From Gammaproteobacteria bacterium (GTDB taxonomy: Bacteria > Pseudomonadota > Gammaproteobacteria > Pseudomonadales > Halieaceae), in contig JAUIMF010000001.1 in NCBI GenBank assembly GCA_030433415.1, positions 1 through 64,000 on the forward strand: 64,000 bases of DNA, written 5' to 3'. The notes below the pieces were generated by a model that saw only the letters and a program-made list of their open reading frames with translations, was not told where the DNA came from and did not search any database. Made by a program: the position numbers and the translations under genes. The first letter of the stretch is position 1. Each line of letters begins with the position of its first letter. Of the stretch, positions 1 to 64,000 are shown one piece after another.

Positions 1-1
1 A

Positions 2-109
2 TGGGAGGACTACTACAACTATGATCGGCCTCACGGGGCCCTGAACGGTCAGACCCCGTACGAACGATTAGTGGAAAAAACACGAGCTGAAGTGTCACCA
101 GGGTCCTGA
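2..109 (+). pseudogene. DDE transposase C-terminus, cut by window edge
   Basis: An open frame entering from the left edge encodes the last 35 residues of an rve-type transposase. It contains the characteristic stretch WEDYYNYDRPHGALNGQTPY, then YERLVEK, and ends in TGA. This tail is typical of IS3/IS481-type integrase-core transposases, where it follows the catalytic Glu. Only the tail is visible, so it could be the end of an intact element to the left or a fragment. It is typed pseudogene only because it is partial here. A TGTAGGGTCTC motif on the opposite strand, ending at 118, could be the element's terminal repeat, but that is speculative. Confidence 0.8.
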
Positions 110-119
110 GACCCTACAA

Positions 120-141
120 GGGTCCCTCTGGGGCCCTTTTT
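120..141 (+). terminator. Rho-independent terminator after the transposase
   Basis: GGGTCCC (120-126), loop TCT, GGGGCCC (130-136), then five T (137-141). The arms form a seven-pair stem with one T-G wobble, followed by a short T tract. It lies 10 bases after the transposase stop and probably ends that transcript. Confidence 0.65.
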
Positions 142-548
142 AGTATGGAAAAGTGGGCGGCGTGGACGAACCCTCTGGTTCGACAAAACGCGGCTCTCCC
201 CAACTAACGGGGGATGCACCGTTTCTCACTAAAATCGATTGATAATGCCATCCCACCCACAGTGGGTTAAGACTCTCAATCGATAGTTCTCAAAATTTCT
301 AAACCCGAAGGCTCGACGCGATTAACCTCAGTTGGGAAAAACGCAGGACTCAAATCCCGGCCATCGTTGGCTGCGCGAAAAGATTGCCGTCCTGTTCGGC
401 CGCGGCGGGCCTACTTAATTCTTGCATCCAGCATAGGCTGCCTTGCCACTGACCGAACGGGCCAGTAATTCGGCCCTTTGCGCCCCTGATGCCCTTAGGT
501 TGCGGTGCTACCTTGGGCTGTAACAATTTTCGGTATCGAGCATCTCGC
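142..548. other. Non-coding stretch with a nested inverted repeat
   Basis: No convincing gene is seen in these 407 bases. Open frames on the minus strand here have no recognisable content. The visible structure is a nested inverted repeat: ATCGATTGA at 234-242 pairs with TCAATCGAT at 276-284, and inside the loop CCCAC at 252-256 pairs with GTGGG at 262-266. The rest looks like the flank between the mobile element and the first catabolic gene and may hold that gene's promoter. Confidence 0.5.
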
Positions 549-1004
549 ATGTTGAAGGGACTACGAGCTATCAATCATGTGGCCATCTCCGTTGCTCACT
601 GGGACGCCATGCTGGACTTTTACACCCGTGTGCTGGGATTTGAAGCGGGCAAGGTTTTTGGCTGGGATACGCGCTAAGAAAGCGATCCGCGGGTCGAAGC
701 GATAACAGGGTTGCCCGACAGCGCGGCTCGGGGGGTATTGTTGACAGGTAGTTCTATTGCCTTGGAGTTGTTTGAATTTCTTTCGCCATCGCCACGGCGC
801 CAGGGTGTGCACAGGCTCGTTTGTGATCTTGGTTTTACTCATCTGGCCTTTGATGTCGAGGGCATCGACGGCGTGTACGCTGCCTTGCAGAGCCAAGGGA
901 TGGAATTCCATGGGCCGGTGCAGACTCTAGATGATGGCACTCGCCTTATCTATGGTCGTGATCCGGATGGGAATGTTATCGAGTTGCACGAGAGTACCGT
1001 ATGA
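549..1004 (+). pseudogene. Glyoxalase/VOC-family gene interrupted by one in-frame stop
   Basis: Reading one frame from ATG 549 to TGA 1004 gives a typical single-domain VOC (glyoxalase/dioxygenase fold) protein of about 151 residues. The N-terminus is MLKGLRAINHVAISV, and the C-terminus carries GFTHLAFDVEGIDGVYAAL and YGRDPDGNVIEL, with the late Glu usual for metal binding. A single TAA at 675-677 breaks it after WDTR. The frame continues with conserved ITGLPDSAAR beyond the stop, so no frameshift is involved. VOC proteins bind a metal and act as lyases, isomerases or dioxygenases. The stop overlaps the next gene's ATG (ATGA), so they were probably co-translated. A sequencing error is the main alternative to real inactivation. 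Confidence 0.8.
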
Positions 1005-1768
1005 GCTTTTGTCTGCAGGGTAAACGGGTTGTGATCACAGGGGGGGCGCGCGGCATCGGCTTGGCCATCGCTAACGCTTTTGTAGCTCAAGGTGCCCACG
1101 TCGCAGTTCTTGACTTGTTACCCATGCGCGCTGACGACGCCCCTCTGCCTTACTTTGCCTGTGATGTGACCGATGAGAGCACGTTTGCCTCAGCCCTCGA
1201 CGGTGCCGTCGCTCGCTTGGGTGGCTTGGATGTGCTTATCAACAACGCGGGCGTCACGGCCTTAGGGGGTGAGCTCGCGTCTATGGAAGCGGCGTATTTT
1301 GATCGTGTGGTAGCGGTGAATCAGCGCGGCGTGATGCTGGGGCTAAAGCTGGGAGGGCAGCGTATCGCCGATGGCGGTAGCATCATCAACACCGCCTCCC
1401 TAGCGGCGTTTGTTCACGAAGTGGGAACGGCTGCTTACAATGCCAGCAAAGCAGCGGTGGTTAGCCTAACGAAATCGGCGGCCATGGAGTTCGGACCCCG
1501 GCAAGTCCGCGTCAATGCCATCTGCCCCGGCCATGTAAGGGTGCAGCGAGATGATTTGGACCCCGAGGTGATGGAAAGCCTGGAGCAGCTCTGTGAGACC
1601 GTTGCACCTATGGGCCGAGTCGCAGAACTCGACGATCTTGTGGGGGTTTATCACTTCCTCGCTGCGCCTGAGAGTCGCTATATGACGGGGCAGGCACTCA
1701 TTATTGATGGTGGCTTTAGCTTGGGTCTCACGCCGCTCCTCTACGAAAAGCTGGGAATAGGCTTGTAG
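1001..1768 (+). CDS. Short-chain dehydrogenase/reductase (SDR)
   Basis: A 255-residue classical SDR that should oxidise or reduce an alcohol/ketone with NAD(P)(H) in the cytosol. The cofactor motif TGGARGIG is at residues 13-20, NNAG at 81-84, and the catalytic Ser133, Tyr146 and Lys150 (YNASK) are all present. The C-terminus has the usual MTGQALIIDGG. Asp38 (VLDLL) at the end of the second beta strand suggests NAD preference. It starts within the stop of the broken VOC gene (4-base overlap), so the two formed one operon. The substrate is unknown; it is one of six SDRs in the first 22 kb. Confidence 0.93.
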   Translation: MSFCLQGKRVVITGGARGIGLAIANAFVAQGAHVAVLDLLPMRADDAPLPYFACDVTDESTFASALDGAVARLGGLDVLINNAGVTALGGELASMEAAYFDRVVAVNQRGVMLGLKLGGQRIADGGSIINTASLAAFVHEVGTAAYNASKAAVVSLTKSAAMEFGPRQVRVNAICPGHVRVQRDDLDPEVMESLEQLCETVAPMGRVAELDDLVGVYHFLAAPESRYMTGQALIIDGGFSLGLTPLLYEKLGIGL

Positions 1769-1895
1769 CGCCTCAGCGCTTGGGGAGTGTGAATCCGCCT
1801 GCGAAGAACTTCGGATATCTGGGCGAGGTACAGAGCCACATAAAAGCAGGCGAGGGGCTAGACCCCGTTGCCCAAACTAATGCAAAGTTCCGCCT

Positions 1896-2990
1896 ATGGT
1901 AAGCGGACTTACAGGCAGTGGCTTGGTCACTACGTCGGATCAGATCACCGGCGGCTATTTTGCGAATCTCGCCGAAGTGGTGCGCGAGGACGGCCTTGAC
2001 CCCTTTCCACTCCTGGCTGAGTTGGGCATTGACGAGGATTTAGAGTCGTTGCGACAGGCGCCGCAACCGGCGGAGCGCTATCTGCGTTTCGTTGAGCGGG
2101 TGCTGAGTGATTGCAAAGTTTGGGCGCCAGCGCTACGGGCGGGATCGCGTCTCACTTTTGCGGACTACGGAATTCTCGGTCTCGCGCTCTGGAGTAGCCA
2201 AAATCTTCGCGATGCACTCGACCGCCTGATGAAGTACTCACCGGTGCTAGGTGACGGCATATTGGTCAATGAGCACTATGAAGCGAAGGGCGGCAAAGTC
2301 CACTACCAGTTTCACTGTGGGCAGCCGCCGGGGGTAGTTGGCGATTTCCTCATAGAGCTCAGCGCTGCCGAGCATGGAGTGGTTAGAGATATGTTGGGTG
2401 GCGACGAGGATCACGACTTTCTCCGAGTCGACTTCCCCTTTGAAGCCCCAGCCCATGCGGAGGCTTTGCGCGATTGGTTTCGCTGCGAGTTGCGTTTTAG
2501 TCAGCCTTTGGCGCAGGTAGTGTATCCGGAGTCTTGGTTGGAGCAGCCGGTAAAGACGGCGAATGATCTGGCGGCGAAGCTCCTTAGCGAGCAATGCGAA
2601 ACGATTCTTCTGAACCTGGAGCGGACCGCGACTTATCGCAGCCGCATCCGTCGCTTGGTGCTGGCGTCGCCGGCGAACCCGCCGAGTTTTGAAGACACGG
2701 CGAGTCAGTTCAACCTTAGTGCGCGCACTTTGCGACGGCGTTTGTCGGAAGAAGGCACTTCTTATGTGGAAGTGTTAAAGGAAGCCCGCATGGAGCTGGC
2801 GCGGCACTACCTTACGGAAACAGAGTTTGCCATTAAGGAAGTAAGTGCACTGCTGGGCTTTTCTGAAGTGGCGAATTTTCAGCGTGCGTTCAAAGCTTGG
2901 TCGGGCGTGACCCCCAGCCGTTTTCGCCAGGAGGGTCTGGGCGCGGTGATGTCGCGGAAGTCACAATCCTTGGTAGATGCCCTGAGGTAA
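1896..2990 (+). CDS. AraC-family transcriptional regulator
   Basis: A 364-residue regulator with an N-terminal arabinose-binding-like domain (about residues 25-215) of the type in OruR/ArgR-like AraC proteins. A C-terminal double helix-turn-helix (about 265-355) includes SARTLRRRL and IKEVSALLGFSEVANFQRAFKAWSGVTPSRFR. That last signature is the classical second HTH of AraC/XylS proteins. It lies 127 bases after the SDR on the same strand and is convergent with the MFS gene (5-base gap). It is the only recognisable regulator in the first 21 kb and is the best candidate to control the catabolic genes and TonB receptor. No strong ribosome site is visible before ATG 1896, so the start is less certain. 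Confidence 0.93.
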   Translation: MVSGLTGSGLVTTSDQITGGYFANLAEVVREDGLDPFPLLAELGIDEDLESLRQAPQPAERYLRFVERVLSDCKVWAPALRAGSRLTFADYGILGLALWSSQNLRDALDRLMKYSPVLGDGILVNEHYEAKGGKVHYQFHCGQPPGVVGDFLIELSAAEHGVVRDMLGGDEDHDFLRVDFPFEAPAHAEALRDWFRCELRFSQPLAQVVYPESWLEQPVKTANDLAAKLLSEQCETILLNLERTATYRSRIRRLVLASPANPPSFEDTASQFNLSARTLRRRLSEEGTSYVEVLKEARMELARHYLTETEFAIKEVSALLGFSEVANFQRAFKAWSGVTPSRFRQEGLGAVMSRKSQSLVDALR

Positions 2991-2995
2991 AGCCT

Positions 2996-4276
2996 TTAGC
3001 CCAAACGCCTCGCCACAACACGACTCAGGCCCGCGAAAGCAATCGTCGCTACGAAAATAATCACAGCGGTAGCAAGAGCCAGCGAACTGCCGCCCCACTG
3101 GTCGTAGAGCACGCCGCCGAGGAGTGGGCCCAAGGCGACGCCCGCTCCCTGTGCTGCTGGAATCAATACGGCGAGCGTATTGCTCTTGTCGGCATGGGCG
3201 ATAAAGGCCAAGAGGTAAGGCAGACCGAAGTTCCACGCGAACTGAAAGGCGAGCGCTGCCCCCAAATAGAGGGGGTAGCTCAGCGGTGCCGCAAACAGCA
3301 ATGTAGAGACGCTCTGAGCCAGGCCGGCGATGATGAATAGGGAGGCGGTGCCCCAGCGTTCTCCCAGTACACTTGCTGCGAGGGCGCCTATGACACCCGC
3401 CAGGGTGCTAGCTGCTAACGCCGAGCCCGTCCCTTGGGCTGAGAGTCCACTATCTGCGCCCAATACTTCGACAAATGCCCAAAGAGCGCCTAAGCCCAAG
3501 TACCAGAATGCGTGGAGTCCCAGCGCGCTGAGGGCGGGCCATACGGGCGCAGCGGTATCCCTGTCGTCGCTGTTTGTACTTTCACCCGCTCCTCTTTCGC
3601 CATCTTCACCAGTTTCTCCAACATTCCCACTTTCAGGGTGCATGGTGACGGTAAGTCCCGGCAGGCGGTGGGCCAGGAGCAGACCGGGCGCGCAAATGCC
3701 CGCGATAGTCACTAGGGGACCTGCGAGTCGGAGGTCTGGTCCAAGCTGCGGTAGCACCAACATGGCCGTGCCGGCATAGACTACCTGGGCCACAATGCCC
3801 AGGGCGAAGTAACGGGCCGGGTGGCTGGAGCGGCTGATCAGCGTTAAGCCTAAGACATACAAAGGCCCGGTTCCCAAGAAGGCGGTGGCAAAGCGCAGCG
3901 CTGCCATACTTTCCAAGCTCGGCACCTGGAGACAGGCGAGATTCCCCGTAACGGCGAGGAGAGAGGCCCCAAAGGCTACGGGGCGCCAGGACCAGCGCTT
4001 GATCCACGCCATGGCGACGATGGCCGCCAAGGTACTGCCCGCCAATTCCGCGGCGATGATGGTCCCGACACCGACACCGGTAAAGCCACGCACGTCCATC
4101 AAGGCGCTTACCAACAGAGGTTCGACCATAAACATGCTGGCACCTGCAGTGACGAATAGGCAGGCGATGACGATGGTCGATGCGTGGTCGTAGGCCGTGG
4201 CCTGGTCGGAAACGGCCCCAATACGATCCTTCGATGAGGCCTGGCGGCTGGAATTGGGGTTGGCTTCGTTGTTCAC
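2996..4276 (-). CDS. Major facilitator superfamily transporter
   Basis: A 426-residue integral membrane protein with about 12 hydrophobic segments between residues 35 and 420. A hydrophilic central loop (about 210-245, rich in Glu, Gly and Ser) splits it into two six-helix halves. There are short Arg/Lys-rich cytoplasmic loops such as WIKRWSWRP. The layout is that of an MFS importer or exporter in the inner membrane. It overlaps the upstream NTF2-like gene by four bases (ATGA), so the two are co-translated, and that gene is followed upstream by an SDR and the formamidase-like gene. The context suggests uptake of the compound or export of an intermediate. The substrate cannot be assigned. Confidence 0.88.
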   Translation of the reverse strand: MNNEANPNSSRQASSKDRIGAVSDQATAYDHASTIVIACLFVTAGASMFMVEPLLVSALMDVRGFTGVGVGTIIAAELAGSTLAAIVAMAWIKRWSWRPVAFGASLLAVTGNLACLQVPSLESMAALRFATAFLGTGPLYVLGLTLISRSSHPARYFALGIVAQVVYAGTAMLVLPQLGPDLRLAGPLVTIAGICAPGLLLAHRLPGLTVTMHPESGNVGETGEDGERGAGESTNSDDRDTAAPVWPALSALGLHAFWYLGLGALWAFVEVLGADSGLSAQGTGSALAASTLAGVIGALAASVLGERWGTASLFIIAGLAQSVSTLLFAAPLSYPLYLGAALAFQFAWNFGLPYLLAFIAHADKSNTLAVLIPAAQGAGVALGPLLGGVLYDQWGGSSLALATAVIIFVATIAFAGLSRVVARRLG

Positions 4277-4809
4277 GGTGTGGCTGTGCTGGCTATGCCG
4301 TGGAGTTTTGCCAGCGTCGCCTCGTCAAAGGGTTGCACCATAGGGCTTGTGGCCCAGCCATCGTTGTAGGGGCTGCAAAAATAGACATCGGCCTTCACTT
4401 CACTGATGCGCCAGCCTTCGTCCGTAAGTGCGTAGCGGTCATCGTAAAAGCCGCAAGCCCAAAAAGCTTGCTCTGTGCCACTCTGAGGCAGACTCATGAG
4501 TTGCAAAAGGCGCCAGTGCGCTGTCGCTGTCTCGCCCTGTATTTCGATGGAAGGACTTAGAGCAAGGTGCTGATTCAGCCTCATGTCCTGCCACAGACTC
4601 CGGTGTAGACGATAGAGCGCCTCGCGACCACGCACTACGCCCAGCTCTTCGCCTTCATCGAGTACCCCGTCAGTCGTGAACAAGGCGGCGAAGCGTCGGC
4701 CTGCCTCGTCGCTGTCTTCATCTGCCCAACGGCAGTAATCAGCTTTTAGCTGACGAACTGCTTCGTAGGCCTCCAGTTTGTGGATGCGTTGTTCCAGGTT
4801 GTCGCTCAT
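4273..4809 (-). CDS. NTF2/SnoaL-like protein
   Basis: A 178-residue protein of the NTF2-like cone fold. It starts with the typical helix MSDNLEQRIHKLEAYEAVRQLKADYCRWAD, followed by the DSDEAGRRFAALFTTDGVLD segment and ends in beta strands (TAHWRLLQLMS, DDRYALTDEGWRISEV). Members include scytalone dehydratase-like and ring-hydroxylating-dioxygenase small-subunit-like enzymes and steroid isomerases, but many are uncharacterised. It sits between the SDR at 4834 and the MFS gene, with a 4-base overlap with the latter. It may catalyse a dehydration or isomerisation in the same route. A pure binding role cannot be excluded. Confidence 0.85.
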   Translation of the reverse strand: MSDNLEQRIHKLEAYEAVRQLKADYCRWADEDSDEAGRRFAALFTTDGVLDEGEELGVVRGREALYRLHRSLWQDMRLNQHLALSPSIEIQGETATAHWRLLQLMSLPQSGTEQAFWACGFYDDRYALTDEGWRISEVKADVYFCSPYNDGWATSPMVQPFDEATLAKLHGIASTATP

Positions 4810-4833
4810 TGTTGTTGTCCTTTGAGGCCGAGC

Positions 4834-5634
4834 TTACAAACCCGGTGCCAGGCCGCCTGCAACGGGGAGGGCGACTCCGTGAACATAACTGGCTGCGGGG
4901 CTGGCGAGGAACACAACGGCAGCCGCGATTTCCTCGGCTTCGGCCCAGCGCTCTTCTAATGGTACCTCCTCGGCTAACCGCTTCTCCGTGGTCGCCAGGT
5001 CCTCGCCCGCCCGCTGAAAAAAGCGTATTTCACTACGTCCCATGTCCGTGAGCACCATGCCGGGGCAGACTGCATTGACACGTATACCGTCGGGACCTAA
5101 CTCGGTCGCCAGGCATTTGGTCAGGCCCACGACGGCAAATTTAGAGGCCGTATAAGCGGCCATCCCGGCAATAGCACCGGTGCCCGCCAGGGAGGCGTTA
5201 TTGATGATGCTTGCTCCCCTTCCGCTGGCGCGAAGAGCGGCTAGCGTGGCTTGCGTAAGATTGACGATACCCATGACATTCACGTCCCAAGAACGTTGCC
5301 AAGCCGCTTGCGAGATGCTTTCGAAGGCGCCAGCACCACCGGCATACCCCGCATTGTTGACGACGATATCGATGCGCTGCCACTGCGCCACAACGGTCGC
5401 TACAGCGTCGCTTACTGCTTCGCGGTCTGTGACATCCATTGTGCAGGCCATTGGCGTCGCGCCTTGGGCCTCTAATTCCTCGCGGCGCTCTTGTAATGCT
5501 TGGGCACCTTGCTCCAAGTCCGTAATGACGACTTTGGCGCCGGCGGCTGCCAGCGCTCGAGCGCTGGCAAAGCCGATGCCCTCGGCGCTGGCGCAGCCCG
5601 TGATAATAGCGACTTTGCCGGAGAGGTCCTTCAT
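4834..5634 (-). CDS. Short-chain dehydrogenase/reductase
   Basis: A 266-residue SDR read from the ATG at 5634 (MKDLSGKV). This start overlaps the stop of the upstream formamidase-like gene by four bases and is preferred over an upstream in-frame ATG. The glycine motif TGCASAEGIG is at residues 12-21, NNAG at 93-96, catalytic Ser148, Tyr161 and Lys165 (YTASK). The extra residues in the cofactor loop (CASAEGIG rather than GxxxGIG) resemble a variant seen in several actinobacterial and proteobacterial SDRs. Asp39 suggests NAD use. The tail has SYVHGVALPVAGG, a slightly altered form of the usual dimer-interface motif. The substrate is unknown. Confidence 0.92.
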   Translation of the reverse strand: MKDLSGKVAIITGCASAEGIGFASARALAAAGAKVVITDLEQGAQALQERREELEAQGATPMACTMDVTDREAVSDAVATVVAQWQRIDIVVNNAGYAGGAGAFESISQAAWQRSWDVNVMGIVNLTQATLAALRASGRGASIINNASLAGTGAIAGMAAYTASKFAVVGLTKCLATELGPDGIRVNAVCPGMVLTDMGRSEIRFFQRAGEDLATTEKRLAEEVPLEERWAEAEEIAAAVVFLASPAASYVHGVALPVAGGLAPGL

Positions 5635-7280
5635 TCGCCGGCGTCCTGGTTCTGGCAAAAACGGGCCAGCACGTTGCGCGTAATGGTCTCGGTAACCGGC
5701 TCACGCAGGCGCAGCCCGTTGACCCACTCACAGCTCGCAGCGTTGAATACCTGCCCTTTGCCACGCCTAAAGTGCACGATCATGCCCGAGCCATACTGTG
5801 TAGCCTCGCGATCAGCAGTTGTTGGATTTTCGCCGTGGAGCACTTCGGAGATGATTTGTAGGTCGCCATCGCCGGCGTACAGGTATCCCCCGGGATTGTC
5901 GTGGTCCTCTTCAAAGGTGGCGGCAAAGCCCATGGCCAAGATTTCCATGCCGGCGGGGGCACCACTGTCTTTGGTTGGTACGGGTAGCCCGTTCTCGAAG
6001 CTGTAGTCGATGCCATCGACTTCATACCCGAAGATCGTCGCACTGTTGCCGAAGATGTCACCGTAGTACACATCGGTGTTTTTGAAGGCCCAGTGTTGAG
6101 GCCGGAAGACCTGAAACCCGCCCGCATTGTTGGGGCTGGCACCGCCGAGCTTTGCATAGACACCCCGGGCGCCGCTGAGGCCAAAGGTCTCAGCAGCGGG
6201 CCGTTCGATGCAGGGCAAATCCCAGCACCCTGAGACTCGTTTGGGGTTGGTCTCCAACAGTGGGTCGGTGTAGAGCGCAGGGCGAGCGGCGGTGGCTGGA
6301 TGCTTGTAACAAACTTGTGTCAGGCCATCGTTTTCCAGGCGTACCTGCCAAAAGAAATTCGCGCCAAAGCGCGCCACGTTGCCGCCTCCATCGACGTAGT
6401 TGTCGATGGCATCGCGCATTTCGCCGCTCCAATACTCGTCGTGACCGACAATGACCAAGGCTGGATAGTTGGCTAATAATTCAGGGTGAAACTGCAAATC
6501 GTGCTGACAGATCATGTCCAGCGCTATTCCGTTGTTCTCTGCCCAGGTGGCGAAGTGGCGTTCGTAAGAGGCCCAGCCCGCTGCGGCGTAGTACTTGGCA
6601 AAACCATTGGCGAAAGCGAATTCCAGGTTGGGGTAGCGCGGCGCGCTGCCGATACGTTGGGTGCCGTTCACGGGAATGCGCGGAGCACCCTCGGGAAGCC
6701 AGACTTGGCCTCGCTCCCAAGGGCGATGGATATGCAACTGCGGGCTAAAGCAGTTGTCGTCGATGCCGTTGTGCAAGCCCTCGTAGGAGTTGGCGCCGCC
6801 CCAGCAGTTATAGGCGATCCAGGTGCTGGTGCAGCACACCATCAGTAGCGGTGCCGTGGGTTCCGACGCTGGTCTCACAATAAAAAGGTGATGTTGATCC
6901 AGCGTTTCACCGCCCTCTAAGGCGATGGTGCTGACGACGAGATAAGCGCCGGAGCTCAGGTTCTCCGGTAGGGTCCAGCGATAGGCGCTGGGCCAATCGC
7001 AACCGCGAGCGTAGCTATCCTCAGCTGTTGCATGGCGCTGTCCTGGAATCGTTGCACAATGGACTTTCTGCGGTGGGTTCGTGTCGTGATAGATGCGCAG
7101 ATCAATCTTCGCGGCGCTAGTGCTGCAGTGGAACGAGACGGTATCACCCGGCGCGTAAGATATCTGATCCGTGTAGCACCAGACTTCGGCTTCGTCGGGA
7201 TTTTCGCTGGCCGCTTCAAAAAAGTTGAAGTGTGTGGCGCGAAAGCCCTGCCGCCGTCGTTCGTTCCACTGCCCTCTCAT
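5631..7280 (-). CDS. N,N-dimethylformamidase large-subunit-like protein
   Basis: A 549-residue protein matching the large (beta) subunit of N,N-dimethylformamidase, an iron amidohydrolase that splits formamide C-N bonds. Recognisable parts are an N-terminal beta-sandwich (about 35-135) and the segment ending TSTWIAYNCWGGANSYEG. The glutamine-amidotransferase-like core contains VIVGHDEYWSGEMRDAIDNYVDGGGNVARFGANFFW, and the tail GQVFNAASCEWVNGL. ATG 7280 is chosen because a strong GGGAGAG site lies just before it; an upstream TTG would add 13 residues. No small (alpha) subunit gene is next to it, so true DMF hydrolysis is doubtful. Hydrolysis of another amide is more likely. It is coupled to the SDR downstream by ATGA. 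Confidence 0.82.
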   Translation of the reverse strand: MRGQWNERRRQGFRATHFNFFEAASENPDEAEVWCYTDQISYAPGDTVSFHCSTSAAKIDLRIYHDTNPPQKVHCATIPGQRHATAEDSYARGCDWPSAYRWTLPENLSSGAYLVVSTIALEGGETLDQHHLFIVRPASEPTAPLLMVCCTSTWIAYNCWGGANSYEGLHNGIDDNCFSPQLHIHRPWERGQVWLPEGAPRIPVNGTQRIGSAPRYPNLEFAFANGFAKYYAAAGWASYERHFATWAENNGIALDMICQHDLQFHPELLANYPALVIVGHDEYWSGEMRDAIDNYVDGGGNVARFGANFFWQVRLENDGLTQVCYKHPATAARPALYTDPLLETNPKRVSGCWDLPCIERPAAETFGLSGARGVYAKLGGASPNNAGGFQVFRPQHWAFKNTDVYYGDIFGNSATIFGYEVDGIDYSFENGLPVPTKDSGAPAGMEILAMGFAATFEEDHDNPGGYLYAGDGDLQIISEVLHGENPTTADREATQYGSGMIVHFRRGKGQVFNAASCEWVNGLRLREPVTETITRNVLARFCQNQDAGE

Positions 7281-7395
7281 GATCTCTCCCTGATGCACTG
7301 GCCCCTGGGTGTTAGCCAACGATGTGGTCGCTGTCCGGTTGTGTGCCCAAAATTCTTACGGTGGAAGGCTAACCCCTTGTGTCCGATGAAAATAG

Positions 7396-8199
7396 TCAAT
7401 GCGAGCTTTGGGCGCCGAGCGTGGCCGCGGCGATATGCTCGACGGCCGCGTCGCTCAGCCCTCCTCGAAGGCCATCGTCCGCAGCTATGATCGCTGCGGT
7501 CACGCTATCCGCTGCCTTTGAGGCAAGAAACTGATAGACCCCGGCGACCTCATGGGGTTCGCGATGCTGACCGTTTAGGGTGAGAGCGCGGATAAAGGAG
7601 GCAGCGCCAGACGAGCCACTCATTTCGCTCTCGACAAGACCGGGCAACACCGCGTTGACGCGTATGCCTTGGGGGGCGAGCTCCACGGCCCACGATTGCA
7701 CAAGCGCATTCACCGCCGCTTTACTAGCCGAGTAGGCCGCCATTTCCGACTTAAACATTTGTGATGCTGGTGACGAGGAGAGAATAACACTGGCGCCGGC
7801 GCCCAAATGTTCGGCGGCAGCGCTCATAACGTTGACGCAACCGAGGATATTCACATCCAGGGTTTTACGAAAGGCGTCGCGGTTCAGGGCGTCAATACGG
7901 CCGTGGGGCAGGTCGATACCGGCGTTGAGGATCAGTACATTAACGCCGCCGAGCGCGTGCAGTGCGGCCTTGAATGCGATGTCGACGCTCTGTTCATCGG
8001 TGACGTCCATGGAAAAAAAAGCCGCTCCGATAGAGGCGGCAATCTTGGTGCCATCGTCGCGGCGGCCAAAGACCGCCACTTGAGACCCCGCTTCCCCAAA
8101 ATGCTTGGCCAAACCCAGACCGATTCCGGCTGTACCGCCAGTGATCATCACGCGTTTTCCGGCGACAGAAAACAAGCTGTCCATAGCGCTGTCAGCCAT
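7396..8199 (-). CDS. Short-chain dehydrogenase/reductase
   Basis: A 267-residue SDR. GGTAGIG is at residues 21-27, the NAG motif at 92-94 (LNAG replaces NNAG), Ser143, Tyr156 and Lys160 (YSASK) form the active site. Arg46 and Arg47 after the second beta strand (FGRRDD) suggest NADP preference. The C-terminus, AIIAADDGLRGGLSD, matches the end of other SDRs here (compare WLGGVTPGL at 11.4 kb), hinting at paralogy. It lies between the TonB receptor and the formamidase-like gene, all on the minus strand. A GAGAGG site precedes the ATG. The substrate is unknown. Confidence 0.92.
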   Translation of the reverse strand: MADSAMDSLFSVAGKRVMITGGTAGIGLGLAKHFGEAGSQVAVFGRRDDGTKIAASIGAAFFSMDVTDEQSVDIAFKAALHALGGVNVLILNAGIDLPHGRIDALNRDAFRKTLDVNILGCVNVMSAAAEHLGAGASVILSSSPASQMFKSEMAAYSASKAAVNALVQSWAVELAPQGIRVNAVLPGLVESEMSGSSGAASFIRALTLNGQHREPHEVAGVYQFLASKAADSVTAAIIAADDGLRGGLSDAAVEHIAAATLGAQSSH

Positions 8200-8227
8200 G
8201 AGCGTGCCTCTCTTTTCTTCCTTAGGC

Positions 8228-10429
8228 TTAAAAATTCAAGCTGAGCATCAGCATGACTCGGCGACCCAGGCCACGGTTCAACTGGGGGCCGGTACCTAGG
8301 CCAATGTCTTGGCGTACCAGACCAAAGTCTTCGTCAGCCAAGTTGTCACCACGCACGGCAATCTCCCATCCGCCGTCAACAGGTGCATAAGCAACGCGCG
8401 CGCTGAACAAACCGTAGGAGGGTTCCTCCAAGGCTGTGGAGTTATCCGGCGTGTTGAAGAATGCTGACTGATAGGTGTACAGGCCGTAGAGGGCAAGCTC
8501 GCCACTGCCCAGGGCGACGCGGTAGTCGAAGCTGGCACTAAAGGTGTTCTCTGGCGCGTAGATCAGATTGTTGCCTTCCAGGTCGGCGCGGCCGCCGTAC
8601 TCTGTATCCACATGGGCATAGTTGGCGCGAAAAGTTAGATTCTCATTGGCCTGGTAGGTCAACTCCGCTTCGCCGCCGACAATGTCTGCTTCCGCAGCGT
8701 TGGTAATGATGATACCCGCGATGGTGGCGGTCTGAATCTGAATATCTTCATAATCGGATTGGAAGAGTGCCGCATTAAAGCGGAGGCGGCGATCTAACCA
8801 CTCGGTTTTTGCGCCGACCTCGTAGGTCAAGTTTGTTTCGGGATCGAAGGGGGATAGCTGGTCGCCGAAAAAGTCGCCGTCGACGTCTGTCGCGGCGGGG
8901 TTAAAACCGCCAGCCTTGTAGCCCCGCGCAACACTGGCATACAGCATGACGTCGTCTTGCAGTTGGTAGTCCACAACCAGGCGTGGTGTGACTTCACTCC
9001 AATCTTCACTGTCGCAGATAGGGCCGTCGGTGTTGACGGCAACCAGGCCGACGCCCGCAGTGCCCTGGGAGCAAAAGTCTTTTTCGTCTTTGCTCCAGCG
9101 TGCACCCGCAGTTACCGCAAGCGCATCACTGAGGCGCCAGCGCACGTCGCCATAAAAACCCAGCGAGGTATTGTCGCCGCTCGGAAGGGTTTCATCGGCG
9201 AGCAAGAGATCGCCGGGATTTAGCACGGGTGCCAAATCTACGGTGTTGAGAATCTCGACGCGCTGGCTTTCCTTGAGATCTTCCGTGAAGTAGTTCACGC
9301 CGAGGAACCAATCCATGCGATCCGTCGAGCCGCTGAGGCGAAACTCTTGAGAGAAGGATTCACCCTCAACATAGGGCTGACGATAAGCCAGGGACAGGCC
9401 ACCGGTCACGCCGCCAAGGCCCGCGTCGATAAGCGCATTGGCGTTGGAGGCATCGATATCCTGGTCGAAGCTGAATTCGGCGTCTCGGTAGTCGGTTATA
9501 GACGTCAGACTAAGCGATGGAGATAGGTCCCAGCGCATGGTGACATTGGCACCGAAGTTCTCAAGGGTTTCCTTTGCAGCGGTAGTGTTCTCTACGCGGT
9601 CGGGAAATTCCACGCCCGGGGCGTTCGCCGACAGGGCCGGGTTGTAAAGCAGGTTGGCATTGGATTCCTGATCGCCGTAGTTGATGCGGGCAATCAGATT
9701 GAAGCTGTCACTGGGGTCGAAAGCGGCAGACAGGCGTAAGCTGTCGCCGTCGCGGTACAGGTTGTTGCCGGTGACGATGTTCTTCCATAAACCATCAAAG
9801 CGATCACCCAAATAGGCCAAACGCAGAGCTACCGTATCGCTCACTGCGAGGTTGCCTGTGACTTCATAGCGGCGTTGCCCCTCGTCGCCGATACCCAAGC
9901 CCAGGTGTAGGGAGGTTTCTGCTTTCGGCGCCTGACTGCGCATGGAGATAGCACCCGCTGCAGCGTTGCGGCCAAATAAGGTCCCTTGGGGGCCTTTCAG
10001 GGCTTCCACTGCCTGGAGATCGAAGAGCACACCGGTGGCGTGAATATTACGGCCGATGTAACCCTCGTCGAGATAAACGGCAACGCTGGGTTCAGACCCG
10101 ATAGAGAAGTCTGTTGTCGATACACCGCGTATGGCCCAGAAAGAGGTGGCGATGCCCGAGGTAGTGCCGGTAACGCCTGGTAACAGAGGAATTGCCTGAT
10201 CGATAGTGATGATGCCGGCATCGCGAATCGTACTCTCCGTGAGCGTAGCGATAGCGATGGGCACATCTTGTGCGTTCTGGTCGCGCTTCTGCGCGGTGAC
10301 AACGACCTCCTCCAATTGTGCCTGCACGGAGGTGGAGAGAACTGCGCTTGCCAGGGCAATACCTGAAGCGATGGCGCGCTTGCAGGTGCGAAGGGATGAC
10401 GTGCTGGGTGAAAAGCGAACCTGGGCCAT
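8228..10429 (-). CDS. TonB-dependent outer-membrane receptor
   Basis: A 733-residue TonB-dependent receptor. It has a signal peptide ending near AQA (residues about 14-37) and the TonB-box-like start EEVVVTAQKRDQNAQDVPIA. The plug domain (about 48-165) includes LKGPQGTLFGRNAAAGAISM, and a 22-strand barrel ends in the aromatic terminus MLSLNF. The AQKR-xxx-QDVPIA start is typical of the large group found in sphingomonads and marine gammaproteobacteria that import non-siderophore organic compounds such as terpenoids, glycans or aromatics. It is the probable entry point for the substrate of the surrounding catabolic genes. Energised by TonB-ExbBD encoded elsewhere. An AGAGG site lies upstream of the ATG. 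Confidence 0.96.
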   Translation of the reverse strand: MAQVRFSPSTSSLRTCKRAIASGIALASAVLSTSVQAQLEEVVVTAQKRDQNAQDVPIAIATLTESTIRDAGIITIDQAIPLLPGVTGTTSGIATSFWAIRGVSTTDFSIGSEPSVAVYLDEGYIGRNIHATGVLFDLQAVEALKGPQGTLFGRNAAAGAISMRSQAPKAETSLHLGLGIGDEGQRRYEVTGNLAVSDTVALRLAYLGDRFDGLWKNIVTGNNLYRDGDSLRLSAAFDPSDSFNLIARINYGDQESNANLLYNPALSANAPGVEFPDRVENTTAAKETLENFGANVTMRWDLSPSLSLTSITDYRDAEFSFDQDIDASNANALIDAGLGGVTGGLSLAYRQPYVEGESFSQEFRLSGSTDRMDWFLGVNYFTEDLKESQRVEILNTVDLAPVLNPGDLLLADETLPSGDNTSLGFYGDVRWRLSDALAVTAGARWSKDEKDFCSQGTAGVGLVAVNTDGPICDSEDWSEVTPRLVVDYQLQDDVMLYASVARGYKAGGFNPAATDVDGDFFGDQLSPFDPETNLTYEVGAKTEWLDRRLRFNAALFQSDYEDIQIQTATIAGIIITNAAEADIVGGEAELTYQANENLTFRANYAHVDTEYGGRADLEGNNLIYAPENTFSASFDYRVALGSGELALYGLYTYQSAFFNTPDNSTALEEPSYGLFSARVAYAPVDGGWEIAVRGDNLADEDFGLVRQDIGLGTGPQLNRGLGRRVMLMLSLNF

Positions 10430-10690
10430 TGGATGAAACCTCTTTGTTTCTTCGATATGTCGTTGACGGTGGACTGTCTACCAGCGTTGTGTTTGTTGCA
10501 TTAGCCGACGAGGCCAAGCCCATATCCTCGCCGGCCAATCTGTTGGCGGTATGCTGTCCCTGTCGGACATTTTGTGGCCGCTATCTTGTCCCTTTGGGCC
10601 AATGCATCGTCCGTTGACGATAATCGCCATTGAGCAACCCTTGTCTAGACTTCCTGTCTCATAACAGCAGAAAACGCAGGTCAGGCAGCT

Positions 10691-11443
10691 TTGTTTGCAG
10701 TGGAAGACAAGAGAATTCTTATTACCGGTGGCACCCAGGGCATCGGCCTGGCGCTGGCGACGAGCTTGGCAGAGCAGGGAGCCGAGGTGATAGCAGTAGC
10801 GCGTAGGCCTCGACCAGAGCTTACACAGTTTGAGTCGTTCAGCTGCGATCAGGGCGATGAAGATGCGGTGGCGCAGTTGTTCTCTTCCCTCCGTAAGAGC
10901 CACGGAAGTTTGGACGGATTGGTGATCAACGCGGGTGTTCTTCCTCAGGATGGCCCCCTCCTGGAAGCTGACAGCAGTGATTTCGAGGCCGCCTGGCGTA
11001 TCAATACCTTGGGTGTGTTGCATATGCTCAAGCACGGGGCAGCACTGTTGCGCGATGGCGCTGCCGTTGTCGTGACGGCCACGCCTGCCTCCCAGTATGT
11101 GTTTCCTGCCTATGCCACCTACGGCGCTTCGAAGTCCGCCCTGGAACTGCTGGTTCGCCACGCGGCTGTGGAGCTGGGAGCGCGCGGTGTGCGCGTGAAC
11201 GCCGTAAAGCCCGGCACCATATTGACCGACATGCAGCCCGATAACGATGCCGAGGCACGTATGTGTCGGCACACCACCTGTCTTCAAAGACCGGGGCGAG
11301 TCGCGGAGGTGCTCGGTACCTTTCAATTTTTGTTAAGCGACGCCAGCATCTACGTCACCGCCAGTACGGTGACGGTAGATGGTGGGTGGTTGGGTGGGGT
11401 AACCCCCGGCCTTGTCGATGCACTCGTGGAGTCCAACGCATGA
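10691..11443 (+). CDS. Short-chain dehydrogenase/reductase, TTG start
   Basis: A 250-residue SDR beginning at TTG 10691, with a GTG at 10700 as an alternative; no ATG is available. GGTQGIG is at 13-19 and NAG at 80-82. The catalytic position usually held by Ser (13 before Tyr144) is Thr131, with Ser134 nearby; Tyr144 and Lys148 (YGASK) are kept. Thr can replace Ser in some SDRs, so it may be active. The pair Arg38-Arg39 suggests NADP. It ends inside the start of the aminotransferase gene (4-base ATGA overlap), so the two are translated together. It may supply or use the carbonyl compound handled by the aminotransferase. Confidence 0.9.
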   Translation: MFAVEDKRILITGGTQGIGLALATSLAEQGAEVIAVARRPRPELTQFESFSCDQGDEDAVAQLFSSLRKSHGSLDGLVINAGVLPQDGPLLEADSSDFEAAWRINTLGVLHMLKHGAALLRDGAAVVVTATPASQYVFPAYATYGASKSALELLVRHAAVELGARGVRVNAVKPGTILTDMQPDNDAEARMCRHTTCLQRPGRVAEVLGTFQFLLSDASIYVTASTVTVDGGWLGGVTPGLVDALVESNA

Positions 11444-12786
11444 ATGAGACAGTAATCAAGTCCCTGGACAAAGTGGCAGGAAAAGCGCACTACGAGCGCG
11501 CCTGCCAAGTAATCCCCGGTGGCATGATGAGTAACTTTCGTCGCGACGAAGGTTATGTGCCCACGTACTACGCTGGCGGTGACGGTGCATGGCTTACTGA
11601 TATCGACGGGAATCAGTATCTGGATTACTCCCTGGGCTACGGTCCTTCCGTGCTGGGGCACAACCCACCGGCGGTCACGCGGGCCCTGATCGATCAACTT
11701 AAGCGCTTTAGTTCCTGCGAAAGCACTGTCGTGCAAACGGAGGCTGCGGAGCGCTTGGCGGCTCACGTAGCCTGTGCCGAACTCGTGCGTTTCGCCTGCA
11801 GTGGCACGGAAGCGGTGTATAACGTCTGCCGCATCGCTCGCGCCCACACGGGGCGAGGCAAGATTGTCCGCTTCAATGGTCACTACGATGGCGGTCTCGA
11901 CGAGCTGCTGGGTGGCGTGGTGGCGGACCAGGCGTATCCCGTGCCTCACCAGGGCGAGCGGGAAGACGATTTCTTCTCCCAGCTCGCCAATACGCAGGGG
12001 CGTGCGCCTCACGCCCTCAGTGATGTGTTTCTCATTGAGTGGAATGATCTCGACGCGCTAGAGACACTGTTTAGCGCCCATGGCGATGAGATTGCCGGAG
12101 TGCTTATGGAGCCGGTGATGGTGAATGTCTCCGGATGTCTGCCCATGCCCGGTTATCTCGAGGGCGTGCGCGAACTCTGTAACCGCTATGGTGCCGTACT
12201 AATTTTCGATGAGGTCATCACGGGATTCCGCATGGGTCTGGGCGGCGCGCAGGGCCATTTTGGTGTCACACCGGATCTGGCAACCTTTGGAAAAGCCCTC
12301 GGCGCTGGGTTCCCCGTCGCTGCGTTCTGTGGGCGCCGGGAGGTCATGGATGTCGTGACAAGAACCGAGGTTATCGCTGGCGGCACCTACAACGGTCATC
12401 CCCTGGCCATGGCTGCGGTCTGTGCAACGATCGACGAACTGGCCAAGGACGACGGGGCTGCTATGGCACATCTTCAGGCGATGGGGACGCTGTTAGGCGA
12501 GGGCTTGAACAGGCTTTTCGCGCAGTACGAACCCCATTTGAGGGTGCAGGGCTTTCCCGGCGCCTGGACTTTGGCTTATGAGCCCGAGGGTAAGGCTATT
12601 GTGCGTCATGCGCAGGCATTGGGGGTAGATTCCCATCTGCCCATTGGTGCTTTTGTGGGGGGGATGCAAGGCCGAGGCATCGTTATGCAAACGCGCATGT
12701 GCACCTCCGTAGCGCACAACGCAGAGGACGTAGCCCATGCACTGGCGATGGCGGAAGATACGCTGCGTGAGATGACGGGAGCTTAA
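11440..12786 (+). CDS. Class III PLP aminotransferase, glutamate-1-semialdehyde aminomutase type
   Basis: A 448-residue class III aminotransferase closest in style to glutamate-1-semialdehyde 2,1-aminomutases (HemL). The start at ATG 11440 overlaps the SDR stop. Visible motifs are VIPGGMMSNFRRDEG, the substrate-clamp SLGYGPSVLGHNPP, and CSGTEAVYNVCRIARAHTGR. LIFDEVITGFRMGLGGAQ holds the PLP Asp, and TFGKALGAGFPVAAFCG holds the Schiff-base Lys. HemL relatives in catabolic clusters usually act as transaminases on amino acids or beta/omega-amino acids, not in tetrapyrrole synthesis. With SDRs and an alcohol dehydrogenase on both sides, removal of an amino group to give an aldehyde or keto acid is the likely job. 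The housekeeping hemL is presumably elsewhere. Confidence 0.92.
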   Translation: MNETVIKSLDKVAGKAHYERACQVIPGGMMSNFRRDEGYVPTYYAGGDGAWLTDIDGNQYLDYSLGYGPSVLGHNPPAVTRALIDQLKRFSSCESTVVQTEAAERLAAHVACAELVRFACSGTEAVYNVCRIARAHTGRGKIVRFNGHYDGGLDELLGGVVADQAYPVPHQGEREDDFFSQLANTQGRAPHALSDVFLIEWNDLDALETLFSAHGDEIAGVLMEPVMVNVSGCLPMPGYLEGVRELCNRYGAVLIFDEVITGFRMGLGGAQGHFGVTPDLATFGKALGAGFPVAAFCGRREVMDVVTRTEVIAGGTYNGHPLAMAAVCATIDELAKDDGAAMAHLQAMGTLLGEGLNRLFAQYEPHLRVQGFPGAWTLAYEPEGKAIVRHAQALGVDSHLPIGAFVGGMQGRGIVMQTRMCTSVAHNAEDVAHALAMAEDTLREMTGA

Positions 12787-12837
12787 GGCACAGCTGGCGC
12801 GGGCCCCAGGCCTGTAGTGCAACAAGTGAGAGCGAGC

Positions 12838-13584
12838 ATGGTTTTTTTTGATCTACGGGGAAAACGCGCCCTGGTTACCGGTGGTACCAGTGGCATTGGT
12901 CTCGCCGTGGCACGGCGCTTTGCCGCTGCCGGTGCCCAGGTCACCATTGTGGGGCGTCGGATGCAGGGGCAGGCCTTGGCTGAACAAGAGCACTTTCACT
13001 TTGAACGCGCTGATGTTACCGATGAAAATGCGGTGAAGGCACTGTTCACCGTGGATGAGGCTGGGCGCTATGACGTCGTGGTCCTCAATGCCGGTGTGGG
13101 CGATGTTTTTCCCAGTCTGGCGGAAACACCGCTGGCGGGTTTTCAAGCGCTGTTGGCGAGCAATATCACGAGTACCTATCTGGGTATGCGCTTTGCGCCG
13201 GCGGCGATGGTCGACGGTGCCTCTCTCATCTGTACGTCGTCCGCCATCGCGGGTCATACGCTTCCCGGCTTGGCTGCCTATGGCGTGAGCAAAGATGGTG
13301 TGAATGCCCTGGTGCGCTCGGCGGCAATGGAGTTGGGGCCGCGCGCAATCCGCGTCAACGCGATCTGCCCCGGAGGGGTCGCCTCGGAAATGGTGGCCTA
13401 CGATGCGGAGGCGGATCGCCAGCTTGGTCGCCAAACCGCGCTGGGTCGAGCTTACATGAGCGAGGAAGAGCTGGTTGGCGCCTATCATTGGCTGGCCGCT
13501 GACGAGAGTCGTTTCGTGACCGGTCAGGCCTTACGTGTCGATGGCGGTTTCGCCTTGGGTTATCGGGAGGAGGATCATGAATGA
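12838..13584 (+). CDS. Short-chain dehydrogenase/reductase
   Basis: A 248-residue SDR from ATG 12838 (MVFFDLRGKR); an in-frame start seven codons earlier would only add residues before the fold. GGTSGIG is at 15-21, NAG at 84-86, Ser135, Tyr148, Lys152 (YGVSK). Arg40-Arg41 after the second beta strand suggest NADP. The ending SRFVTGQALRVDGGFALGY closely mirrors the SDR at 1001-1768, so these two are probably paralogues within the island. It overlaps the zinc alcohol dehydrogenase gene by eight bases and follows the aminotransferase by 51 bases. Confidence 0.92.
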   Translation: MVFFDLRGKRALVTGGTSGIGLAVARRFAAAGAQVTIVGRRMQGQALAEQEHFHFERADVTDENAVKALFTVDEAGRYDVVVLNAGVGDVFPSLAETPLAGFQALLASNITSTYLGMRFAPAAMVDGASLICTSSAIAGHTLPGLAAYGVSKDGVNALVRSAAMELGPRAIRVNAICPGGVASEMVAYDAEADRQLGRQTALGRAYMSEEELVGAYHWLAADESRFVTGQALRVDGGFALGYREEDHE

Positions 13585-14620
13585 GGCGCTTCCCAGCACC
13601 ATGACTGCGGCGGTTTACCAGAACCGGGGTGAACCTCTGACCTTGGAGCAGCGACCCGTGCCGAAACCCGGACCTCATCAGCTACTGGTGCGCGTTCGCG
13701 CCGTGGGGATATGCGGCAGCGATATTCATGCATCCGATGCCGACTGGACGCCAACGGGCATCATCATGGGTCATGAGTTTGCCGGTGAGGTCGTGGCACT
13801 GGGACCTGACGTGAAAGGCTGGACCATCGGGGATCGGGTGCTGCCCATGCCCACACTGTCTTGTGGCACTTGTCCCGCTTGCCTTGCCGAGGATTTTCCG
13901 CGCTGCACGGCGCAGCAAACGCTGGATTACAACCCTGCCTACGGCGGTGCGTACGCCGAGTACACGGTGGTCGGCGCACACGATAGCCTGCCCCTGCCAA
14001 AGGCCGTGGATTTTGACGCCGCAGCGGCGGTCGAGCCCTTGGCCGTGGGCTATGATGCCGTGCGTCGCGCACAGTTACGTCCTGATGACCGGGCTCTGAT
14101 CATTGGCGCAGGCCCTATCGGCTTGACCATCGCGCAATGGTGTCGCCATTTCGGTTTGGCGGATGTTGTGGTGTCAGAGCCCAATGCCGCGCGGCGCGCC
14201 TTGGTCGAGTCCCTTGGCGCTACTGCTACCATTGATCCTCACGAGGTCGACGATGTGGCCGGGGCGTTTACGGAATCAGCTGGTGCACCAGCGAGTCTCA
14301 TATTTGAAGCTGTGGGGGCTCCCGGCATGATCCAGCACTGCGTTGCCATGGCGGCCGATGCATCGCGCATCGTGGTGGTGGGTGTATGCATGGCGACGGA
14401 TAGTTTTGAACCCATGATGGCGATTCAAAAACGCCTCCAGCTTCAATTCACCCTTGGCTATAGCCTCGATGACTACCGCCTCATCTTGCGCCTCCTGGGG
14501 CAGGGACGGATTCAGGCTCTGCCGTTAGTGTCTCACCGCATTGATCTGAGTCAGCTTCCCGAGCGTTTTGAAGCGCTGCGAAAGCCGGGCGATGAGATCA
14601 AAGTGATCGTTAATCCCTGA
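13577..14620 (+). CDS. Zinc-dependent medium-chain alcohol dehydrogenase
   Basis: A 347-residue MDR/ADH read from ATG 13577 (MNEALPST); the ATG at 13601 is a possible later start. Catalytic zinc ligands are in GICGSD and GHEFAGE. The four structural-zinc cysteines sit in CGTCPACLAEDFPRC. The Rossmann motif is GAGPIGLTIA, with Glu at the end of the next strand (VVVSEPN), favouring NAD. The family includes threonine, sorbitol and 2,3-butanediol dehydrogenases. It starts inside the SDR gene and ends 126 bases before the 2-oxoacid dehydrogenase E1 gene. It probably oxidises a secondary alcohol or amino alcohol to a product fed to that complex. Confidence 0.93.
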   Translation: MNEALPSTMTAAVYQNRGEPLTLEQRPVPKPGPHQLLVRVRAVGICGSDIHASDADWTPTGIIMGHEFAGEVVALGPDVKGWTIGDRVLPMPTLSCGTCPACLAEDFPRCTAQQTLDYNPAYGGAYAEYTVVGAHDSLPLPKAVDFDAAAAVEPLAVGYDAVRRAQLRPDDRALIIGAGPIGLTIAQWCRHFGLADVVVSEPNAARRALVESLGATATIDPHEVDDVAGAFTESAGAPASLIFEAVGAPGMIQHCVAMAADASRIVVVGVCMATDSFEPMMAIQKRLQLQFTLGYSLDDYRLILRLLGQGRIQALPLVSHRIDLSQLPERFEALRKPGDEIKVIVNP

Positions 14621-14755
14621 TCCAGGTCTCATATTTCTGGCCTGCGCTGACGGCAAGTCGGCCCACTATGCCATAGAGCGGTTCTGAAAGAGCCCGGACA
14701 ATCATCGCTACGCTGGCCCTGACTTGTCGATCAGGGCTCTGGGGAGATGGTGACA

Positions 14756-16870
14756 ATGAGCAAGATAGAAACGCTTCACCCGCAGATTTTTGATCAGCCT
14801 GATGTGCGGCGTGTATTGAATAAGGATGGTGAGTTCCTGGGGGAGGGAACGGAGCTGAGCGGCGATACGCTCGTAGCGCTTTTCGAGGCCATGCTGACGG
14901 GGCGTGTTTTCAATGAAGAGGCCCAGCGCTTTCAGCGTATTGGTCGCATTCCCGGCTACTACTCTTGTGCCGGTCAAGAGGCTCAGGCCGCCATCGCTTT
15001 TGCCCTGGAACCGCAAGACTGGGTTTTTAGCGCCTACCGAGAGCAGGCGCTGCGTTTGGCGCGGGGCGTAACGGTCCAGGAAGAGCTCGCCTACTTCGCA
15101 GGTAAGCCACACGGCGGTTGGAATCCCCGGGAACGACGCATCACCCCGGTGAACGCGACGATCGGAACGCATCTCCCTCACGCCACGGGTTATGGCTACG
15201 CCAGCCGCATGCTGGGCCGCGACGAAGTGGCCCTGGCTGTCTTTGGCGATGGCGCTACTTCGGAAGTAGATTTCCACGCGGCCTTGAACTGCGCCGGGGT
15301 GTGGAAGACACCCACGGTATTTTTCTGCCAGAACAATCTGTATGCGCAGTCCACACCCTTCGCGCAACAAACGGCTGCGGAGACACTGGCCCAGCGCGCC
15401 GCTGCCTACGGCATGGTGGGCGTGCGGGTAGACGGTATGGATGTATTGGCGGTTCACGACGTTGTGCAGGACGCCGTAGCGCGTGCCAGGCAGGATGGTA
15501 TGGCAACGCTGATCGAAGCCATCTGCTACCGCTATGAATCCCATTCCAGCTACGACGGGGCTCCCGTGTATCGCACCCGTGAGGAAGAGGAAATTTGGCG
15601 GGAATACGATCCGCTCTTGCGTGTGGAACGCCTGTTAAAAGCGCGCGATCTTTATGATGAGGATCGCGCTACGGAACTTGGCGAAACACTGAAGGCTGCG
15701 ATGGCCGAGGCTCTGGATGCCCTCGATGCACTCGCGATGCCCAGTCGTGCTTCCCTGTACCGTTCGGCCCAGCAGAGCGTGCCTCAGCGCCTCGAGGAGC
15801 AGTATGTTGAAGCGGCGCAACTCGCCGGGGAATCGGTGGAAGCCATTGCAACGCCACCAGTATCCGTTGTCGCGCCACCGGCAGACGGTGAGCGCGCAGC
15901 GATGACAATGGTTCAGGCCCTCAATGCCGCCTTGAATGATGCCATGGCCGCGCGTCCGGAGACCGTGATCCTCGGCGAAGATGTGGGCCGCGAAGGTGGA
16001 ATCTTTCGGGTTACAGAGGGGCTTTACGAGCGCCATGGTGCCGAGCGCGTCCTCGATACACCCCTGTGTGAGCTGGGCATAATCGGCAGCGCGGTCGGCA
16101 TGGCTATCGGCGGCGCGCGGCCCGTTTGCGAAATCGAGTTCGCCGGTTTCGGCTTTACCGCGTTTGATCAAACCCTGTTTCACGTTGCGCGCTACTTCTG
16201 GCGGAGCAACGGCGCCTTTACCATGCCGTTAGTCATCCGGATGCCTGCCGGGGGTAACCACGGGGGCCTGGAAGGGCATTCCGACTCCCCCGAGGCATTC
16301 TATGCCCATATTCCCGGTCTCACGGTGGTTTATCCCTCCAACGCATACGATGCCAAGGGTTTGTTGGCGGCTGCTTTGGAAAGCGATGAACCCGTGGTGT
16401 TCTTCGAGCCCATCGCCCAGTACTTCAAAAAGGCGAAAGCGATTCCCGTTGATCACTACACGATAGAAATCGGCCGCGCCGCCGTCGTGAAAGAAGGAGC
16501 GGATGTGACCGTGGTGACTTACGGCAATCCAGTCCACAGCTGTATAGCGGTTGCCCAAGCCATGGAAGGCGAGGGAGTCAGTCTTGAAGTGATTGACCTG
16601 CGGACGCTGAAGCCCTGGGATGAAGAGCAGGTGTTGGCCAGCGTGCGCAAAACAGGGCGTTTGGTTGTGGTCCACGAAGCGGTGCGCAGTGGTGGATTGG
16701 GCGCGGAGATCGTGGCTACCGTCGCCGAGAAAGCTGCCGACTGGTTGGAGACGCCGCCAAAGCGGGTCACTCACGCCGATCGAGTCTGGGATGTTGCCTT
16801 GCTAGAACCTTTCTCTGTGATTACGGAAGCGGCCATTGCGACGGCGGTACGCGAGGTGTTGCAGCCATGA
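14756..16870 (+). CDS. 2-oxoacid dehydrogenase E1, alpha and beta subunits fused
   Basis: A 704-residue protein joining E1 alpha (about 25-350) and E1 beta (about 375-700). The alpha half has the TPP motif GDGATSEVDFHAALN ending near QNNLYAQSTP. The beta half begins ALNDAMAARPETVILGEDVGREGGIF and keeps GGNHGGLEGHSDSPEAFYAHIPGL. Such fused E1s occur in branched-chain or acetoin-type complexes. It decarboxylates a 2-oxo acid on TPP and passes the acyl group to the lipoyl arm of E2, encoded 147 bases downstream. ATG 14756 is preferred because a CTGGGGAG site ends nine bases before it, whereas ATG 14747 directly abuts that site. The 2-oxo acid is unknown. Confidence 0.94.
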   Translation: MSKIETLHPQIFDQPDVRRVLNKDGEFLGEGTELSGDTLVALFEAMLTGRVFNEEAQRFQRIGRIPGYYSCAGQEAQAAIAFALEPQDWVFSAYREQALRLARGVTVQEELAYFAGKPHGGWNPRERRITPVNATIGTHLPHATGYGYASRMLGRDEVALAVFGDGATSEVDFHAALNCAGVWKTPTVFFCQNNLYAQSTPFAQQTAAETLAQRAAAYGMVGVRVDGMDVLAVHDVVQDAVARARQDGMATLIEAICYRYESHSSYDGAPVYRTREEEEIWREYDPLLRVERLLKARDLYDEDRATELGETLKAAMAEALDALDALAMPSRASLYRSAQQSVPQRLEEQYVEAAQLAGESVEAIATPPVSVVAPPADGERAAMTMVQALNAALNDAMAARPETVILGEDVGREGGIFRVTEGLYERHGAERVLDTPLCELGIIGSAVGMAIGGARPVCEIEFAGFGFTAFDQTLFHVARYFWRSNGAFTMPLVIRMPAGGNHGGLEGHSDSPEAFYAHIPGLTVVYPSNAYDAKGLLAAALESDEPVVFFEPIAQYFKKAKAIPVDHYTIEIGRAAVVKEGADVTVVTYGNPVHSCIAVAQAMEGEGVSLEVIDLRTLKPWDEEQVLASVRKTGRLVVVHEAVRSGGLGAEIVATVAEKAADWLETPPKRVTHADRVWDVALLEPFSVITEAAIATAVREVLQP

Positions 16871-17028
16871 CGGATTCGCAGCAAATCCCCCGCAACGATA
16901 AAGCGGTGAATGTAAACACCCGGGCGCCGCTCGAGCGTTCGCTCCGCGGGTCGTTTCAAGTTCGGGCGACAACGTTAAGGCCAAGCATGGATGATATCGG
17001 ACAGGGGGGCAGGGTTTATGGCTGTTAG
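16867..17028 (+). CDS. Possible 53-residue ORF between E1 and E2
   Basis: An open frame of 53 codons starts with ATG overlapping the E1 stop (ATGA) and runs 11 bases into the E2 gene. The peptide (MTDSQQIPRNDKAVNVNTRA at its start) is basic and shows no domain I recognise. The only support is its position: coupled to the gene before and overlapping the gene after. It may be chance coding in an intergenic spacer. Confidence 0.2.
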   Translation: MTDSQQIPRNDKAVNVNTRAPLERSLRGSFQVRATTLRPSMDDIGQGGRVYGC

Positions 17029-18301
17029 AGATTTCCTCCTTCCCGATATGGGGTCGGGGTCTCAGGAAGCTACCGTTGCCAATTGGTTGGTCGCTGTGGG
17101 TGATACGGTGACTGACGCGGATATCCTGTGTGAAATCGAAACAGAGAAGTCCGTTATCGAAGTGCCGGTACCTTTCGCCGGAACCATTGTGAGTTTGGCT
17201 TGTGCGGCGGGTGAAGCGGTTCTCGTGGGTGAGGTGTTGGCACAGATTGATAGCGCCGCGGGCGGGACGTCGCCTGCCGCTGCACTGTCTCAGCCTGGTA
17301 GCGCGCAGGGTGATGGCGTGCAGAGTAGCGACGCGCTACCAGTTCCCTCTCAAACCGCATCAGCGCCCACTGCCGTAGCGGCGGGGGTAATTCAGGCAGC
17401 CGCCGTTGCCGAAGAGCGCGCACGCGCTATGCCTTCTGCCCGCCGTCTGGCGCGAGAACGCGGTGTGGATCTACGCGCCGTCAATGGTACCGGTCGTGGG
17501 GGCCGCGTGACGAAGGCCGACATCCTTCAACTTGCCGCGTCGGCGCACTCATCGGCAGTCGCATCGACACCTGCGTCAACACCGACACTGGTCGCCGCAG
17601 CGCCATCGCTGCCCGTGCCCGAGGGGGAAGTGGAAAGCCTGGGAACGATGCGGCGCGCTATCGCCGATCATATGAGCCGCTCCTGGCGGGAGATTCCCCA
17701 TGTCTTCGCCGAGCTTGAAGTGCCCGCGCAAAAGCTCCTCGAGCTCAAAAAGGCGCTGGAGCAGGCATGGGGCGAGAAACTGCCCATCGAAGTATTTTTG
17801 GTGCGAGCGGCGTTGGCGGCGCTGCGTAAGTTTCCAAACTTCAATGCGACGCTCCGTGGCCACGAGCTGACCCGTCACGGCCACTGGCATCTCGGCACGG
17901 CCACGGCCACGCCCGAAGGTCTCATGGTGCCGGTGATACATCATGCCGATCGCCTGACACCTCGCGCGCTGGCCGCCAAGGTTCGCGACAACGCAGAGAG
18001 AGCCGCAGGACGCCGCTTGGGGCCTGCAGAGCTCAGCGGCGCCACCTTTACCGTCAATAACATTGGCGCCCTGGGTCAGAGCAAAGGGACCTCCATCATT
18101 CCCCACGGCACCATGGCGATCCTGTCGGCAGGACGCGCTAGTGAACGTCCCGCGGTTGTTGAGGGTGAACTGGTGGCGGCCAGGATGCTGACCTTGACCC
18201 TGTCCTTCGATCATCGCGTTATCGACGGAGCCGAGGGCGCAGCTTTCCTACAGCATGTGGGGACTTCCCTGGCTTCTCCCCTGGCCTTGGTCGTCGACTA
18301 G
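17018..18301 (+). CDS. 2-oxoacid dehydrogenase E2 (dihydrolipoamide acyltransferase)
   Basis: A 427-residue E2 from ATG 17018 (MAVRDFLLPDMGSGSQEATV). It has a lipoyl domain (about 3-78) with the lipoylated Lys in ETEKSVIEVP, and an Ala/Pro/Ser-rich linker. The peripheral-subunit-binding domain (about 132-170) contains MPSARRLARERGVDLRAVNG, then TGRGGRVTKADI. A second linker leads to the catalytic domain (about 200-425) with the His motif SFDHRVIDGAEGAAFL. It takes the acyl group from E1 and transfers it to CoA. No E3 lipoamide dehydrogenase is nearby; the complex would have to borrow one. A GGGGGGCAGGG stretch precedes the start. Confidence 0.94.
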   Translation: MAVRDFLLPDMGSGSQEATVANWLVAVGDTVTDADILCEIETEKSVIEVPVPFAGTIVSLACAAGEAVLVGEVLAQIDSAAGGTSPAAALSQPGSAQGDGVQSSDALPVPSQTASAPTAVAAGVIQAAAVAEERARAMPSARRLARERGVDLRAVNGTGRGGRVTKADILQLAASAHSSAVASTPASTPTLVAAAPSLPVPEGEVESLGTMRRAIADHMSRSWREIPHVFAELEVPAQKLLELKKALEQAWGEKLPIEVFLVRAALAALRKFPNFNATLRGHELTRHGHWHLGTATATPEGLMVPVIHHADRLTPRALAAKVRDNAERAAGRRLGPAELSGATFTVNNIGALGQSKGTSIIPHGTMAILSAGRASERPAVVEGELVAARMLTLTLSFDHRVIDGAEGAAFLQHVGTSLASPLALVVD

Positions 18302-18389
18302 AGAACTACTATCACAACGTAGGCAGCAACGCTCGCTGCAAAGTCACAAAACAGTCATATACCTGCTTTAACTCCGGGAGCCATTAACA

Positions 18390-19355
18390 ATGAACCATGC
18401 AGACACAGCCGCAGTGACGGCTGGCACCGACGATACCGCCCGCAGCCCAGATTCTTTCGAGTTGCGTCGCCGCAATGACGAAGGCGGCACGGCGCCTCTG
18501 AGCCATTGGACCGTGGCCAATGAGACGGACACGCTCACGGATGTTCTATTGGGGCCTGCCGACAATCTACAACATATGGCGACTAGCTCTTTGTCGCGAA
18601 AGCACTTGCGGGAAAACCCTGCGGATATCATCGCTGCTCAACAACAGCATCGCGAGCTGGTAGATGTTTATCGCCACTTCGATGTTCGGGTGCACATGAT
18701 AGAACCGGATCCGGCTTTGCCGATGCAGGTATATTCTCGGGATTCCAGTGCTATGACGCCCTTTGGGCCGATTATCACGGCGATGGCTCAGTGGTGGCGA
18801 CGCGGTGAGAACTACGCTGCCATTCGCTGCTACGAGAAGCTGGGAATCCCCATCTATGACATGGTAACAGCCGGTGCCCTTGAAGGCGGTGATTTCAATG
18901 TCGTCGAAGAAAACTGCCTGCTCCTCGGCGTCGGCGAGGCGCGAACACAGCTGCGAGCGGCGCAGCAGGTACAAGGCTGGTTAGAACAGGAAGGCTGGGA
19001 AGTGCGCATCGCCCAGTTCGATGAGTTCTATGTGCACATCGACTTGATGGTAGTGCCCATCGCCGAAAAGCTCACCGCTGTCTGTGAAACCTGTACCGAT
19101 CCCGCCATCGTCAATTGGCTTCGCGACAAAGGTCACGAAATCATTGATGTGCCCTTCCGCGATACCATGACCCTCGGATGTAATGTGATGGCCTTGGGCC
19201 AAGATCGGGTGATCGCACCGCGCTCATCGACGGTATTGGTACAGGCACTCAAAGCACGCGGGTTTGAGGTGGCTGAGGTAGATACCAGTGAAATCTCTAA
19301 ATGTGGCGGTGGAGTTCACTGCATGGCCCAAGCGCTGCGCCGGGTTGCCGCTTAG
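18390..19355 (+). CDS. Amidinohydrolase/arginine-deiminase-superfamily protein
   Basis: A 321-residue member of the guanidino-group-modifying superfamily (arginine deiminase, DDAH, agmatine deiminase). The signature residues are all visible: SRDS at 116-119, EGGDF at 165-169, His216 and Asp218 in VHIDLM, and the nucleophile Cys311 in GGGVHCM. These enzymes hydrolyse a guanidine to a ureido group plus ammonia, or move the amidino group. The size is nearer DDAH/small ADI than bacterial ArcA (about 410 residues), and no arcBC genes are present. The gene ends tail to tail with the carbamoyl-amino-acid hydrolase (4-base overlap), whose reaction would follow naturally. CCGGGAG precedes ATG. Confidence 0.9.
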   Translation: MNHADTAAVTAGTDDTARSPDSFELRRRNDEGGTAPLSHWTVANETDTLTDVLLGPADNLQHMATSSLSRKHLRENPADIIAAQQQHRELVDVYRHFDVRVHMIEPDPALPMQVYSRDSSAMTPFGPIITAMAQWWRRGENYAAIRCYEKLGIPIYDMVTAGALEGGDFNVVEENCLLLGVGEARTQLRAAQQVQGWLEQEGWEVRIAQFDEFYVHIDLMVVPIAEKLTAVCETCTDPAIVNWLRDKGHEIIDVPFRDTMTLGCNVMALGQDRVIAPRSSTVLVQALKARGFEVAEVDTSEISKCGGGVHCMAQALRRVAA

Positions 19356-20569
19356 CGAGCGAGGGCCCAGGCGCTGTGGAGGAGCACGTTGGCCCCGCGG
19401 GCCAGTTGCTCCGCCGACGCGTATTCCGCGGGGTTGTGGCTCATGCCCCCCCGGCAGGGAGTGAAAATCATCGCCGTAGGACAAACCCGCGACAGGTATA
19501 CCGCATCATGACCAGCACCAGAGACCATAGACCGGTGTTGATAGTCGCATTGCACCGTCGCATCACGCACCGCATCGATACAACGCGCGTCGAAGGCCAC
19601 CGGTGGGGAATACCAAATTTCCTCCACTGTCGCCGAGCATATCTTTACGGCCTCTATAAGGGCACGAGCCTGCTCGTCCATGCGCGCCAGGGAGTCACTG
19701 TTCGGGTGGCGTAGGTCCAAGGTGAAATGCACGCTACCCGGTACTGTATTGCGACTGCCGGGACGGGCGCTGATGTCTCCGATCGTAATGCGTGCATCGT
19801 CGTCCCAGCTGTCGACCAGCTCGTACAGGCTTGAGATGAGTGCCGCGCTGCTGCGCACGGGATCGCGCCGCCCGCTCATGGGGAAAGGGCCCGCGTGGTT
19901 CTCTACCCCGGAGACGGTGACGTCGTACCAGCGAATGCCTTGCACGCCGGTGACAATACCGATTTCTAAATCCTCCTTTTCCAGGATAGGTCCCTGCTCG
20001 ATATGCGCTTCGAGAAATGCGCCTAACTCGTGGTTCGCCGGAAGTGTGCTTTCTTCGTAGCCAAGGCGTTGAAGCTCCTGCGCGATGGTGACACCTCGGT
20101 TATCTTGTCTTGCGATGGCGTAACCTTCGTCAAAAACACCGGCGAAGTATCCCGAACCCAACATAGCGGGAGAGAAGCGCGCACCCTCCTCGTTGGTCCA
20201 CACGGCGATTTCCAGGGGGGCGGCCGTATCGGCTCCGTGCTCCGTGAGGGTTTCGATGACCTCCAGGGCGGCGATGACGCCGTACACGCCATCAAATTTT
20301 CCTCCGGTGGGCTGGCTATCCAAATGGGAGCCCATAACGATGGGGAGGCGTTGGGCATCGGTACCTTCGCGACGAAGAAATAAATTGCCGAGGCGATCGT
20401 GGCGAGCTTGCAGGCCCAAGGGCTTGCTCCATGCGATGAGCAACTGCCGACCTTCCTCGTCGAGGTCGCTGAGCGCGAGACGGCAGACGCCGCCCTGATC
20501 TGTAGCGCCCAACTCAGCCATGGCCATGAGTCGGGACCACAGGCGTTGCGTGTTGATGCGAATATCCAT
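19352..20569 (-). CDS. M20 Zn-dependent N-carbamoyl-amino-acid/allantoate amidohydrolase
   Basis: A 405-residue amidase of the HyuC/AllC/ureidopropionase branch of the M20 fold. Metal-ligand motifs are GSHLDSQPTGGKFDGVYGV (His and bridging Asp), TNEEGARFSPAMLGS (Glu pair) and HIEQGPILE. The dimerisation lid carries VENHAGPFPMSGRRDP. The family removes the carbamoyl group from N-carbamoyl amino acids or ureido compounds, giving the amine, CO2 and ammonia. It converges on the amidinohydrolase gene, sharing four bases. A GGGAGG site lies five bases before ATG. The combined pair could strip a whole guanidino group from the substrate in two steps. Confidence 0.93.
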   Translation of the reverse strand: MDIRINTQRLWSRLMAMAELGATDQGGVCRLALSDLDEEGRQLLIAWSKPLGLQARHDRLGNLFLRREGTDAQRLPIVMGSHLDSQPTGGKFDGVYGVIAALEVIETLTEHGADTAAPLEIAVWTNEEGARFSPAMLGSGYFAGVFDEGYAIARQDNRGVTIAQELQRLGYEESTLPANHELGAFLEAHIEQGPILEKEDLEIGIVTGVQGIRWYDVTVSGVENHAGPFPMSGRRDPVRSSAALISSLYELVDSWDDDARITIGDISARPGSRNTVPGSVHFTLDLRHPNSDSLARMDEQARALIEAVKICSATVEEIWYSPPVAFDARCIDAVRDATVQCDYQHRSMVSGAGHDAVYLSRVCPTAMIFTPCRGGMSHNPAEYASAEQLARGANVLLHSAWALAR

Positions 20570-20666
20570 GGTGGCCTCCCTTGTGCTGAGCTTGGAGCCT
20601 AGGCCAATAGCAAGCGATGGCCCATGGCTGGGGGGGCCAGATTATGGGCCCAGAAGGCCCCGCAGC

Positions 20667-20837
20667 TCAGGGTTCAAACTCGGCAAGAGAGCGGCCATCG
20701 ACACAGATACATTGGCCATAAGGGGTGGCGCAAGCCTCGCAGATGCCTACGCCGCACTTCGTGCGGCAATCCACTGCGCTGAAAATCTGGTCTTCGTCAA
20801 CAAAGCCCCTGTGTACGTCGATGGTGGCTCGGACCAT
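20667..20837 (-). CDS. 56-residue cysteine-rich protein with a [2Fe-2S]-like motif
   Basis: A short open frame on the minus strand, bounded upstream by an in-frame TGA 15 bases before the ATG. The peptide contains six Cys in 25 residues: CRTKCGVGICEACATPYGQ followed by CICVDG. The spacing C-x4-C-x2-C and the closing CVDG resemble the iron-sulfur segment at the C-terminus of dihydroorotate dehydrogenase electron-transfer subunits (PyrK) and related reductases. It could be a small ferredoxin-like electron carrier or the tail of a truncated reductase. It lies between the amidohydrolase start and the transposase debris at the island edge. Confidence 0.55.
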   Translation of the reverse strand: MVRATIDVHRGFVDEDQIFSAVDCRTKCGVGICEACATPYGQCICVDGRSLAEFEP

Positions 20838-20894
20838 GGGCGCGGGGCCTCAGTTGTAGAACATGAGCTCCGTCCGCTGGACAACCCTGATCTT

Positions 20895-21044
20895 CGCCTG
20901 GCGCGGGTGGCCAGGGCCAATGGCTTTTTTCTACATGCTGGGGTGAGCTGTGAGGGCAATCAGAAAGGCAAGCGTGAGCGTCTGTGTCGGTACATTTCCC
21001 GCCCGGCCTTAGCAGTTTCCCGACTGTCGCTGAGTTCCACAGGC
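20895..21044 (+). pseudogene. IS91-family transposase remnant
   Basis: A 50-codon stretch reads RLARVARANGFFLHAGVSCE, then GNQKGKRERLCRYISRPALA and VSRLSLSSTG. This matches the C-terminal part of IS91-type (Y2_Tnp, PF04986) transposases, whose usual form is SLHAGV, then LCRYIxRP, then RLSL. The expected continuation (LKxPYRDGTTHVIFEPL) is missing; the similarity ends abruptly near 21,044 where an IS110-like fragment begins on the other strand. The surrounding long + open frame (20,520-21,185) is otherwise not a gene. It marks the right end of the accessory region. Confidence 0.75.
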
Positions 21045-21125
21045 ATCGACTCCGTGTTCCTCGAACACATTCTTTGCCAGATCCACTCTCACTCGAATAA
21101 TGTTCCCGTTGGGCTCTTCCTCTTC
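21042..21125 (-). pseudogene. IS110-family transposase N-terminal remnant
   Basis: On the minus strand the codons from 21,125 down to 21,042 read EEEPNGNIIRVRVDLAKNVF, then EEHGVDA. Intact IS110/IS1111 transposases begin with an almost identical RuvC-like strand, xRVGVDLAKNVFQxHGVDA, so the identification is clear despite the short length. Similarity stops after GVDA, and a TAA follows in frame at 21,011-21,009. The fragment abuts the IS91 remnant, suggesting successive insertion and deletion at one spot. Confidence 0.75.
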
Positions 21126-21135
21126 TTATGGCTGC

Positions 21136-21924
21136 TTAATACGCCTGGGACTGCCCGCCGTCGATGGGGATCACAGCGCCGTTGATGAACACAGCCTCCT
21201 GCGATAGCAGGTAGGCGACCAGCGAAGCCACTTCTTCCGGCTCACCAAAGCGGCGCATCGGATTGACGCTGACAAACTCGCGTCCGACGTCCTCCCAGCC
21301 ATCTTCGCCGCCAATCTGTATCAGTGAACCTTTGACCATGTTGGTCATGATCGCACCGGGAGCAATGGCATTAACACTGATGCCGTACTGACCGTATTCG
21401 ATAGCGGCGTCTTTGGTCATGCCCGCCACGGCGTGTTTTGACGCACCATAACCGACCTGGTTGGGTACGGCGCGAATGCCACCCACGGATGAAGCATTCA
21501 CGATGGCACCCGAGCCCTGTTTGACCATGTGGGGCAGGGTGTACTTCATACCCAGGAACACGCCGTTGAGGTTAATGCTGATAACGCGCTGGAACTCTTC
21601 GGTGCCATAGTCTGCGACAGGATTCTGTTTTCCCTCGACACCTGCGTTGTTATACAGGCCATCGATCCTGCCATGGCTCGCCACGGTCTGGTCTACATAG
21701 CGCTTGACATCATCTTCTTTCGAGACATCTGCCACGATCAGAGTCGTGTTGGTGGCCGGTTCTGCCGCGAGGACTTCTGCGCGGGTTTCTTCCAGCGCGG
21801 CCTGGGATACATCGACCAGCGACAGTGCTGCGCCCTCGCTGGCGAGGCGCACGGCGACGGCCCGACCCAGGCCGGAGCCGGCACCGGTAATGATGATGGT
21901 TTTGTTGTCGAATCGTTGGGACAT
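21136..21924 (-). CDS. Short-chain dehydrogenase, glucose-1-dehydrogenase-like
   Basis: A 262-residue classical SDR. TGAGSGLG is at 13-20, NNAG at 92-95, Ser145/146, Tyr159, Lys163 (YGASK), and Asp38 (LVDVS) suggests NAD. The fold is complete and the end FINGAVIPIDGGQSQAY is regular. The style (ATNTTLIVADVSKEDDVKRYV) resembles the glucose-1-dehydrogenase-like SDRs common in fatty-acid and terpene catabolism. It is the last gene of a leftward series that includes an NTF2-like gene and an MDR reductase. It lies just outside the transposase debris and probably belongs to the resident chromosome. Confidence 0.93.
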   Translation of the reverse strand: MSQRFDNKTIIITGAGSGLGRAVAVRLASEGAALSLVDVSQAALEETRAEVLAAEPATNTTLIVADVSKEDDVKRYVDQTVASHGRIDGLYNNAGVEGKQNPVADYGTEEFQRVISINLNGVFLGMKYTLPHMVKQGSGAIVNASSVGGIRAVPNQVGYGASKHAVAGMTKDAAIEYGQYGISVNAIAPGAIMTNMVKGSLIQIGGEDGWEDVGREFVSVNPMRRFGEPEEVASLVAYLLSQEAVFINGAVIPIDGGQSQAY

Positions 21925-22030
21925 GTTGTTTTTCTCGTTAGTGGATTGACTTCAATTTTGCTTCCGGCCCGCGTCTGAGGCGGGGGAGCCCCTTGTTCAT
22001 TTCTTCGATCTGACAGGCGGAGGTATTCGC

Positions 22031-22468
22031 TTACGCCCCCGTTTGGGGCCGCTTGCCGGCGCAGATGACGTCGGTCACGACCTCGGTGTCAAGGTACTCG
22101 GTCAGACGCCGAATACGACCATCGCAAATACGAAAGACGAAGTGATAGTCCTGTTCGTAATAAACGCCGGATACATGCGTTCCCGTAGCGGTCGCCTCGA
22201 CGCAAACCCGATCTTCTTCTGCCGTCATGGAGTGAATCTGCATGTTGAGACCTTTCGGAAAAACATCGAGCACGCTGTGCACAAACGCTTTCACCTGCTC
22301 AGGCCCGTAGGTGCCGGAGATGAGCGTGTGTCCCATGGTCGTGATGTGTATGTCTTCAGCGTAAAGGCGTAAGAGCGCCCCGGTGTCGTTGGCTGACAGG
22401 GCCGCGGCCCAGGCGTTGACCAGTTTCTTGTTGGCGGCGATGGACGACGGTGTTTTTGTTGTATTCAA
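22031..22468 (-). CDS. NTF2/SnoaL-like polyketide-cyclase-fold protein
   Basis: A 145-residue protein with the NTF2-like fold: a leading helix KLVNAWAAALSANDTGALLRLYAEDIHITTMG, a middle helix EQVKAFVHSVLDVFPKGLNMQIHS and closing strands RVCVEATATGTHVSGVYYEQDYHFVFRICDGRI. The helix-strand pattern matches SnoaL-like ester cyclases and ketosteroid-isomerase-like proteins. No catalytic residues can be assigned with confidence. It lies 48 bases downstream of the MDR reductase and probably shares its transcript. The role could be an isomerisation in terpenoid or branched acyl-CoA breakdown. Confidence 0.85.
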   Translation of the reverse strand: MNTTKTPSSIAANKKLVNAWAAALSANDTGALLRLYAEDIHITTMGHTLISGTYGPEQVKAFVHSVLDVFPKGLNMQIHSMTAEEDRVCVEATATGTHVSGVYYEQDYHFVFRICDGRIRRLTEYLDTEVVTDVICAGKRPQTGA

Positions 22469-22516
22469 TGTGGGAAGTGTCCGGCAATCGGTGGGAAGGA
22501 TTGGCCAATCGCTTCT

Positions 22517-23575
22517 CTAGTCAGCGCTGGCAACCTGAATCATCAGGCGGCCTCGGTTGCCACCGGTAAACAGTTCGTTGAACACCTCGGGAATCCGTTC
22601 AAAGTCGTCGCGAACATCGACCCGGGCGTTGAGCTTACCCTCGTCCAGCCACTGCGCGATCTGCGCATAGGCCTGTTCACACTCGGGGGAGCCAAAATAA
22701 TCGCTGACGAGAAAACCCGTGATGCTCGCGGTATTTGCGACCAGGTTCCACATGTTCTCGGGACCCGGCGATGCGCCGGTCGCGTTGTACTGCGAGATCA
22801 TGCCGCACACAGCGATGCGGGCACCCTTCGCCAGGTGATCCATCGCGGCCTGCAGGGTCTCACCGCCCACGTTGTCAAAGAAGACATCAAGGCCCTCAGG
22901 AAACGCTTTGCCGATTGCCGCCGACAAATCGCTGCAATCCTTGTAGTCAATCGCCTCGTCGCAACCGAATAACTCGACGAGTTCAGCGCATTTTTCCTGC
23001 CCACCGGCAATGCCGACGACTTTGGATGCACCTTTGAGTTTGGCGTACTGACACACCAATGAGCCACAGCTGCCGTGGGCACCGCTGACGAGCACGGCAT
23101 CACCGGCTTTCATCCTGGCGATCTCCATCAGTCCATACCAGGCGGTGCCTCCGCTGGTTCCAAGCGCGTGCAGGTACATGGGGATGGGGTGCCCGGAGGA
23201 GATATCCATTGGCGCGAGTACACCGAGTTCACCCGCGCGGGTCACGGACATCTGTTCCGCGGGAACCACCATGTAGCGCGCCCAGTTGCCCACACCGGCG
23301 ACGATCGTTCCCACCTCAACATCGGGGTTTTTCGTCTCGAGTACTTCACCGACGGTGACGCCCATCACGGGCTTGTCCAGCGGCAGGGGATCGACGTAGC
23401 CACCATCGCCCATCCAGCCGCGCGTGGCCGGGTCCATGGCGAGGTAGCGTACCTTTACCAGGGTTTCTCCGTCCTGAAGCGGGGGTACGTCGGATTCGCG
23501 GTATTCAAAGTCGGTGTTTTTTACCAACCCCTGGGGGCGGGACTTCAGTATCCATTCGTGGTTTTTAAGGCTCAT
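22517..23575 (-). CDS. Zinc-free medium-chain reductase (PTGR/CurA-like)
   Basis: A 352-residue NADP-dependent MDR of the leukotriene-B4 dehydrogenase/prostaglandin-reductase/CurA branch. The start ATG 23575 (MSLKNHEWILKSRPQG) is chosen because a GAGG site lies upstream and the family begins there. An upstream in-frame start would add a spurious hydrophobic stretch. Key features are YLAMDPATRGWM, the Rossmann motif SGAHGSCGSLVCQYAKLKG and DVFFDNVGGETLQAAM. No zinc ligands are present, as expected. Such enzymes reduce conjugated enones or 2-alkenals, including terpenoid ones. It lies 124 bases after the phytanoyl-CoA dioxygenase gene and probably extends the same operon. Confidence 0.93.
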   Translation of the reverse strand: MSLKNHEWILKSRPQGLVKNTDFEYRESDVPPLQDGETLVKVRYLAMDPATRGWMGDGGYVDPLPLDKPVMGVTVGEVLETKNPDVEVGTIVAGVGNWARYMVVPAEQMSVTRAGELGVLAPMDISSGHPIPMYLHALGTSGGTAWYGLMEIARMKAGDAVLVSGAHGSCGSLVCQYAKLKGASKVVGIAGGQEKCAELVELFGCDEAIDYKDCSDLSAAIGKAFPEGLDVFFDNVGGETLQAAMDHLAKGARIAVCGMISQYNATGASPGPENMWNLVANTASITGFLVSDYFGSPECEQAYAQIAQWLDEGKLNARVDVRDDFERIPEVFNELFTGGNRGRLMIQVASAD

Positions 23576-23699
23576 CGAATTATCCTCGGCGGTACTGGGA
23601 TTGGCGTATTCCTGCAAGGGCAGCCATCCTAACGTCGCCACAGCGCACAAAACAATCAAATTCGACTTTTTTACTTCAGCGGGTCGAACCCGTTGGCGA

Positions 23700-24529
23700 T
23701 CAGTTCAGCAAGCGAAGCGGGTGCATGCCATTTACCATGCCCATGAATGGCGGGTAGATGTTGTAGCCCACCAGAGACTGCAGCTCCGGGCTCGTGGCGC
23801 GTACGCGATCCTTCGACAGTTCCAGCAGGTAGTTCTCCTGCTGGCGAACATACGCCTCGCAGTACTGGTGCGTGATGCCGAAGCGTGCTGCGCGGTCGGT
23901 GTTCTCGCCGCCGCCGTGCCAGGTGGTGCCAAGAAAGAAGACGACGGAGCCGGCGGGCATCACGGCGGGGACGGCTTCGTTACGCAGACCGGTGCGCTCA
24001 TCATCCCAGCGCTGGCTTTCGGGGATCACGACCGTGGCGCCGTTGTCTGCGGTGAAATCGTCTATCGCCCACACCGTGGCCGCGCCCAGGGCTTGCCTTG
24101 GACGAGGCAAGCGATAAAAGCTGTCGTCAAAATGCAGCGCCTGGGGCGCTTCGCCGGGCTGAATGTTGATGATCTGACTTTGCGAGAGCAGGTAGCCGGG
24201 CATGAAGAGCTTGTCCAGCAACCCGAGAATGCGGGGATGCGTGGCCAGGTCGTCGGTGATCCTGGTTTTGCTCAGTACGTAGTATACCCGCTGGGTTTTG
24301 TGTCCCTCGAAGGGGTTTCGGCCGGTTTTATTCAGTAATTGAAGCCCCTCGGCCTTGATGGTCTCGCACTGCTCTCGCGAGAGCAGTCCCTCGATAATCA
24401 CGTAGCCGTCGCGCATGAGCACCTCATGGTCGGCATCAATCTGCGCGCTGCTTCGCTCGGGCCCGGGTTTGAGCTGAGGAAAGGTTCCGGCGTGGTCCTC
24501 GGTACGGTAACGTTTCTCGTCAAAGTCGC

Positions 24530-24533
<4 letters not shown>
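23700..24533 (-). CDS. Phytanoyl-CoA dioxygenase family protein
   Basis: A 277-residue Fe(II)/2-oxoglutarate oxygenase of the PhyH family. The HxD iron motif lies in ALHFDDSFYRLP, and the distal His in FFLGTTWHGGGENTDRAARFGITHQY, where Arg is suited to bind 2-oxoglutarate. The N-terminal part has the usual DGYVIIEGLLSREQCETIKAEG. Family members hydroxylate branched acyl-CoAs or small terpenoids next to a carboxyl group. The start overlaps the biotin carboxylase stop (ATGA), so it is co-translated with the carboxylase genes. This suggests removal of methyl-branch obstacles as part of the same pathway. The actual substrate is unknown. Confidence 0.92.
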
Positions 24534-26523
<1,990 letters not shown>

Positions 26524-26527
<4 letters not shown>

Positions 26528-27333
26528 GCATTGTCCTCCGCCGCCCAGCTGGGCGGCCGTTTTTCGGCAAAGGCCTGCATGCCTTCGCGTCCCTCGTCGC
26601 CAAGCATTGCGTCGGCAAAGCGCTCGGCGGCAAATTGCACGATCTCATCACCGTGCAGTGTTTCGCTGGCGCTGATGATCTGCTTGGTCAGGGCGATGGC
26701 ACCGGGTGCGCCGCGTCGCGCCTGGGCGAGAAGCTCGCGGCATTTCGTTTCAAGACCCTCGCTGTCCGGCACGAGAAAGTGCGCAAAGCCCAGGCGGTGG
26801 GCTTCGCGACCATCAAACCGTTGCGCCGTTAGCAGCAGGCGTCGCGCTTCGGAAGCGCCGATGCGCTTGATAACGACCGGTGTGATCTGGGCTGGGGGAA
26901 TGCCCAGGGTTACTTCCGTAAGCGCATACTTCGCATCGGCGGTCGTCACCACCACATCGGCAATACATGACAGGCCCAGGCCGCCGGCCATGGCAATGCC
27001 TTCGATCAGAACGATGAATAGCTGCGGCAGTTGGTTGACGGCCTGGCACATGCGGCCAAAGCTGGCGTTGAACTCGACGATCGTTTGTCGCTCGGCGCCA
27101 CCCTGAAATACGGTTTTGAACAGGCTCAGATCGCCGCCGGAGCAGAAGGCACCGCCTTTGCCACGCAGGATTACAAAGCGGATGCTCGTCTCGTCGGGCA
27201 GGGCTTCGAGTACGGAGGCCAGTTCACTGGCCATCTGGTCCGACAGGGCGTTTTTGACCTCGGGGCGATTGAACCAGATGGTCAGCAGGTCGCCTTCGCG
27301 CTCGAGAATGAGTTGAGAAACATTGGGTAACAT
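26524..27333 (-). CDS. Enoyl-CoA hydratase/isomerase family protein
   Basis: A 269-residue crotonase-fold enzyme. The oxyanion-hole segments are RGKGGAFCSGGDLSLF and EGIAMAGGLGLSCIADVVV, and an acidic residue sits in LTEVTLGIPPAQITP at the usual catalytic position. The sequence resembles isohexenylglutaconyl-CoA hydratase (AtuE) and methylglutaconyl-CoA hydratase (LiuC), which hydrate the product of the carboxylase encoded on both sides. It lies between the two carboxylase subunit genes, 12 bases after the beta subunit and overlapping the alpha subunit gene by four, an order shared with atu and liu operons. Confidence 0.93.
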
Positions 27334-27345
27334 TTGCGACTCCTG

Positions 27346-28977
27346 TTACATGCGACCGACGCCAAAACTGTTGGGGAAGGACTGCCGGTGTCGGGCTTCC
27401 CAACAGGTCTGCAGCGCCATGCCCAGGACCCGGCGGGAGTCCCTGGGATCGATGAGGCCATCGTCGAGCATGCGCCCCGAGGTGTACCAGGCGCTGGACT
27501 GGCGGTCGTAGTGTTCGATGACCCGAGCTTCCTGCGCCTGCAACTGCGCTTCATCCACCTCGACGCCCTTGCGCGCGGCGTTGTCACGAAAAACCTGTGA
27601 CATGGTTTTTGCCGCCTGCTCACCGCCCATAACGCCGATCTGGATGTTGGGCCAGCTGAAGATAAAGTCTGGGTTGTAGCCCTGGCCGCACATACCGTAG
27701 TTACCCGCACCGAAGCTGGCGCCAATCATCAGGGTGAGGCGTGGAACCCGGGCGTTGGTTACGGCCTGAATCATTTTTGCGCCGTGCTTGATCATGCCCG
27801 CGCGCTCGTAGTCCGTACCGACCATGTAGCCGGTGATGTTCTGCAGAAAGAGCAGGGGAGTACCGGCCTGATCGCAGAGTTGAATGAATTGCGCGGCCTT
27901 GCTGGCGCCGTCGGGATCGATGGGGCCGTTGTTGCAGAGAATGCCGACGGGCATGCCGTAGATGCTCGCCTGCAGGCAGACCATGGACACGCCGTAGCCA
28001 GGCTTGAAGTCCGTGAAGCTTGAGGCATCGACGATACGGGCCACCACTTCGCGGGCATCATAGGGCTGGCGATAGTCCGTCGATACGATACCGAGCAGGT
28101 CCTCGGCGTCGTAAACCGGCTCTTCGAAGTTCCTCGGCGGTGGCGTGGGGCAGTGCCGGTTCAGGTCCAGGCGGCCGATCACATCGCGGCAGATCGACAG
28201 GGCATGAGCATCATCGTCCGCGAGGTACTCCACCAGCCCCGAGACGGTCGCGTGCATGGCCGAGCCACCCAGTGTGGCGGGCGAGGCCTCTTCGCCCGTG
28301 GCTGCCTTGAGCAGAGCAGGGCCCGCAAGGGCGGCCATGCCGTTGTCTTTGACCCCGATCACGTAGTCACTCATGCCCGGCATGTAGGCGCCGCCCGCTA
28401 CAGACAATCCATGGAGTACTGCGATCGTCGGGATGCCCGCCGCGCTGAGGCGCGCGAGGCGCGCAAAGACGCCACCGGAATCCATCCACATTTCGACCTC
28501 GTACTTGAACAGATCGGCGCCGGCACTCTCTACCAGGTGCACAAATGGCAGCTTCTGCTCCAACGCCACGTCCATCGCGCGCATCCCTTTTTTGGCAGAG
28601 ATCGTCGTCATGGCGCCGGCGTTGATTCCCGAGTCGTCGACCTGCACCAGGCAGCGGGTGCCGGCAATGAATCCCACGCCGGTGATGCTGCTGGCTCCAG
28701 CGATGGAGGTCTGGGGATCATCGTCCTCGACCAGATACCCGGCCATATTATTAAGCTCGAGGAACGGCGAGCCGGCGTCCAGAAGTCGGTTCAGACGCTC
28801 CCGGGGGAGCAGTTGGCCGCGTTTCTGAAAGCGGGGCAGGGCTTTGTTCGACAGGGCCGTCGCGCGATCGAGGCTGGCTCTCAGCTGATCCACCAGCACG
28901 ATCATATTTTTACGATTGCGCGAAAAATCCTCGGAGGACGGGTTTACGCGACTCGTGAATGGGGTAGGGGTGTTCAT
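27346..28977 (-). CDS. Acyl-CoA carboxylase carboxyltransferase (beta) subunit
   Basis: A 543-residue carboxyltransferase with two crotonase-like halves. Visible motifs are LLPRERLNRLLDAGSPFLE near the start and GGAYMPGMSDYVIGV in the N-half. The C-half has LCNNGPIDPDGASKAAQFIQ and the acyl-CoA/biotin pocket GASFGAGNYGMCGQGY. It moves the carboxyl group from biotin to an unsaturated acyl-CoA. Size and motifs fit methylcrotonyl-CoA or geranyl-CoA carboxylase beta (LiuB/AtuC). It overlaps the AtuA-like gene by four bases and stands 12 bases before the hydratase gene. Subtype needs phylogeny. Confidence 0.94.
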   Translation of the reverse strand: MNTPTPFTSRVNPSSEDFSRNRKNMIVLVDQLRASLDRATALSNKALPRFQKRGQLLPRERLNRLLDAGSPFLELNNMAGYLVEDDDPQTSIAGASSITGVGFIAGTRCLVQVDDSGINAGAMTTISAKKGMRAMDVALEQKLPFVHLVESAGADLFKYEVEMWMDSGGVFARLARLSAAGIPTIAVLHGLSVAGGAYMPGMSDYVIGVKDNGMAALAGPALLKAATGEEASPATLGGSAMHATVSGLVEYLADDDAHALSICRDVIGRLDLNRHCPTPPPRNFEEPVYDAEDLLGIVSTDYRQPYDAREVVARIVDASSFTDFKPGYGVSMVCLQASIYGMPVGILCNNGPIDPDGASKAAQFIQLCDQAGTPLLFLQNITGYMVGTDYERAGMIKHGAKMIQAVTNARVPRLTLMIGASFGAGNYGMCGQGYNPDFIFSWPNIQIGVMGGEQAAKTMSQVFRDNAARKGVEVDEAQLQAQEARVIEHYDRQSSAWYTSGRMLDDGLIDPRDSRRVLGMALQTCWEARHRQSFPNSFGVGRM

Positions 28978-30785
28978 GGGATTTCTCTCTGGGTCAGTCC
29001 GTGCTGCTCTGCCAGTGTGACCGGTATTTCCACCGTCTCGGTCAGCAGGAGTTGGGCGTAGCCTTTGCCCTGGGGGTCTGTTCTCAGGCTGGCGATACCG
29101 CCACCGCCGAGCACCTCATGCAGCAGAAAATTAAAGGCGTGGCAGCCCGGCAGATAGAAGCGTTCCACGGCAGCGCCAGGGGTCAAAAAGTGGGTGAAAT
29201 ACCGGCCCACGCGTTCGGGTGTGAGGTTCTCGCCAATGTAGGGAACAAAAACCGCATCGCGAGCGATGATGCCGATGTTCGCCTTGTTCCCTTTGTCGCC
29301 GCTGCGGCCCCATGCGAGCGCTTCGAGAGGCACCGCGACCCGTGGGTCCGAATCCTGCGCTGCGGGAGGTCGGTGCGGTTGCGTCTCGGGTATATGAGAA
29401 GCAGGCGCGTCGTGCATCACCGTGGTGTCGCCATCCACCGTTACCTTGATCGTGACCGCGTCTTTTGGGACCGTCATCGAAAACAGCCGTACCACGGGCG
29501 ATGGCCTGGCCCGGGCGCCAGCAAACCCGCTGAGTCCGGGCGGCGCGCTGAGAGCCAGCCCCGTCATTTCTTTCAGGAACAGGCCGACCCCGGCTGGGCT
29601 GGGGTGTTTGACCGCGATTTTCACATCGACTTCGCGGGGCTCACCAATCTGTCGCGCGGCGCCAAAATGCGATTCCGCGCCAATAACTTCGATACTGGTT
29701 TCGCTGAGTGGCGGCAGTCCCGCCTGCGAGAGTAATGCGCTGGTTCGTGTGAAAACCGAGTCCGCAAAAGCGCGGGCCTTGGTTTCGGCCGCGCGGCCGT
29801 ACATGGTCCAGATCTGGCCGGCGCGAAATCCGTCCGCCCAGGTGGTGCTCACCTTGTAGGATGCGGGGGCGCCATGACCGCGCGCGCCGCTGACGCGCAC
29901 GCAGTCCTCGCCGACCTGCACGATTTCTACTTCGCTGAAGTCACAGGCAACGTCTGGCAACAGATAGGCCTGGGGATCGCCGATCTCGTAGAGCATCTGC
30001 TCGGCGATGGTACCGACGCTGACTACGCCACCGGTGCCTTCTGCTTTGGTGACCTCAAAACTTCCATCTGCGCTTACGCAGGCGATGGGATAGCCGGCGT
30101 TTGCCAGCGACGCGGCGATGGGTTCCCAATCCGTGAAGTTGCCGCCGGTAGCCTGGGTGCCACACTCGAGGATATGGCCGGCGAGGCTGCCCTGGGCGAG
30201 TCTGTCGTAGTCCTCGCAGGTCCAGCCAAAGCTGTGAATGCAGGCGCCGAGAGTAACGGCGGAATCCACACAGCGGCCGGTGATAACAATGTCAGCACCC
30301 GCATCCAGCGCCCGGGCAATGGGAAAGGCGCCGAGATAAGCATTGATGCTGGCGACGCTCGCGGGATCTGGGAACGCATCACCCGAGAACATTTCCACCG
30401 CGGAAGTGAACTCTGCGGCACGGGAGGTCAGGTCATCGCCCGTGACGACACCCACCTTAAGAGACAGCCCTGCTTCGGCGATCAGCGTCCGCAGCGCATC
30501 GGCGCAGGCCTCGGGATTGACGCCTCCAGCATTGGCGATGACCCTGACACCCTGTGCGGCGATGGCGGTGAGGTTGGGTTTTATTGCTGCGCTGACAAAG
30601 TCCGTGGCATACCCTTTACTGTCATCGGCGGTGCGCGCCCGTGCCATGATCGACAAGGTGATTTCTGCCAGGTAGTCGTAGACCAGAAAATCCAATCGGC
30701 CGGTGCCCAGTAGTTGCGGAGTGGCCAGGGCGGCATCACCCCAATAACCCGATGCGCCACCGATGACAATGGACTCTGCGTGCAT
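28974..30785 (-). CDS. atuA: AtuA-family protein of acyclic terpene utilisation
   Basis: A 603-residue protein read from ATG 30785 (MHAESIVIGGASGYWGDA); an upstream in-frame start lacks family similarity. The N-terminal DUF1446 domain (about 5-440) has ITGRCVDSAVTLGACIHSFGW and CGTQATGGNFTDW. The C-terminal AtuA-like ferredoxin-fold domain (about 485-595) contains LEALAWGRSGDKGNKANIGI. In Pseudomonas, atuA is essential for growth on citronellol and geraniol, but its reaction is not established. It is the first gene of this leftward operon, facing the TetR gene across a palindrome. The symbol reflects family membership. Confidence 0.88.
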   Translation of the reverse strand: MHAESIVIGGASGYWGDAALATPQLLGTGRLDFLVYDYLAEITLSIMARARTADDSKGYATDFVSAAIKPNLTAIAAQGVRVIANAGGVNPEACADALRTLIAEAGLSLKVGVVTGDDLTSRAAEFTSAVEMFSGDAFPDPASVASINAYLGAFPIARALDAGADIVITGRCVDSAVTLGACIHSFGWTCEDYDRLAQGSLAGHILECGTQATGGNFTDWEPIAASLANAGYPIACVSADGSFEVTKAEGTGGVVSVGTIAEQMLYEIGDPQAYLLPDVACDFSEVEIVQVGEDCVRVSGARGHGAPASYKVSTTWADGFRAGQIWTMYGRAAETKARAFADSVFTRTSALLSQAGLPPLSETSIEVIGAESHFGAARQIGEPREVDVKIAVKHPSPAGVGLFLKEMTGLALSAPPGLSGFAGARARPSPVVRLFSMTVPKDAVTIKVTVDGDTTVMHDAPASHIPETQPHRPPAAQDSDPRVAVPLEALAWGRSGDKGNKANIGIIARDAVFVPYIGENLTPERVGRYFTHFLTPGAAVERFYLPGCHAFNFLLHEVLGGGGIASLRTDPQGKGYAQLLLTETVEIPVTLAEQHGLTQREIP

Positions 30786-30867
30786 GATGTTTCCCGTAGT
30801 CTTTGGGCCTGGCCGCCGACACACGGCGGATTGTTCCCGTTGCAGATGACGCCGAGTCTAGACTACC

Positions 30868-30895
30868 ATTGAGTATTGCTCAATATTAATTGAGC
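30868..30895. promoter_or_regulatory. Palindromic operator candidate between atuA-like gene and tetR
   Basis: Two overlapping inverted repeats share the middle element: ATTGAG-tattg-CTCAAT (30,868-30,884) and GCTCAAT-atta-ATTGAGC (30,878-30,895). Arms are perfect (6 and 7 bases). The site is in the only gap between the divergent genes and is AT-rich compared with its surroundings, where promoters would lie. It is the natural binding site for the TetR protein encoded next to it, which would then control itself and the operon. Confidence 0.7.
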
Positions 30896-30939
30896 TTAGC
30901 TTTTTGGGTTGGGCTTTGGAGCCTGGCCCTGGAGAACCC

Positions 30940-31647
30940 ATGACCGAAATCGCCACAGAGAAGTCCCCATCACGGGCCGAGCTGCGAGAATCCGAGCTGC
31001 TGCGCTCTGCCATTGAACTGTTTGCCGAAGAGGGTTTTGGCAACGTTTCAACGCGCAAAATCGCCGCCCACGCGGGCGTATCTGAGGGGACCCTGTTCCA
31101 CTACTTCGGGTCCAAGCAGGAGCTGATGGGTGCCATTCTCGGGCACATCTACCAGGAGCTGACCGATAACGCGACCCGGATCCTGCGCGAAGAACTCGAC
31201 AGCCGTGCACGCCTGCAATTACTCGCGGAGAGTCACGTCAGCGTGCTGTCTCGAGACAACGCCCTGTTCATGAGGCTTATCCAGACTTACCGCAATGCCA
31301 ACCTCGATGAACTGACCAATATCCGGGGCTCGTTGCTGCAGGAGCTGAACGCAAGCTACGCGTGGGTGTTCGATGCGGCGGTGAAAGAAGCCATCAAGCG
31401 TGGTGAGATTCGGCAAGACGTCAATATCTCAGCGCTACGGGACCTGTTTTTCGGCGGCCTGGAATACGGTAGCCGTACGATGTATCTGCACGACAGCTTT
31501 GATCTGTTGGGCGAGCGTGTCGCGAGTCTCGTGGAGCCCCTGTGGCAGAGCATGCTGCCCACACGGCAACAGGCGACGGTGAACGATCGGCTTGAGTCCG
31601 CCTGCGAGCGCTTGGAGGCGGTAGCCGCGCAGCTAGAGCGACGCTAG
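30940..31647 (+). CDS. TetR-family transcriptional regulator
   Basis: A 235-residue TetR protein from ATG 30940 (MTEIATEKSPSR), with a GGAG site just before; the upstream TTG is unlikely. The DNA-binding domain (about 17-63) reads LLRSAIELFAEEGFGNVSTR then KIAAHAGVSEGTLFHYFGSK. The C-terminal ligand domain (about 75-225) is all-helical and of the FadR/AcrR C-terminal type. The gene diverges from the AtuA-like operon and probably represses it until an acyl-CoA or terpenoid intermediate binds. In Pseudomonas the matching position is held by the TetR regulator AtuR. Confidence 0.93.
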   Translation: MTEIATEKSPSRAELRESELLRSAIELFAEEGFGNVSTRKIAAHAGVSEGTLFHYFGSKQELMGAILGHIYQELTDNATRILREELDSRARLQLLAESHVSVLSRDNALFMRLIQTYRNANLDELTNIRGSLLQELNASYAWVFDAAVKEAIKRGEIRQDVNISALRDLFFGGLEYGSRTMYLHDSFDLLGERVASLVEPLWQSMLPTRQQATVNDRLESACERLEAVAAQLERR

Positions 31648-31719
31648 GCCAGCCCTGCAGATACCGTGTTGAATCGTGGCATTGCCCGTCGCATTCGCGG
31701 CAGCGGGCCCGGCGGGGCC

Positions 31720-31725
31720 TATAAT
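31720..31725 (+). promoter_or_regulatory. -10 element TATAAT before the hydrolase gene
   Basis: A consensus TATAAT in the 113-base gap between tetR and the alpha/beta hydrolase, 35 bases before the TTG start. No good -35 is seen at the expected spacing, so the promoter is only suggested. Confidence 0.4.
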
Positions 31726-31760
31726 CGGCGGTCCAGCAACTGATTTGAGGGAGTCGACCT

Positions 31761-32552
31761 TTGCGTATCGAGCTTGTCCTGTCCATTGGCGTGGCCGGCG
31801 CGATACTGGGCATGCTCTGGTTTCTGTTGACACCGTCGTCGCGCGAAGTGATCTACAAGTCCCTGGAAACGGGCGAGGCCCTGATCGCTGTTATTCATGA
31901 ACCGCCTCGAATTCGACGTCCGCGGGGCACCCTGGTGTTTTTTCATGGGGGTGGCTGGTACACCGGTTCGCCGCGGGGCAGAGTGAGTGCCCTGGGCCGC
32001 GCGCTGGCAGCAAAGGGGTATCGGTTTGTGGCGCCCCAGTATCGTGTATACGGACGGGATCACACCGGGATCGAGACGGCTTTACAGGACGCCCGCGACG
32101 CTGTTGTCTGGGCGCAACCTCAGTTTGCCGCGGAGGGTAAAGCGGTCTTCGCGATTGGAGGAGGCTCGGCCGGTGGGCACCTTGCGGCTTTGGTGGCATT
32201 GGAGCTCGACGCGTCGACAATCAGCCATCTGGTGCTGATGAACCCGGTGCTCGATCTGACGTCTGCGACGCCGGAGACCGGATTTTCTAGCGGTGAGCTG
32301 ATGCTCATTGGCCAGTTGTCGGCACAGCGGCAAGGGGAATTATCACCCCTGCATCGCGTTGCGGAGTTCCCGATGCCGGTGCTCACGGCCTACGGCGACC
32401 TGGACCCACTCTGGCTTGCCTATCGGCACACTCTGACAGAGGCAGCTCTTCGTACCGAGATTTTTGTCGGTGAGTCCCACGGCTTCTTCAACCAGGCGTC
32501 TCAGCGTTCCAGGGTCGTCGCGCTGGTGCAGGAGTTTCTGGACCCGCGTTAG
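31761..32552 (+). CDS. Alpha/beta hydrolase, membrane-anchored, esterase/lipase-like
   Basis: A 263-residue hydrolase with one N-terminal membrane segment (about 3-22, LVLSIGVAGAILGMLWFLL). A hormone-sensitive-lipase-like fold follows: oxyanion motif HGGGW, nucleophile motif GGGSAGG (Ser136 within GGSAGGH), an acid in AYGDLDPLW and His near SHGFFNQASQ. It starts at TTG 31,761, supported by TGAGGGAG seven bases upstream. It probably hydrolyses esters at the inner membrane or, with the segment as anchor, in the periplasm. It follows tetR on the same strand but has its own likely promoter. Confidence 0.88.
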   Translation: MRIELVLSIGVAGAILGMLWFLLTPSSREVIYKSLETGEALIAVIHEPPRIRRPRGTLVFFHGGGWYTGSPRGRVSALGRALAAKGYRFVAPQYRVYGRDHTGIETALQDARDAVVWAQPQFAAEGKAVFAIGGGSAGGHLAALVALELDASTISHLVLMNPVLDLTSATPETGFSSGELMLIGQLSAQRQGELSPLHRVAEFPMPVLTAYGDLDPLWLAYRHTLTEAALRTEIFVGESHGFFNQASQRSRVVALVQEFLDPR

Positions 32553-32563
32553 TCCGCTGCGGG

Positions 32564-32569
32564 TATACT
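32564..32569 (+). promoter_or_regulatory. -10-like TATACT before the VOC lipoprotein gene
   Basis: TATACT lies in the 44-base gap between the hydrolase and the VOC lipoprotein gene, 27 bases before its GTG start. The -35 position is weak. Confidence 0.3.
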
Positions 32570-32596
32570 GGCGGTTTTGATCACGGAGAGACTGCA

Positions 32597-33496
32597 GTGC
32601 GTCCCATTCTTCTGACCGTCTGGGCGGTGCTACTGGCGTCCTGCTCGGCAGTAAACTTTGATCTGCCGCCCGTGGGCGATGGCAAGGCAACGCTGCCGGG
32701 CAAGTTTGTCTGGCACGACCTGATCTCGGATGACCCCGCCGGTAGCGAAGCCTTCTACGGCGAACTTTTTGGCTGGAGCTTCCGGTCCCTGCCCGTCGGC
32801 GATGGCGGTTACTGGATTATCGAGCATAACGATGCTCCCATCGGTGGCATGGTGGCGCAGGACCGCCTGCCGGCGAGCCGGGATGTCTCGCAGTGGGTGT
32901 CGGCGATCGCGGTCAACGATGCCGACGAAGCTGTGGCCCAGGCCCGTCGTCGTGGTGCAGAGATTCTGCGCGAGCCCGTGTCGTTGGGGCGTCGTGGGAC
33001 CATCGCGGTCATCGCGGATCCCACCGGCGGCCTGTTTGCAGCGCTAGACACCCACGGCGCTGACCCTCTGGACACCGACGATCTGCCCCCGGTGGGTAAC
33101 TTTCTGTGGCATGAATTGTGGTCTGGAGCACCCGATGAAGCCGCCGAGTTTTACGCGGATCTGACCGGCCTGACCGTAGACGCCGGTGACCCCCGTAGCG
33201 ATGGCGATCAGGTGGTGCAGTTTCATACCTTGCGCGACCAGGGGCGGGCCCGTGGTGGTGTGCGCACCAAGCCCGACGCAGCAATGCCGACACTGTGGAT
33301 GCCCTATCTGCGCGTAGGTGACAGTGCAGCGCTTGCGGCGATGCTGGAGCGGGTGCCGGCGCTCGGTGGGCAGGTACTGGTACCGGCCATTGCGCGACCG
33401 ATTGGGGGCGAACTGGCGATCATTGCCGGGCCGTCGGGCGCACCCATTGGCCTGCAGACCTGGTCCGAGGATCAGCCCTCGATGAAGGAGATTTGA
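32597..33496 (+). CDS. Lipoprotein with two VOC (glyoxalase-fold) domains
   Basis: A 299-residue protein starting at GTG 32,597 behind a GGAGAG site. A short lipoprotein signal ends in the lipobox LLAS-Cys16. Two tandem VOC domains follow: about 30-155, starting GKFVWHDLISDDPAGSEAFY, and about 165-290, starting VGNFLWHELWSGAPDEAAEF. Each carries FYxxLxG-like helices as in the glyoxalase domains of antibiotic-biosynthesis or extradiol-like proteins. An exported, lipid-anchored VOC protein is unusual and its ligand is unknown. The next gene begins one base after its stop, so the two are co-translated. Confidence 0.87.
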   Translation: MRPILLTVWAVLLASCSAVNFDLPPVGDGKATLPGKFVWHDLISDDPAGSEAFYGELFGWSFRSLPVGDGGYWIIEHNDAPIGGMVAQDRLPASRDVSQWVSAIAVNDADEAVAQARRRGAEILREPVSLGRRGTIAVIADPTGGLFAALDTHGADPLDTDDLPPVGNFLWHELWSGAPDEAAEFYADLTGLTVDAGDPRSDGDQVVQFHTLRDQGRARGGVRTKPDAAMPTLWMPYLRVGDSAALAAMLERVPALGGQVLVPAIARPIGGELAIIAGPSGAPIGLQTWSEDQPSMKEI

Positions 33497-33497
33497 T

Positions 33498-33770
33498 ATG
33501 GCCATACAACGACGTGGGCAAGCAGTCAGGCAAAGACCTTCGCAAAGACCTTCGCAAGGGCCCTCACAAACACTGGGGCAACGATTTCTTCGAGGACTTC
33601 GCTGGTTGCCACTGGCGGCGCTGGCGCTGCTACTCAGCGGCTGCGATGACCCGCAGATCTACGGCAGCGTGGGCATGTCGACCGGTTACGGTGGCTACTA
33701 CGGTGGGTACGGCGGCTGGGGCGCGCCGCGCATGCACACGAGCATCTCCATCGGCGGGCGCATACGTTAG
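33498..33770 (+). CDS. Small Gly/Tyr-rich lipoprotein
   Basis: A 90-residue protein with an unusually long, basic leader (residues 1-34, containing RQRPSQRPSQGPSQ repeats), then a hydrophobic segment and the lipobox LLSGC, followed by a mature tail of about 40 residues rich in Gly and Tyr (YGGYYGGYGGWGAP). It is probably an outer- or inner-membrane lipoprotein; no function is known. The leader repeats come from a tandem 12-base DNA repeat at 33,531-33,554 with a decayed third copy. The true start could therefore be later, but no better Met is present. It abuts the convergent DUF481 gene with no spacer. Confidence 0.72.
   Translation: MAIQRRGQAVRQRPSQRPSQGPSQTLGQRFLRGLRWLPLAALALLLSGCDDPQIYGSVGMSTGYGGYYGGYGGWGAPRMHTSISIGGRIR
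33531..33566 (+). repeat. Tandem 12-base repeat inside the lipoprotein gene
   Basis: CAAAGACCTTCG occurs twice back to back (33,531-33,542 and 33,543-33,554), followed by a diverged third unit CAAGGGCCCTCA to 33,566. The unit length is a multiple of three, so copy changes preserve the reading frame (QRPS/GPS units). Confidence 0.8.
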
Positions 33771-34850
33771 TCAGAATTCCCAGCCCAGACCGGTGGTGAT
33801 ACCCCAGTCAAAGTTGTCACCGCCCTCGTCGATCGTTTCGTTATCGAAACTGCCCCAGGCACTTAAATCCCAGTACAGGTCGTCGATCATTTCCCAGCGC
33901 AGGCGGGCGTTGCTGTCCGCACGCAGGCGGCCGCGCTCGGTGAGAGAAGGGTAGAGTGACGCATCCAGTTGCAGGTTCAGCTTTGGGCTGTCAAAACGCC
34001 ACCGGGAATAGCCGACGCTGATCACCCCCTCAATGCTTTCCTGCTGGTCGCCGCCGACGCTGCGTTCCTCAAGGGCCTGTATGGACAGACCGGCGTTCAG
34101 GTTCTGATTGTTGGTGTCGATGAAGTACCGTCCCAGACCGCCACCAATGGTGAAGCGGTAGTCCAGCGCCAGTTCGTCGTTGCTTTCATAGCCACCAAAC
34201 ACCGAGCGGTACATCGCCTGGCGATCGGTCCACGCCCGCCGCGAGAGTGTCACGCGCGAACTTGCGGTGGTTTCTGAGTCCGTATCCGATACCGTGGCCC
34301 GGCTGTTCAGTGTGTTCAATGCGTCTTCATCCTCGTAGCTCACATCAGCACGCAGCTCCGTCTGTGTGACGCCACTGGCTTTGGTGAAGGCGTAGTTGGC
34401 GCTGATATAGATGTCGATGCGGTCCCCAACTTTCTCTTCTACGGGTCGCAGTTCCACGACCTCCATCCACGAGAAGCGCCGCTCCTTGAACACGTCCTCA
34501 AAGGTAATCACGCCGGGCTTGTCGCTTGGGGACACGGCGCCGAAGTAGCGACTGCCGTCGGCGAGGCGCAGTTCGTAGTTGTAGTTGGAGTCGACGCTGG
34601 ATACATCTTTCCATTCAATGTTGACCGTACCCATCGAGTCGGTGCTGAGACTGATGCGCCCGTTGAGCAGCGATTTAATTTCTCCGGTGATGCGATCACC
34701 GTTGTACAGAGTGATAACATCGGTCTTGCGATGCGCCTGCGCGACCTCGCTCACCAGCAGTACAGGGAGTAGCAACGCCACTATCACCATGCCCAGCTTT
34801 ACCCGACCCAGCTTCTCGGCCGTGTGCCGCCCGCCGTTTTGTTTTGCCAT
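33771..34850 (-). CDS. DUF481 outer-membrane beta-barrel protein
   Basis: A 359-residue protein from ATG 34,850 (MAKQNGGRH). It has a signal peptide at about 20-40 (VIVALLLPVLLVSEVAQA), a small N-terminal domain (about 45-120) with ITLYNGDRITGEIKSLLNG, and a C-terminal DUF481 barrel (about 140-359) ending GITTGLGWEF. DUF481 proteins resemble salt-induced outer-membrane proteins; their transport role is not established. The N-terminal SH3-like part with GDRITGEI is common in marine bacterial versions. It is divergent from the lytic transglycosylase gene with almost no spacer, so their promoters overlap the coding ends. Confidence 0.88.
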   Translation of the reverse strand: MAKQNGGRHTAEKLGRVKLGMVIVALLLPVLLVSEVAQAHRKTDVITLYNGDRITGEIKSLLNGRISLSTDSMGTVNIEWKDVSSVDSNYNYELRLADGSRYFGAVSPSDKPGVITFEDVFKERRFSWMEVVELRPVEEKVGDRIDIYISANYAFTKASGVTQTELRADVSYEDEDALNTLNSRATVSDTDSETTASSRVTLSRRAWTDRQAMYRSVFGGYESNDELALDYRFTIGGGLGRYFIDTNNQNLNAGLSIQALEERSVGGDQQESIEGVISVGYSRWRFDSPKLNLQLDASLYPSLTERGRLRADSNARLRWEMIDDLYWDLSAWGSFDNETIDEGGDNFDWGITTGLGWEF

Positions 34851-34866
34851 CGTGCCCGGTTGTTCC

Positions 34867-36837
34867 GTGTTTCTCAGCTGTTGCCGCAGTTTACCGATAA
34901 GTGTTGGCCGCATCCCGGCTTTTGTGGCTGTGATGCTGGCACTACTCGTCACGGATATGCCCATCGCCTGGGCATTTCTTGACGACGTGGGCGTATCCGC
35001 CGATGAGCTGTCGGCGCAGCGCGCGGCGTACAGCGACGCGATGGCTGCGGCGCGCAAGGGGGACTGGGCGCGCTTTGAGCGTTTGCAGGCGAGTCTGCAC
35101 AGCTACCCCCTGGCGCCCTACCTGGAGTACACCCGCCTGATGAAGCGGCTGAAGGTGACGGGTGGGTCCAGTGCGCGCCAGTTTGTGGACGCCCGCGCCG
35201 ATACGCCGCTGGGTGTCCGATACCTCGGTCATTATCTTGACGTTGCCGGGCGGGACCGACGGTGGGGAGACTATCTTGCCGCCGCCACCTCCGAGCCGCG
35301 GGCGGAACGGTTGCGCTGTTACCATGGACGGGCCCTGCGCGGTCGTGGTCGTGAGGACGAGGCCTGGGACCTGGCGTCGCGCCTGTGGTTGTCGGGACGC
35401 TCGGTCGACAAAGCCTGCGACCCGCTTTTTCGGCTCTGGCAAGAAAACGATCAGCTGACGAACGAACTGGTGTGGGACCGCGCGGGCCTGGCCTACGGTG
35501 CCAGGCAGTCCGGGTTGCTGCGCTACGTGGCGTCGCTGGGCGATGGCGAGGTGGCAGAGCCCCTGGAGACTCTGCGCCGCAGCTATCGTGAGCCCCATCG
35601 CACCCGAACTCTCGTACAGGACCTGCGACCCCCATATCGTGCAGACGTCCTGGCCCTGGGCCTGGAGCGCCATTCGCGCTACGACCCCGCCCGCGCACTG
35701 CAGGAGTTTCGTGCCCTCGATCCCGACAGTCTGAGTTCCGCACAGAAGCGCCGCATCGAGGCGGCGATTGCCTACCGCGGACTCATCGAGCGCGATGCCG
35801 GTGTGCGTGACTGGGTGGATGCCATGCTACCGGTGTGGCGGGACGATAAGCTGACGGAAATGCGCCTGCGCTGGGCGATACGGGAGCAAGACTGGGTGGC
35901 ACTGAACTCCGCGCTGGCGGCGCTCAGTGATGCCAAGCGGGCCGATGGTACCTGGTTGTACTGGCAGGGCCGGACGGCAGAGGTACAGGGGGATGCGGAG
36001 CAGGCCGAGGCGCTCTTCTCTCGTGCCGCGTCACAGCGCAGCTACTACGGCTTTCTTGCGGCGGACCGCCTGGGGCTGCCTTACAGTTTTCGTGACAGCG
36101 CGGTGGATGAGGTACAGGTAGCCCTGGGCGAGGATCTGCAGCAGGCACTGTTACGGGTTCACGAACTCCAGGCGGTCGACGAGCCGCGACTGGCCCAGAC
36201 GGAATGGACCCATGCATTGCAACGCACCGACGCTCCACGCCGTTTGCGCATGGCACAGATTGCCAGGGACGAAACCTGGCACCGCCTGACCATCGATGCC
36301 GCCAACGCAGCCCGCGCCCACGATGCGCTCTCGCTGCGGTTCCCCCTGGCGTACGTCGACGATTTTCGCGCACCGGCCCGGCGCCAGGCATTGCCGCTGA
36401 GCGAGTTGATGGCGATCGCCCGTCGTGAGAGTGCGTTTTTTCCCGATGCGCGATCATCCGTTGGCGCCCGGGGATTGATGCAACTCATGCCCGCCACCGG
36501 TAAGGCGGTGGCGCGGGCCAGTGGCGTGCGCCTGAATCTACAGGACCTTTACGCGGTTGAGCAGAACATTGACCTTGGCAGCGCGTACTACCGGCAGTTG
36601 CTGGATCGCTTCGACGGTAACCGGGCGGTGGCGCTGGCGGCCTATAACGCCGGTCCCAATCGCGTGCAGCACTGGATCGGTGAGAACCTGCCTATCGATG
36701 CCTGGATCGAGACGATTCCCTACCGCGAAACCCGGGACTACGTGAAGGCCGTGCTGGCCTACAGTGTGGTGTTCGATTACCGCCTTGGGCGCGAGGCGCG
36801 GTTACTCTCGGTCACGGAGCGTCAGGCGCGGTACTGA
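34867..36837 (+). CDS. slt: Soluble lytic murein transglycosylase (Slt70-like)
   Basis: About 656 residues, secreted. The start is uncertain: GTG 34,867 gives a reasonable signal peptide (VGRIPAFVAVMLALL, then TDMPIAWA), and no ATG precedes the hydrophobic core closely. A long superhelical, alpha-rich ring (about 40-470) follows, then the Slt catalytic domain (about 485-640): ARRESAFFPDARSSVGARGL with the catalytic Glu, MQLMPATGKAVA and AYNAGPNRVQHWI. It cleaves glycan strands of peptidoglycan to anhydro-muropeptides in the periplasm. Size and domain order match E. coli Slt70. The next gene starts four bases after its stop. Confidence 0.92.
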   Translation: MFLSCCRSLPISVGRIPAFVAVMLALLVTDMPIAWAFLDDVGVSADELSAQRAAYSDAMAAARKGDWARFERLQASLHSYPLAPYLEYTRLMKRLKVTGGSSARQFVDARADTPLGVRYLGHYLDVAGRDRRWGDYLAAATSEPRAERLRCYHGRALRGRGREDEAWDLASRLWLSGRSVDKACDPLFRLWQENDQLTNELVWDRAGLAYGARQSGLLRYVASLGDGEVAEPLETLRRSYREPHRTRTLVQDLRPPYRADVLALGLERHSRYDPARALQEFRALDPDSLSSAQKRRIEAAIAYRGLIERDAGVRDWVDAMLPVWRDDKLTEMRLRWAIREQDWVALNSALAALSDAKRADGTWLYWQGRTAEVQGDAEQAEALFSRAASQRSYYGFLAADRLGLPYSFRDSAVDEVQVALGEDLQQALLRVHELQAVDEPRLAQTEWTHALQRTDAPRRLRMAQIARDETWHRLTIDAANAARAHDALSLRFPLAYVDDFRAPARRQALPLSELMAIARRESAFFPDARSSVGARGLMQLMPATGKAVARASGVRLNLQDLYAVEQNIDLGSAYYRQLLDRFDGNRAVALAAYNAGPNRVQHWIGENLPIDAWIETIPYRETRDYVKAVLAYSVVFDYRLGREARLLSVTERQARY

Positions 36838-36841
36838 AACT

Positions 36842-37549
36842 GTGCTGTCCTTTGTCATACCCGTGCTGAATGAGGCGGCGGGCCTGCCCGGGCTCCTCGC
36901 GCATGTCAGGCAGCGGTTTCCCGATGCAGAGCTGATCGTAGTCGATGGCGGGAGCAGCGATGGCAGCATCGCCGCGGCCATCCCCCACGCCAACTGCGTA
37001 CTCCTTGGCCCCCGGGGCCGCGCCGCGCAGATGAATCTGGGGGCGCGCTGTGCGCGTGGAGAATGGCTGGTGCTTCTGCACGGCGATACGCTGCCGGACT
37101 TCGACGAGCAGGAACTGCTTGCTGCCCTCGGCAGCGAATGCGACTGGGGCTTCTGCTCGGTGCGATTGCGCGGCGACAGTCGCGGCCTAAGAGTCGTCGC
37201 CAGTTTCATGAATCGCCGCTCGCGCCTTACCCAGGTGGCAACGGGGGACCAGATGCTGCTGGTACGCCGGCAGGTATTCGACGCCATTGGCGGCTTTGCC
37301 GATCTGCCATTGATGGAGGACGTCGAAATCTGCAAACGGCTGCGTCAATATGGCAACGCCGCCGCATTGCCCCTGCGTGTAACCAGCAGTGGTCGGCGCT
37401 GGGACGAGCAGGGTCTGGTGAAAACCGTTGTGCACATGTGGGGTCTGCGCCTGGCTTACTGGTTGGGAGTGTCTCCGCAACGTCTCTGGGATCACTATTA
37501 CGGCTCAAGGGCGCCTTTACGTCGCAACCGTGAAGAGCGCGCCGCGTGA
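36842..37549 (+). CDS. Family 2 glycosyltransferase (TIGR04283 type)
   Basis: A 235-residue glycosyltransferase from GTG 36,842 (VLSFVIPVLNEAAGL). The GT-A core has VVDGGSSDGS, ARGEWLVLLHGDTLPD (the DxD-like site is HGDT) and DQMLLVRRQVFDAIGGF with PLMEDVEICKRL. This is the TIGR04283 family annotated with arsenosugar biosynthesis in other genomes. It sits four bases after slt and its stop overlaps the next gene's GTG. No arsM or radical-SAM arsS gene is present, so the arsenic link is only nominal here. The acceptor is unknown. Confidence 0.85.
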   Translation: MLSFVIPVLNEAAGLPGLLAHVRQRFPDAELIVVDGGSSDGSIAAAIPHANCVLLGPRGRAAQMNLGARCARGEWLVLLHGDTLPDFDEQELLAALGSECDWGFCSVRLRGDSRGLRVVASFMNRRSRLTQVATGDQMLLVRRQVFDAIGGFADLPLMEDVEICKRLRQYGNAAALPLRVTSSGRRWDEQGLVKTVVHMWGLRLAYWLGVSPQRLWDHYYGSRAPLRRNREERAA

Positions 37550-38163
37550 TTCCCGTGGTGTTGCAGCAATTTTCGCGGGTGCCGGCGGTCGGTGACGTCA
37601 AAACCCGGTTGCAGGTCGTGCTGAGCGCCGCTGACGCCTGCGCTGTGCATGTGGAACTGGCCCGGGCCACCACAGAGCAGTTGCTCTCCAGTGGCCTGGG
37701 ACCGGTGGAACTGTGGTTTGATCGCACCGACCCGGGTGGGGCCGAGGTCGAAAAACTGCTGACCCACGGCGTTGATGGTCCGCTGGTACAGCAAGGTGCC
37801 GACCTGGGTGAGCGCATGTATCGCGCCTTGGCGCGAGGGCTGGACCGCGCAGAAAAAGTTCTACTAACGGGCAGTGATTGTCCTGGTCTTGATCGACGCT
37901 ACCTGCAACAAGCGCTGACAGCCCTTGATGATGTGAGTGTCGTGCTCGGTCCGGCCGAAGACGGAGGCTTTGTACTCGTGGCCTGTCGTGAACAGCATCC
38001 GCAGATGTTCGACGGCGTCGTTTGGGGGAGTGGGAAGGTACTGGTGCAAACGCTGGCGGCGCTTGATGCGGTGGGCTTGCGGTACGCCCTGCTGGATACG
38101 CGTTACGACGTCGACCGGCCCGAAGACCTCGCGCGCTGGCGCAGGGAATCGAGTCAGGCGTGA
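37546..38163 (+). CDS. DUF2064 glycosyltransferase-like protein (TIGR04282 type)
   Basis: A 205-residue GT-A-like nucleotidyl/glycosyltransferase starting at GTG 37,546, which overlaps the preceding stop (GTGA). It has the usual N-terminal VVLQQFSRVPAVGDVKTRLQ, LLTGSDCPGLDRRYLQQAL and VLGPAEDGGFVLVA. These match the TIGR04282/DUF2064 family that is nearly always paired with TIGR04283 proteins. In the usual naming it is an arsenosugar glycosyltransferase, but experimental support is thin. It probably makes or uses a sugar-nucleotide together with the upstream protein. It overlaps the end of the convergent 38,154 gene by 10 bases. Confidence 0.85.
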   Translation: MIPVVLQQFSRVPAVGDVKTRLQVVLSAADACAVHVELARATTEQLLSSGLGPVELWFDRTDPGGAEVEKLLTHGVDGPLVQQGADLGERMYRALARGLDRAEKVLLTGSDCPGLDRRYLQQALTALDDVSVVLGPAEDGGFVLVACREQHPQMFDGVVWGSGKVLVQTLAALDAVGLRYALLDTRYDVDRPEDLARWRRESSQA

Positions 38164-38564
38164 GCGACCAACGCCGGGGCGGGCGAGTCCGCAACGACGG
38201 CTGCGTCGGGGGTCGTGACGCGGGCGCGCTGGCTCAGTAGCCAGGCGATTGCCGTGCAGTAACTCAGGTTGGTCTGCAGCTCATTGTCGGGGTTACTCAG
38301 AAAAGCCCGTTGACTGGCCAGTCCCCGTACGCGGCTCGCGATATCGGGCCGGAACGCCAGATACCGGTCCCACAGATCGCGGTGCTGACTCGACGTGATG
38401 CGAAACAGGCCCAGGCCCTGGGACTGCCGTGAGAACAGGCCGACATCCGTTTTACGCAACGCCGATGCCAGCAATTCTCGCTCGGCCTCGGCAGACCACG
38501 CACCGAGGTACTCCAGGGTGGGGCGTATGACCTGCTCTCGCAGGTGATCAGCGGTGATGTACAT
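38154..38564 (-). CDS. Lysozyme-like hypothetical protein, catalytic site changed
   Basis: A 136-residue protein. The stretch VIRPTLEYLGAWSAEAEREL, then LLASALRKTDVGLF, later QGLGLFRITSSQHRDLWDRYLAFRP and YCTAIAWLLSQR follows the plan of small phage-type transglycosylase-fold proteins. Those usually read LLGTAAQESxLG and GxFQMEPxTHxDIWxNYL. Here the QES segment carrying the catalytic Glu is RKTD, so enzyme activity is doubtful. It has no signal peptide. It could be a binding or structural relative of a tail- or endolysin-derived gene. The family call is from memory of sequence style, so the confidence is modest. Confidence 0.6.
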   Translation of the reverse strand: MYITADHLREQVIRPTLEYLGAWSAEAERELLASALRKTDVGLFSRQSQGLGLFRITSSQHRDLWDRYLAFRPDIASRVRGLASQRAFLSNPDNELQTNLSYCTAIAWLLSQRARVTTPDAAVVADSPAPALVAHA

Positions 38565-38723
38565 ATGCAGGCTCCTCGCAGGAATGGGGCCAGAACGCTC
38601 TTTGTCGCTTCTTAACCGGGTTGCTTGCCATCACGTTAGCGCCACAATTGACGCTATACCCGCATTTTTAACACAGGAATTTCTGTAATCCAATAAAAAA
38701 TAGGGGGTTAGGAGTAAATATTT

Positions 38724-38738
38724 ACACAATGCTTGTGT
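38724..38738. repeat. Perfect inverted repeat in an AT-rich gap
   Basis: ACACAA-tgc-TTGTGT, a perfect 15-base palindrome with a 3-base centre, within the AT-rich stretch 38,640-38,840 upstream of the lysozyme-like gene and downstream of yciH. It could be an operator for the minus-strand gene starting at 38,564. No other gene is seen in the gap 38,565-38,836. Confidence 0.45.
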
Positions 38739-38836
38739 TTCGAGCGCTAAAAGGCCAAAAAATGTGCTTCCAAACAACGCCGGTTTTCAAAAATACGTGA
38801 TAATAGTGGTTAAAAAATAACCATATAGATCAAAAA

Positions 38837-39202
38837 TTAACCACCTGCGAGCTTGACTGTGAAACCCTCGGCTTCAAGTAGCGCTTTAATGGTCGCGCGC
38901 TGATCGCCCTGCATCTCGATTGTGCCATGCTTGACCGCGCCGCCCACGCCGCAACGCTGTTTGAATATCTTTGCCCGTGCCTTGAGCGCCGCGGCATCAC
39001 CGGCGAGTCCGGTGACAACCGTGACCGCTTTTCCACCCCGCCCCTTGGTTTCACGGCGCAGTCTCACAATGCCATCACCTGCCGTTCCTGCGTTCGCGAC
39101 GAGGCGGCAGCGGCAATCGGCGCGTACCACGCCGCAGTCCGGGCACAGGCGCCCCTTGTCGGAGCTGTAAACCAGCCGGGAGTTGCTGCGCTGCTTCGCC
39201 AT
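38837..39202 (-). CDS. yciH: Sui1/eIF1-like translation factor YciH
   Basis: A 121-residue member of the Sui1 family (YciH in E. coli). ATG 39,202 is preferred since a GTGGAG site lies eight bases upstream; ATG 39,208 is an alternative. The N-terminal part has a zinc-knuckle-like CPDCGVVRADCRC, then the Sui1 domain (about 48-121) with LRRETKGRGGKAVTVVTGL, CGVGGAVKHGTIEMQGDQ and EGFTVKLAGG. It binds the 30S subunit and affects start-site fidelity in vitro; the cellular role is modest. Divergent from slyX. Confidence 0.95.
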   Translation of the reverse strand: MAKQRSNSRLVYSSDKGRLCPDCGVVRADCRCRLVANAGTAGDGIVRLRRETKGRGGKAVTVVTGLAGDAAALKARAKIFKQRCGVGGAVKHGTIEMQGDQRATIKALLEAEGFTVKLAGG

Positions 39203-39264
39203 CGTCATTGCTCCACTTGTGACAGGCGGTGTAGGGTACTGCGCTTTGTTGATCGGGTCACAGG

Positions 39265-39498
39265 GTGATACCAACGGTGGAAGAGCGCGTAGCCACACTT
39301 GAGGCGGAACTGGCGTTTCAGGGTGAGACGGTGCAGGTGCTGAATGATGCGCTGGCATCGCAGCAGAAAGACCTGTTACTGCTTCAGCGGCAGGTAGAAC
39401 TGCTCGGCAAAGAGCTTCGCACGCTGCGGGAGCGCGGCGCTGATCGCGGCGGCCACGACGGTGGTGATCCGGTGGACGAGAAGCCGCCGCACTACTGA
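39265..39498 (+). CDS. slyX: SlyX-family protein
   Basis: A 77-residue protein almost entirely coiled coil (residues 5-55: VEERVATLEAELAFQGETVQ, then VLNDALASQQKDLLLLQRQV). It has the typical acidic linker and the conserved terminal PPHY. It starts at GTG 39,265. The molecular function is unknown in all species, but the family is widespread in proteobacteria. It lies 18 bases before avtA. Confidence 0.93.
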   Translation: MIPTVEERVATLEAELAFQGETVQVLNDALASQQKDLLLLQRQVELLGKELRTLRERGADRGGHDGGDPVDEKPPHY

Positions 39499-39516
39499 TA
39501 GCGGATAAAAATAGTT

Positions 39517-40770
39517 ATGAAACTTTCAGCGTTTGGCCGCAAGTTCGCCGGTTCCAGTGGTATCAGCGAACTCATGGACGATCTGGGCGCCGCCCTTAAC
39601 GATAACCCCGATCTACTCTTTATGGGGGGTGGAAATCCCGGGCGTATCGATGCGGTGCAAGCGATTTTCGCAAGGCGCCTGAGCGACATGCTCGACGATG
39701 CGGATCGTCGCCACGAATTGCTTGGTCTCTATCAGGCGCCGCAGGGTGATCTGGCCTTTCGGCGCGAACTGGCGACTTACTTGCGCAAACATCAGGGGTG
39801 GGACTTGGGTCCGGAACACATCGCCATTGCCAACGGTTCCCAGTCGGCTTTCTTTCTTTTATATAACCTGTTCGCCGGGCCGATGGGTGATGGCAGCCAG
39901 CGCCGCATCCATCTGCCGCTGAGCCCCGAGTACGTGGGGTACCGGGACATCGGTCTTGGCGAGGAGTTTTTCTCGGCGGCCGCTCCGCGCATCGAACGGC
40001 TGGAAGATGGCCTGTTCAAGTACCACCTGCAGCTTCGGTCGCAGGGCCTTGATGACGATGTCGCGGCGTTGTGCATATCGCGTCCCAGTAATCCCACGGG
40101 CAATGTCATAGGGGACGACGAGGTACACGAACTGGACTGCCTGGCGCGGCAGCATGATGTGCCATTGATCATCGACGGCGCCTACGGCTTGCCCTTCCCG
40201 GGCCTGGTTTATGCCGAGGCGGCCCCATTCTGGAATGACAACACGGTGCTGATGCTGAGCCTGTCGAAACTGGGGCTGCCGGGCGCTCGTACGGGCATCG
40301 TCATCGCCCGTCCCGATATTGCCCAGGCGTTTTCCCGTGCCAACACGGTGGTCAGCCTCGCCTGTGGCACACTCGGCCCACGCCTGCTCAATGGCATGCT
40401 CAGCGACGGTTCGTTGCAGGATCTCTGCAGCACGGTGATCCAGCCCTACTACCGGGAGCGGCGGGATCTTGCGGTTGACCTGATCCGTTCGCGACGCGGG
40501 GATTTGCCGGTTCACCTGCATCGACCCGAAGGCGCGTTCTTTCTTTGGGTCTGGTGCGAAGGGCTGCCCATGGACAGCCGCGAACTGTACCGGCGACTCA
40601 AGGAGCGGGGCGTTATCGTATTACCCGGCAACGATTTCTTTATCGGCACGGACCCGGACTGGATCCATCGGCAGGAATGCCTGCGGATATCCTACGCGGG
40701 CGATCGCGAGACCATCGAAGCCGGGCTCAAGCTGACCATGGATGAGTTGCATCGGGCCTACAGGTCCTGA
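39517..40770 (+). CDS. avtA: Valine-pyruvate aminotransferase (AvtA-like)
   Basis: A 417-residue fold-type I PLP aminotransferase. The opening MKLSAFGRKFAGSSGISELM, the MGGGNPGRI motif and QAPQGDLAFRRELATYLRKH are characteristic of AvtA. The PLP Lys is in SLSKLGLPGARTG, and a C-terminal Arg for the substrate carboxylate is in RISYAGD. AvtA transfers amino groups between valine and pyruvate (alanine/valine pools). Placement after yciH/slyX suggests a resident housekeeping gene. Confidence 0.92.
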   Translation: MKLSAFGRKFAGSSGISELMDDLGAALNDNPDLLFMGGGNPGRIDAVQAIFARRLSDMLDDADRRHELLGLYQAPQGDLAFRRELATYLRKHQGWDLGPEHIAIANGSQSAFFLLYNLFAGPMGDGSQRRIHLPLSPEYVGYRDIGLGEEFFSAAAPRIERLEDGLFKYHLQLRSQGLDDDVAALCISRPSNPTGNVIGDDEVHELDCLARQHDVPLIIDGAYGLPFPGLVYAEAAPFWNDNTVLMLSLSKLGLPGARTGIVIARPDIAQAFSRANTVVSLACGTLGPRLLNGMLSDGSLQDLCSTVIQPYYRERRDLAVDLIRSRRGDLPVHLHRPEGAFFLWVWCEGLPMDSRELYRRLKERGVIVLPGNDFFIGTDPDWIHRQECLRISYAGDRETIEAGLKLTMDELHRAYRS

Positions 40771-40806
40771 TCCCATGCCGAATCAATCACAAGGTGGAGA
40801 GTAGCC

Positions 40807-42231
40807 ATGTTCCGAAAACCTGCCGTGTTTTTGCTGAGCATCACGATGTTGGTCTGCGTGCCGGTATCGGCCCAGACTCCGCACCTTGCGTGGCTCGACG
40901 AGCACTACGAACAGACTGCATCGACGGCGCGGGCACTGTGGGAATACGCCGAAGTCGGGTATCAGGAGACCCGCTCCAGCGAGCTGTTGCAGCAGCAATT
41001 GCGCGATGCGGGGTTCACGGTGCAGGCTGGCGTAGCGGACATTCCCACGGCTTTCGTTGCCAGCTACGGCCGTGGTGAACCGGTGCTGGCGGTGCTGGGT
41101 GAGTTCGATGCATTGCCGGGCATCACCCAGGATGCAGTGCCCCAGCGCAGCCTGCTGGACGACAAACCCGCGGGGCACGCCTGTGGCCACAATCTGTTTG
41201 GCGCCGGTTCCGCGGCGGCGGTGATGGCGATCAAGGCGTGGCTCGACGATACGGGTAACCCGGGCACCATCCGCTTTTATGGCACACCGGCAGAAGAGGG
41301 CGGCAGTGGCAAGGTGTACATGGTGCGTGCCGGATTATTTGACGACGTCGATTTCGCCCTGCACTGGCATCCGGCGGACCGCAACTCGGCGGCGGCGCGC
41401 ACGACGCTGGCAAACCGTTCCGCCAAGTTTCGCTTTACCGGCGTTTCGGCCCATGCGGCGGGTGCACCGGAGCGGGGTCGCTCGGCCCTCGATGGTGTCG
41501 AGGCGATGAACTACATGGTCAACCTGATGCGCGAGCATGTACCGCAGCAGACGCGCATTCATTACGTGATCACAGCAGGCGGAAACGCACCCAACGTAGT
41601 GCCGGATTACGCCGAGGTTTTCTATTATCTGCGCCACCCCGAAGCGAAAACCGTCAAGTCCCTGTGGACGCGCCTGGAAGCCACGGCGCGCGGTGCGGCC
41701 GAGGGCACGGGTACTTCGGTGGAATGGGAGATTATTCACGGTAATCACCCGGTGCTGGTTAACGAACCCCTGCAGCGCATGATGGATGACACACTGCGTG
41801 ACCTCGGGGGCATTACGTACAGCGCGGACGAACTGGACTTTGCGCAGAAAATTTACGGCAGCTTCTCGGCCCCGCAGCGGGCCATTGGCTCCCAGGCTGA
41901 GGTTCAGCCCTACAGTCTGTCGCTGGGCTACGGCTCTACCGACGTGGGCGATGTGTCGATGGCGGTGCCCACAGTGGGGGCGCAGGTCGCCACCTGGGTG
42001 CCCGGCACGGCGGCCCACAGCTGGCAGGCGGTAGCGGCCGGTGGCATGAGCGTGGGTTTTAAAGGCGCTGACCTGGCAGCACGGGCCCTGAGCAGCGCGG
42101 CAATACGCATCTACACGGACGCGGAGCTACGCGCTGCAGCCATCGCGGAGTTCGAAGAGCGCCGCGGCGAAGATTTCGAATACGAGGCCTTGCTTGGTGA
42201 TCGGGCACCGCCGCTGGATTACCGCCGCTAG
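40807..42231 (+). CDS. Exported M20 amidohydrolase (AbgB-like)
   Basis: A 474-residue protein with a signal peptide (MFRKPAVFLLSITMLVCVPV, cleaved near SAQ at 22-23) and an M20 peptidase/amidohydrolase fold. Metal ligands lie in AGHACGHNLFG and in PAEEGGSGK, and the lid domain has GVSAHAAGAPERGRSALDGVE. It resembles AbgB, which hydrolyses p-aminobenzoyl-glutamate, and other amide-bond hydrolases, but acts in the periplasm here. The substrate is unknown. Two acyl-CoA dehydrogenase genes follow 55 bases downstream. Confidence 0.9.
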   Translation: MFRKPAVFLLSITMLVCVPVSAQTPHLAWLDEHYEQTASTARALWEYAEVGYQETRSSELLQQQLRDAGFTVQAGVADIPTAFVASYGRGEPVLAVLGEFDALPGITQDAVPQRSLLDDKPAGHACGHNLFGAGSAAAVMAIKAWLDDTGNPGTIRFYGTPAEEGGSGKVYMVRAGLFDDVDFALHWHPADRNSAAARTTLANRSAKFRFTGVSAHAAGAPERGRSALDGVEAMNYMVNLMREHVPQQTRIHYVITAGGNAPNVVPDYAEVFYYLRHPEAKTVKSLWTRLEATARGAAEGTGTSVEWEIIHGNHPVLVNEPLQRMMDDTLRDLGGITYSADELDFAQKIYGSFSAPQRAIGSQAEVQPYSLSLGYGSTDVGDVSMAVPTVGAQVATWVPGTAAHSWQAVAAGGMSVGFKGADLAARALSSAAIRIYTDAELRAAAIAEFEERRGEDFEYEALLGDRAPPLDYRR

Positions 42232-42286
42232 CGGCTTCATCAAATTCATAAGAGCCACCCCATTTCGTTGAAACAGGAATACGCGT

Positions 42287-43522
42287 ATGTCCGAGAGAGA
42301 ACGCAAGGATAGTCCCGAGCAGGCAGAGTTTCGCGCCCATTGCCGACAATGGATCGCCGACAATCATCCGGGAGAACCTGAGGTTCGCCTGCCGATCTCG
42401 GCGCTCGAAATCATGACGCCGCAACAGATGCAGTACCTGCAGGCGTGGCAGAAAGCGGCTTACGAAGCGGGCCTGGTGGGATGCGACTATCCCGAAGCCG
42501 TTGGTGGCGGTGGCCGACAGGACTGCCAGCGCATCGCCAACGAAGAACTGGTGGCGGCGAAAACGCCGTACTTCCCCAACATCATCGGGCTGGGTATGGC
42601 GGCGCCGACGGTATTCCATCACGGTAGCGATGAACTCAAGGCGCGACTGCTGCCCCGCCTGTTTTCCGGTGAGGATATCTGGTGTCAGGGCTTCAGCGAA
42701 CCGGGCGCCGGTTCCGATCTGGCAAGCGTACAGACCTTCGCCGCGAAGCGTGGCGACAAGTGGGTGATCAATGGCCACAAGGTGTGGACGAGTCTCGCGC
42801 ACTTCGCCGAGTGGATGATTCTGCTGCTGCGCACCGACAAGTCGCACAAGTACGATGGCCTGTCCTACTTCGTTGTACCGATCGCTTCGGCACTCGGCAA
42901 AGGCGTGACGGTGCGACCGTTGATCAAGATGACCGGTGAGACGGGCTTTAATGAGGTTCTGTTTGAAGACCTGGAAGTGGACGACGGTTATCGCCTGGAT
43001 GAACTGGGCAAAGGTTGGCAGGTGGCCATGACTACGTTGCTCCACGAGCGTGGAGCGGGGGAGCTGGTAACGCCGCGCGCCGGGGGACTCAAGAGCAAGA
43101 GCGCGCACAACACCACCGCTCGCGCCGTGATGGAGCTGGCGCGCAACACCCCGCGGGACGGTGGCACCGCAGCCGATGATCCGCTGCTGCGGGATCGCAT
43201 GGTGCGCCAGGCGATCCGCGAAGAGGCGCTGCGAGAACATCAGCGCCGGGCCCGTGTACCCGCCCTGACGGATCATCCCATGCGTCTGCCGCTGCAGAAC
43301 AAGCTGTTGAATTCAGAGCTTTCGCAAGACACCGCATCCCTGGCTCTGGATGTCATGGGACCGTCCGCCAGTCTCTATCTGGCCGATGACAATGCACCGG
43401 GCGGCGGGCAGTGGCCCATGGCCTATATGAATTCCTATGGCTTCACCATCGCCGCGGGAACCAGCGAGATACAGCGCAATATCCTGGGCGAGCGCGTCCT
43501 GGGCCTGGCGAAGTCAAAGTAA
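42287..43522 (+). CDS. Acyl-CoA dehydrogenase
   Basis: A 411-residue acyl-CoA dehydrogenase. The middle beta-domain reads GFSEPGAGSDLASVQTFA and KVWTSLAHFAEWMILLLRT, and the C-terminal helical part ends TIAAGTSEIQRNILGERVLG. The catalytic base cannot be fixed by eye; in some relatives of this branch the Glu is shifted. It introduces a 2,3-double bond into an acyl-CoA with FAD. The partner gene follows 11 bases later and encodes a second, diverged subunit, as in alpha2beta2 acyl-CoA dehydrogenases of steroid-type pathways. Confidence 0.92.
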   Translation: MSERERKDSPEQAEFRAHCRQWIADNHPGEPEVRLPISALEIMTPQQMQYLQAWQKAAYEAGLVGCDYPEAVGGGGRQDCQRIANEELVAAKTPYFPNIIGLGMAAPTVFHHGSDELKARLLPRLFSGEDIWCQGFSEPGAGSDLASVQTFAAKRGDKWVINGHKVWTSLAHFAEWMILLLRTDKSHKYDGLSYFVVPIASALGKGVTVRPLIKMTGETGFNEVLFEDLEVDDGYRLDELGKGWQVAMTTLLHERGAGELVTPRAGGLKSKSAHNTTARAVMELARNTPRDGGTAADDPLLRDRMVRQAIREEALREHQRRARVPALTDHPMRLPLQNKLLNSELSQDTASLALDVMGPSASLYLADDNAPGGGQWPMAYMNSYGFTIAAGTSEIQRNILGERVLGLAKSK

Positions 43523-43533
43523 GGAGTACGCCC

Positions 43534-44664
43534 ATGTCGCAACCAAATAACTATGGCTTTGAAGAAGAAGCCGCGATGCTCAAGGATAGCGCCCGGCGCT
43601 TCTTTGCCGAGAAACTACCCGTGGACCAGCTGCATGCCCTGATTGCCGCCGATCCCGACCCCGAGCGTAGTCCCGAGGTGATCTGGCCCGAGGCGCTGTG
43701 GGCCGAGATGGTCGAGCTGGGCTGGACCGCGCTGGCGGTGCCTGAGAGCGCCGGCGGTATTGCCATGCCCTGGGTAGCGGTTGCCGGGCTGCTCGAAGAG
43801 GCGGGGCGCGCGGCGCTGCCTTCGCCGCTGCTGAGCACCTTGCAGGTGACAGCGGTGCTGGCCCAGGCCGGTGCGGCCGCAGCGCCGGCGCTGGGCGAGA
43901 TCGCCGAGGGAACAGCCGCGACGCTGGCGTTCATGGATGTTTCCGGCGGCCAACAGGTGGGCGCCGTGGTGGTGGAAGACGGTCGTTTGCGGGGTCAGGC
44001 CAATTTCGTGCAGGACGTCGGCAAATGTGATCGTCTGCTGGTGCTGGCACGCGAGGGTGACGGTACGGCCCTGTTCTGGGTTCCCTGCGACGCCAATGGG
44101 ATCACGGTGCATCGCGACGCGATCGTCGACCTGACCCGCGATCAGGCCCACGTCAGCTTTGACGCTGTGGTCGGCGAGCGTATTGATTGCGACGCGGCGC
44201 AAGCCTGGGCGGCGGCGCAGCCGGTGATCTGGACGCTCATCAGTGCCGACATGGTGGGAGCCGCCGAGTGGCAGCTGCAGACCACCACGGAATATGCGCA
44301 GCAGCGCAAACAGTTCGATCGTCCCCTGGGTTTTTTCCAGGCGCTGAAGCATCAACTGGTCGATACCATGATTGCCATCGACGAGAGCAAGTCCCTGGTA
44401 TACAGCGCCGCCTGCGCGCTTAATCACGAACCCCAGCGTGCGAGGGAGCTGGCCCATATGGCCAAGGCATCGGCGAGTGACACGGCGGGATTCGCCTCGG
44501 GGCGTTCCGTGCAGTGCCACGGCGGCATCGGCTTTACCTGGGAGTGTTTTGTGCACCTGTATTTCAAGCGCCAGAAGCACAGCCAGCTACTGTGGGGGGA
44601 TGCGGCCTGGCACCGCGCCCGCCTGGCCGAGATGTTGATCGATCGCGGTGCCCGGGCGGCCTAG
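43534..44664 (+). CDS. Acyl-CoA dehydrogenase, second subunit
   Basis: A 376-residue acyl-CoA-dehydrogenase-fold protein from ATG 43,534, behind an AAGGAG site. It is shorter and more Ala-rich in the middle domain (about 120-225), where FAD-contact residues are less regular. The C-terminal helices contain YAQQRKQFDRPLGFFQALKH and QCHGGIGFTWECFVHLYFKR. The HGGxGxTxE motif and its final Glu are kept, so the C-terminal FAD site looks intact. Adjacent to the first dehydrogenase, it probably forms a heteromer with it. Substrate class (branched or polycyclic acyl-CoA) is inferred only. Confidence 0.92.
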   Translation: MSQPNNYGFEEEAAMLKDSARRFFAEKLPVDQLHALIAADPDPERSPEVIWPEALWAEMVELGWTALAVPESAGGIAMPWVAVAGLLEEAGRAALPSPLLSTLQVTAVLAQAGAAAAPALGEIAEGTAATLAFMDVSGGQQVGAVVVEDGRLRGQANFVQDVGKCDRLLVLAREGDGTALFWVPCDANGITVHRDAIVDLTRDQAHVSFDAVVGERIDCDAAQAWAAAQPVIWTLISADMVGAAEWQLQTTTEYAQQRKQFDRPLGFFQALKHQLVDTMIAIDESKSLVYSAACALNHEPQRARELAHMAKASASDTAGFASGRSVQCHGGIGFTWECFVHLYFKRQKHSQLLWGDAAWHRARLAEMLIDRGARAA

Positions 44665-44680
44665 GTCCGGTACAGCAGCG

Positions 44681-45856
44681 TCAGGGCGCCGCCCCGACGG
44701 TCATACGGGCGAAGCAGGCGCGCATTTCGTCGACGAATAGCGCCGGTTGCTCAAGGGCGGCGAAGTGGCCGCCCCGGAGCAGTTCGTTCCAGTAGCACAG
44801 GCCCCTGAAGCGTTGCTTCGCCCAGCGTTCGCTGGCCAGAAAGATGTCGTGGGGGAACAGGCTTCCCCCCATGGGAACGTCCATCGGGTCCATGTTCGGC
44901 GTATTGAAGCTCTCCCAGTACAGACGGGCCGAGCTGCCAGCGCTGTTGCTGAACCAGTACAGCGACACGATATCCAGCATCTCGTCGCGCGAAACCGCAT
45001 GCTCCGGGTGACGGGAGCCGTCCCGTTCACAATCACTCCAGGACCAGAACTTTTCGACGATCCACGCCAATTGCCCGGTGGGCGAATCTGCCAGCGCGTA
45101 GGCCAGGGTCTGGGGGCGCGTTGACTGTTCCTTGGAATAGCCCGAATCGCTGGTGTTGTAGTACTCCGCCGCTGCCAGGGCCGCCTGTTCTACGGGGCTG
45201 GGGTCTGCGAGGGACTCGGGGTCGGGCGCCGCGAGAATCATATTCAGGTTGATGCCCGAGCAGCGCGGCCAGTGGCGCAGGCCAATGGCGCAGGTAACGA
45301 CGCTTCCCCAGTCACCGCCCTGGGCAAAATAGTGGGGGTAGCCCAGCTGGGCCATCAGCTCATTCCACAGATCGGCAATGTGTTCCACGGACGTACCGGT
45401 GTGCCGGGGTTTGGACGAAAAGCCGTAGCCGGGCATGCTGGGGATCACAACATGGAACGCGTCTTCGGCCCGCCCACCGTGGGCGACGGGGTCCACCAGC
45501 GCATCGATCACCTTGAGGAACTCCTGCACGCTACCGGGCCAGCCGTGCGTGAGAATCAGGGGGCGGGCGCCTTCGTGGGGACTGCGCTCGTGAATGTAGT
45601 GCACCGTATGCTGCGATCCATTGACCTCAAGGTCGATGAGATACTGGTTCCTGGCGTTGAGCGCTGCCTCAGCGCGGCGCCAGTCATAGTCCCGCCGCCA
45701 GTAGTCGGCCAGCTCCTGTGCGTAGGCAAGGGGAACGCCCTGATTCCAGCCGTCGCAGGTTTGCGCATCGGGCCAGCGCGTCGCGCTCAGACGCCGGTAC
45801 AGATCTTCAATAGCCTCATCGCTGACGGCGACCGTAAATTCCCGGGGACTACCCAT
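44681..45856 (-). CDS. Epoxide hydrolase
   Basis: A 391-residue alpha/beta-hydrolase with the N-terminal epoxide-hydrolase domain (about 5-110: RRLSATRWPDAQTCDGWNQG, then VPLAYAQELADYWRRDYDWR). The core has HGWPGS and the nucleophile Asp in GGDWGSVVTCAIG. The order HGWPGS then GGDWG is diagnostic of microsomal-type epoxide hydrolases. It opens an epoxide to a diol in the cytosol. Convergent with the second acyl-CoA dehydrogenase gene (16-base gap). The catalytic His lies near the C-terminal GGHFAALEQP. Confidence 0.92.
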   Translation of the reverse strand: MGSPREFTVAVSDEAIEDLYRRLSATRWPDAQTCDGWNQGVPLAYAQELADYWRRDYDWRRAEAALNARNQYLIDLEVNGSQHTVHYIHERSPHEGARPLILTHGWPGSVQEFLKVIDALVDPVAHGGRAEDAFHVVIPSMPGYGFSSKPRHTGTSVEHIADLWNELMAQLGYPHYFAQGGDWGSVVTCAIGLRHWPRCSGINLNMILAAPDPESLADPSPVEQAALAAAEYYNTSDSGYSKEQSTRPQTLAYALADSPTGQLAWIVEKFWSWSDCERDGSRHPEHAVSRDEMLDIVSLYWFSNSAGSSARLYWESFNTPNMDPMDVPMGGSLFPHDIFLASERWAKQRFRGLCYWNELLRGGHFAALEQPALFVDEMRACFARMTVGAAP

Positions 45857-45922
45857 GGGCGCTCCTTATGTGGTTATTTTCGAGCGCCCAAACTAGCGGT
45901 GCTGCCTGCCCCGCGCAAGGGC

Positions 45923-47335
45923 TCAGGCAGCGACGCTGTGGGTGTGCTCGAAGGAGTTAAGGAACACCATCAAGCGCTGGCGTTCCTCCAGAGACTCCTC
46001 GGTACGTGACAACAGGTGCGTGGTGCGGGGTTCGCGGTCCAGAAACAGCTCGCCGCTCACATCGCCCGCTTCGGCGGCGGCAGCGAGCCAGATAATGGTG
46101 TCGGCGCCCTCGTAGGGACTGCGCAGCACCGGCCCCATGAGGCGATGGAATCCGGGCAGTGATTTCTCGACACCGGGAGTGTCGGCCCAGCCTGGATGCA
46201 TGGCATTCACCGAAATGCCGTCTTCGCGCCACGAGGCCGCCCACTCCTCTGTGACCACCATCAGCGCGCGTTTGCAGCGCGCGTAGGCGGTGGCGCCGTC
46301 AAAATTGTCCGGCGAAGCCTGCAGACGATCGACATTGAGTTTCTGGGTGTACATACCACCAGAGACCACGTTGATGACACGGCCATTGTTCGCTCGGCAC
46401 AGCAGAGGGTGCAGGGCGCGGGTCAACCGCCAGGGGCTGAGCAGCAACAGGGCAAAGGTCTGCTCAAGACCCTCGTCGGTCTGCTGCCATTCGTCGTAGA
46501 GCGCGCCGGCGTTATTGATCAGTACGTCGATGGGCCTGTCCTCGCGGAGCAGGCGCTGGGCCAGGTCATCGACCTGCGCCATAAGGGCCAGGTCGGCGAT
46601 CTCGTAGCGTATCTGCTCATTCCCACTCTCTGCCTGCAACTCGCGAACCACGGTCTGCGCCCGCTCTTCGTTGCGCATGACCAGCACGAGATCGGCGCCA
46701 CGTTCCGCCAGAGCGCGAGCCGCCTCATAGCCCAGGCCGGAACTTGCCCCGGTGATGACCATGCGCTGTCCCGTAATCGTTGTACTGTCGGGGTTCCAGC
46801 GACGCCGGCCGCGGCGGTACCCCAGCCGTGTGAAGTGGGCCAGACCCGGCCAGACGAGGCGATCAGCCAGGGCAGTTCCCGACGACACCTCGGGTGCCTC
46901 AAAGGCGTTTTCCAGTGCTTCCTTCAGGCCCTGCACCGAGGCTGTGCCCATGCGCTCCATACCGCTTTGCAGCGCACCTTCGACGGCAGCGATGGGCTGT
47001 CGGTAGTTGAAGTCCGCCTGATAGACGATCTGCGTTCCGTCGGGGGTCGTCTGTAGTTCGATCGTATCCGTCGCTTCAAACAGCCAGCTCTCGGCGCGCA
47101 GGACAATCCGCGTTGGTGCCTCGTGGGCGATGACGGTGTACAGCAGCTCCACGGACCCGAGGGGCAGGCGGCAGCGCACGCTGAATCGTGTTCCCACAGC
47201 GACAGGGCCGTCGGTGAGCTTCGTTGCCTTGAAAGCGGTGCTGTCCCACTCCGGAGCGTTGCGAAAATCGGCAATGTAGTCGAAGCACTCGGCGATAGGC
47301 CGTGCGACGGTGATGGTTTCTTTAAGGCAGATCAT
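45923..47335 (-). CDS. SRPBCC domain fused to a short-chain dehydrogenase
   Basis: A 470-residue two-domain protein. Residues about 1-150 form an SRPBCC/polyketide-cyclase-like lipid-binding domain (ITVARPIAECFDYIADFRNA, then PEWD). Residues about 185-465 form an SDR with TGASSGLG, NNAG, Ser in VVSGGMY and YARCK as the Tyr-Lys pair. The SDR half resembles retinol-dehydrogenase/WW-domain-oxidoreductase types (RVINVVSGGMY, DRLQASPDNFDG). It may hold a hydrophobic ligand in the first domain and reduce or oxidise it in the second. The frame is continuous with no internal stop, so this is a real fusion. ATG 47,335 starts the SRPBCC part. Confidence 0.9.
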   Translation of the reverse strand: MICLKETITVARPIAECFDYIADFRNAPEWDSTAFKATKLTDGPVAVGTRFSVRCRLPLGSVELLYTVIAHEAPTRIVLRAESWLFEATDTIELQTTPDGTQIVYQADFNYRQPIAAVEGALQSGMERMGTASVQGLKEALENAFEAPEVSSGTALADRLVWPGLAHFTRLGYRRGRRRWNPDSTTITGQRMVITGASSGLGYEAARALAERGADLVLVMRNEERAQTVVRELQAESGNEQIRYEIADLALMAQVDDLAQRLLREDRPIDVLINNAGALYDEWQQTDEGLEQTFALLLLSPWRLTRALHPLLCRANNGRVINVVSGGMYTQKLNVDRLQASPDNFDGATAYARCKRALMVVTEEWAASWREDGISVNAMHPGWADTPGVEKSLPGFHRLMGPVLRSPYEGADTIIWLAAAAEAGDVSGELFLDREPRTTHLLSRTEESLEERQRLMVFLNSFEHTHSVAA

Positions 47336-47404
47336 GGTCAGTCCGGCGTTGCGTGTTATCGCATATTACGAACCGTGACCCGTGGCGGTTCACTCTGGTG
47401 TGGG

Positions 47405-47812
47405 TCAGTCGTCCACCCACACGTGGCGCCGCGGCTCGCCAAAATCGTCGTAGATCACCTGGCGTCGGCTCCGCTGGCTGCGGGGCTTACGCTTGGGTTT
47501 GCGTCGGCTGCGCATCGCCTCGCGACGTGCTTCGATGGTGGCGACGACCTCAGTTACGGGTGTCCGCTCGGTTCGGGGCTCATTGAACAGCGGGCGTGTC
47601 GGGGGAGGTCGGGTGCCCGGTTCCCAGGCGCTGGTGCCCGTTGGTACCGACTGCACCTCCCCCCCCTTGTTCAGGAACTGTCGTGTAGCCTGCTCCAGTT
47701 CCTGGCGAAGCGCCGCCTTGCTGGGGGGGCGTTCCTGGCGCGAGGGTTTGTCCTGCTTGCGCCTCACGGCTGCTCCGGGACAGTAATCGGCGATGTTTGG
47801 GGCAATTCGCAC
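47405..47812 (-). CDS. Conserved basic hypothetical protein
   Basis: A 135-residue protein that I do not recognise by function. It starts at GTG 47,812 or later at GTG 47,767 (VRRKQDKPSRQERPPS). It has a short helix, LRQELEQATRQFLNKGGEVQ, a central stretch TGTSAWEPGTRPPPTRP, RTERTPVTEVVATIEARR, a very basic tail RRKPKRKPRSQRSRR, and the terminal IYDDFGEPRRHVWVDD. The helix and the basic tail would suit nucleic-acid or polymerase binding. Similar short proteins occur in marine gammaproteobacteria. Confidence 0.6.
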   Translation of the reverse strand: MRIAPNIADYCPGAAVRRKQDKPSRQERPPSKAALRQELEQATRQFLNKGGEVQSVPTGTSAWEPGTRPPPTRPLFNEPRTERTPVTEVVATIEARREAMRSRRKPKRKPRSQRSRRQVIYDDFGEPRRHVWVDD

Positions 47813-47865
47813 ATAAGCACGACAGTATAGCGCTCATTTACTGGTTCCACCGGCCCTTCATCTGG

Positions 47866-47871
47866 GATAAT
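47866..47871 (+). promoter_or_regulatory. -10-like GATAAT before the hydrolase gene
   Basis: GATAAT in the 90-base gap between the divergent hypothetical gene and the hydrolase, 31 bases before ATG 47,903. The -35 region is not convincing. Confidence 0.3.
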
Positions 47872-47902
47872 CGCGCCCCTTACCAAGCTCCGGAGTGCCT
47901 GC

Positions 47903-48970
47903 ATGTTCTGGCCTGTTCTTTTTGTCATCGCATTTATCGCGTTTTCTTTGCTCGTACTGCGCGGGGAAAATCTCTCTTACCTCGATCAGCCGGTGCCGCA
48001 GCACCCGAAAAGGGAGCCGGACGAAGGCATGCGTTCTGTGATCGCCGAACTGTCGGCATTCGTGGAGCAGTCTCCAGGAACGGGGCGCCGGCGCATCCAG
48101 ACAATTCGCCAGTTCATGGACGAAATGGGTGACCACGGCGAGTTCGAGAGCGAATTCGTTCCCGTGCAGGGCAGTGAGATTCGCGGCGAGTGGGTGCTGG
48201 CACCGGGTTACGACAGTACGCGCCGTCTGCTCTACATCCACGGTGGCGCATTCTTTGCCGGCAGCCCCCGGAGTCACCGTCCGGTCACGGACCGCCTCGC
48301 GCGCCTTACCGGCGGTGCGGTGCTGGCCCTGGACTACCGTTTAATGCCCGAGCACCCCCGCATCGCAGGCATCGAAGACTGCCGCCGGGCCTATCGCTGG
48401 ATCCTCGACAATGGTCCGGCGGGGCGAGAGACCGCCGCTTCCGTGGTGGTTGCAGGCGATTCCGCTGGCGGAAATCTCACTTTGTCGCTGCTGGCCTGGG
48501 TGCGGGACCAGGGGCTGCGTCAGGCTGACGCCGGGATCGCGCTGTCGCCCGCGACGGACGCCGCGATGGATGCACCGAGCCTGCGTCAGAACATTCCCAC
48601 GGACCCCATGCTGGGCCCAACCTTTGGCAAGCTGGCCAAAATCCCGCACATCTTTTTGCTCTGGTACACCTGGATCACCACCCGCATGATGCCGTCTGAT
48701 CCGCGTATATCGCCACTGCGGGGCTCCCTGGCGGGGCTGCCGCCGATCCTGGTGCAGGCCAGTGACAGCGAAATGCTGCTGGACGATGCCCGTCGCTACG
48801 CCGCCAAGGCTCAGGCGGCGGAATCGCCGGTACTGCTGCAGACCTGGCCCGATATGGTTCACGTCTGGCAGTTGTTCATTGACCGCTTACCAGAAGCCGA
48901 GGAGGCCTATGCCAATATGGCGGAGTTCCTCGACAGCGCGGGTGTACAGATGCCGGAGCGCGCTGCATGA
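47903..48970 (+). CDS. Alpha/beta hydrolase (HSL-family esterase)
   Basis: A 355-residue hydrolase with a hydrophobic N-terminal segment (1-20, MFWPVLFVIAFIAFSLLVLR), probably a membrane anchor. The HSL-type fold has HGGAFFAGSPRSH (oxyanion), VAGDSAGGNL (nucleophile Ser), the acid in LVQASDSEMLLDD and the His in DMVHVWQLF. Such enzymes cleave short- to medium-chain esters or deacetylate lipids. Its last codon overlaps the start of plsC (ATGA), so the two are co-translated, which suggests lipid turnover at the inner membrane. Confidence 0.92.
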   Translation: MFWPVLFVIAFIAFSLLVLRGENLSYLDQPVPQHPKREPDEGMRSVIAELSAFVEQSPGTGRRRIQTIRQFMDEMGDHGEFESEFVPVQGSEIRGEWVLAPGYDSTRRLLYIHGGAFFAGSPRSHRPVTDRLARLTGGAVLALDYRLMPEHPRIAGIEDCRRAYRWILDNGPAGRETAASVVVAGDSAGGNLTLSLLAWVRDQGLRQADAGIALSPATDAAMDAPSLRQNIPTDPMLGPTFGKLAKIPHIFLLWYTWITTRMMPSDPRISPLRGSLAGLPPILVQASDSEMLLDDARRYAAKAQAAESPVLLQTWPDMVHVWQLFIDRLPEAEEAYANMAEFLDSAGVQMPERAA

Positions 48971-49725
48971 ACGCATTGCGTTCGTCCCTCGTTTTTCTTT
49001 GGATGGTGATCAGCATCATTCCCGTGGGCACGGCACTGTTGGTGTGTTCGCTATTCCTGCCCTCAGAGAAGCTCTGGCGCTGGTTCGCCACGCCCTGGCT
49101 TCGGGGTGTGATCGAGGCGGCGCGGGTTGTCGGTGGCGTGGACTACGTGGTGAAGGGGCGCGAAAACCTTCCCGCGGCAGATGACATGCAGCGTGTGATC
49201 CTCGTACCCAAGCATCAGTCCACCTGGGAGACTTTTTTCTTCCCCAGCGCAATGCCTCATCTGGTGTCGTACGTTTTCAAAAAAGAGCTGTTGCAAATAC
49301 CTGTATTCGGCTGGTGCATGGCGCGTCTGGAAATGGTGCACATCGATCGCAGCAAGCGTGCCGAGGCCTGGAACAAGGTGGCTGAGCTGGGCCGTACGCT
49401 GATGGACCGCGGTAAGTGGATCATCATGTTTCCCGAGGGAACCCGCAGCGAGCGCGGGAGTCAGGGGGTCTATAAGACCGGAGCGAGTCGTCTTGCACTG
49501 GCGACCGGTGCCGTGATGATTCCCATCGCGGTCAGTTCCGGGCGTTGCTGGCCGCGCAAATCGTTCTGGTTTGTACCCGGATGCGTCGAAGTTTCCATTG
49601 GTAAGCCTATCGTCCCCGGTGATCGCAGCCCGGAAGAATTGATGGAAGAGGCTGAGCGTTGGATAGAGGCCGAGATGCGACGCATCGATCCTGAAGCCTA
49701 TAAGGACGCGAAAGCCGGTGCCTGA
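48967..49725 (+). CDS. 1-acyl-sn-glycerol-3-phosphate acyltransferase (PlsC family)
   Basis: A 252-residue lysophospholipid acyltransferase with an N-terminal membrane segment (about 8-30). Motif I is HQSTWE, an H-x4-E variant of the usual H-x4-D seen also in other beta- and gammaproteobacterial members. The acceptor-binding motif FPEGTRS and the PlsC-type IPIAVSSG are clear. It acylates lysophosphatidate to phosphatidate. It is coupled to the upstream esterase gene and overlaps the decarboxylase gene by eight bases. It is probably an accessory acyltransferase, not the essential PlsC. Confidence 0.9.
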   Translation: MNALRSSLVFLWMVISIIPVGTALLVCSLFLPSEKLWRWFATPWLRGVIEAARVVGGVDYVVKGRENLPAADDMQRVILVPKHQSTWETFFFPSAMPHLVSYVFKKELLQIPVFGWCMARLEMVHIDRSKRAEAWNKVAELGRTLMDRGKWIIMFPEGTRSERGSQGVYKTGASRLALATGAVMIPIAVSSGRCWPRKSFWFVPGCVEVSIGKPIVPGDRSPEELMEEAERWIEAEMRRIDPEAYKDAKAGA

Positions 49726-51619
49726 TTCGATCGTACCCCAATGCCATGTCGTGATTGCCAGCGGCGATCAAGACTGGCGAGAGCAACTGCGTGAGCGACT
49801 TGCGGCCGCGGAACTGGCGGTAGGTGAAGACCGGCGCTACACCCTGAGTTTCAGCGCGGTGGCAGACGAGAAAGCACTACTGGAGGTCGCGCGCGAGGAC
49901 GGTTTACTGCAGGCGGTAATCATCGATGCCCGCCACATGCAGCCTGCCCGGGACCTGCTCACAGACGTGCGTGGCGTGCGCAGCGAAGTGGATCTGTTTC
50001 TGGCAATGCCAGCGGGGCAGGATGCGGGCGACGTTGCGGCGCAGCTGTTGGAGCGCGATGACACCCGGGCCGATGTGCTGCTGCGCCGTGTGCGCAGCGC
50101 GGTGTCACGGCGCGCCCGAACGCCATTTGCGGACACGCTGCGCGAGTACGTGCAGGGTGCCCGTGATGCCTGGCACACGCCGGGCCATTCCAGTGGTGAC
50201 GGCCTGCGTGAAAGTCCCTGGGTGGCGGACTTTTATCGCCTCATGGGCGAGCACGTATTCAATGCCGATCTTTCGGTATCGGTACAGGAACTCGATTCGC
50301 TGCTTGAGCCCTCGCACGTCATTCAGGAGGCACAGGACCTGGCGGCCCGGGCTTTTGGTGCCCGCGAAACCTTCTTCGTTACCAGCGGCACCTCCATGGC
50401 CAACAAGGTGATCGTGCAGCATGTGCTGGGCGAGGGCGGTAAGATGCTGGTGGACCAGGCCTGCCACAAGTCGGTGCATCACGCGGCAATCCTGTTTGGT
50501 GTAAACCCCGTGTATCTGCCCGCAAGCGTCAACAGTCGCTATGGACTGTATGGCCCCGTGGCTCGCGACACGATTCTTGACGCCATCGATGCCCACCCTG
50601 ACGCAAAGTTGCTTGTGCTCACCTCCAGTTCCTACGACGGGTTTTACTACGACCTGGCGCCGATCATTGTGCGGGCGCACGAGCGGGGTATGCGCGTGCT
50701 GGTGGATGAGGCCTGGTACGCCCATGGTTACTTTCATCCGGCACTCAGACCCTGCGCCCTGGAGTGCGGCGCGGATTACGTCACCCAGAGCACGCACAAG
50801 ATGCTGTCGGCGTTTTCCCAGGCGAGCATGATTCATGTGGGTGATCCGAATTTCGACGAAGCCCGTTTTCGAGAACACCTGAATATGCACACATCGACGA
50901 GCCCCCAGTACGGCCTCATTGCCAGTCTGGATGTGGCGCGCAAGCAGATGAGCATGGAGGGCTATGCCCGCCTGACGCGCTGCATTGCCCATGCCGAAGA
51001 ATTGCGTCGCGGTATCGATGAGACCGGTCGCTTCCGGGTTCTGACGCTCGAAGAGATGTTGCCGTCGGAGTTGCGCGGGGACGGTATTCGCCTCGATCCC
51101 CTGAAGCTCACCATCGATGTCAGTGCCTCGGGCTGCAGCGCCCGGCAGATCCAGCGTGCCCTGTATGAGCGGTACGCTATTCAGGTCGAAAAGGTGACGC
51201 ACAATACGCTTTCGGTTCTGGTGACCCTCGGCACGACCCAGAGCAAGGTGCTGCGCCTGCTCAATGCGCTGCGCAGTCTGGCGCGCGAACCCTGTGATGC
51301 CGAAACGCCGGTACATCGGGCGCCAACGCTTCCTGCGCTGGGTGAGATCTGCCAGCTGCCGCGTAGCGCGTACTTTGGTGCCACGCGACAACTACCTTTG
51401 ACCGATGATCATCACGGGATCAACCGGGAGCTCATTGGTCGCACGGCAGCGGATCAGGTTGTACCCTATCCGCCGGGAATTCCCGTGCTTGTGCCAGGGC
51501 AGCGAATCAGCGAAGACGTGTTGCACTTTCTGCTGGACCTGCTCCATGGCGACGATGATTCGGAGCTCCATGGCGTGCTGCGCGCCGAGGGGCCACCAAG
51601 GATTCGCGTCGTCGCCTGA
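49718..51619 (+). CDS. Orn/Lys/Arg decarboxylase class I, compact form
   Basis: A 633-residue PLP decarboxylase of the ornithine/lysine/arginine class I family. An N-terminal response-regulator-like wing (about 8-125) precedes the aminotransferase-like core. The core has HTPGHSSGDGLRESPW, FFVTSGTSMANKVI, DQACHKSVHHA, DEAWYAHGYFHPALRP and the PLP Lys in TQSTHKMLSAFSQASM. It is shorter than SpeC (about 711) or AdiA (about 755), with part of the C-terminal domain reduced. Starting at GTG 49,718, it overlaps plsC by eight bases. It makes a polyamine or diamine from a basic amino acid; which one cannot be read here. Confidence 0.9.
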   Translation: MPDSIVPQCHVVIASGDQDWREQLRERLAAAELAVGEDRRYTLSFSAVADEKALLEVAREDGLLQAVIIDARHMQPARDLLTDVRGVRSEVDLFLAMPAGQDAGDVAAQLLERDDTRADVLLRRVRSAVSRRARTPFADTLREYVQGARDAWHTPGHSSGDGLRESPWVADFYRLMGEHVFNADLSVSVQELDSLLEPSHVIQEAQDLAARAFGARETFFVTSGTSMANKVIVQHVLGEGGKMLVDQACHKSVHHAAILFGVNPVYLPASVNSRYGLYGPVARDTILDAIDAHPDAKLLVLTSSSYDGFYYDLAPIIVRAHERGMRVLVDEAWYAHGYFHPALRPCALECGADYVTQSTHKMLSAFSQASMIHVGDPNFDEARFREHLNMHTSTSPQYGLIASLDVARKQMSMEGYARLTRCIAHAEELRRGIDETGRFRVLTLEEMLPSELRGDGIRLDPLKLTIDVSASGCSARQIQRALYERYAIQVEKVTHNTLSVLVTLGTTQSKVLRLLNALRSLAREPCDAETPVHRAPTLPALGEICQLPRSAYFGATRQLPLTDDHHGINRELIGRTAADQVVPYPPGIPVLVPGQRISEDVLHFLLDLLHGDDDSELHGVLRAEGPPRIRVVA

Positions 51620-51671
51620 ATTTCCACTGCCCATCCATTTTAAACGTACGCCCAACCCGGGAGACACCGTC

Positions 51672-52397
51672 ATGGCTATACAGGAACAGTATCTGGACTA
51701 CGATGTTAACGGCGCCACGCATGAGGCTTTCATTGCCTGGGATGATGCGATAGCAGGGCCGCGCCCCGGCGTACTGGTTTCCCACGCCTGGGGTGGCTCG
51801 GGAGAGTTCGAGGCCGATAAAGCGCGGTGGCTGGCATCAAAGGGTTATGTCGGATTTGCCCTGGACATGTATGGCAAAGGTATTCGCGGCAACAGCACCG
51901 AAGAAAACGCGGCGCTGATGACACCCCTGGTGGAAAACCGACCGGAGCTGCAGGCGCGCATCGGTGCCGCATTGGAGGTGCTGCGTGGCCTGGATACGGT
52001 CGATGGCCAGCGCTGCGCGGCCATGGGTTACTGCTTCGGTGGACTCTGCGTGCTGGATCTGGCGCGCACGGGAGCGGACGTGGCAGGCGTGATTTCGATT
52101 CACGGATTGTTTATGCCCGCAGACAACGTGAAAGGTACGCCCATCTCAGCGCGGGTGCTCTGCCTGCACGGCTACGACGATCCCATGGCTCCGCCCGAGA
52201 GCATGATCGACCTGGCAACGGAGCTGTCTACGGCCGGTGCGGACTGGCAGGTGCACGCCTATGGCGGCACGTTGCATGCATTCACCAACCCCCAGGCCAA
52301 TGACCCCGAAATGGGCACGGTGTACAGCGCTGTTGCCGACGCCCGCGCCACGACGGCGGTGGCCAACTTTCTGCAGGAACTGTTTCCCGCAAGCTGA
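51672..52397 (+). CDS. Dienelactone hydrolase family protein
   Basis: A 241-residue alpha/beta-hydrolase from ATG 51,672 (MAIQEQYLDYDVNG). The catalytic Cys is in GYCFGGLCVLDL, the acid in LHGYDDPMAPPE and the His in YGGTLHAFTNP. These are the DLH triad elements. It would open a lactone or hydrolyse an ester in aromatic or terpenoid breakdown. It follows the decarboxylase by 52 bases and precedes the thiolase-like gene by 18, on the same strand. Confidence 0.92.
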   Translation: MAIQEQYLDYDVNGATHEAFIAWDDAIAGPRPGVLVSHAWGGSGEFEADKARWLASKGYVGFALDMYGKGIRGNSTEENAALMTPLVENRPELQARIGAALEVLRGLDTVDGQRCAAMGYCFGGLCVLDLARTGADVAGVISIHGLFMPADNVKGTPISARVLCLHGYDDPMAPPESMIDLATELSTAGADWQVHAYGGTLHAFTNPQANDPEMGTVYSAVADARATTAVANFLQELFPAS

Positions 52398-52415
52398 CAG
52401 CACAGGCGACTTGTT

Positions 52416-53927
52416 ATGGATTGGGATAGACAACCCGTACTGATCGGCGTGGGACAGGAATGCTGGCGCGACCGGGACAGTTCCCGTACGCCGGTAGACG
52501 CATTGCAGGCGGTGCTGACGCGTGCGGCTTCGGATACTGGTAGTGAAAAGGTCCTCGCCGCCATCGATACCATGGTGCACGTGCCGTTCATCATGAACCA
52601 GATTGCAGAAATGGCACCGGCCATGCCACGCAATCCGGGAGCTGTGGTAGCCGAACGTCTGGGTATCGACGCTGTGCAATACACAGCGGATGTTGGCGGT
52701 AACCTGCCGCAGCAGTTGCTCAATGAGTTTGCGGCACGTCTGGTGTCGGGCAAAGCTGGTGTGGTGGCTTTGAGTGGCGTAGAGCTGCTGGCGAGCTTTC
52801 TGGGCGCCGTCCGCGCCGGTCAGGGTTTTCCAGACTGGGCTTCAGGCCGTGAGGATGAAGCCCGCATGGTGGGTAGCACGCCGTCCATGACCGCGCCAAC
52901 GGAACAGCGCCACGGTCTGTACGAACCCATTAATACGTATCCAATTTTTGAGTCGGCCCTGGCCCACGCCGATGGCCTGGATGTCGCTGCGCACCAGTCG
53001 CGGCTTGGAAAACTGGTCAGTGCCATGAGCACCGTGGCTGCGAACAACCCCCTGGCGTGGAAACAGCAGGCAGTTTCGCCCGAGGACGCTCTGAGTACGG
53101 AGAACGGGAACCGCATGGTGACCTATCCCTACACCAAGGTGATGAACGCGATCCTGGCGGTGGACCAGGCTGCCGCCGTGATCATAACCACGGTGGGTCG
53201 GGCCCGGGAGCTCGGCGTCGATTCTGAGCGCTGGATTTATCTGCGGGGGGCGGCGTCTGCCCACGACCCGTGGCACGTCGGCGAGCGGGAATCCCTCTGC
53301 GATTCCCCCGCGCTGGCTGCGGCGGCTCGCGCGTCGTTTGCGCAGAGCGGTCTGGGCCTGGATGAGCTGACGCATTTTGACCTTTACAGCTGCTTTCCCT
53401 CAGCCGTGCAAGTGGCCTGTCGTGCTCTGGGGTTGTCGCTGGATGATCCCCGTGGTGTGACGGTCACCGGCGGCCTTACGCTGTTTGGGGGGCCAGGCAA
53501 CAACTACAGTCTGCACGCCATCGCCGAGATGGTGATGCGACTGCGCGAAACAACCAATGGTGCGGGGCTGGTCTCGGCCAATGGAGGTTACCTGACCAAG
53601 CATTCCGTCGGCATCTATGCCCGCGACCGCGGTGCGACCCCCTGGTTGCCCGGCGATGACCAGGCACTGCAACGCACCGTCGACGATCGGGCATATCCCG
53701 TACTCACCGACGAGGGGCGAGGCCGAATGCGCATTGAGGGTCATGCCGTGCAGTTCGATGGCGGTGAGCCGAGCAGGGCGATTATTGTCGGTCGTCTCGA
53801 CACCGATGAACGTTGTGTCGCCAATTCGCAAAGCCCCGATGTGCTCGAGCGCATGACACAGCAAAACTGCGTCGACCAATTTGGCACTGTGAGCCATGAC
53901 GAGGGCATCCATACCTTCAGCTTTTGA
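52416..53927 (+). CDS. Thiolase-like acetyl-CoA acetyltransferase without the catalytic Cys
   Basis: A 503-residue protein of the SCP-x-like thiolase branch. The usual CxxA nucleophile is replaced by Asn96 in the segment DVGGNLPQQ, while NGGYLTKHSVGIYARDRG and GGLTLFGGPGNNYSLHAIA in the C-half are kept. A C-terminal extension (about 410-503) is an OB-fold-like part seen with partner DUF35 proteins. The Cys-to-Asn form (GGNSPQ in relatives) is recurrent in this branch, so it may act in aldol cleavage or as a subunit, as in steroid side-chain retro-aldolases. It precedes the DUF1302 gene by 133 bases. Confidence 0.85.
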   Translation: MDWDRQPVLIGVGQECWRDRDSSRTPVDALQAVLTRAASDTGSEKVLAAIDTMVHVPFIMNQIAEMAPAMPRNPGAVVAERLGIDAVQYTADVGGNLPQQLLNEFAARLVSGKAGVVALSGVELLASFLGAVRAGQGFPDWASGREDEARMVGSTPSMTAPTEQRHGLYEPINTYPIFESALAHADGLDVAAHQSRLGKLVSAMSTVAANNPLAWKQQAVSPEDALSTENGNRMVTYPYTKVMNAILAVDQAAAVIITTVGRARELGVDSERWIYLRGAASAHDPWHVGERESLCDSPALAAAARASFAQSGLGLDELTHFDLYSCFPSAVQVACRALGLSLDDPRGVTVTGGLTLFGGPGNNYSLHAIAEMVMRLRETTNGAGLVSANGGYLTKHSVGIYARDRGATPWLPGDDQALQRTVDDRAYPVLTDEGRGRMRIEGHAVQFDGGEPSRAIIVGRLDTDERCVANSQSPDVLERMTQQNCVDQFGTVSHDEGIHTFSF

Positions 53928-54060
53928 GTCGTGATTTTTTTTCGCGAGTTCGTTCTTCTTCTGAAAATCTTGATTCAGCGCAACGCATAGTCGCACCGTG
54001 AGGACTACCTTGTGCACACGGCATATTGTGCTGCTGGATCTGGATTATAAGGAGAACGTC

Positions 54061-55905
54061 ATGGATCACGCTCACTGCTTTTATGCACCTCGAGATCTTG
54101 CGCTCGCGGTGGCTCTCGCGACGTCAACGCTCGCTTCTCCAGTCCTCGCCGCCAAGTTTGATCTCGGCCCGTTCGAGGCAACGTTTACTTCCCGTTTATC
54201 GATTGGCGCCAGCTGGCGTACTGAAGATCCTTCCTATCGCGTGGTCACTCCGGGGAATACGGAAGGGCGTGGACAGGCCTCATCGAGTACCGTAGATGAC
54301 GGCAACCTGAACTACGAAAAAGGCGATATGTACTCTCTGCTGTTTCGGGGGCTCCATGATCTGGATCTCAATGCAGGTAACTGGGGAGTCTTCACCCGGG
54401 TGAAGTACTGGTATGACCACGAGCAGGCCAACGGCAAAGTGCCTCACGGTCATGCCGCCACGGACTATGCCGTGAATCAGGAACTCGATATGAGCGAGTT
54501 CGAAGATCTCGCCCAGGACAGCGGCTTCGAGTTCCTCGATTATTACATCTATGGCGAGTTCGATATTGGCGAGAAACCCCTGGAGTTGCGCGCAGGCAAC
54601 ATGGTGCTGAACTGGGGAGAGAACCTGTTCATCCAGAATGGTGTGAACGTGGTAGCGCCCTTTGACGTGACGGCGTTGCGCCGCCCCGGCACCGAGATTC
54701 GCGAGGCACTGCTGCCCGTGGGTATGGTCTACGGCAACTTTGGCGTCACCTATAACCTGAGCGTTGAGGCGTTCTACCAGTATGACTGGCAGCGCACGAT
54801 TCTGGATGAGTGCGGCACCTACTGGAGCGCCGCGGATCCCTACGGTGGTGGCTGCAACTATCTCACCGTAAGTGCGGGAGCCCCGGACAGCACCCAGGTT
54901 GGCACCATTTTTCAGCTCGACCGGGCCCCGGATGTAGAGGCCAGTGATTCGGGGCAGTGGGGTATATCGGCGCGCTACTTTGCCGAGGCCCTGAACGCCA
55001 CGGAGTTTGGTTTTTACTACATGAACGTGCACAACCGTACGCCGATTTTCAGTGCCATCAATACACCGGATCAACTGGGCCAGCCCGTGCTGAATCCGGC
55101 GGTCAAGCCAAATTACTTCTTCGAGTTTGTTGAAGATATCGAGGTGTTCGGTGTCAGCTTTACCACCAACGTGGGAGAGTGGGCCTGGTCCGGCGAAGCC
55201 AGCTACCGACCTGATTTTCCGCTGCAGATCAACACCACGGAATTGCTCCAGGCTCTGGCTCTGGGCGGTTTTGCCGAGTGGTCACCCATGCTCGCGCGCT
55301 CCCTCGAAGCCGGTCCGGGTGGTTACGTGTCAGGGTATGACGAAGTGTCCTACACCCAGGTACAGACCTCCGTGATTCGTTTCTTCGAACAGATGTGGGG
55401 TGCAGACAGGATCTCGTTGTTGGCAGAGATCGGTGGCGTGTGGCTCGGTGGTATGGACGACAACATCAACTATGGTCGATCGTCTGCCTACGGTGCCAAT
55501 ACGTTTGAGCCTTTCCCGAGCGCGGTGTTCGGCGGGGCGGAGATTTCCTGTAATTCCCATCCCCTGGCACCCACGATCGTGCCCAACCCCACAGCGGCCT
55601 ACTGCGAAGACGAGGGCTTCACGACGGACTTTTCCTGGGGATATCGGGTACGCGCCGCCGCCAGTTATAACAATGCCTTTGCCGGCATCAACCTGACGCC
55701 CAGCGTTGCCTGGTCTCACGATGTGTCCGGTTACTCACCGGCCCCCAATTTTGTCGAAGATCGCAAAGCGCTCAGCCTGGGGCTTTCGGCGGACTATCTG
55801 AATATCTATCAGGCCGAGGTGTCCTACACTTCATTCTTCGGTGCGGATTACAATGAACTGCAGGACCGTGATTTTGTGTCCCTGAGTTTCTCCGTCGCCT
55901 TCTGA
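54061..55905 (+). CDS. DUF1302 outer-membrane protein
   Basis: A 614-residue exported protein from ATG 54,061 with AAGGAG six bases before it. A signal peptide covers about 1-34 (to VLAAK). The rest is a beta-rich, Trp/Tyr-rich barrel ending in the aromatic terminus DFVSLSFSVAF, as expected for outer-membrane insertion. DUF1302 proteins (for example ExFadLO of Pseudomonas) are implicated in passing long-chain lipids or oxylipins across the outer membrane. The DUF1329 gene follows 23 bases later, and the YCF48-like and MMPL genes come after that. The set probably moves a lipid or terpenoid substrate. Confidence 0.9.
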   Translation: MDHAHCFYAPRDLALAVALATSTLASPVLAAKFDLGPFEATFTSRLSIGASWRTEDPSYRVVTPGNTEGRGQASSSTVDDGNLNYEKGDMYSLLFRGLHDLDLNAGNWGVFTRVKYWYDHEQANGKVPHGHAATDYAVNQELDMSEFEDLAQDSGFEFLDYYIYGEFDIGEKPLELRAGNMVLNWGENLFIQNGVNVVAPFDVTALRRPGTEIREALLPVGMVYGNFGVTYNLSVEAFYQYDWQRTILDECGTYWSAADPYGGGCNYLTVSAGAPDSTQVGTIFQLDRAPDVEASDSGQWGISARYFAEALNATEFGFYYMNVHNRTPIFSAINTPDQLGQPVLNPAVKPNYFFEFVEDIEVFGVSFTTNVGEWAWSGEASYRPDFPLQINTTELLQALALGGFAEWSPMLARSLEAGPGGYVSGYDEVSYTQVQTSVIRFFEQMWGADRISLLAEIGGVWLGGMDDNINYGRSSAYGANTFEPFPSAVFGGAEISCNSHPLAPTIVPNPTAAYCEDEGFTTDFSWGYRVRAAASYNNAFAGINLTPSVAWSHDVSGYSPAPNFVEDRKALSLGLSADYLNIYQAEVSYTSFFGADYNELQDRDFVSLSFSVAF

Positions 55906-55928
55906 TTAGCCCACAGGGAGCCAGTTCC

Positions 55929-57314
55929 ATGTATAAAAAGTTCATTCACTTTCGCGTTGTTGCAGCGCTTGGCGTCGCTACGACGCTTGCGGTCGCCAGC
56001 CCGGCGATGGCCAAAATCAGTGCGGAAGAAGCCGCCCGTCTGGGTGGTCCCGAACTTACTCCCGTGGGCGCTGAGCGTGCGGGTAATGCGGACGGGACGA
56101 TTCCCGCGTGGGATGGTGGTCTCAGCCAGCCTCCGGCGAATTATGTCGAGGGCGAGCGCCTTGTGGATCCGTACCCGCAGGACGAACCGCTGTTCACCAT
56201 CACGGCCGCCAATGTGGATGAGCACGCCAACAAGCTGTCTCCCGGTCAGGTGGCGATGTTCAAGCGGTATCCCGATACCTACCGTATGCGGGTTTTTCCC
56301 ACGCGTCGCAGTGCCACTCACCCCAAGGTTGAGCAGGATGCCACCGCCGTTGGCGCTCAGCAGGTGGAGTTGGCTGAAGGCGGTAATGGCCTGGTGAATC
56401 TTTATGGCCAGGGTGCGGCCGCGTTTCCGATTCCAAAACAGGGTGTGGAAGTTATCTGGAACCACGTCACGCGATATCGCAACAATGCGGGATTGAAGCG
56501 TCGTTATACGCAGATTCCGGTCCAGGCCAACGGCAATTTTGCACCGGTGCTGTTCGAAGACGAATCGATCCCCGTAGCGCGCATGGACGATGGGGAATAT
56601 CCGAACCGTCTTTTCGTCTTTCTGCAGCGGGTTCTCGCACCCGCGCGCCTGGAAGGCGATGTACTGCTGGTGCACGAAAATATCGACCAGGTGGCGGAGC
56701 CGCGCAAGGCCTGGGTCTACAACGCGGGTCAACGGCGCGTTCGACTTGCGCCCAACATCGCCTATGACGGTCCGGGTACCGCGTCGGACGGCCTGCGCAC
56801 AGCCGATGACCTGGACATGTTCAACGGAGCCCCGGATCGTTACGAGTGGGAACTCGTTGGCAAGAAAGAACTGTACATTCCCTACAATTCCTTTGACCTG
56901 CGTCGGGGTGACCTGAGCTATAAGGACATCATTCAGCCGGGACACATGAACCCCGAGTACCTTCGCTATGAGTTGCATCGGGTATGGGTGGTTGAATCCC
57001 GCTTGAAGGAGGGCGCGCGCCATATCTACGCCCGTCGTACCTTCTATGTCGATGAGGATTCCTGGCAGATTTCGGTCATCGATCACTACGATGGACGTGG
57101 CGAACTGTGGAAGATGAAAGAAGGGCACAACATGATGCACTATCAGGTGTCTGTGCCCTGGCTGGCCGCCGAGTCACTCCACGACCTGGTGTCAGGTCGT
57201 TACATTGTCATCGGTCTGGATAATGAAGAAAAAGGATACCAGTACGATTTTGGCTACCGTGGAAACTACAGCGACTTTACTCCGTCAGCTCTGCGCCGCG
57301 CCGGCCGCCGCTGA
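55929..57314 (+). CDS. DUF1329 family periplasmic protein
   Basis: A 461-residue exported protein with a signal peptide (about 1-28: VVAALGVATTLAVASPAMAK). The DUF1329 domain (about 70-445) has LTPVGAERAGNADGTIPAWD near the start and YEWELVGKKELYIPYNSFDL, followed by WVVESRLKEGARHIYARRTF. The fold is LolB/LolA-like, suggesting lipid carriage through the periplasm. It stands directly after the DUF1302 gene and its end overlaps the YCF48-like ORF. The pair DUF1302-DUF1329 is a recurrent unit in proteobacteria. Confidence 0.93.
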   Translation: MYKKFIHFRVVAALGVATTLAVASPAMAKISAEEAARLGGPELTPVGAERAGNADGTIPAWDGGLSQPPANYVEGERLVDPYPQDEPLFTITAANVDEHANKLSPGQVAMFKRYPDTYRMRVFPTRRSATHPKVEQDATAVGAQQVELAEGGNGLVNLYGQGAAAFPIPKQGVEVIWNHVTRYRNNAGLKRRYTQIPVQANGNFAPVLFEDESIPVARMDDGEYPNRLFVFLQRVLAPARLEGDVLLVHENIDQVAEPRKAWVYNAGQRRVRLAPNIAYDGPGTASDGLRTADDLDMFNGAPDRYEWELVGKKELYIPYNSFDLRRGDLSYKDIIQPGHMNPEYLRYELHRVWVVESRLKEGARHIYARRTFYVDEDSWQISVIDHYDGRGELWKMKEGHNMMHYQVSVPWLAAESLHDLVSGRYIVIGLDNEEKGYQYDFGYRGNYSDFTPSALRRAGRR

Positions 57315-58476
57315 TCATCGCCGGTCCCGGCTGCGCGACAGCCTGGGCCGACTCTTTGCGGCGTTACTGATTGCGCTCCTATCGCCGTCGGCATTCGCCG
57401 ATGGCGACCTCGTTTTTTCACCGGCTCCCTCCATGGGAGAGCCCACGGCCCGGCAGCTCCTGGATCTTGAGCGGGCCGGCGAAAGACTGGTGGCTGTGGG
57501 TGCTTCGGGACTTGTGGTGCTCAGTGATGACGGGGGTGATTCCTGGCGCCAGGTCGAGGTCCCTGTGAGCGCTACGCTCACCGCCGTGCATTTTCCTTCG
57601 GCAAGGCGCGGATGGGCTGTCGGTCATGCGGGAGTGATTATTGCCTCTGACGATGGGGGTGAGACCTGGACCCTGCAGTTCGATGGGCGGCGGGCCAATG
57701 CCGCACTGCTCGCCTGGGCGACGCAACAACGCGAGACCTACGAAGCTGACCTCGCGGCTGCTGAGGAAGCGGGAGCCGACGCTGCTGAAATTGATGACCT
57801 TGCCTATCTGGCGGAGGAAGCCGTCTACCTTCAGGAGGACGCCCAGCTAGCCGTCGACACCGGGCCTGCGGATCCGTTTCTGGGCGTGTATTTTCTCGAT
57901 GAACAGCGCGGCATGGCGGTCGGTGCCTACGGCATGGTGTACCGCACGGAAAACGGCGGTCAGGACTGGCGCATCCATGTGTCCGAGATCGACAATCTCG
58001 ATCGTTTTCATTTGTATGCCCTGGCACAGGACGCCGGCGGAGCGCTGTATCTCTCGGGGGAGGCGGGACTCCTGTATCGCTCCACCGATGAGGGTGTGAC
58101 CTTCGAGCGTTTCTTTGATGTATATGACGGCAGTCTCTTCGGTTTGCTCCCATATGGGGAGGGCATGCTCGTTTATGGATTGCGGGGCAACCTGTTCACG
58201 ACCGACGCGACGGGGAGCGCCTGGCGACGTCTCGACAGTGGCAACCGCAACAGTCTCTATGGAGGCACGCGTCTGGACAATGGCGACTTGCTGCTCGTGG
58301 GGGCCGGTGGGCGAATCCTGAGTCTGGGGGCTGACGGCAGCGCGCAATTACTGCAACACCCGTCTCGCAGTACCTTTTCATCGGCGTTGCAGGGCCCTGA
58401 CGGCCGTATCTGGCTGGTGGGTATGGATGGCCTCGCACGCTTTGATGAGGCGAAAGAAGTCGGGGAGAACGATTGA
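57223..58476 (+). CDS. YCF48-like beta-propeller protein
   Basis: About 417 residues, exported. The start is unclear: ATG 57,223 overlaps the DUF1329 gene by 92 bases, and GTG 57,259 is an alternative; no start codon lies after the DUF1329 stop before the signal peptide (about SLGRLFAALLIALLSPSAFA). The mature part has repeated propeller units with GDSWRQVEVPVSA, GGETWTLQFDG and GGQDWRIHVSE, the YCF48/BNR style. A long insertion (about 175-215) is Ala/Glu-rich and helical. Such proteins accompany DUF1302/DUF1329 and MMPL genes. It is coupled to the MMPL gene (TGATG). Confidence 0.86.
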   Translation: MKKKDTSTILATVETTATLLRQLCAAPAAADHRRSRLRDSLGRLFAALLIALLSPSAFADGDLVFSPAPSMGEPTARQLLDLERAGERLVAVGASGLVVLSDDGGDSWRQVEVPVSATLTAVHFPSARRGWAVGHAGVIIASDDGGETWTLQFDGRRANAALLAWATQQRETYEADLAAAEEAGADAAEIDDLAYLAEEAVYLQEDAQLAVDTGPADPFLGVYFLDEQRGMAVGAYGMVYRTENGGQDWRIHVSEIDNLDRFHLYALAQDAGGALYLSGEAGLLYRSTDEGVTFERFFDVYDGSLFGLLPYGEGMLVYGLRGNLFTTDATGSAWRRLDSGNRNSLYGGTRLDNGDLLLVGAGGRILSLGADGSAQLLQHPSRSTFSSALQGPDGRIWLVGMDGLARFDEAKEVGEND

Positions 58477-60848
58477 TGAGCGTGACCGAGAGTTACACCC
58501 TCGACGCCGATGACGGACGCCTGCGACCAGCGATCGGTCGTTTTATTTTTGCCCTGAGAGTGCCCTTACTGCTGGCCTTTGCCGTGGCTACGGCGTTCTT
58601 CCTGTGGCAGGTGACGATGCTGCGGCCTGACGCCAGCTTCGAAAAAATGATCCCGGTATCTCACCCCTACATCCAGAACTTCCTCAAAAGCCGCGATGAT
58701 CTTCGCGGTCTCGGGAATTCCGTGCGTATTATTGTGGAGACATCCGAGGGCGACATCTTTACCACGGAGTTCCAGGATCTGCTGCGGCGCATCACCGACG
58801 AAGTGTTCTACGTCAACGGCGTAGACCGCTCTGCGCTGCAGTCCCTGTGGACACCCAACGTGCGCTGGCAGGAGGTGACCGAAGAGGGCTTCGTGGGCGG
58901 ATCCGTCATTCCCGATGATTATGACGGCACACCCCGTACCCTGGCCAAGCTGCGCGAAAACACCCTCAAATCAGGACAGATCGGTCGCCTGGTTGCCAAT
59001 AATTTCCGCTCCGCCATTATCGTGGCACCGCTGACCGAGACCGATCCGAGCACCGGGGAGCGCCTCGATTACGCGGCCTTCGCCGCGGACCTCGAAAGCC
59101 TGATCCGTGACAAGTACCAGTCCGACACCATCACCATTCGCATCACGGGCTTTGCCAAGCTGATAGGCGATCTCATCGAGGGGGCGTCCCTGGTCGCGGT
59201 GTTCTTTCTGGTGGCGTTTCTTGTCACCGCGGTGTTGCTGTTTATCTATTCACGTTGTGCCTGGCTGACCTTCGCTTCGCTGCTGTGTTCCACCGTGGCC
59301 GTGATATGGCAGATGGGTCTGCTGAAGGTGATGGGCATGGGCCTGGACCCCTATTCCATGTTGGTTCCCTTCCTAGTGTTTGCCGTGGGGATCAGCCATT
59401 CGGTGCAGATCGTTAATCGCTTTGGCCATTTCATCTACCACGATGTATCACGTCTTGATGCCGCGCGCCTGACCTTCGTGCGCCTGTCCAAACCGGGCTT
59501 TATCGCGTTGCTCAGTGACGGGGTGGGCTTCTTCACGCTGCGGGTCATCGACATCCCTGTGATTCGTGAACTGGCAATTGTGGCGAGCACGGGCATCGCC
59601 GTGCTGGTGCTCACGAACCTGATTCTTCTGCCCCTGGTGCTGTCTTTTACCGGTGTCTCGGTGCGCTGCCTGCGGTACCGGGCCGACAAGGATCACAGTC
59701 CCTACAGTCACTGGAACCTTATCAGCCGCACCACCGAGCGGGGTCCAGCCCTGACGATTGTTGGCGTTTGTGCGGCGCTCTTTGCGCTGGGCATCTGGTA
59801 CGGCCAGAACCAGGAGATCGGTGACCTTGATCCAGGTGCGCCGGAGTTGCGTCCCGACTCGCGTTACAACCTGGACAACGCGTTCCTCACGGCCAATTAC
59901 TCCACGAGTACCGATGTCTTCGTGGTCATGGCGCGCACCGGTGAGCAGCAGTGCGGCGATTATGCGTATATCGCCGCGGTAGAGCGGTTCCAGACCGAAA
60001 TGCAGGCCGTGCCGGGCGTGCAGTCGGCGCTTTCCCTTGTCGACGTGTCAAAGCTGGTGATCCAGGGCATGAACGAGGGCAGTCCCAAGTGGCATGACAT
60101 CAGTCGCAACCAGTTTGTATTGAACAACTCCCTGAGTCGGGCGCCAAGCAGTCTGCGCAACACCGACTGTTCGATGGCGCCGGTAATTCTATTCCTAGAT
60201 GATCACAAGGCCGCTACGCTGGCGAGGGTGGTGAGCGCCGTTGAGAGCTTTGCTGCTGAACACGATAGTGACCTCGTGCGTTTCGAGATGGCGGCGGGGA
60301 ATGCGGGTGTCGAGGCGGCGACGAACATTGTGATCGCGGAAGCGCAGACCCAGATGCTGCTGTGGGTCTATGGGGTCGTAATTTTGTTGTGCCTGCTCAA
60401 CTTCCGCTCGGTGCGGGTGACGACCTGCATCATAGTGCCGCTGGCCCTGACCTCGGTGCTTGCCCAGGCGTTGATGGCGGCGCTGGGTATCGGAGTGAAA
60501 GTAGCTACGCTGCCGGTGATCGCCCTTGGTGTGGGTATTGGCGTGGACTACGGGATCTATATTTACTCGGCGCTGCAGTTCTACCTGCATCGGGGTGAGC
60601 CACTGCGGGTCGCCTACTACGAAGCACTCAAGAGCAGTGGTACGGCCGTGGCCTTTACCGGCCTCACGCTGGCGATCGGCGTAGGAACCTGGATCTATTC
60701 GCCCATCAAGTTCCAGGCCGATATGGGCTTGATGCTGACCTTCATGTTCTTCTGGAACATGCTCGGCGCGCTGTTGTTCCTGCCCGCGTTGGCCTATCTG
60801 TTCTACAGTCGCGACGAGCGCGATCAGGGTGTTGTCAGCGAGGCTTGA
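58476..60848 (+). CDS. MMPL-family RND transporter
   Basis: A 790-residue RND permease from ATG 58,476 (TGATG overlap with the previous stop; the GGGGAGAA site precedes it). There are about 12 membrane segments: one near the N-terminus, five at about 235-400 and six at about 435-780. Two periplasmic loops lie at about 55-225 and 455-630. The motif VGIGVDYGIYIYS matches the MMPL/HAE3-type core with its Asp for proton coupling. It probably exports or relocates a lipid together with the preceding three genes. Confidence 0.92.
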   Translation: MSVTESYTLDADDGRLRPAIGRFIFALRVPLLLAFAVATAFFLWQVTMLRPDASFEKMIPVSHPYIQNFLKSRDDLRGLGNSVRIIVETSEGDIFTTEFQDLLRRITDEVFYVNGVDRSALQSLWTPNVRWQEVTEEGFVGGSVIPDDYDGTPRTLAKLRENTLKSGQIGRLVANNFRSAIIVAPLTETDPSTGERLDYAAFAADLESLIRDKYQSDTITIRITGFAKLIGDLIEGASLVAVFFLVAFLVTAVLLFIYSRCAWLTFASLLCSTVAVIWQMGLLKVMGMGLDPYSMLVPFLVFAVGISHSVQIVNRFGHFIYHDVSRLDAARLTFVRLSKPGFIALLSDGVGFFTLRVIDIPVIRELAIVASTGIAVLVLTNLILLPLVLSFTGVSVRCLRYRADKDHSPYSHWNLISRTTERGPALTIVGVCAALFALGIWYGQNQEIGDLDPGAPELRPDSRYNLDNAFLTANYSTSTDVFVVMARTGEQQCGDYAYIAAVERFQTEMQAVPGVQSALSLVDVSKLVIQGMNEGSPKWHDISRNQFVLNNSLSRAPSSLRNTDCSMAPVILFLDDHKAATLARVVSAVESFAAEHDSDLVRFEMAAGNAGVEAATNIVIAEAQTQMLLWVYGVVILLCLLNFRSVRVTTCIIVPLALTSVLAQALMAALGIGVKVATLPVIALGVGIGVDYGIYIYSALQFYLHRGEPLRVAYYEALKSSGTAVAFTGLTLAIGVGTWIYSPIKFQADMGLMLTFMFFWNMLGALLFLPALAYLFYSRDERDQGVVSEA

Positions 60849-60852
60849 GGTC

Positions 60853-61341
60853 TCAGCCTGCCAGGCTCTCAAAGCGGTTGCGGTCGAGGTTTTTCCGCAC
60901 GTTATCAATCGGGAATAATTCGCCGTTCATGGCAATATAGACGCCCGGTGCTGCGCTCGTCAGGGCGCCAATCGCGCAACCGATGTTGAAGATCGCGTCG
61001 GAGTTCTTCATGGCCGCCGGCTGTAGGGCACCTGTGAGTACGATGGTTTTGCCGGCGATGCCTTTCAAGGCCTTGCCGGTCTGGACCATGCCGTCGGTTC
61101 CATGGGTTATCAGCACATGGGCCTCGCTGCAGCGCTGGGCGCAGTCGCGGATTTTGGCCCGATCAGCGTCGTCCATATCCAGGCTGTCCTTGCGCAGTGC
61201 CGACTCCACGGTGAAGGGGAAATGCACCCCCATGCTCTCCAGGAGTTCACCGATGACCGGTTCTCCCACCTGATAATCGCTCTTGGCATCAAAGTAAATC
61301 TTGTCGATGGTGCCGCCGGTGGTGATGATGTGCAGGTTCAT
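60853..61341 (-). CDS. Single-domain asparaginase-like protein
   Basis: A 162-residue protein from ATG 61,341 (MNLHIITTGGTIDKIYFDAK). It covers only the N-terminal asparaginase domain, with the first catalytic-Thr motif TTGGTID and the second THGTDGM, ending with NVRKNLDRNRFESLAG. Full type I/II asparaginases are about 330 residues and need the C-terminal domain for the active site. Short versions of this size are common in gammaproteobacteria and their activity is not established. Convergent with the MMPL gene (4-base gap) and divergent from the methyltransferase. Confidence 0.88.
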   Translation of the reverse strand: MNLHIITTGGTIDKIYFDAKSDYQVGEPVIGELLESMGVHFPFTVESALRKDSLDMDDADRAKIRDCAQRCSEAHVLITHGTDGMVQTGKALKGIAGKTIVLTGALQPAAMKNSDAIFNIGCAIGALTSAAPGVYIAMNGELFPIDNVRKNLDRNRFESLAG

Positions 61342-61449
61342 GGCTCGAAAATACTGGGGGAGAGCGCGCATCCTCCTATATGGCCGCGCGTGTGTCGAGG
61401 GTCCCTGGGGAACTCCTGCGGTACTGCAGCGTCTGTATACGCCAGTGCC

Positions 61450-61455
61450 TATAAT
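61450..61455 (+). promoter_or_regulatory. -10 element TATAAT before the methyltransferase gene
   Basis: A consensus TATAAT in the 140-base gap between the asparaginase-like and methyltransferase genes, 26 bases before the ATG at 61,482. No clear -35 is present. The local context CCTATAAT matches the -10 at 31,720. Confidence 0.4.
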
Positions 61456-61481
61456 GGGCAGGAAACCGGGGAGGTCCATGC

Positions 61482-62102
61482 ATGGGATTTTACGAGCGGT
61501 ATGTGCTGCCGCACTTTATCAATTGCGCTTGTGGCACCAGGCCAATCATGAAGCAGCGCGAGAAAGTAGTGCCGGTCGCCTCGGGAACGGTACTGGAGAT
61601 CGGCATCGGCACGGGCCTGAACCTGCCGTACTACGATGCTTCGCGGATCGAGCGACTCATCGGCCTGGATCCGTCAGAACGATCCTGGGAGCTGGCGGGC
61701 AAGCGGGCGGCCGCGCTGGAGTTTCCCGTGGAATTTATCGGGTTGCCCGGTGAGGCGATCCCCCTGGCCGATCACAGCGTCGATACGATTGTGATGACTT
61801 TCAGTCTGTGCACAATTCCCGATCCCGTTGCGGCCCTTGAGGGAATGGGTCGCGTACTGCGACCCGGCGGACGCCTGTTGTTTGCCGAACACGGGCTCGC
61901 CCCCGACGCGTCAGTACGTCGCTGGCAGGATCGTCTGGATCGTCCCTGGGGTGTGTTGGCCGGGGGTTGTCACCTGAATCGCGATATTCCCGAGTTGCTA
62001 CGCCAGGGTGGATTTGCGCTGCAAGAGATGGACAGCATGTACCTGCCGGGCACGCCGCGCTTTGCCGGTTTCAATTACTGGGGCACGGCGGAGCACGCCT
62101 GA
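61482..62102 (+). CDS. Class I SAM-dependent methyltransferase
   Basis: A 206-residue methyltransferase of the UbiE/Methyltransf_11 style. The SAM-binding core has VLEIGIGTGLNLPYYD, IGLDPSER, LADHSVDTIVMTFSLCTIPD and LRPGGRLLFAEHG. The N-terminus (MGFYERYVLPHFINCACGTR) and the end FNYWGTAEHA match bacterial relatives of the METTL7 type. The methyl acceptor is unknown. It lies 16 bases before tamA. Confidence 0.92.
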   Translation: MGFYERYVLPHFINCACGTRPIMKQREKVVPVASGTVLEIGIGTGLNLPYYDASRIERLIGLDPSERSWELAGKRAAALEFPVEFIGLPGEAIPLADHSVDTIVMTFSLCTIPDPVAALEGMGRVLRPGGRLLFAEHGLAPDASVRRWQDRLDRPWGVLAGGCHLNRDIPELLRQGGFALQEMDSMYLPGTPRFAGFNYWGTAEHA

Positions 62103-62118
62103 GCACCTGAGAACTCCC

Positions 62119-63873
62119 GTGCGCCAGTTGCTGCTGACCGGGCTCGTCCTGGGTTTGCTCACGTCGCTCTCGAGTAGCGCGGCGACGCTGCGCTATCGCG
62201 TCGAGGGTGTCGACGATGCGCTGCGCAGTAATATTCGTGCCTATCTGGGGCTGTCGCCTGAGACCCAGGCGGATGCGGAGCGGTTCCTGCTCGTTGCATC
62301 CCAGCGCACGACCCGGGCACTGGAAGCCATGGGTTATTACCGGGCCGCCGTACGTATTGAGGAAGACCGCAGCGTCACACCCCGGCGCGTCACCGTGATC
62401 GTGGACCCTGGTGATCCCCTGCTTTACACCGACGTACAGGCGAGTATTGCAGGGCCGGGCGAGGATGACGCCTCTCTGCTGGCGGTCCTCAAACAGCATG
62501 TTCCAGCAGTGGGGGACGTGCTTCACCATGGCCGCTACGAACTGCTGAAGGAGGAGTTGCAGCAGCAGGCAAGACGTCAGGGCTACTTCGACGGCGAATT
62601 CCAGACTGCGCAGATCGTCGTGGATGTCACCGCCGATACCGCAGCGATGAACCTGGTCTTTGCGACAGGGTCCCGCTACACATTTGGTGAGCTACGCGTT
62701 GGCAGCACAGAGCAGGATCTCTCGCTGGTCAGACAACTCAGCCCCTTCGTTGAGGGTGAGCCCTATCGCGATGATCGCCTGCTGGTGTTACGCCAGCGGC
62801 TGCTGCGTCCCGGGTACTTCCGTGGTGTGACGGTGCAGCCGCTGGTGAGCGAACGGCAAGATGGCCAAGTGCCCGTGCGCGTCGAACTGACACCTGCCTC
62901 AGCGCACAGCTTTGAAGTGGGCGTGGGTTACAGCACCGATACACGGCAACGATTGTCGCTCGTGTGGCAGAGCCCGCGCCTGAATACCTGGGGCCACAGC
63001 CAGGAGACCAGCCTGCGTTGGTCCCCTGTGAATCCGGAAGCACGCTTTACTTATAGTATTCCCCTGGACCCGGCATCCAACGACGTCCTTCAGGGCATCG
63101 CCCGACTTGAGGACAATGAATACGGTGATCTCGAAAGCCACCAGCGGGCATTCTCCCTGCGACGTGAGCGGACCCAGGGCGCTCGCGTAACCAGTGTGCA
63201 CGCGCGAATTCTCGATGAGGAGTGGGGCGTGTTTACCGACAGCTTCTCGGCAAACTTCGTACTCGCCGGGGTTACATTTTCCCAGCGTTACCGCCGCGGC
63301 TCGCTGGTGGATCCTGAGCTGGGATTCAGTCAGTTTTACAGCATAGAGGGTGCGAGCATTGCGGCGGGTTCCGATGAGGATGTGCTGCGTCTCTATGGCA
63401 GCCTGGCGGGTGTATACCGTCTGGGTGAAAAGTGGCGTGCTGTGGCACGTGGCGAAGTGGGGCACCTGTGGAGCAGCAGTCGCCAACCCCAGGACCTTCC
63501 TCCCTCGCTGGCGTTCTTCGCCGGGGGCGACAACAGCATTCGGGGCTATGGCTACCAATCGGTTGGACGAGAAGTGGCACCGCGCCTGCTCGATGCACAG
63601 GACGAGGTGGCGGCGAAGTCCCTGGTCGTCGGCGGCTCGCGTCTGCTGACAGGCAGTCTCGAGGTGCAGCGCTACTTTGGCGAGCGCTGGCGGGGGGCGC
63701 TGTTCGTGGACGCGGGCGATGCCTTCGTCGATGATTTTGAAACGAATATCGGCATTGGTTTTGGCGTGCATTACCTCTCGCCAGTAGGCGCCCTGCGTGT
63801 TGAACTGGCCAACCCGGTGACCCGGGACGGCGGCTCCTGGCGCCTGCATATCAACATTGGAGCCGAGTTTTGA
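62119..63873 (+). CDS. tamA: TamA-type outer-membrane assembly protein
   Basis: A 584-residue BamA-superfamily protein from GTG 62,119, with a signal peptide (VRQLLLTGLVLGLLTSLSSS, cleaved near AAT). Three POTRA domains (about 28-265) precede a 16-strand barrel (about 275-584). The barrel has the BamA-type loop motif GGDNSIRGYGYQSVG and the ending LHINIGAEF. TamA works with TamB to insert outer-membrane proteins and support envelope lipid transport. The tamB gene begins at its last codons, as in other proteobacteria, which supports the call. A GTG start without a strong ribosome site is the one weak point. Confidence 0.93.
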   Translation: MRQLLLTGLVLGLLTSLSSSAATLRYRVEGVDDALRSNIRAYLGLSPETQADAERFLLVASQRTTRALEAMGYYRAAVRIEEDRSVTPRRVTVIVDPGDPLLYTDVQASIAGPGEDDASLLAVLKQHVPAVGDVLHHGRYELLKEELQQQARRQGYFDGEFQTAQIVVDVTADTAAMNLVFATGSRYTFGELRVGSTEQDLSLVRQLSPFVEGEPYRDDRLLVLRQRLLRPGYFRGVTVQPLVSERQDGQVPVRVELTPASAHSFEVGVGYSTDTRQRLSLVWQSPRLNTWGHSQETSLRWSPVNPEARFTYSIPLDPASNDVLQGIARLEDNEYGDLESHQRAFSLRRERTQGARVTSVHARILDEEWGVFTDSFSANFVLAGVTFSQRYRRGSLVDPELGFSQFYSIEGASIAAGSDEDVLRLYGSLAGVYRLGEKWRAVARGEVGHLWSSSRQPQDLPPSLAFFAGGDNSIRGYGYQSVGREVAPRLLDAQDEVAAKSLVVGGSRLLTGSLEVQRYFGERWRGALFVDAGDAFVDDFETNIGIGFGVHYLSPVGALRVELANPVTRDGGSWRLHINIGAEF

Positions 63874-64000
63874 AACCGCGCCAATCCCGGGGTCGGACTC
63901 TGCGCCAAACGATACGCTGGACGCTCGGCGTAACGCTTCTCACCTTACTGGTGGTCGGCCCGGCGTTGATGCTGTTCACGCAGTTGGGTCTGAGGATGCT
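63870..64000 (+). CDS. tamB: TamB N-terminus, partial
   Basis: Open to the right edge. TTG 63,870 overlaps the tamA stop (TTGA). The first 43 codons give a basic start (MKPRQSRGRTLRQTIRWTLG) and one membrane segment (VTLLTLLVVGPALMLFTQLG), the expected inner-membrane anchor of TamB/YtfN. The identity rests on this anchor and on the position next to tamA. Confidence 0.8.
   Translation, partial: MKPRQSRGRTLRQTIRWTLGVTLLTLLVVGPALMLFTQLGLRM

Follow-up and report, generated by a model that had tools for sequence, protein, structure and literature searches.

Two-step conversion of a guanidino group to an amine is known from AguA and AguB (agmatine deiminase and N-carbamoylputrescine amidase), where AguA belongs to PF04371 and AguB is a relative of the nitrilases. 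ArgZ/AgrE and AstB reach the same end result in one enzyme, and in the arginine transaminase route the ureohydrolase GbuA acts after AruI and needs one step, which releases urea. Here we describe two adjacent genes, AMH and HyuC, in a 64,000-nucleotide stretch of gammaproteobacterial DNA (the window). Like AguA and AguB, their products would be a deiminase followed by a carbamoyl hydrolase that takes a guanidino group to an amine, but the deiminase is PF19420/ADI-like, with the residues that bind a carboxylate in arginine deiminase (ADI), and the second enzyme is an M20 carbamoylase. Compared with ArgZ/AgrE and AstB, the second hydrolysis would fall to this separate M20 partner. The pair would share its proposed substrate and final amine with GbuA, but would release ammonia and CO2, with a ureido acid as the intermediate.

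The type of chemistry is already known from AguA/AguB; what appears to be new is the combination of the two enzymes and the class of substrate that we infer for them. In the portions of the open-licence PubMed Central literature consulted we found no description of an AMH-HyuC pairing, and a search of that literature for a guanidino-acid deiminase by name found none. The arginine transamination network of S. meliloti includes a ureohydrolase acting on 4-guanidinobutanoate, and the word “ureido” does not occur in the main text of that report (PMC7268258); a further report has guanidino-acid ureohydrolases as its topic (PMC9772407).

The gene pair and its surroundings

AMH (18390..19355, + strand) encodes a 321-aa protein ending in TAG at 19353-19355, a proposed omega-guanidino-acid deiminase. 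HyuC (19352..20569, - strand) encodes a 405-aa protein of the M20 hydantoinase/carbamoylase family, a proposed ureido-acid hydrolase, with a TAA stop read from 19354 to 19352. The original prediction that the two genes converge and share four bases is exact by these ORF coordinates, the stop codons overlapping tail to tail at 19352..19355. We nevertheless dropped the overlap as evidence, because adjacency is kept in relatives and this overlap is not: a small SMR-family gene separates the pair in a Parvularculaceae contig (L022), and in 11 relatives from the host's order both genes lie on the same strand, unlike the convergent pair of the window. The overlap itself says little, and it is the adjacency of AMH and HyuC that counts. 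Being convergent, the two genes do not form one operon in this genome. A promoter and terminator scan of 18200-21200 barely exceeded shuffled sequence (3 vs 1.1; 4 vs 2.1). Neither the window nor any of six loci gave an Rfam match, hence no guanidine riboswitch was found, and riboswitch control of the pair was set aside on this ground.

AMH is the last gene of a + strand run that starts with an SDR oxidoreductase (SDR1, 10691..11443; matches to NCBIfam SDR models, all below cut-offs). Probably in the same operon follow a class III, glutamate-1-semialdehyde-aminomutase-like aminotransferase (11440..12786; PF00202), which is under the cut-offs of all 25 NCBIfam models shown, a second SDR oxidoreductase (SDR2, 12817..13584; PF13561) and a zinc alcohol dehydrogenase (ADH, 13577..14620, ATG at 13577; PF08240/PF00107). 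Next come two components of a 2-oxoacid dehydrogenase complex, a fused E1 alpha+beta ThDP dehydrogenase component (14747..16870; PF00676+PF02779+PF02780) and an E2 acyltransferase (16991..18301; PF00198, PF00364, PF02817). Neighbouring genes from SDR1 to AMH overlap or are separated by gaps of at most 126 bases, and the run could be a single transcript, toward which HyuC is read from the opposite strand. The amide hydrolase, aminotransferase and TonB receptor that had been noted nearby were all located. The receptor (8228..10429, - strand; PF00593/PF07715) is divergent from the + strand run, the amide-hydrolase-like protein of the DMFA2_C (N,N-dimethylformamidase-like) type (5631..7319, - strand; PF20254, E 3.7e-67) belongs to the same divergent gene run, which also holds an SDR and an MFS protein, and the aminotransferase is the class III enzyme above.

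The fused E1 has a 64% relative in L022, and the other relatives that our searches found do not exceed 41-43%. No relative exceeded 41% in the order survey (up to three candidates scored per genome), none reached E<=1e-140 in the phylum survey (up to two candidates scored per genome), and the best among the plasmid matches listed was 42.6%. From its context alone, a guanidino 2-oxo acid is a possible substrate of this E1.

Family, fold and active-site residues

The Pfam matches of AMH at E<=0.001 are PF19420 (E 6.8e-23) and PF02274 (E 7.8e-18), both well over the Pfam cut-offs, and PF04371 (agmatine deiminase) is not among them. Its scores were far from those of the named enzymes: under the cut-offs of all three NCBIfam dimethylargininase models (78.6/300, 67.9/450 and 66.6/340 bits), of arginine deiminase TIGR01078 (41.3 bits, cut-off 489.1) and of the arginine dihydrolase (ArgZ/AgrE) model NF052232 (51.3 bits, cut-off 450). 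An AlphaFold2 model built from a 44-row alignment had a mean pLDDT of 90.4 and a pTM of 0.87, with low confidence at residues 1-18. In VIA-align comparisons with this model, NnhA, arginine deiminase, ArgZ/AgrE and Pseudomonas DDAH tied at Z ~31-32, and Pseudomonas DDAH is also the best PDB sequence match (3rhy/1h70). Judged by the modelled fold and its Cys, His and Glu residues, AMH is a member of the guanidino-group-modifying (pentein) superfamily. To our knowledge, no enzyme activity is known for any member of the AMH family.

The original prediction of intact Cys, His and Asp residues was borne out by the alignment, where C311, H216, E165 and D118 are all found. Eleven positions (R117, D118, S119, R137, E140, E165, D168, R185, H216, D218 and N265) are invariant in 44/44 aligned rows, and C311 is present in 43 of the 44, the exception being L012 with a Tyr for the catalytic Cys. 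AMH thus shares with ADI (ArcA) the catalytic triad, the two guanidinium Asp and the carboxylate Arg pair, R137 and R185 aligning to the two carboxylate-binding Arg of ADI in HMMER alignments. In contrast to ADI, it has Met (17/44 rows) or Tyr (27/44) in the column of the amine-binding Asn, which is Asp in PaDDAH. The residue numbers taken as equivalent at this position are our reading of the alignments. AMH also lacks the ADI-type alpha-helical domain of about 85 residues, and the ADI chain 1rxx matches it piecewise, over 7-73 and 159-263, on either side of that domain. In arginine deiminase, two Arg bind the carboxylate of the substrate and an Asn is among the amino and carboxylate contacts, and the alpha-helical domain lies between modules 1 and 2 (PMC3474736). 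Arginine deiminases stabilise the guanidino group with an Asp, and DDAHs have in its place a Lys, which accommodates the dimethylamino group (PMC11659421). AMH has D218 two residues after the catalytic His in 44/44 rows, that is HxD where Pseudomonas DDAH has HxK, and the DDAH-type Lys is absent.

The residues of AMH therefore fit an omega-guanidino acid and, read position by position, probably an unsubstituted guanidino group with a carboxylate and without an alpha-amine. Dimethylarginine was rejected as the substrate on the cut-offs and on HxD in place of HxK, and agmatine is disfavoured by the conserved Arg pair. The loss of one amine ligand is no proof that AMH refuses arginine. The substrate is most likely a small omega-guanidino acid that arises when arginine is broken down; 4-guanidinobutyrate is our guess.

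HyuC scored 412.1 bits against TIGR01879 (cut-off 204), which places it in the hydantoinase/carbamoylase family of amidases, although its neighbour here is a deiminase and not a hydantoinase. It also scored 527 bits against NF006769 (cut-off 452), exceeded two models named allantoate amidohydrolase, and stayed below the allantoate deiminase AllC model TIGR03176 (249.3 bits, cut-off 597.75). The nearest solved relatives, PDB 5thw and 5i4m (E<1e-120), were entered in the PDB under the names “Deacylase” and “Amidase, hydantoinase/carbamoylase family”. We found conserved-looking motifs in the sequence, to which we assign their presumed roles, and propose that HyuC may be a ureido-acid hydrolase.

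Recurrence of the pair in other genomes

Among the 293 genomes surveyed in the host's order, 32 match AMH at E<=1e-3 and 12, the host and 11 others, hold a close AMH (E<1e-70), the next best match being at 6e-19. HyuC adjoins AMH in 12/12 of these close-AMH genomes without room for a gene between, in the order HyuC->AMH in 10, AMH->HyuC in one and convergent in the host, and the genes beyond the pair vary between families. This adjacency is far from random gene order, though these genomes are related. HyuC was within 1.5 kb of AMH in 0/8 of the weaker loci examined (L014-L021, from the 20 genomes with weaker matches). Conversely, AMH was within 1.5 kb of HyuC in 12/30 HyuC loci examined, host included, drawn from the 76 genomes with a match to the HyuC query. 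A single AMH match occurs in the host genome, as does a single HyuC that scores over cut-off, the three remaining TIGR01879 matches there being weak; no AMH match was found in the same-genus genome G221.

Beyond the order, a scan of genome contigs kept 80 of 185 AMH relatives, and HyuC was near AMH in one of these loci only, the Parvularculaceae MAG contig L022 (6.5 kb), which reads E1-E2-AMH-> <-SMR<-HyuC and whose SMR-family gene is below the SugE and Smr cut-offs. In 21/80 loci AMH, there at 68-72%, is preceded by an AbgB-like hydrolase; the one scanned scored 92.9 bits against TIGR01891 (cut-off 153.75), and Pfam yielded nothing for it at 1e-6. Such a hydrolase precedes the majority of the closest AMHs, some of which are near a 2-ketoarginine decarboxylase. 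The decarboxylase of L033 scored 754.5 bits against NF005712 (cut-off 500), a relative 60-100% identical to it flanks 7/80 loci, and in three of those seven a ureohydrolase stands beside it. The remaining loci of the 80 showed neither HyuC nor an AbgB-like hydrolase on their often short contigs, and such absences are weak evidence because many contigs are short.

The phylum survey covered 398 genomes, of which 40 had an AMH match. The AbgB-like gene accompanies seven AMHs at 68-71%, which come from a single family (f90), one locus from another order of the same class (L167) reads AMH->HyuC, and HyuC was within 1.5 kb in 0/6 further loci examined at 34-49%. On plasmid CP019045 of Halioglobus pacificus, the AMH and HyuC matches are 53 bases apart on one strand. 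Deiminases at 35-37% overlap a gene annotated “Zn-dependent hydrolase” by 4 nt in two further plasmid loci (L104, L109) and share a gene run with one in a third (L105), the hydrolases of L104 and L105 being NF006769-type HyuCs. In the stretches of plasmid loci L106 and L108 and of the AbgB-type L102, L103 and L107, as covered by the incomplete PLSDB gene table, HyuC was not found. Plasmid p3 of Pararhizobium places AMH with an annotated 2-ketoarginine decarboxylase, an ABC transporter and an amidohydrolase, in a run that also holds an alpha-hydroxy acid oxidase and an FAD-binding oxidoreductase.

We built two trees, both limited by long branches and a quick method. The AMH tree, with the 44 aligned rows plus 16 more and thus a minority of the 80 loci, paired the AMHs of the window and L022 (support 99) inside a clade (99) with alphaproteobacterial AbgB-type AMHs. 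A separate clade (97) held 12 HyuC-adjacent AMHs, those of the 11 order relatives and L167. The label “HyuC on same strand” (14 rows) required three changes on this tree, of which two cannot be avoided given branches with strong support, and the convergent pair makes up one further clade. In the HyuC tree (34 rows after removal of repeats of loci already present), the HyuCs of the window, L022 and the order relatives grouped together with a support of 89, which is not strong. This group has 15 rows, of which 14 are AMH-linked, the HyuC of L133 being unlinked yet inside, and the plasmid HyuCs of L104 and L105 fall outside it. Related HyuCs thus go with AMHs of two separate clades, which is what one would expect if the AMHs of both yield the same kind of product.

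A probable two-step removal and its alternatives

We consider it fairly likely that AMH and HyuC jointly strip a simple acid of its guanidino group, each taking one of two steps. The two-step removal put forward in the original prediction is supported by the adjacency in several lineages and gene orders, by the single copies in the host and by residues of the ADI rather than the DDAH type. We infer the reactions, their order and the substrate as follows. AMH, a cysteine-dependent deiminase, would convert a guanidino acid with an unsubstituted guanidino group and no alpha-amino group to a ureido acid and ammonia, and HyuC, a metal-dependent M20 carbamoylase, would convert the ureido acid to an amino acid, CO2 and ammonia. 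With 4-guanidinobutyrate, AMH would give 4-ureidobutyrate and HyuC would give GABA, the two replacing a guanidinobutyrase-type ureohydrolase without formation of urea. For the E1/E2 complex and the aminotransferase encoded upstream, our guess is that they could provide the acid, starting from a 2-oxo acid, and consume the product. More tentatively, and with less confidence than even chance would give, the pair may be an as yet unnamed module of several proteobacterial lineages, in which a deiminase specific for guanidino acids (an iminohydrolase) and an M20 carbamoylase dedicated to ureido acids would stand in for guanidinobutyrase without producing urea. Here the module would be linked to a 2-oxoacid dehydrogenase complex of its own that acts on guanidino 2-oxo acids.

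The host genome, 89.5% complete, encodes an AruI-like protein (708 bits, cut-off 500) and a ureohydrolase that shares 60% identity with the neighbour of the L033 2-ketoarginine decarboxylase, which makes guanidino-acid chemistry likely in this organism. The same two proteins mean that the AMH/HyuC step may be redundant for 4-guanidinobutyrate, and with a possible conventional route beside the pair this compound is a best guess.

The original suggestion was that the substrate may be a guanidino-bearing natural product. The residues, and the genes found near AMH in some relatives (2-ketoarginine decarboxylase, ureohydrolase), instead favour a small omega-guanidino acid, although the TonB receptor and the amide hydrolase leave a larger starting compound possible. 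In that scheme TonB-dependent uptake would be followed by release of a guanidino acid by the amide hydrolase, AMH and HyuC would strip it, and the aminotransferase, SDRs and E1-E2 would finish the breakdown. The divergent TonB/DMFA2_C/SDR/MFS run does adjoin the SDR-AT-SDR-ADH-E1-E2-AMH run. However, outside the window only E1-E2-AMH-HyuC was seen together, in L022, on a contig that ends at this point. In the 11 order relatives the genes that flank the HyuC-AMH pair are unrelated, and we regard this scheme as unlikely.

A further reading, which we judge improbable, treats the two genes as unrelated neighbours, AMH acting on arginine or methylarginine and HyuC as a carbamoylase of a hydantoin or dihydropyrimidine pathway. 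Such enzymes exist in both families, and the convergent arrangement in the window, the scores of HyuC over the two allantoate amidohydrolase-named models and one Hydantoinase_B gene elsewhere in the host genome would all agree with it. It is at odds with the 12/12 adjacency in varied gene order, with D218 in place of the DDAH Lys and with the lost amine ligand. Nor does the host have a D-hydantoinase over cut-off; the best match scored 60 bits (cut-off 393), but its reading frame is short and close to the end of a contig, and in a genome that is 89.5% complete such a gene may have been missed.

We think it very improbable that AMH serves polyamine breakdown as an agmatine deiminase of an unrelated type. 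A glutamine-synthetase-like gene (68-100% to that of L069) is near AMH in 10/80 loci, often accompanied by an FAD oxidase, an aminotransferase and Pot-type ABC genes, AguB (TIGR03381, over cut-off) adjoins AMH once, in L069, and no PF04371 match was found in the 89.5% complete host genome. Against this, 44/44 rows keep both Arg at the positions that bind the carboxylate, and the partner in the window is an M20 enzyme and not AguB. Amidino transfer to an acceptor instead of hydrolysis is hardly credible, for although the fold is common to amidinotransferases (SxtG and human L-arginine:glycine amidinotransferase, both at Z about 30 against the AMH model), the Pfam matches of AMH are the DDAH and ADI families and a carbamoylase partner is sensible only after hydrolysis.

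If two-step removal by AMH and HyuC operates as proposed, guanidino acids would yield their nitrogen as ammonia by a rescue route without urea or urease. The DDAH-family name for AMH, whose close relatives are annotated “dimethylarginine dimethylaminohydrolase family protein”, and the name “allantoate amidohydrolase” of the best HyuC model would then be misleading. We suggest as a residue rule that, within the ADI/DDAH superfamily, a kept Arg pair and HxD with a lost amine ligand may mark guanidino-acid deiminases. Human beta-ureidopropionase belongs to a family other than that of HyuC. Its active site can hold 4-ureidobutyric acid (PMC10741476).

Gene runs flanking the pair

On either side of the AMH–HyuC pair, the deiminase gene and the convergent carbamoylase-family gene, we found a run of minus-strand genes. 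The first (window 2996-10429, minus strand) is oriented divergently from the plus-strand run that ends in AMH, and comprises genes for an MFS protein, a SnoaL-like protein, an SDR, a DMFA2_C amide-hydrolase-like protein and a TonB receptor. The second (window 21136-30824, minus strand) encodes an SDR, SnoaL, a curcumin-reductase-like MDR, PhyH, biotin-dependent carboxylase subunits and AtuA, together with an ORF that we judged by eye to be enoyl-CoA hydratase-like; this run looks like an acyl-CoA carboxylation pathway.

Within the AMH run itself, the E1 component of the 2-oxoacid dehydrogenase complex is a single 707-aa protein (window 14747-16870, plus strand), a fusion of E1 alpha and beta for which our searches found few close relatives.

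Variants of the pair in other genomes

In L012, an order relative, the AMH homolog adjoining HyuC (1504-2415, minus strand) has its catalytic Cys replaced by Tyr; closely related homologs in L011 and L013 retain the Cys. The substitution would reflect either a sequencing error or a loss of function. In the Parvularculaceae contig L022, AMH and HyuC are separated by a small SMR-family transporter gene (4557-4877, minus strand) that is both SugE- and Smr-like, yet falls under the cut-off for each.

Other partners of AMH relatives

At L069, AguB (N-carbamoylputrescine amidase; 11297-12169, minus strand), which exceeds the TIGR03381 cut-off, lies immediately downstream of AMH on the opposite strand. 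In the alphaproteobacterial plasmid loci L102 (10376-11962), L103 (8559-10088) and L107 (10407-11987), an AbgB-like amidohydrolase gene immediately precedes AMH, and its product may act there as a ureido or acyl hydrolase. Finally, a second ADI-like gene is found near AMH at L044 (2882-10400) and L049 (935-5262), along with genes for an isochorismatase-family hydrolase, a 2OG-Fe(II) oxygenase and a LacI regulator, a neighbourhood that possibly represents a further guanidino gene set.
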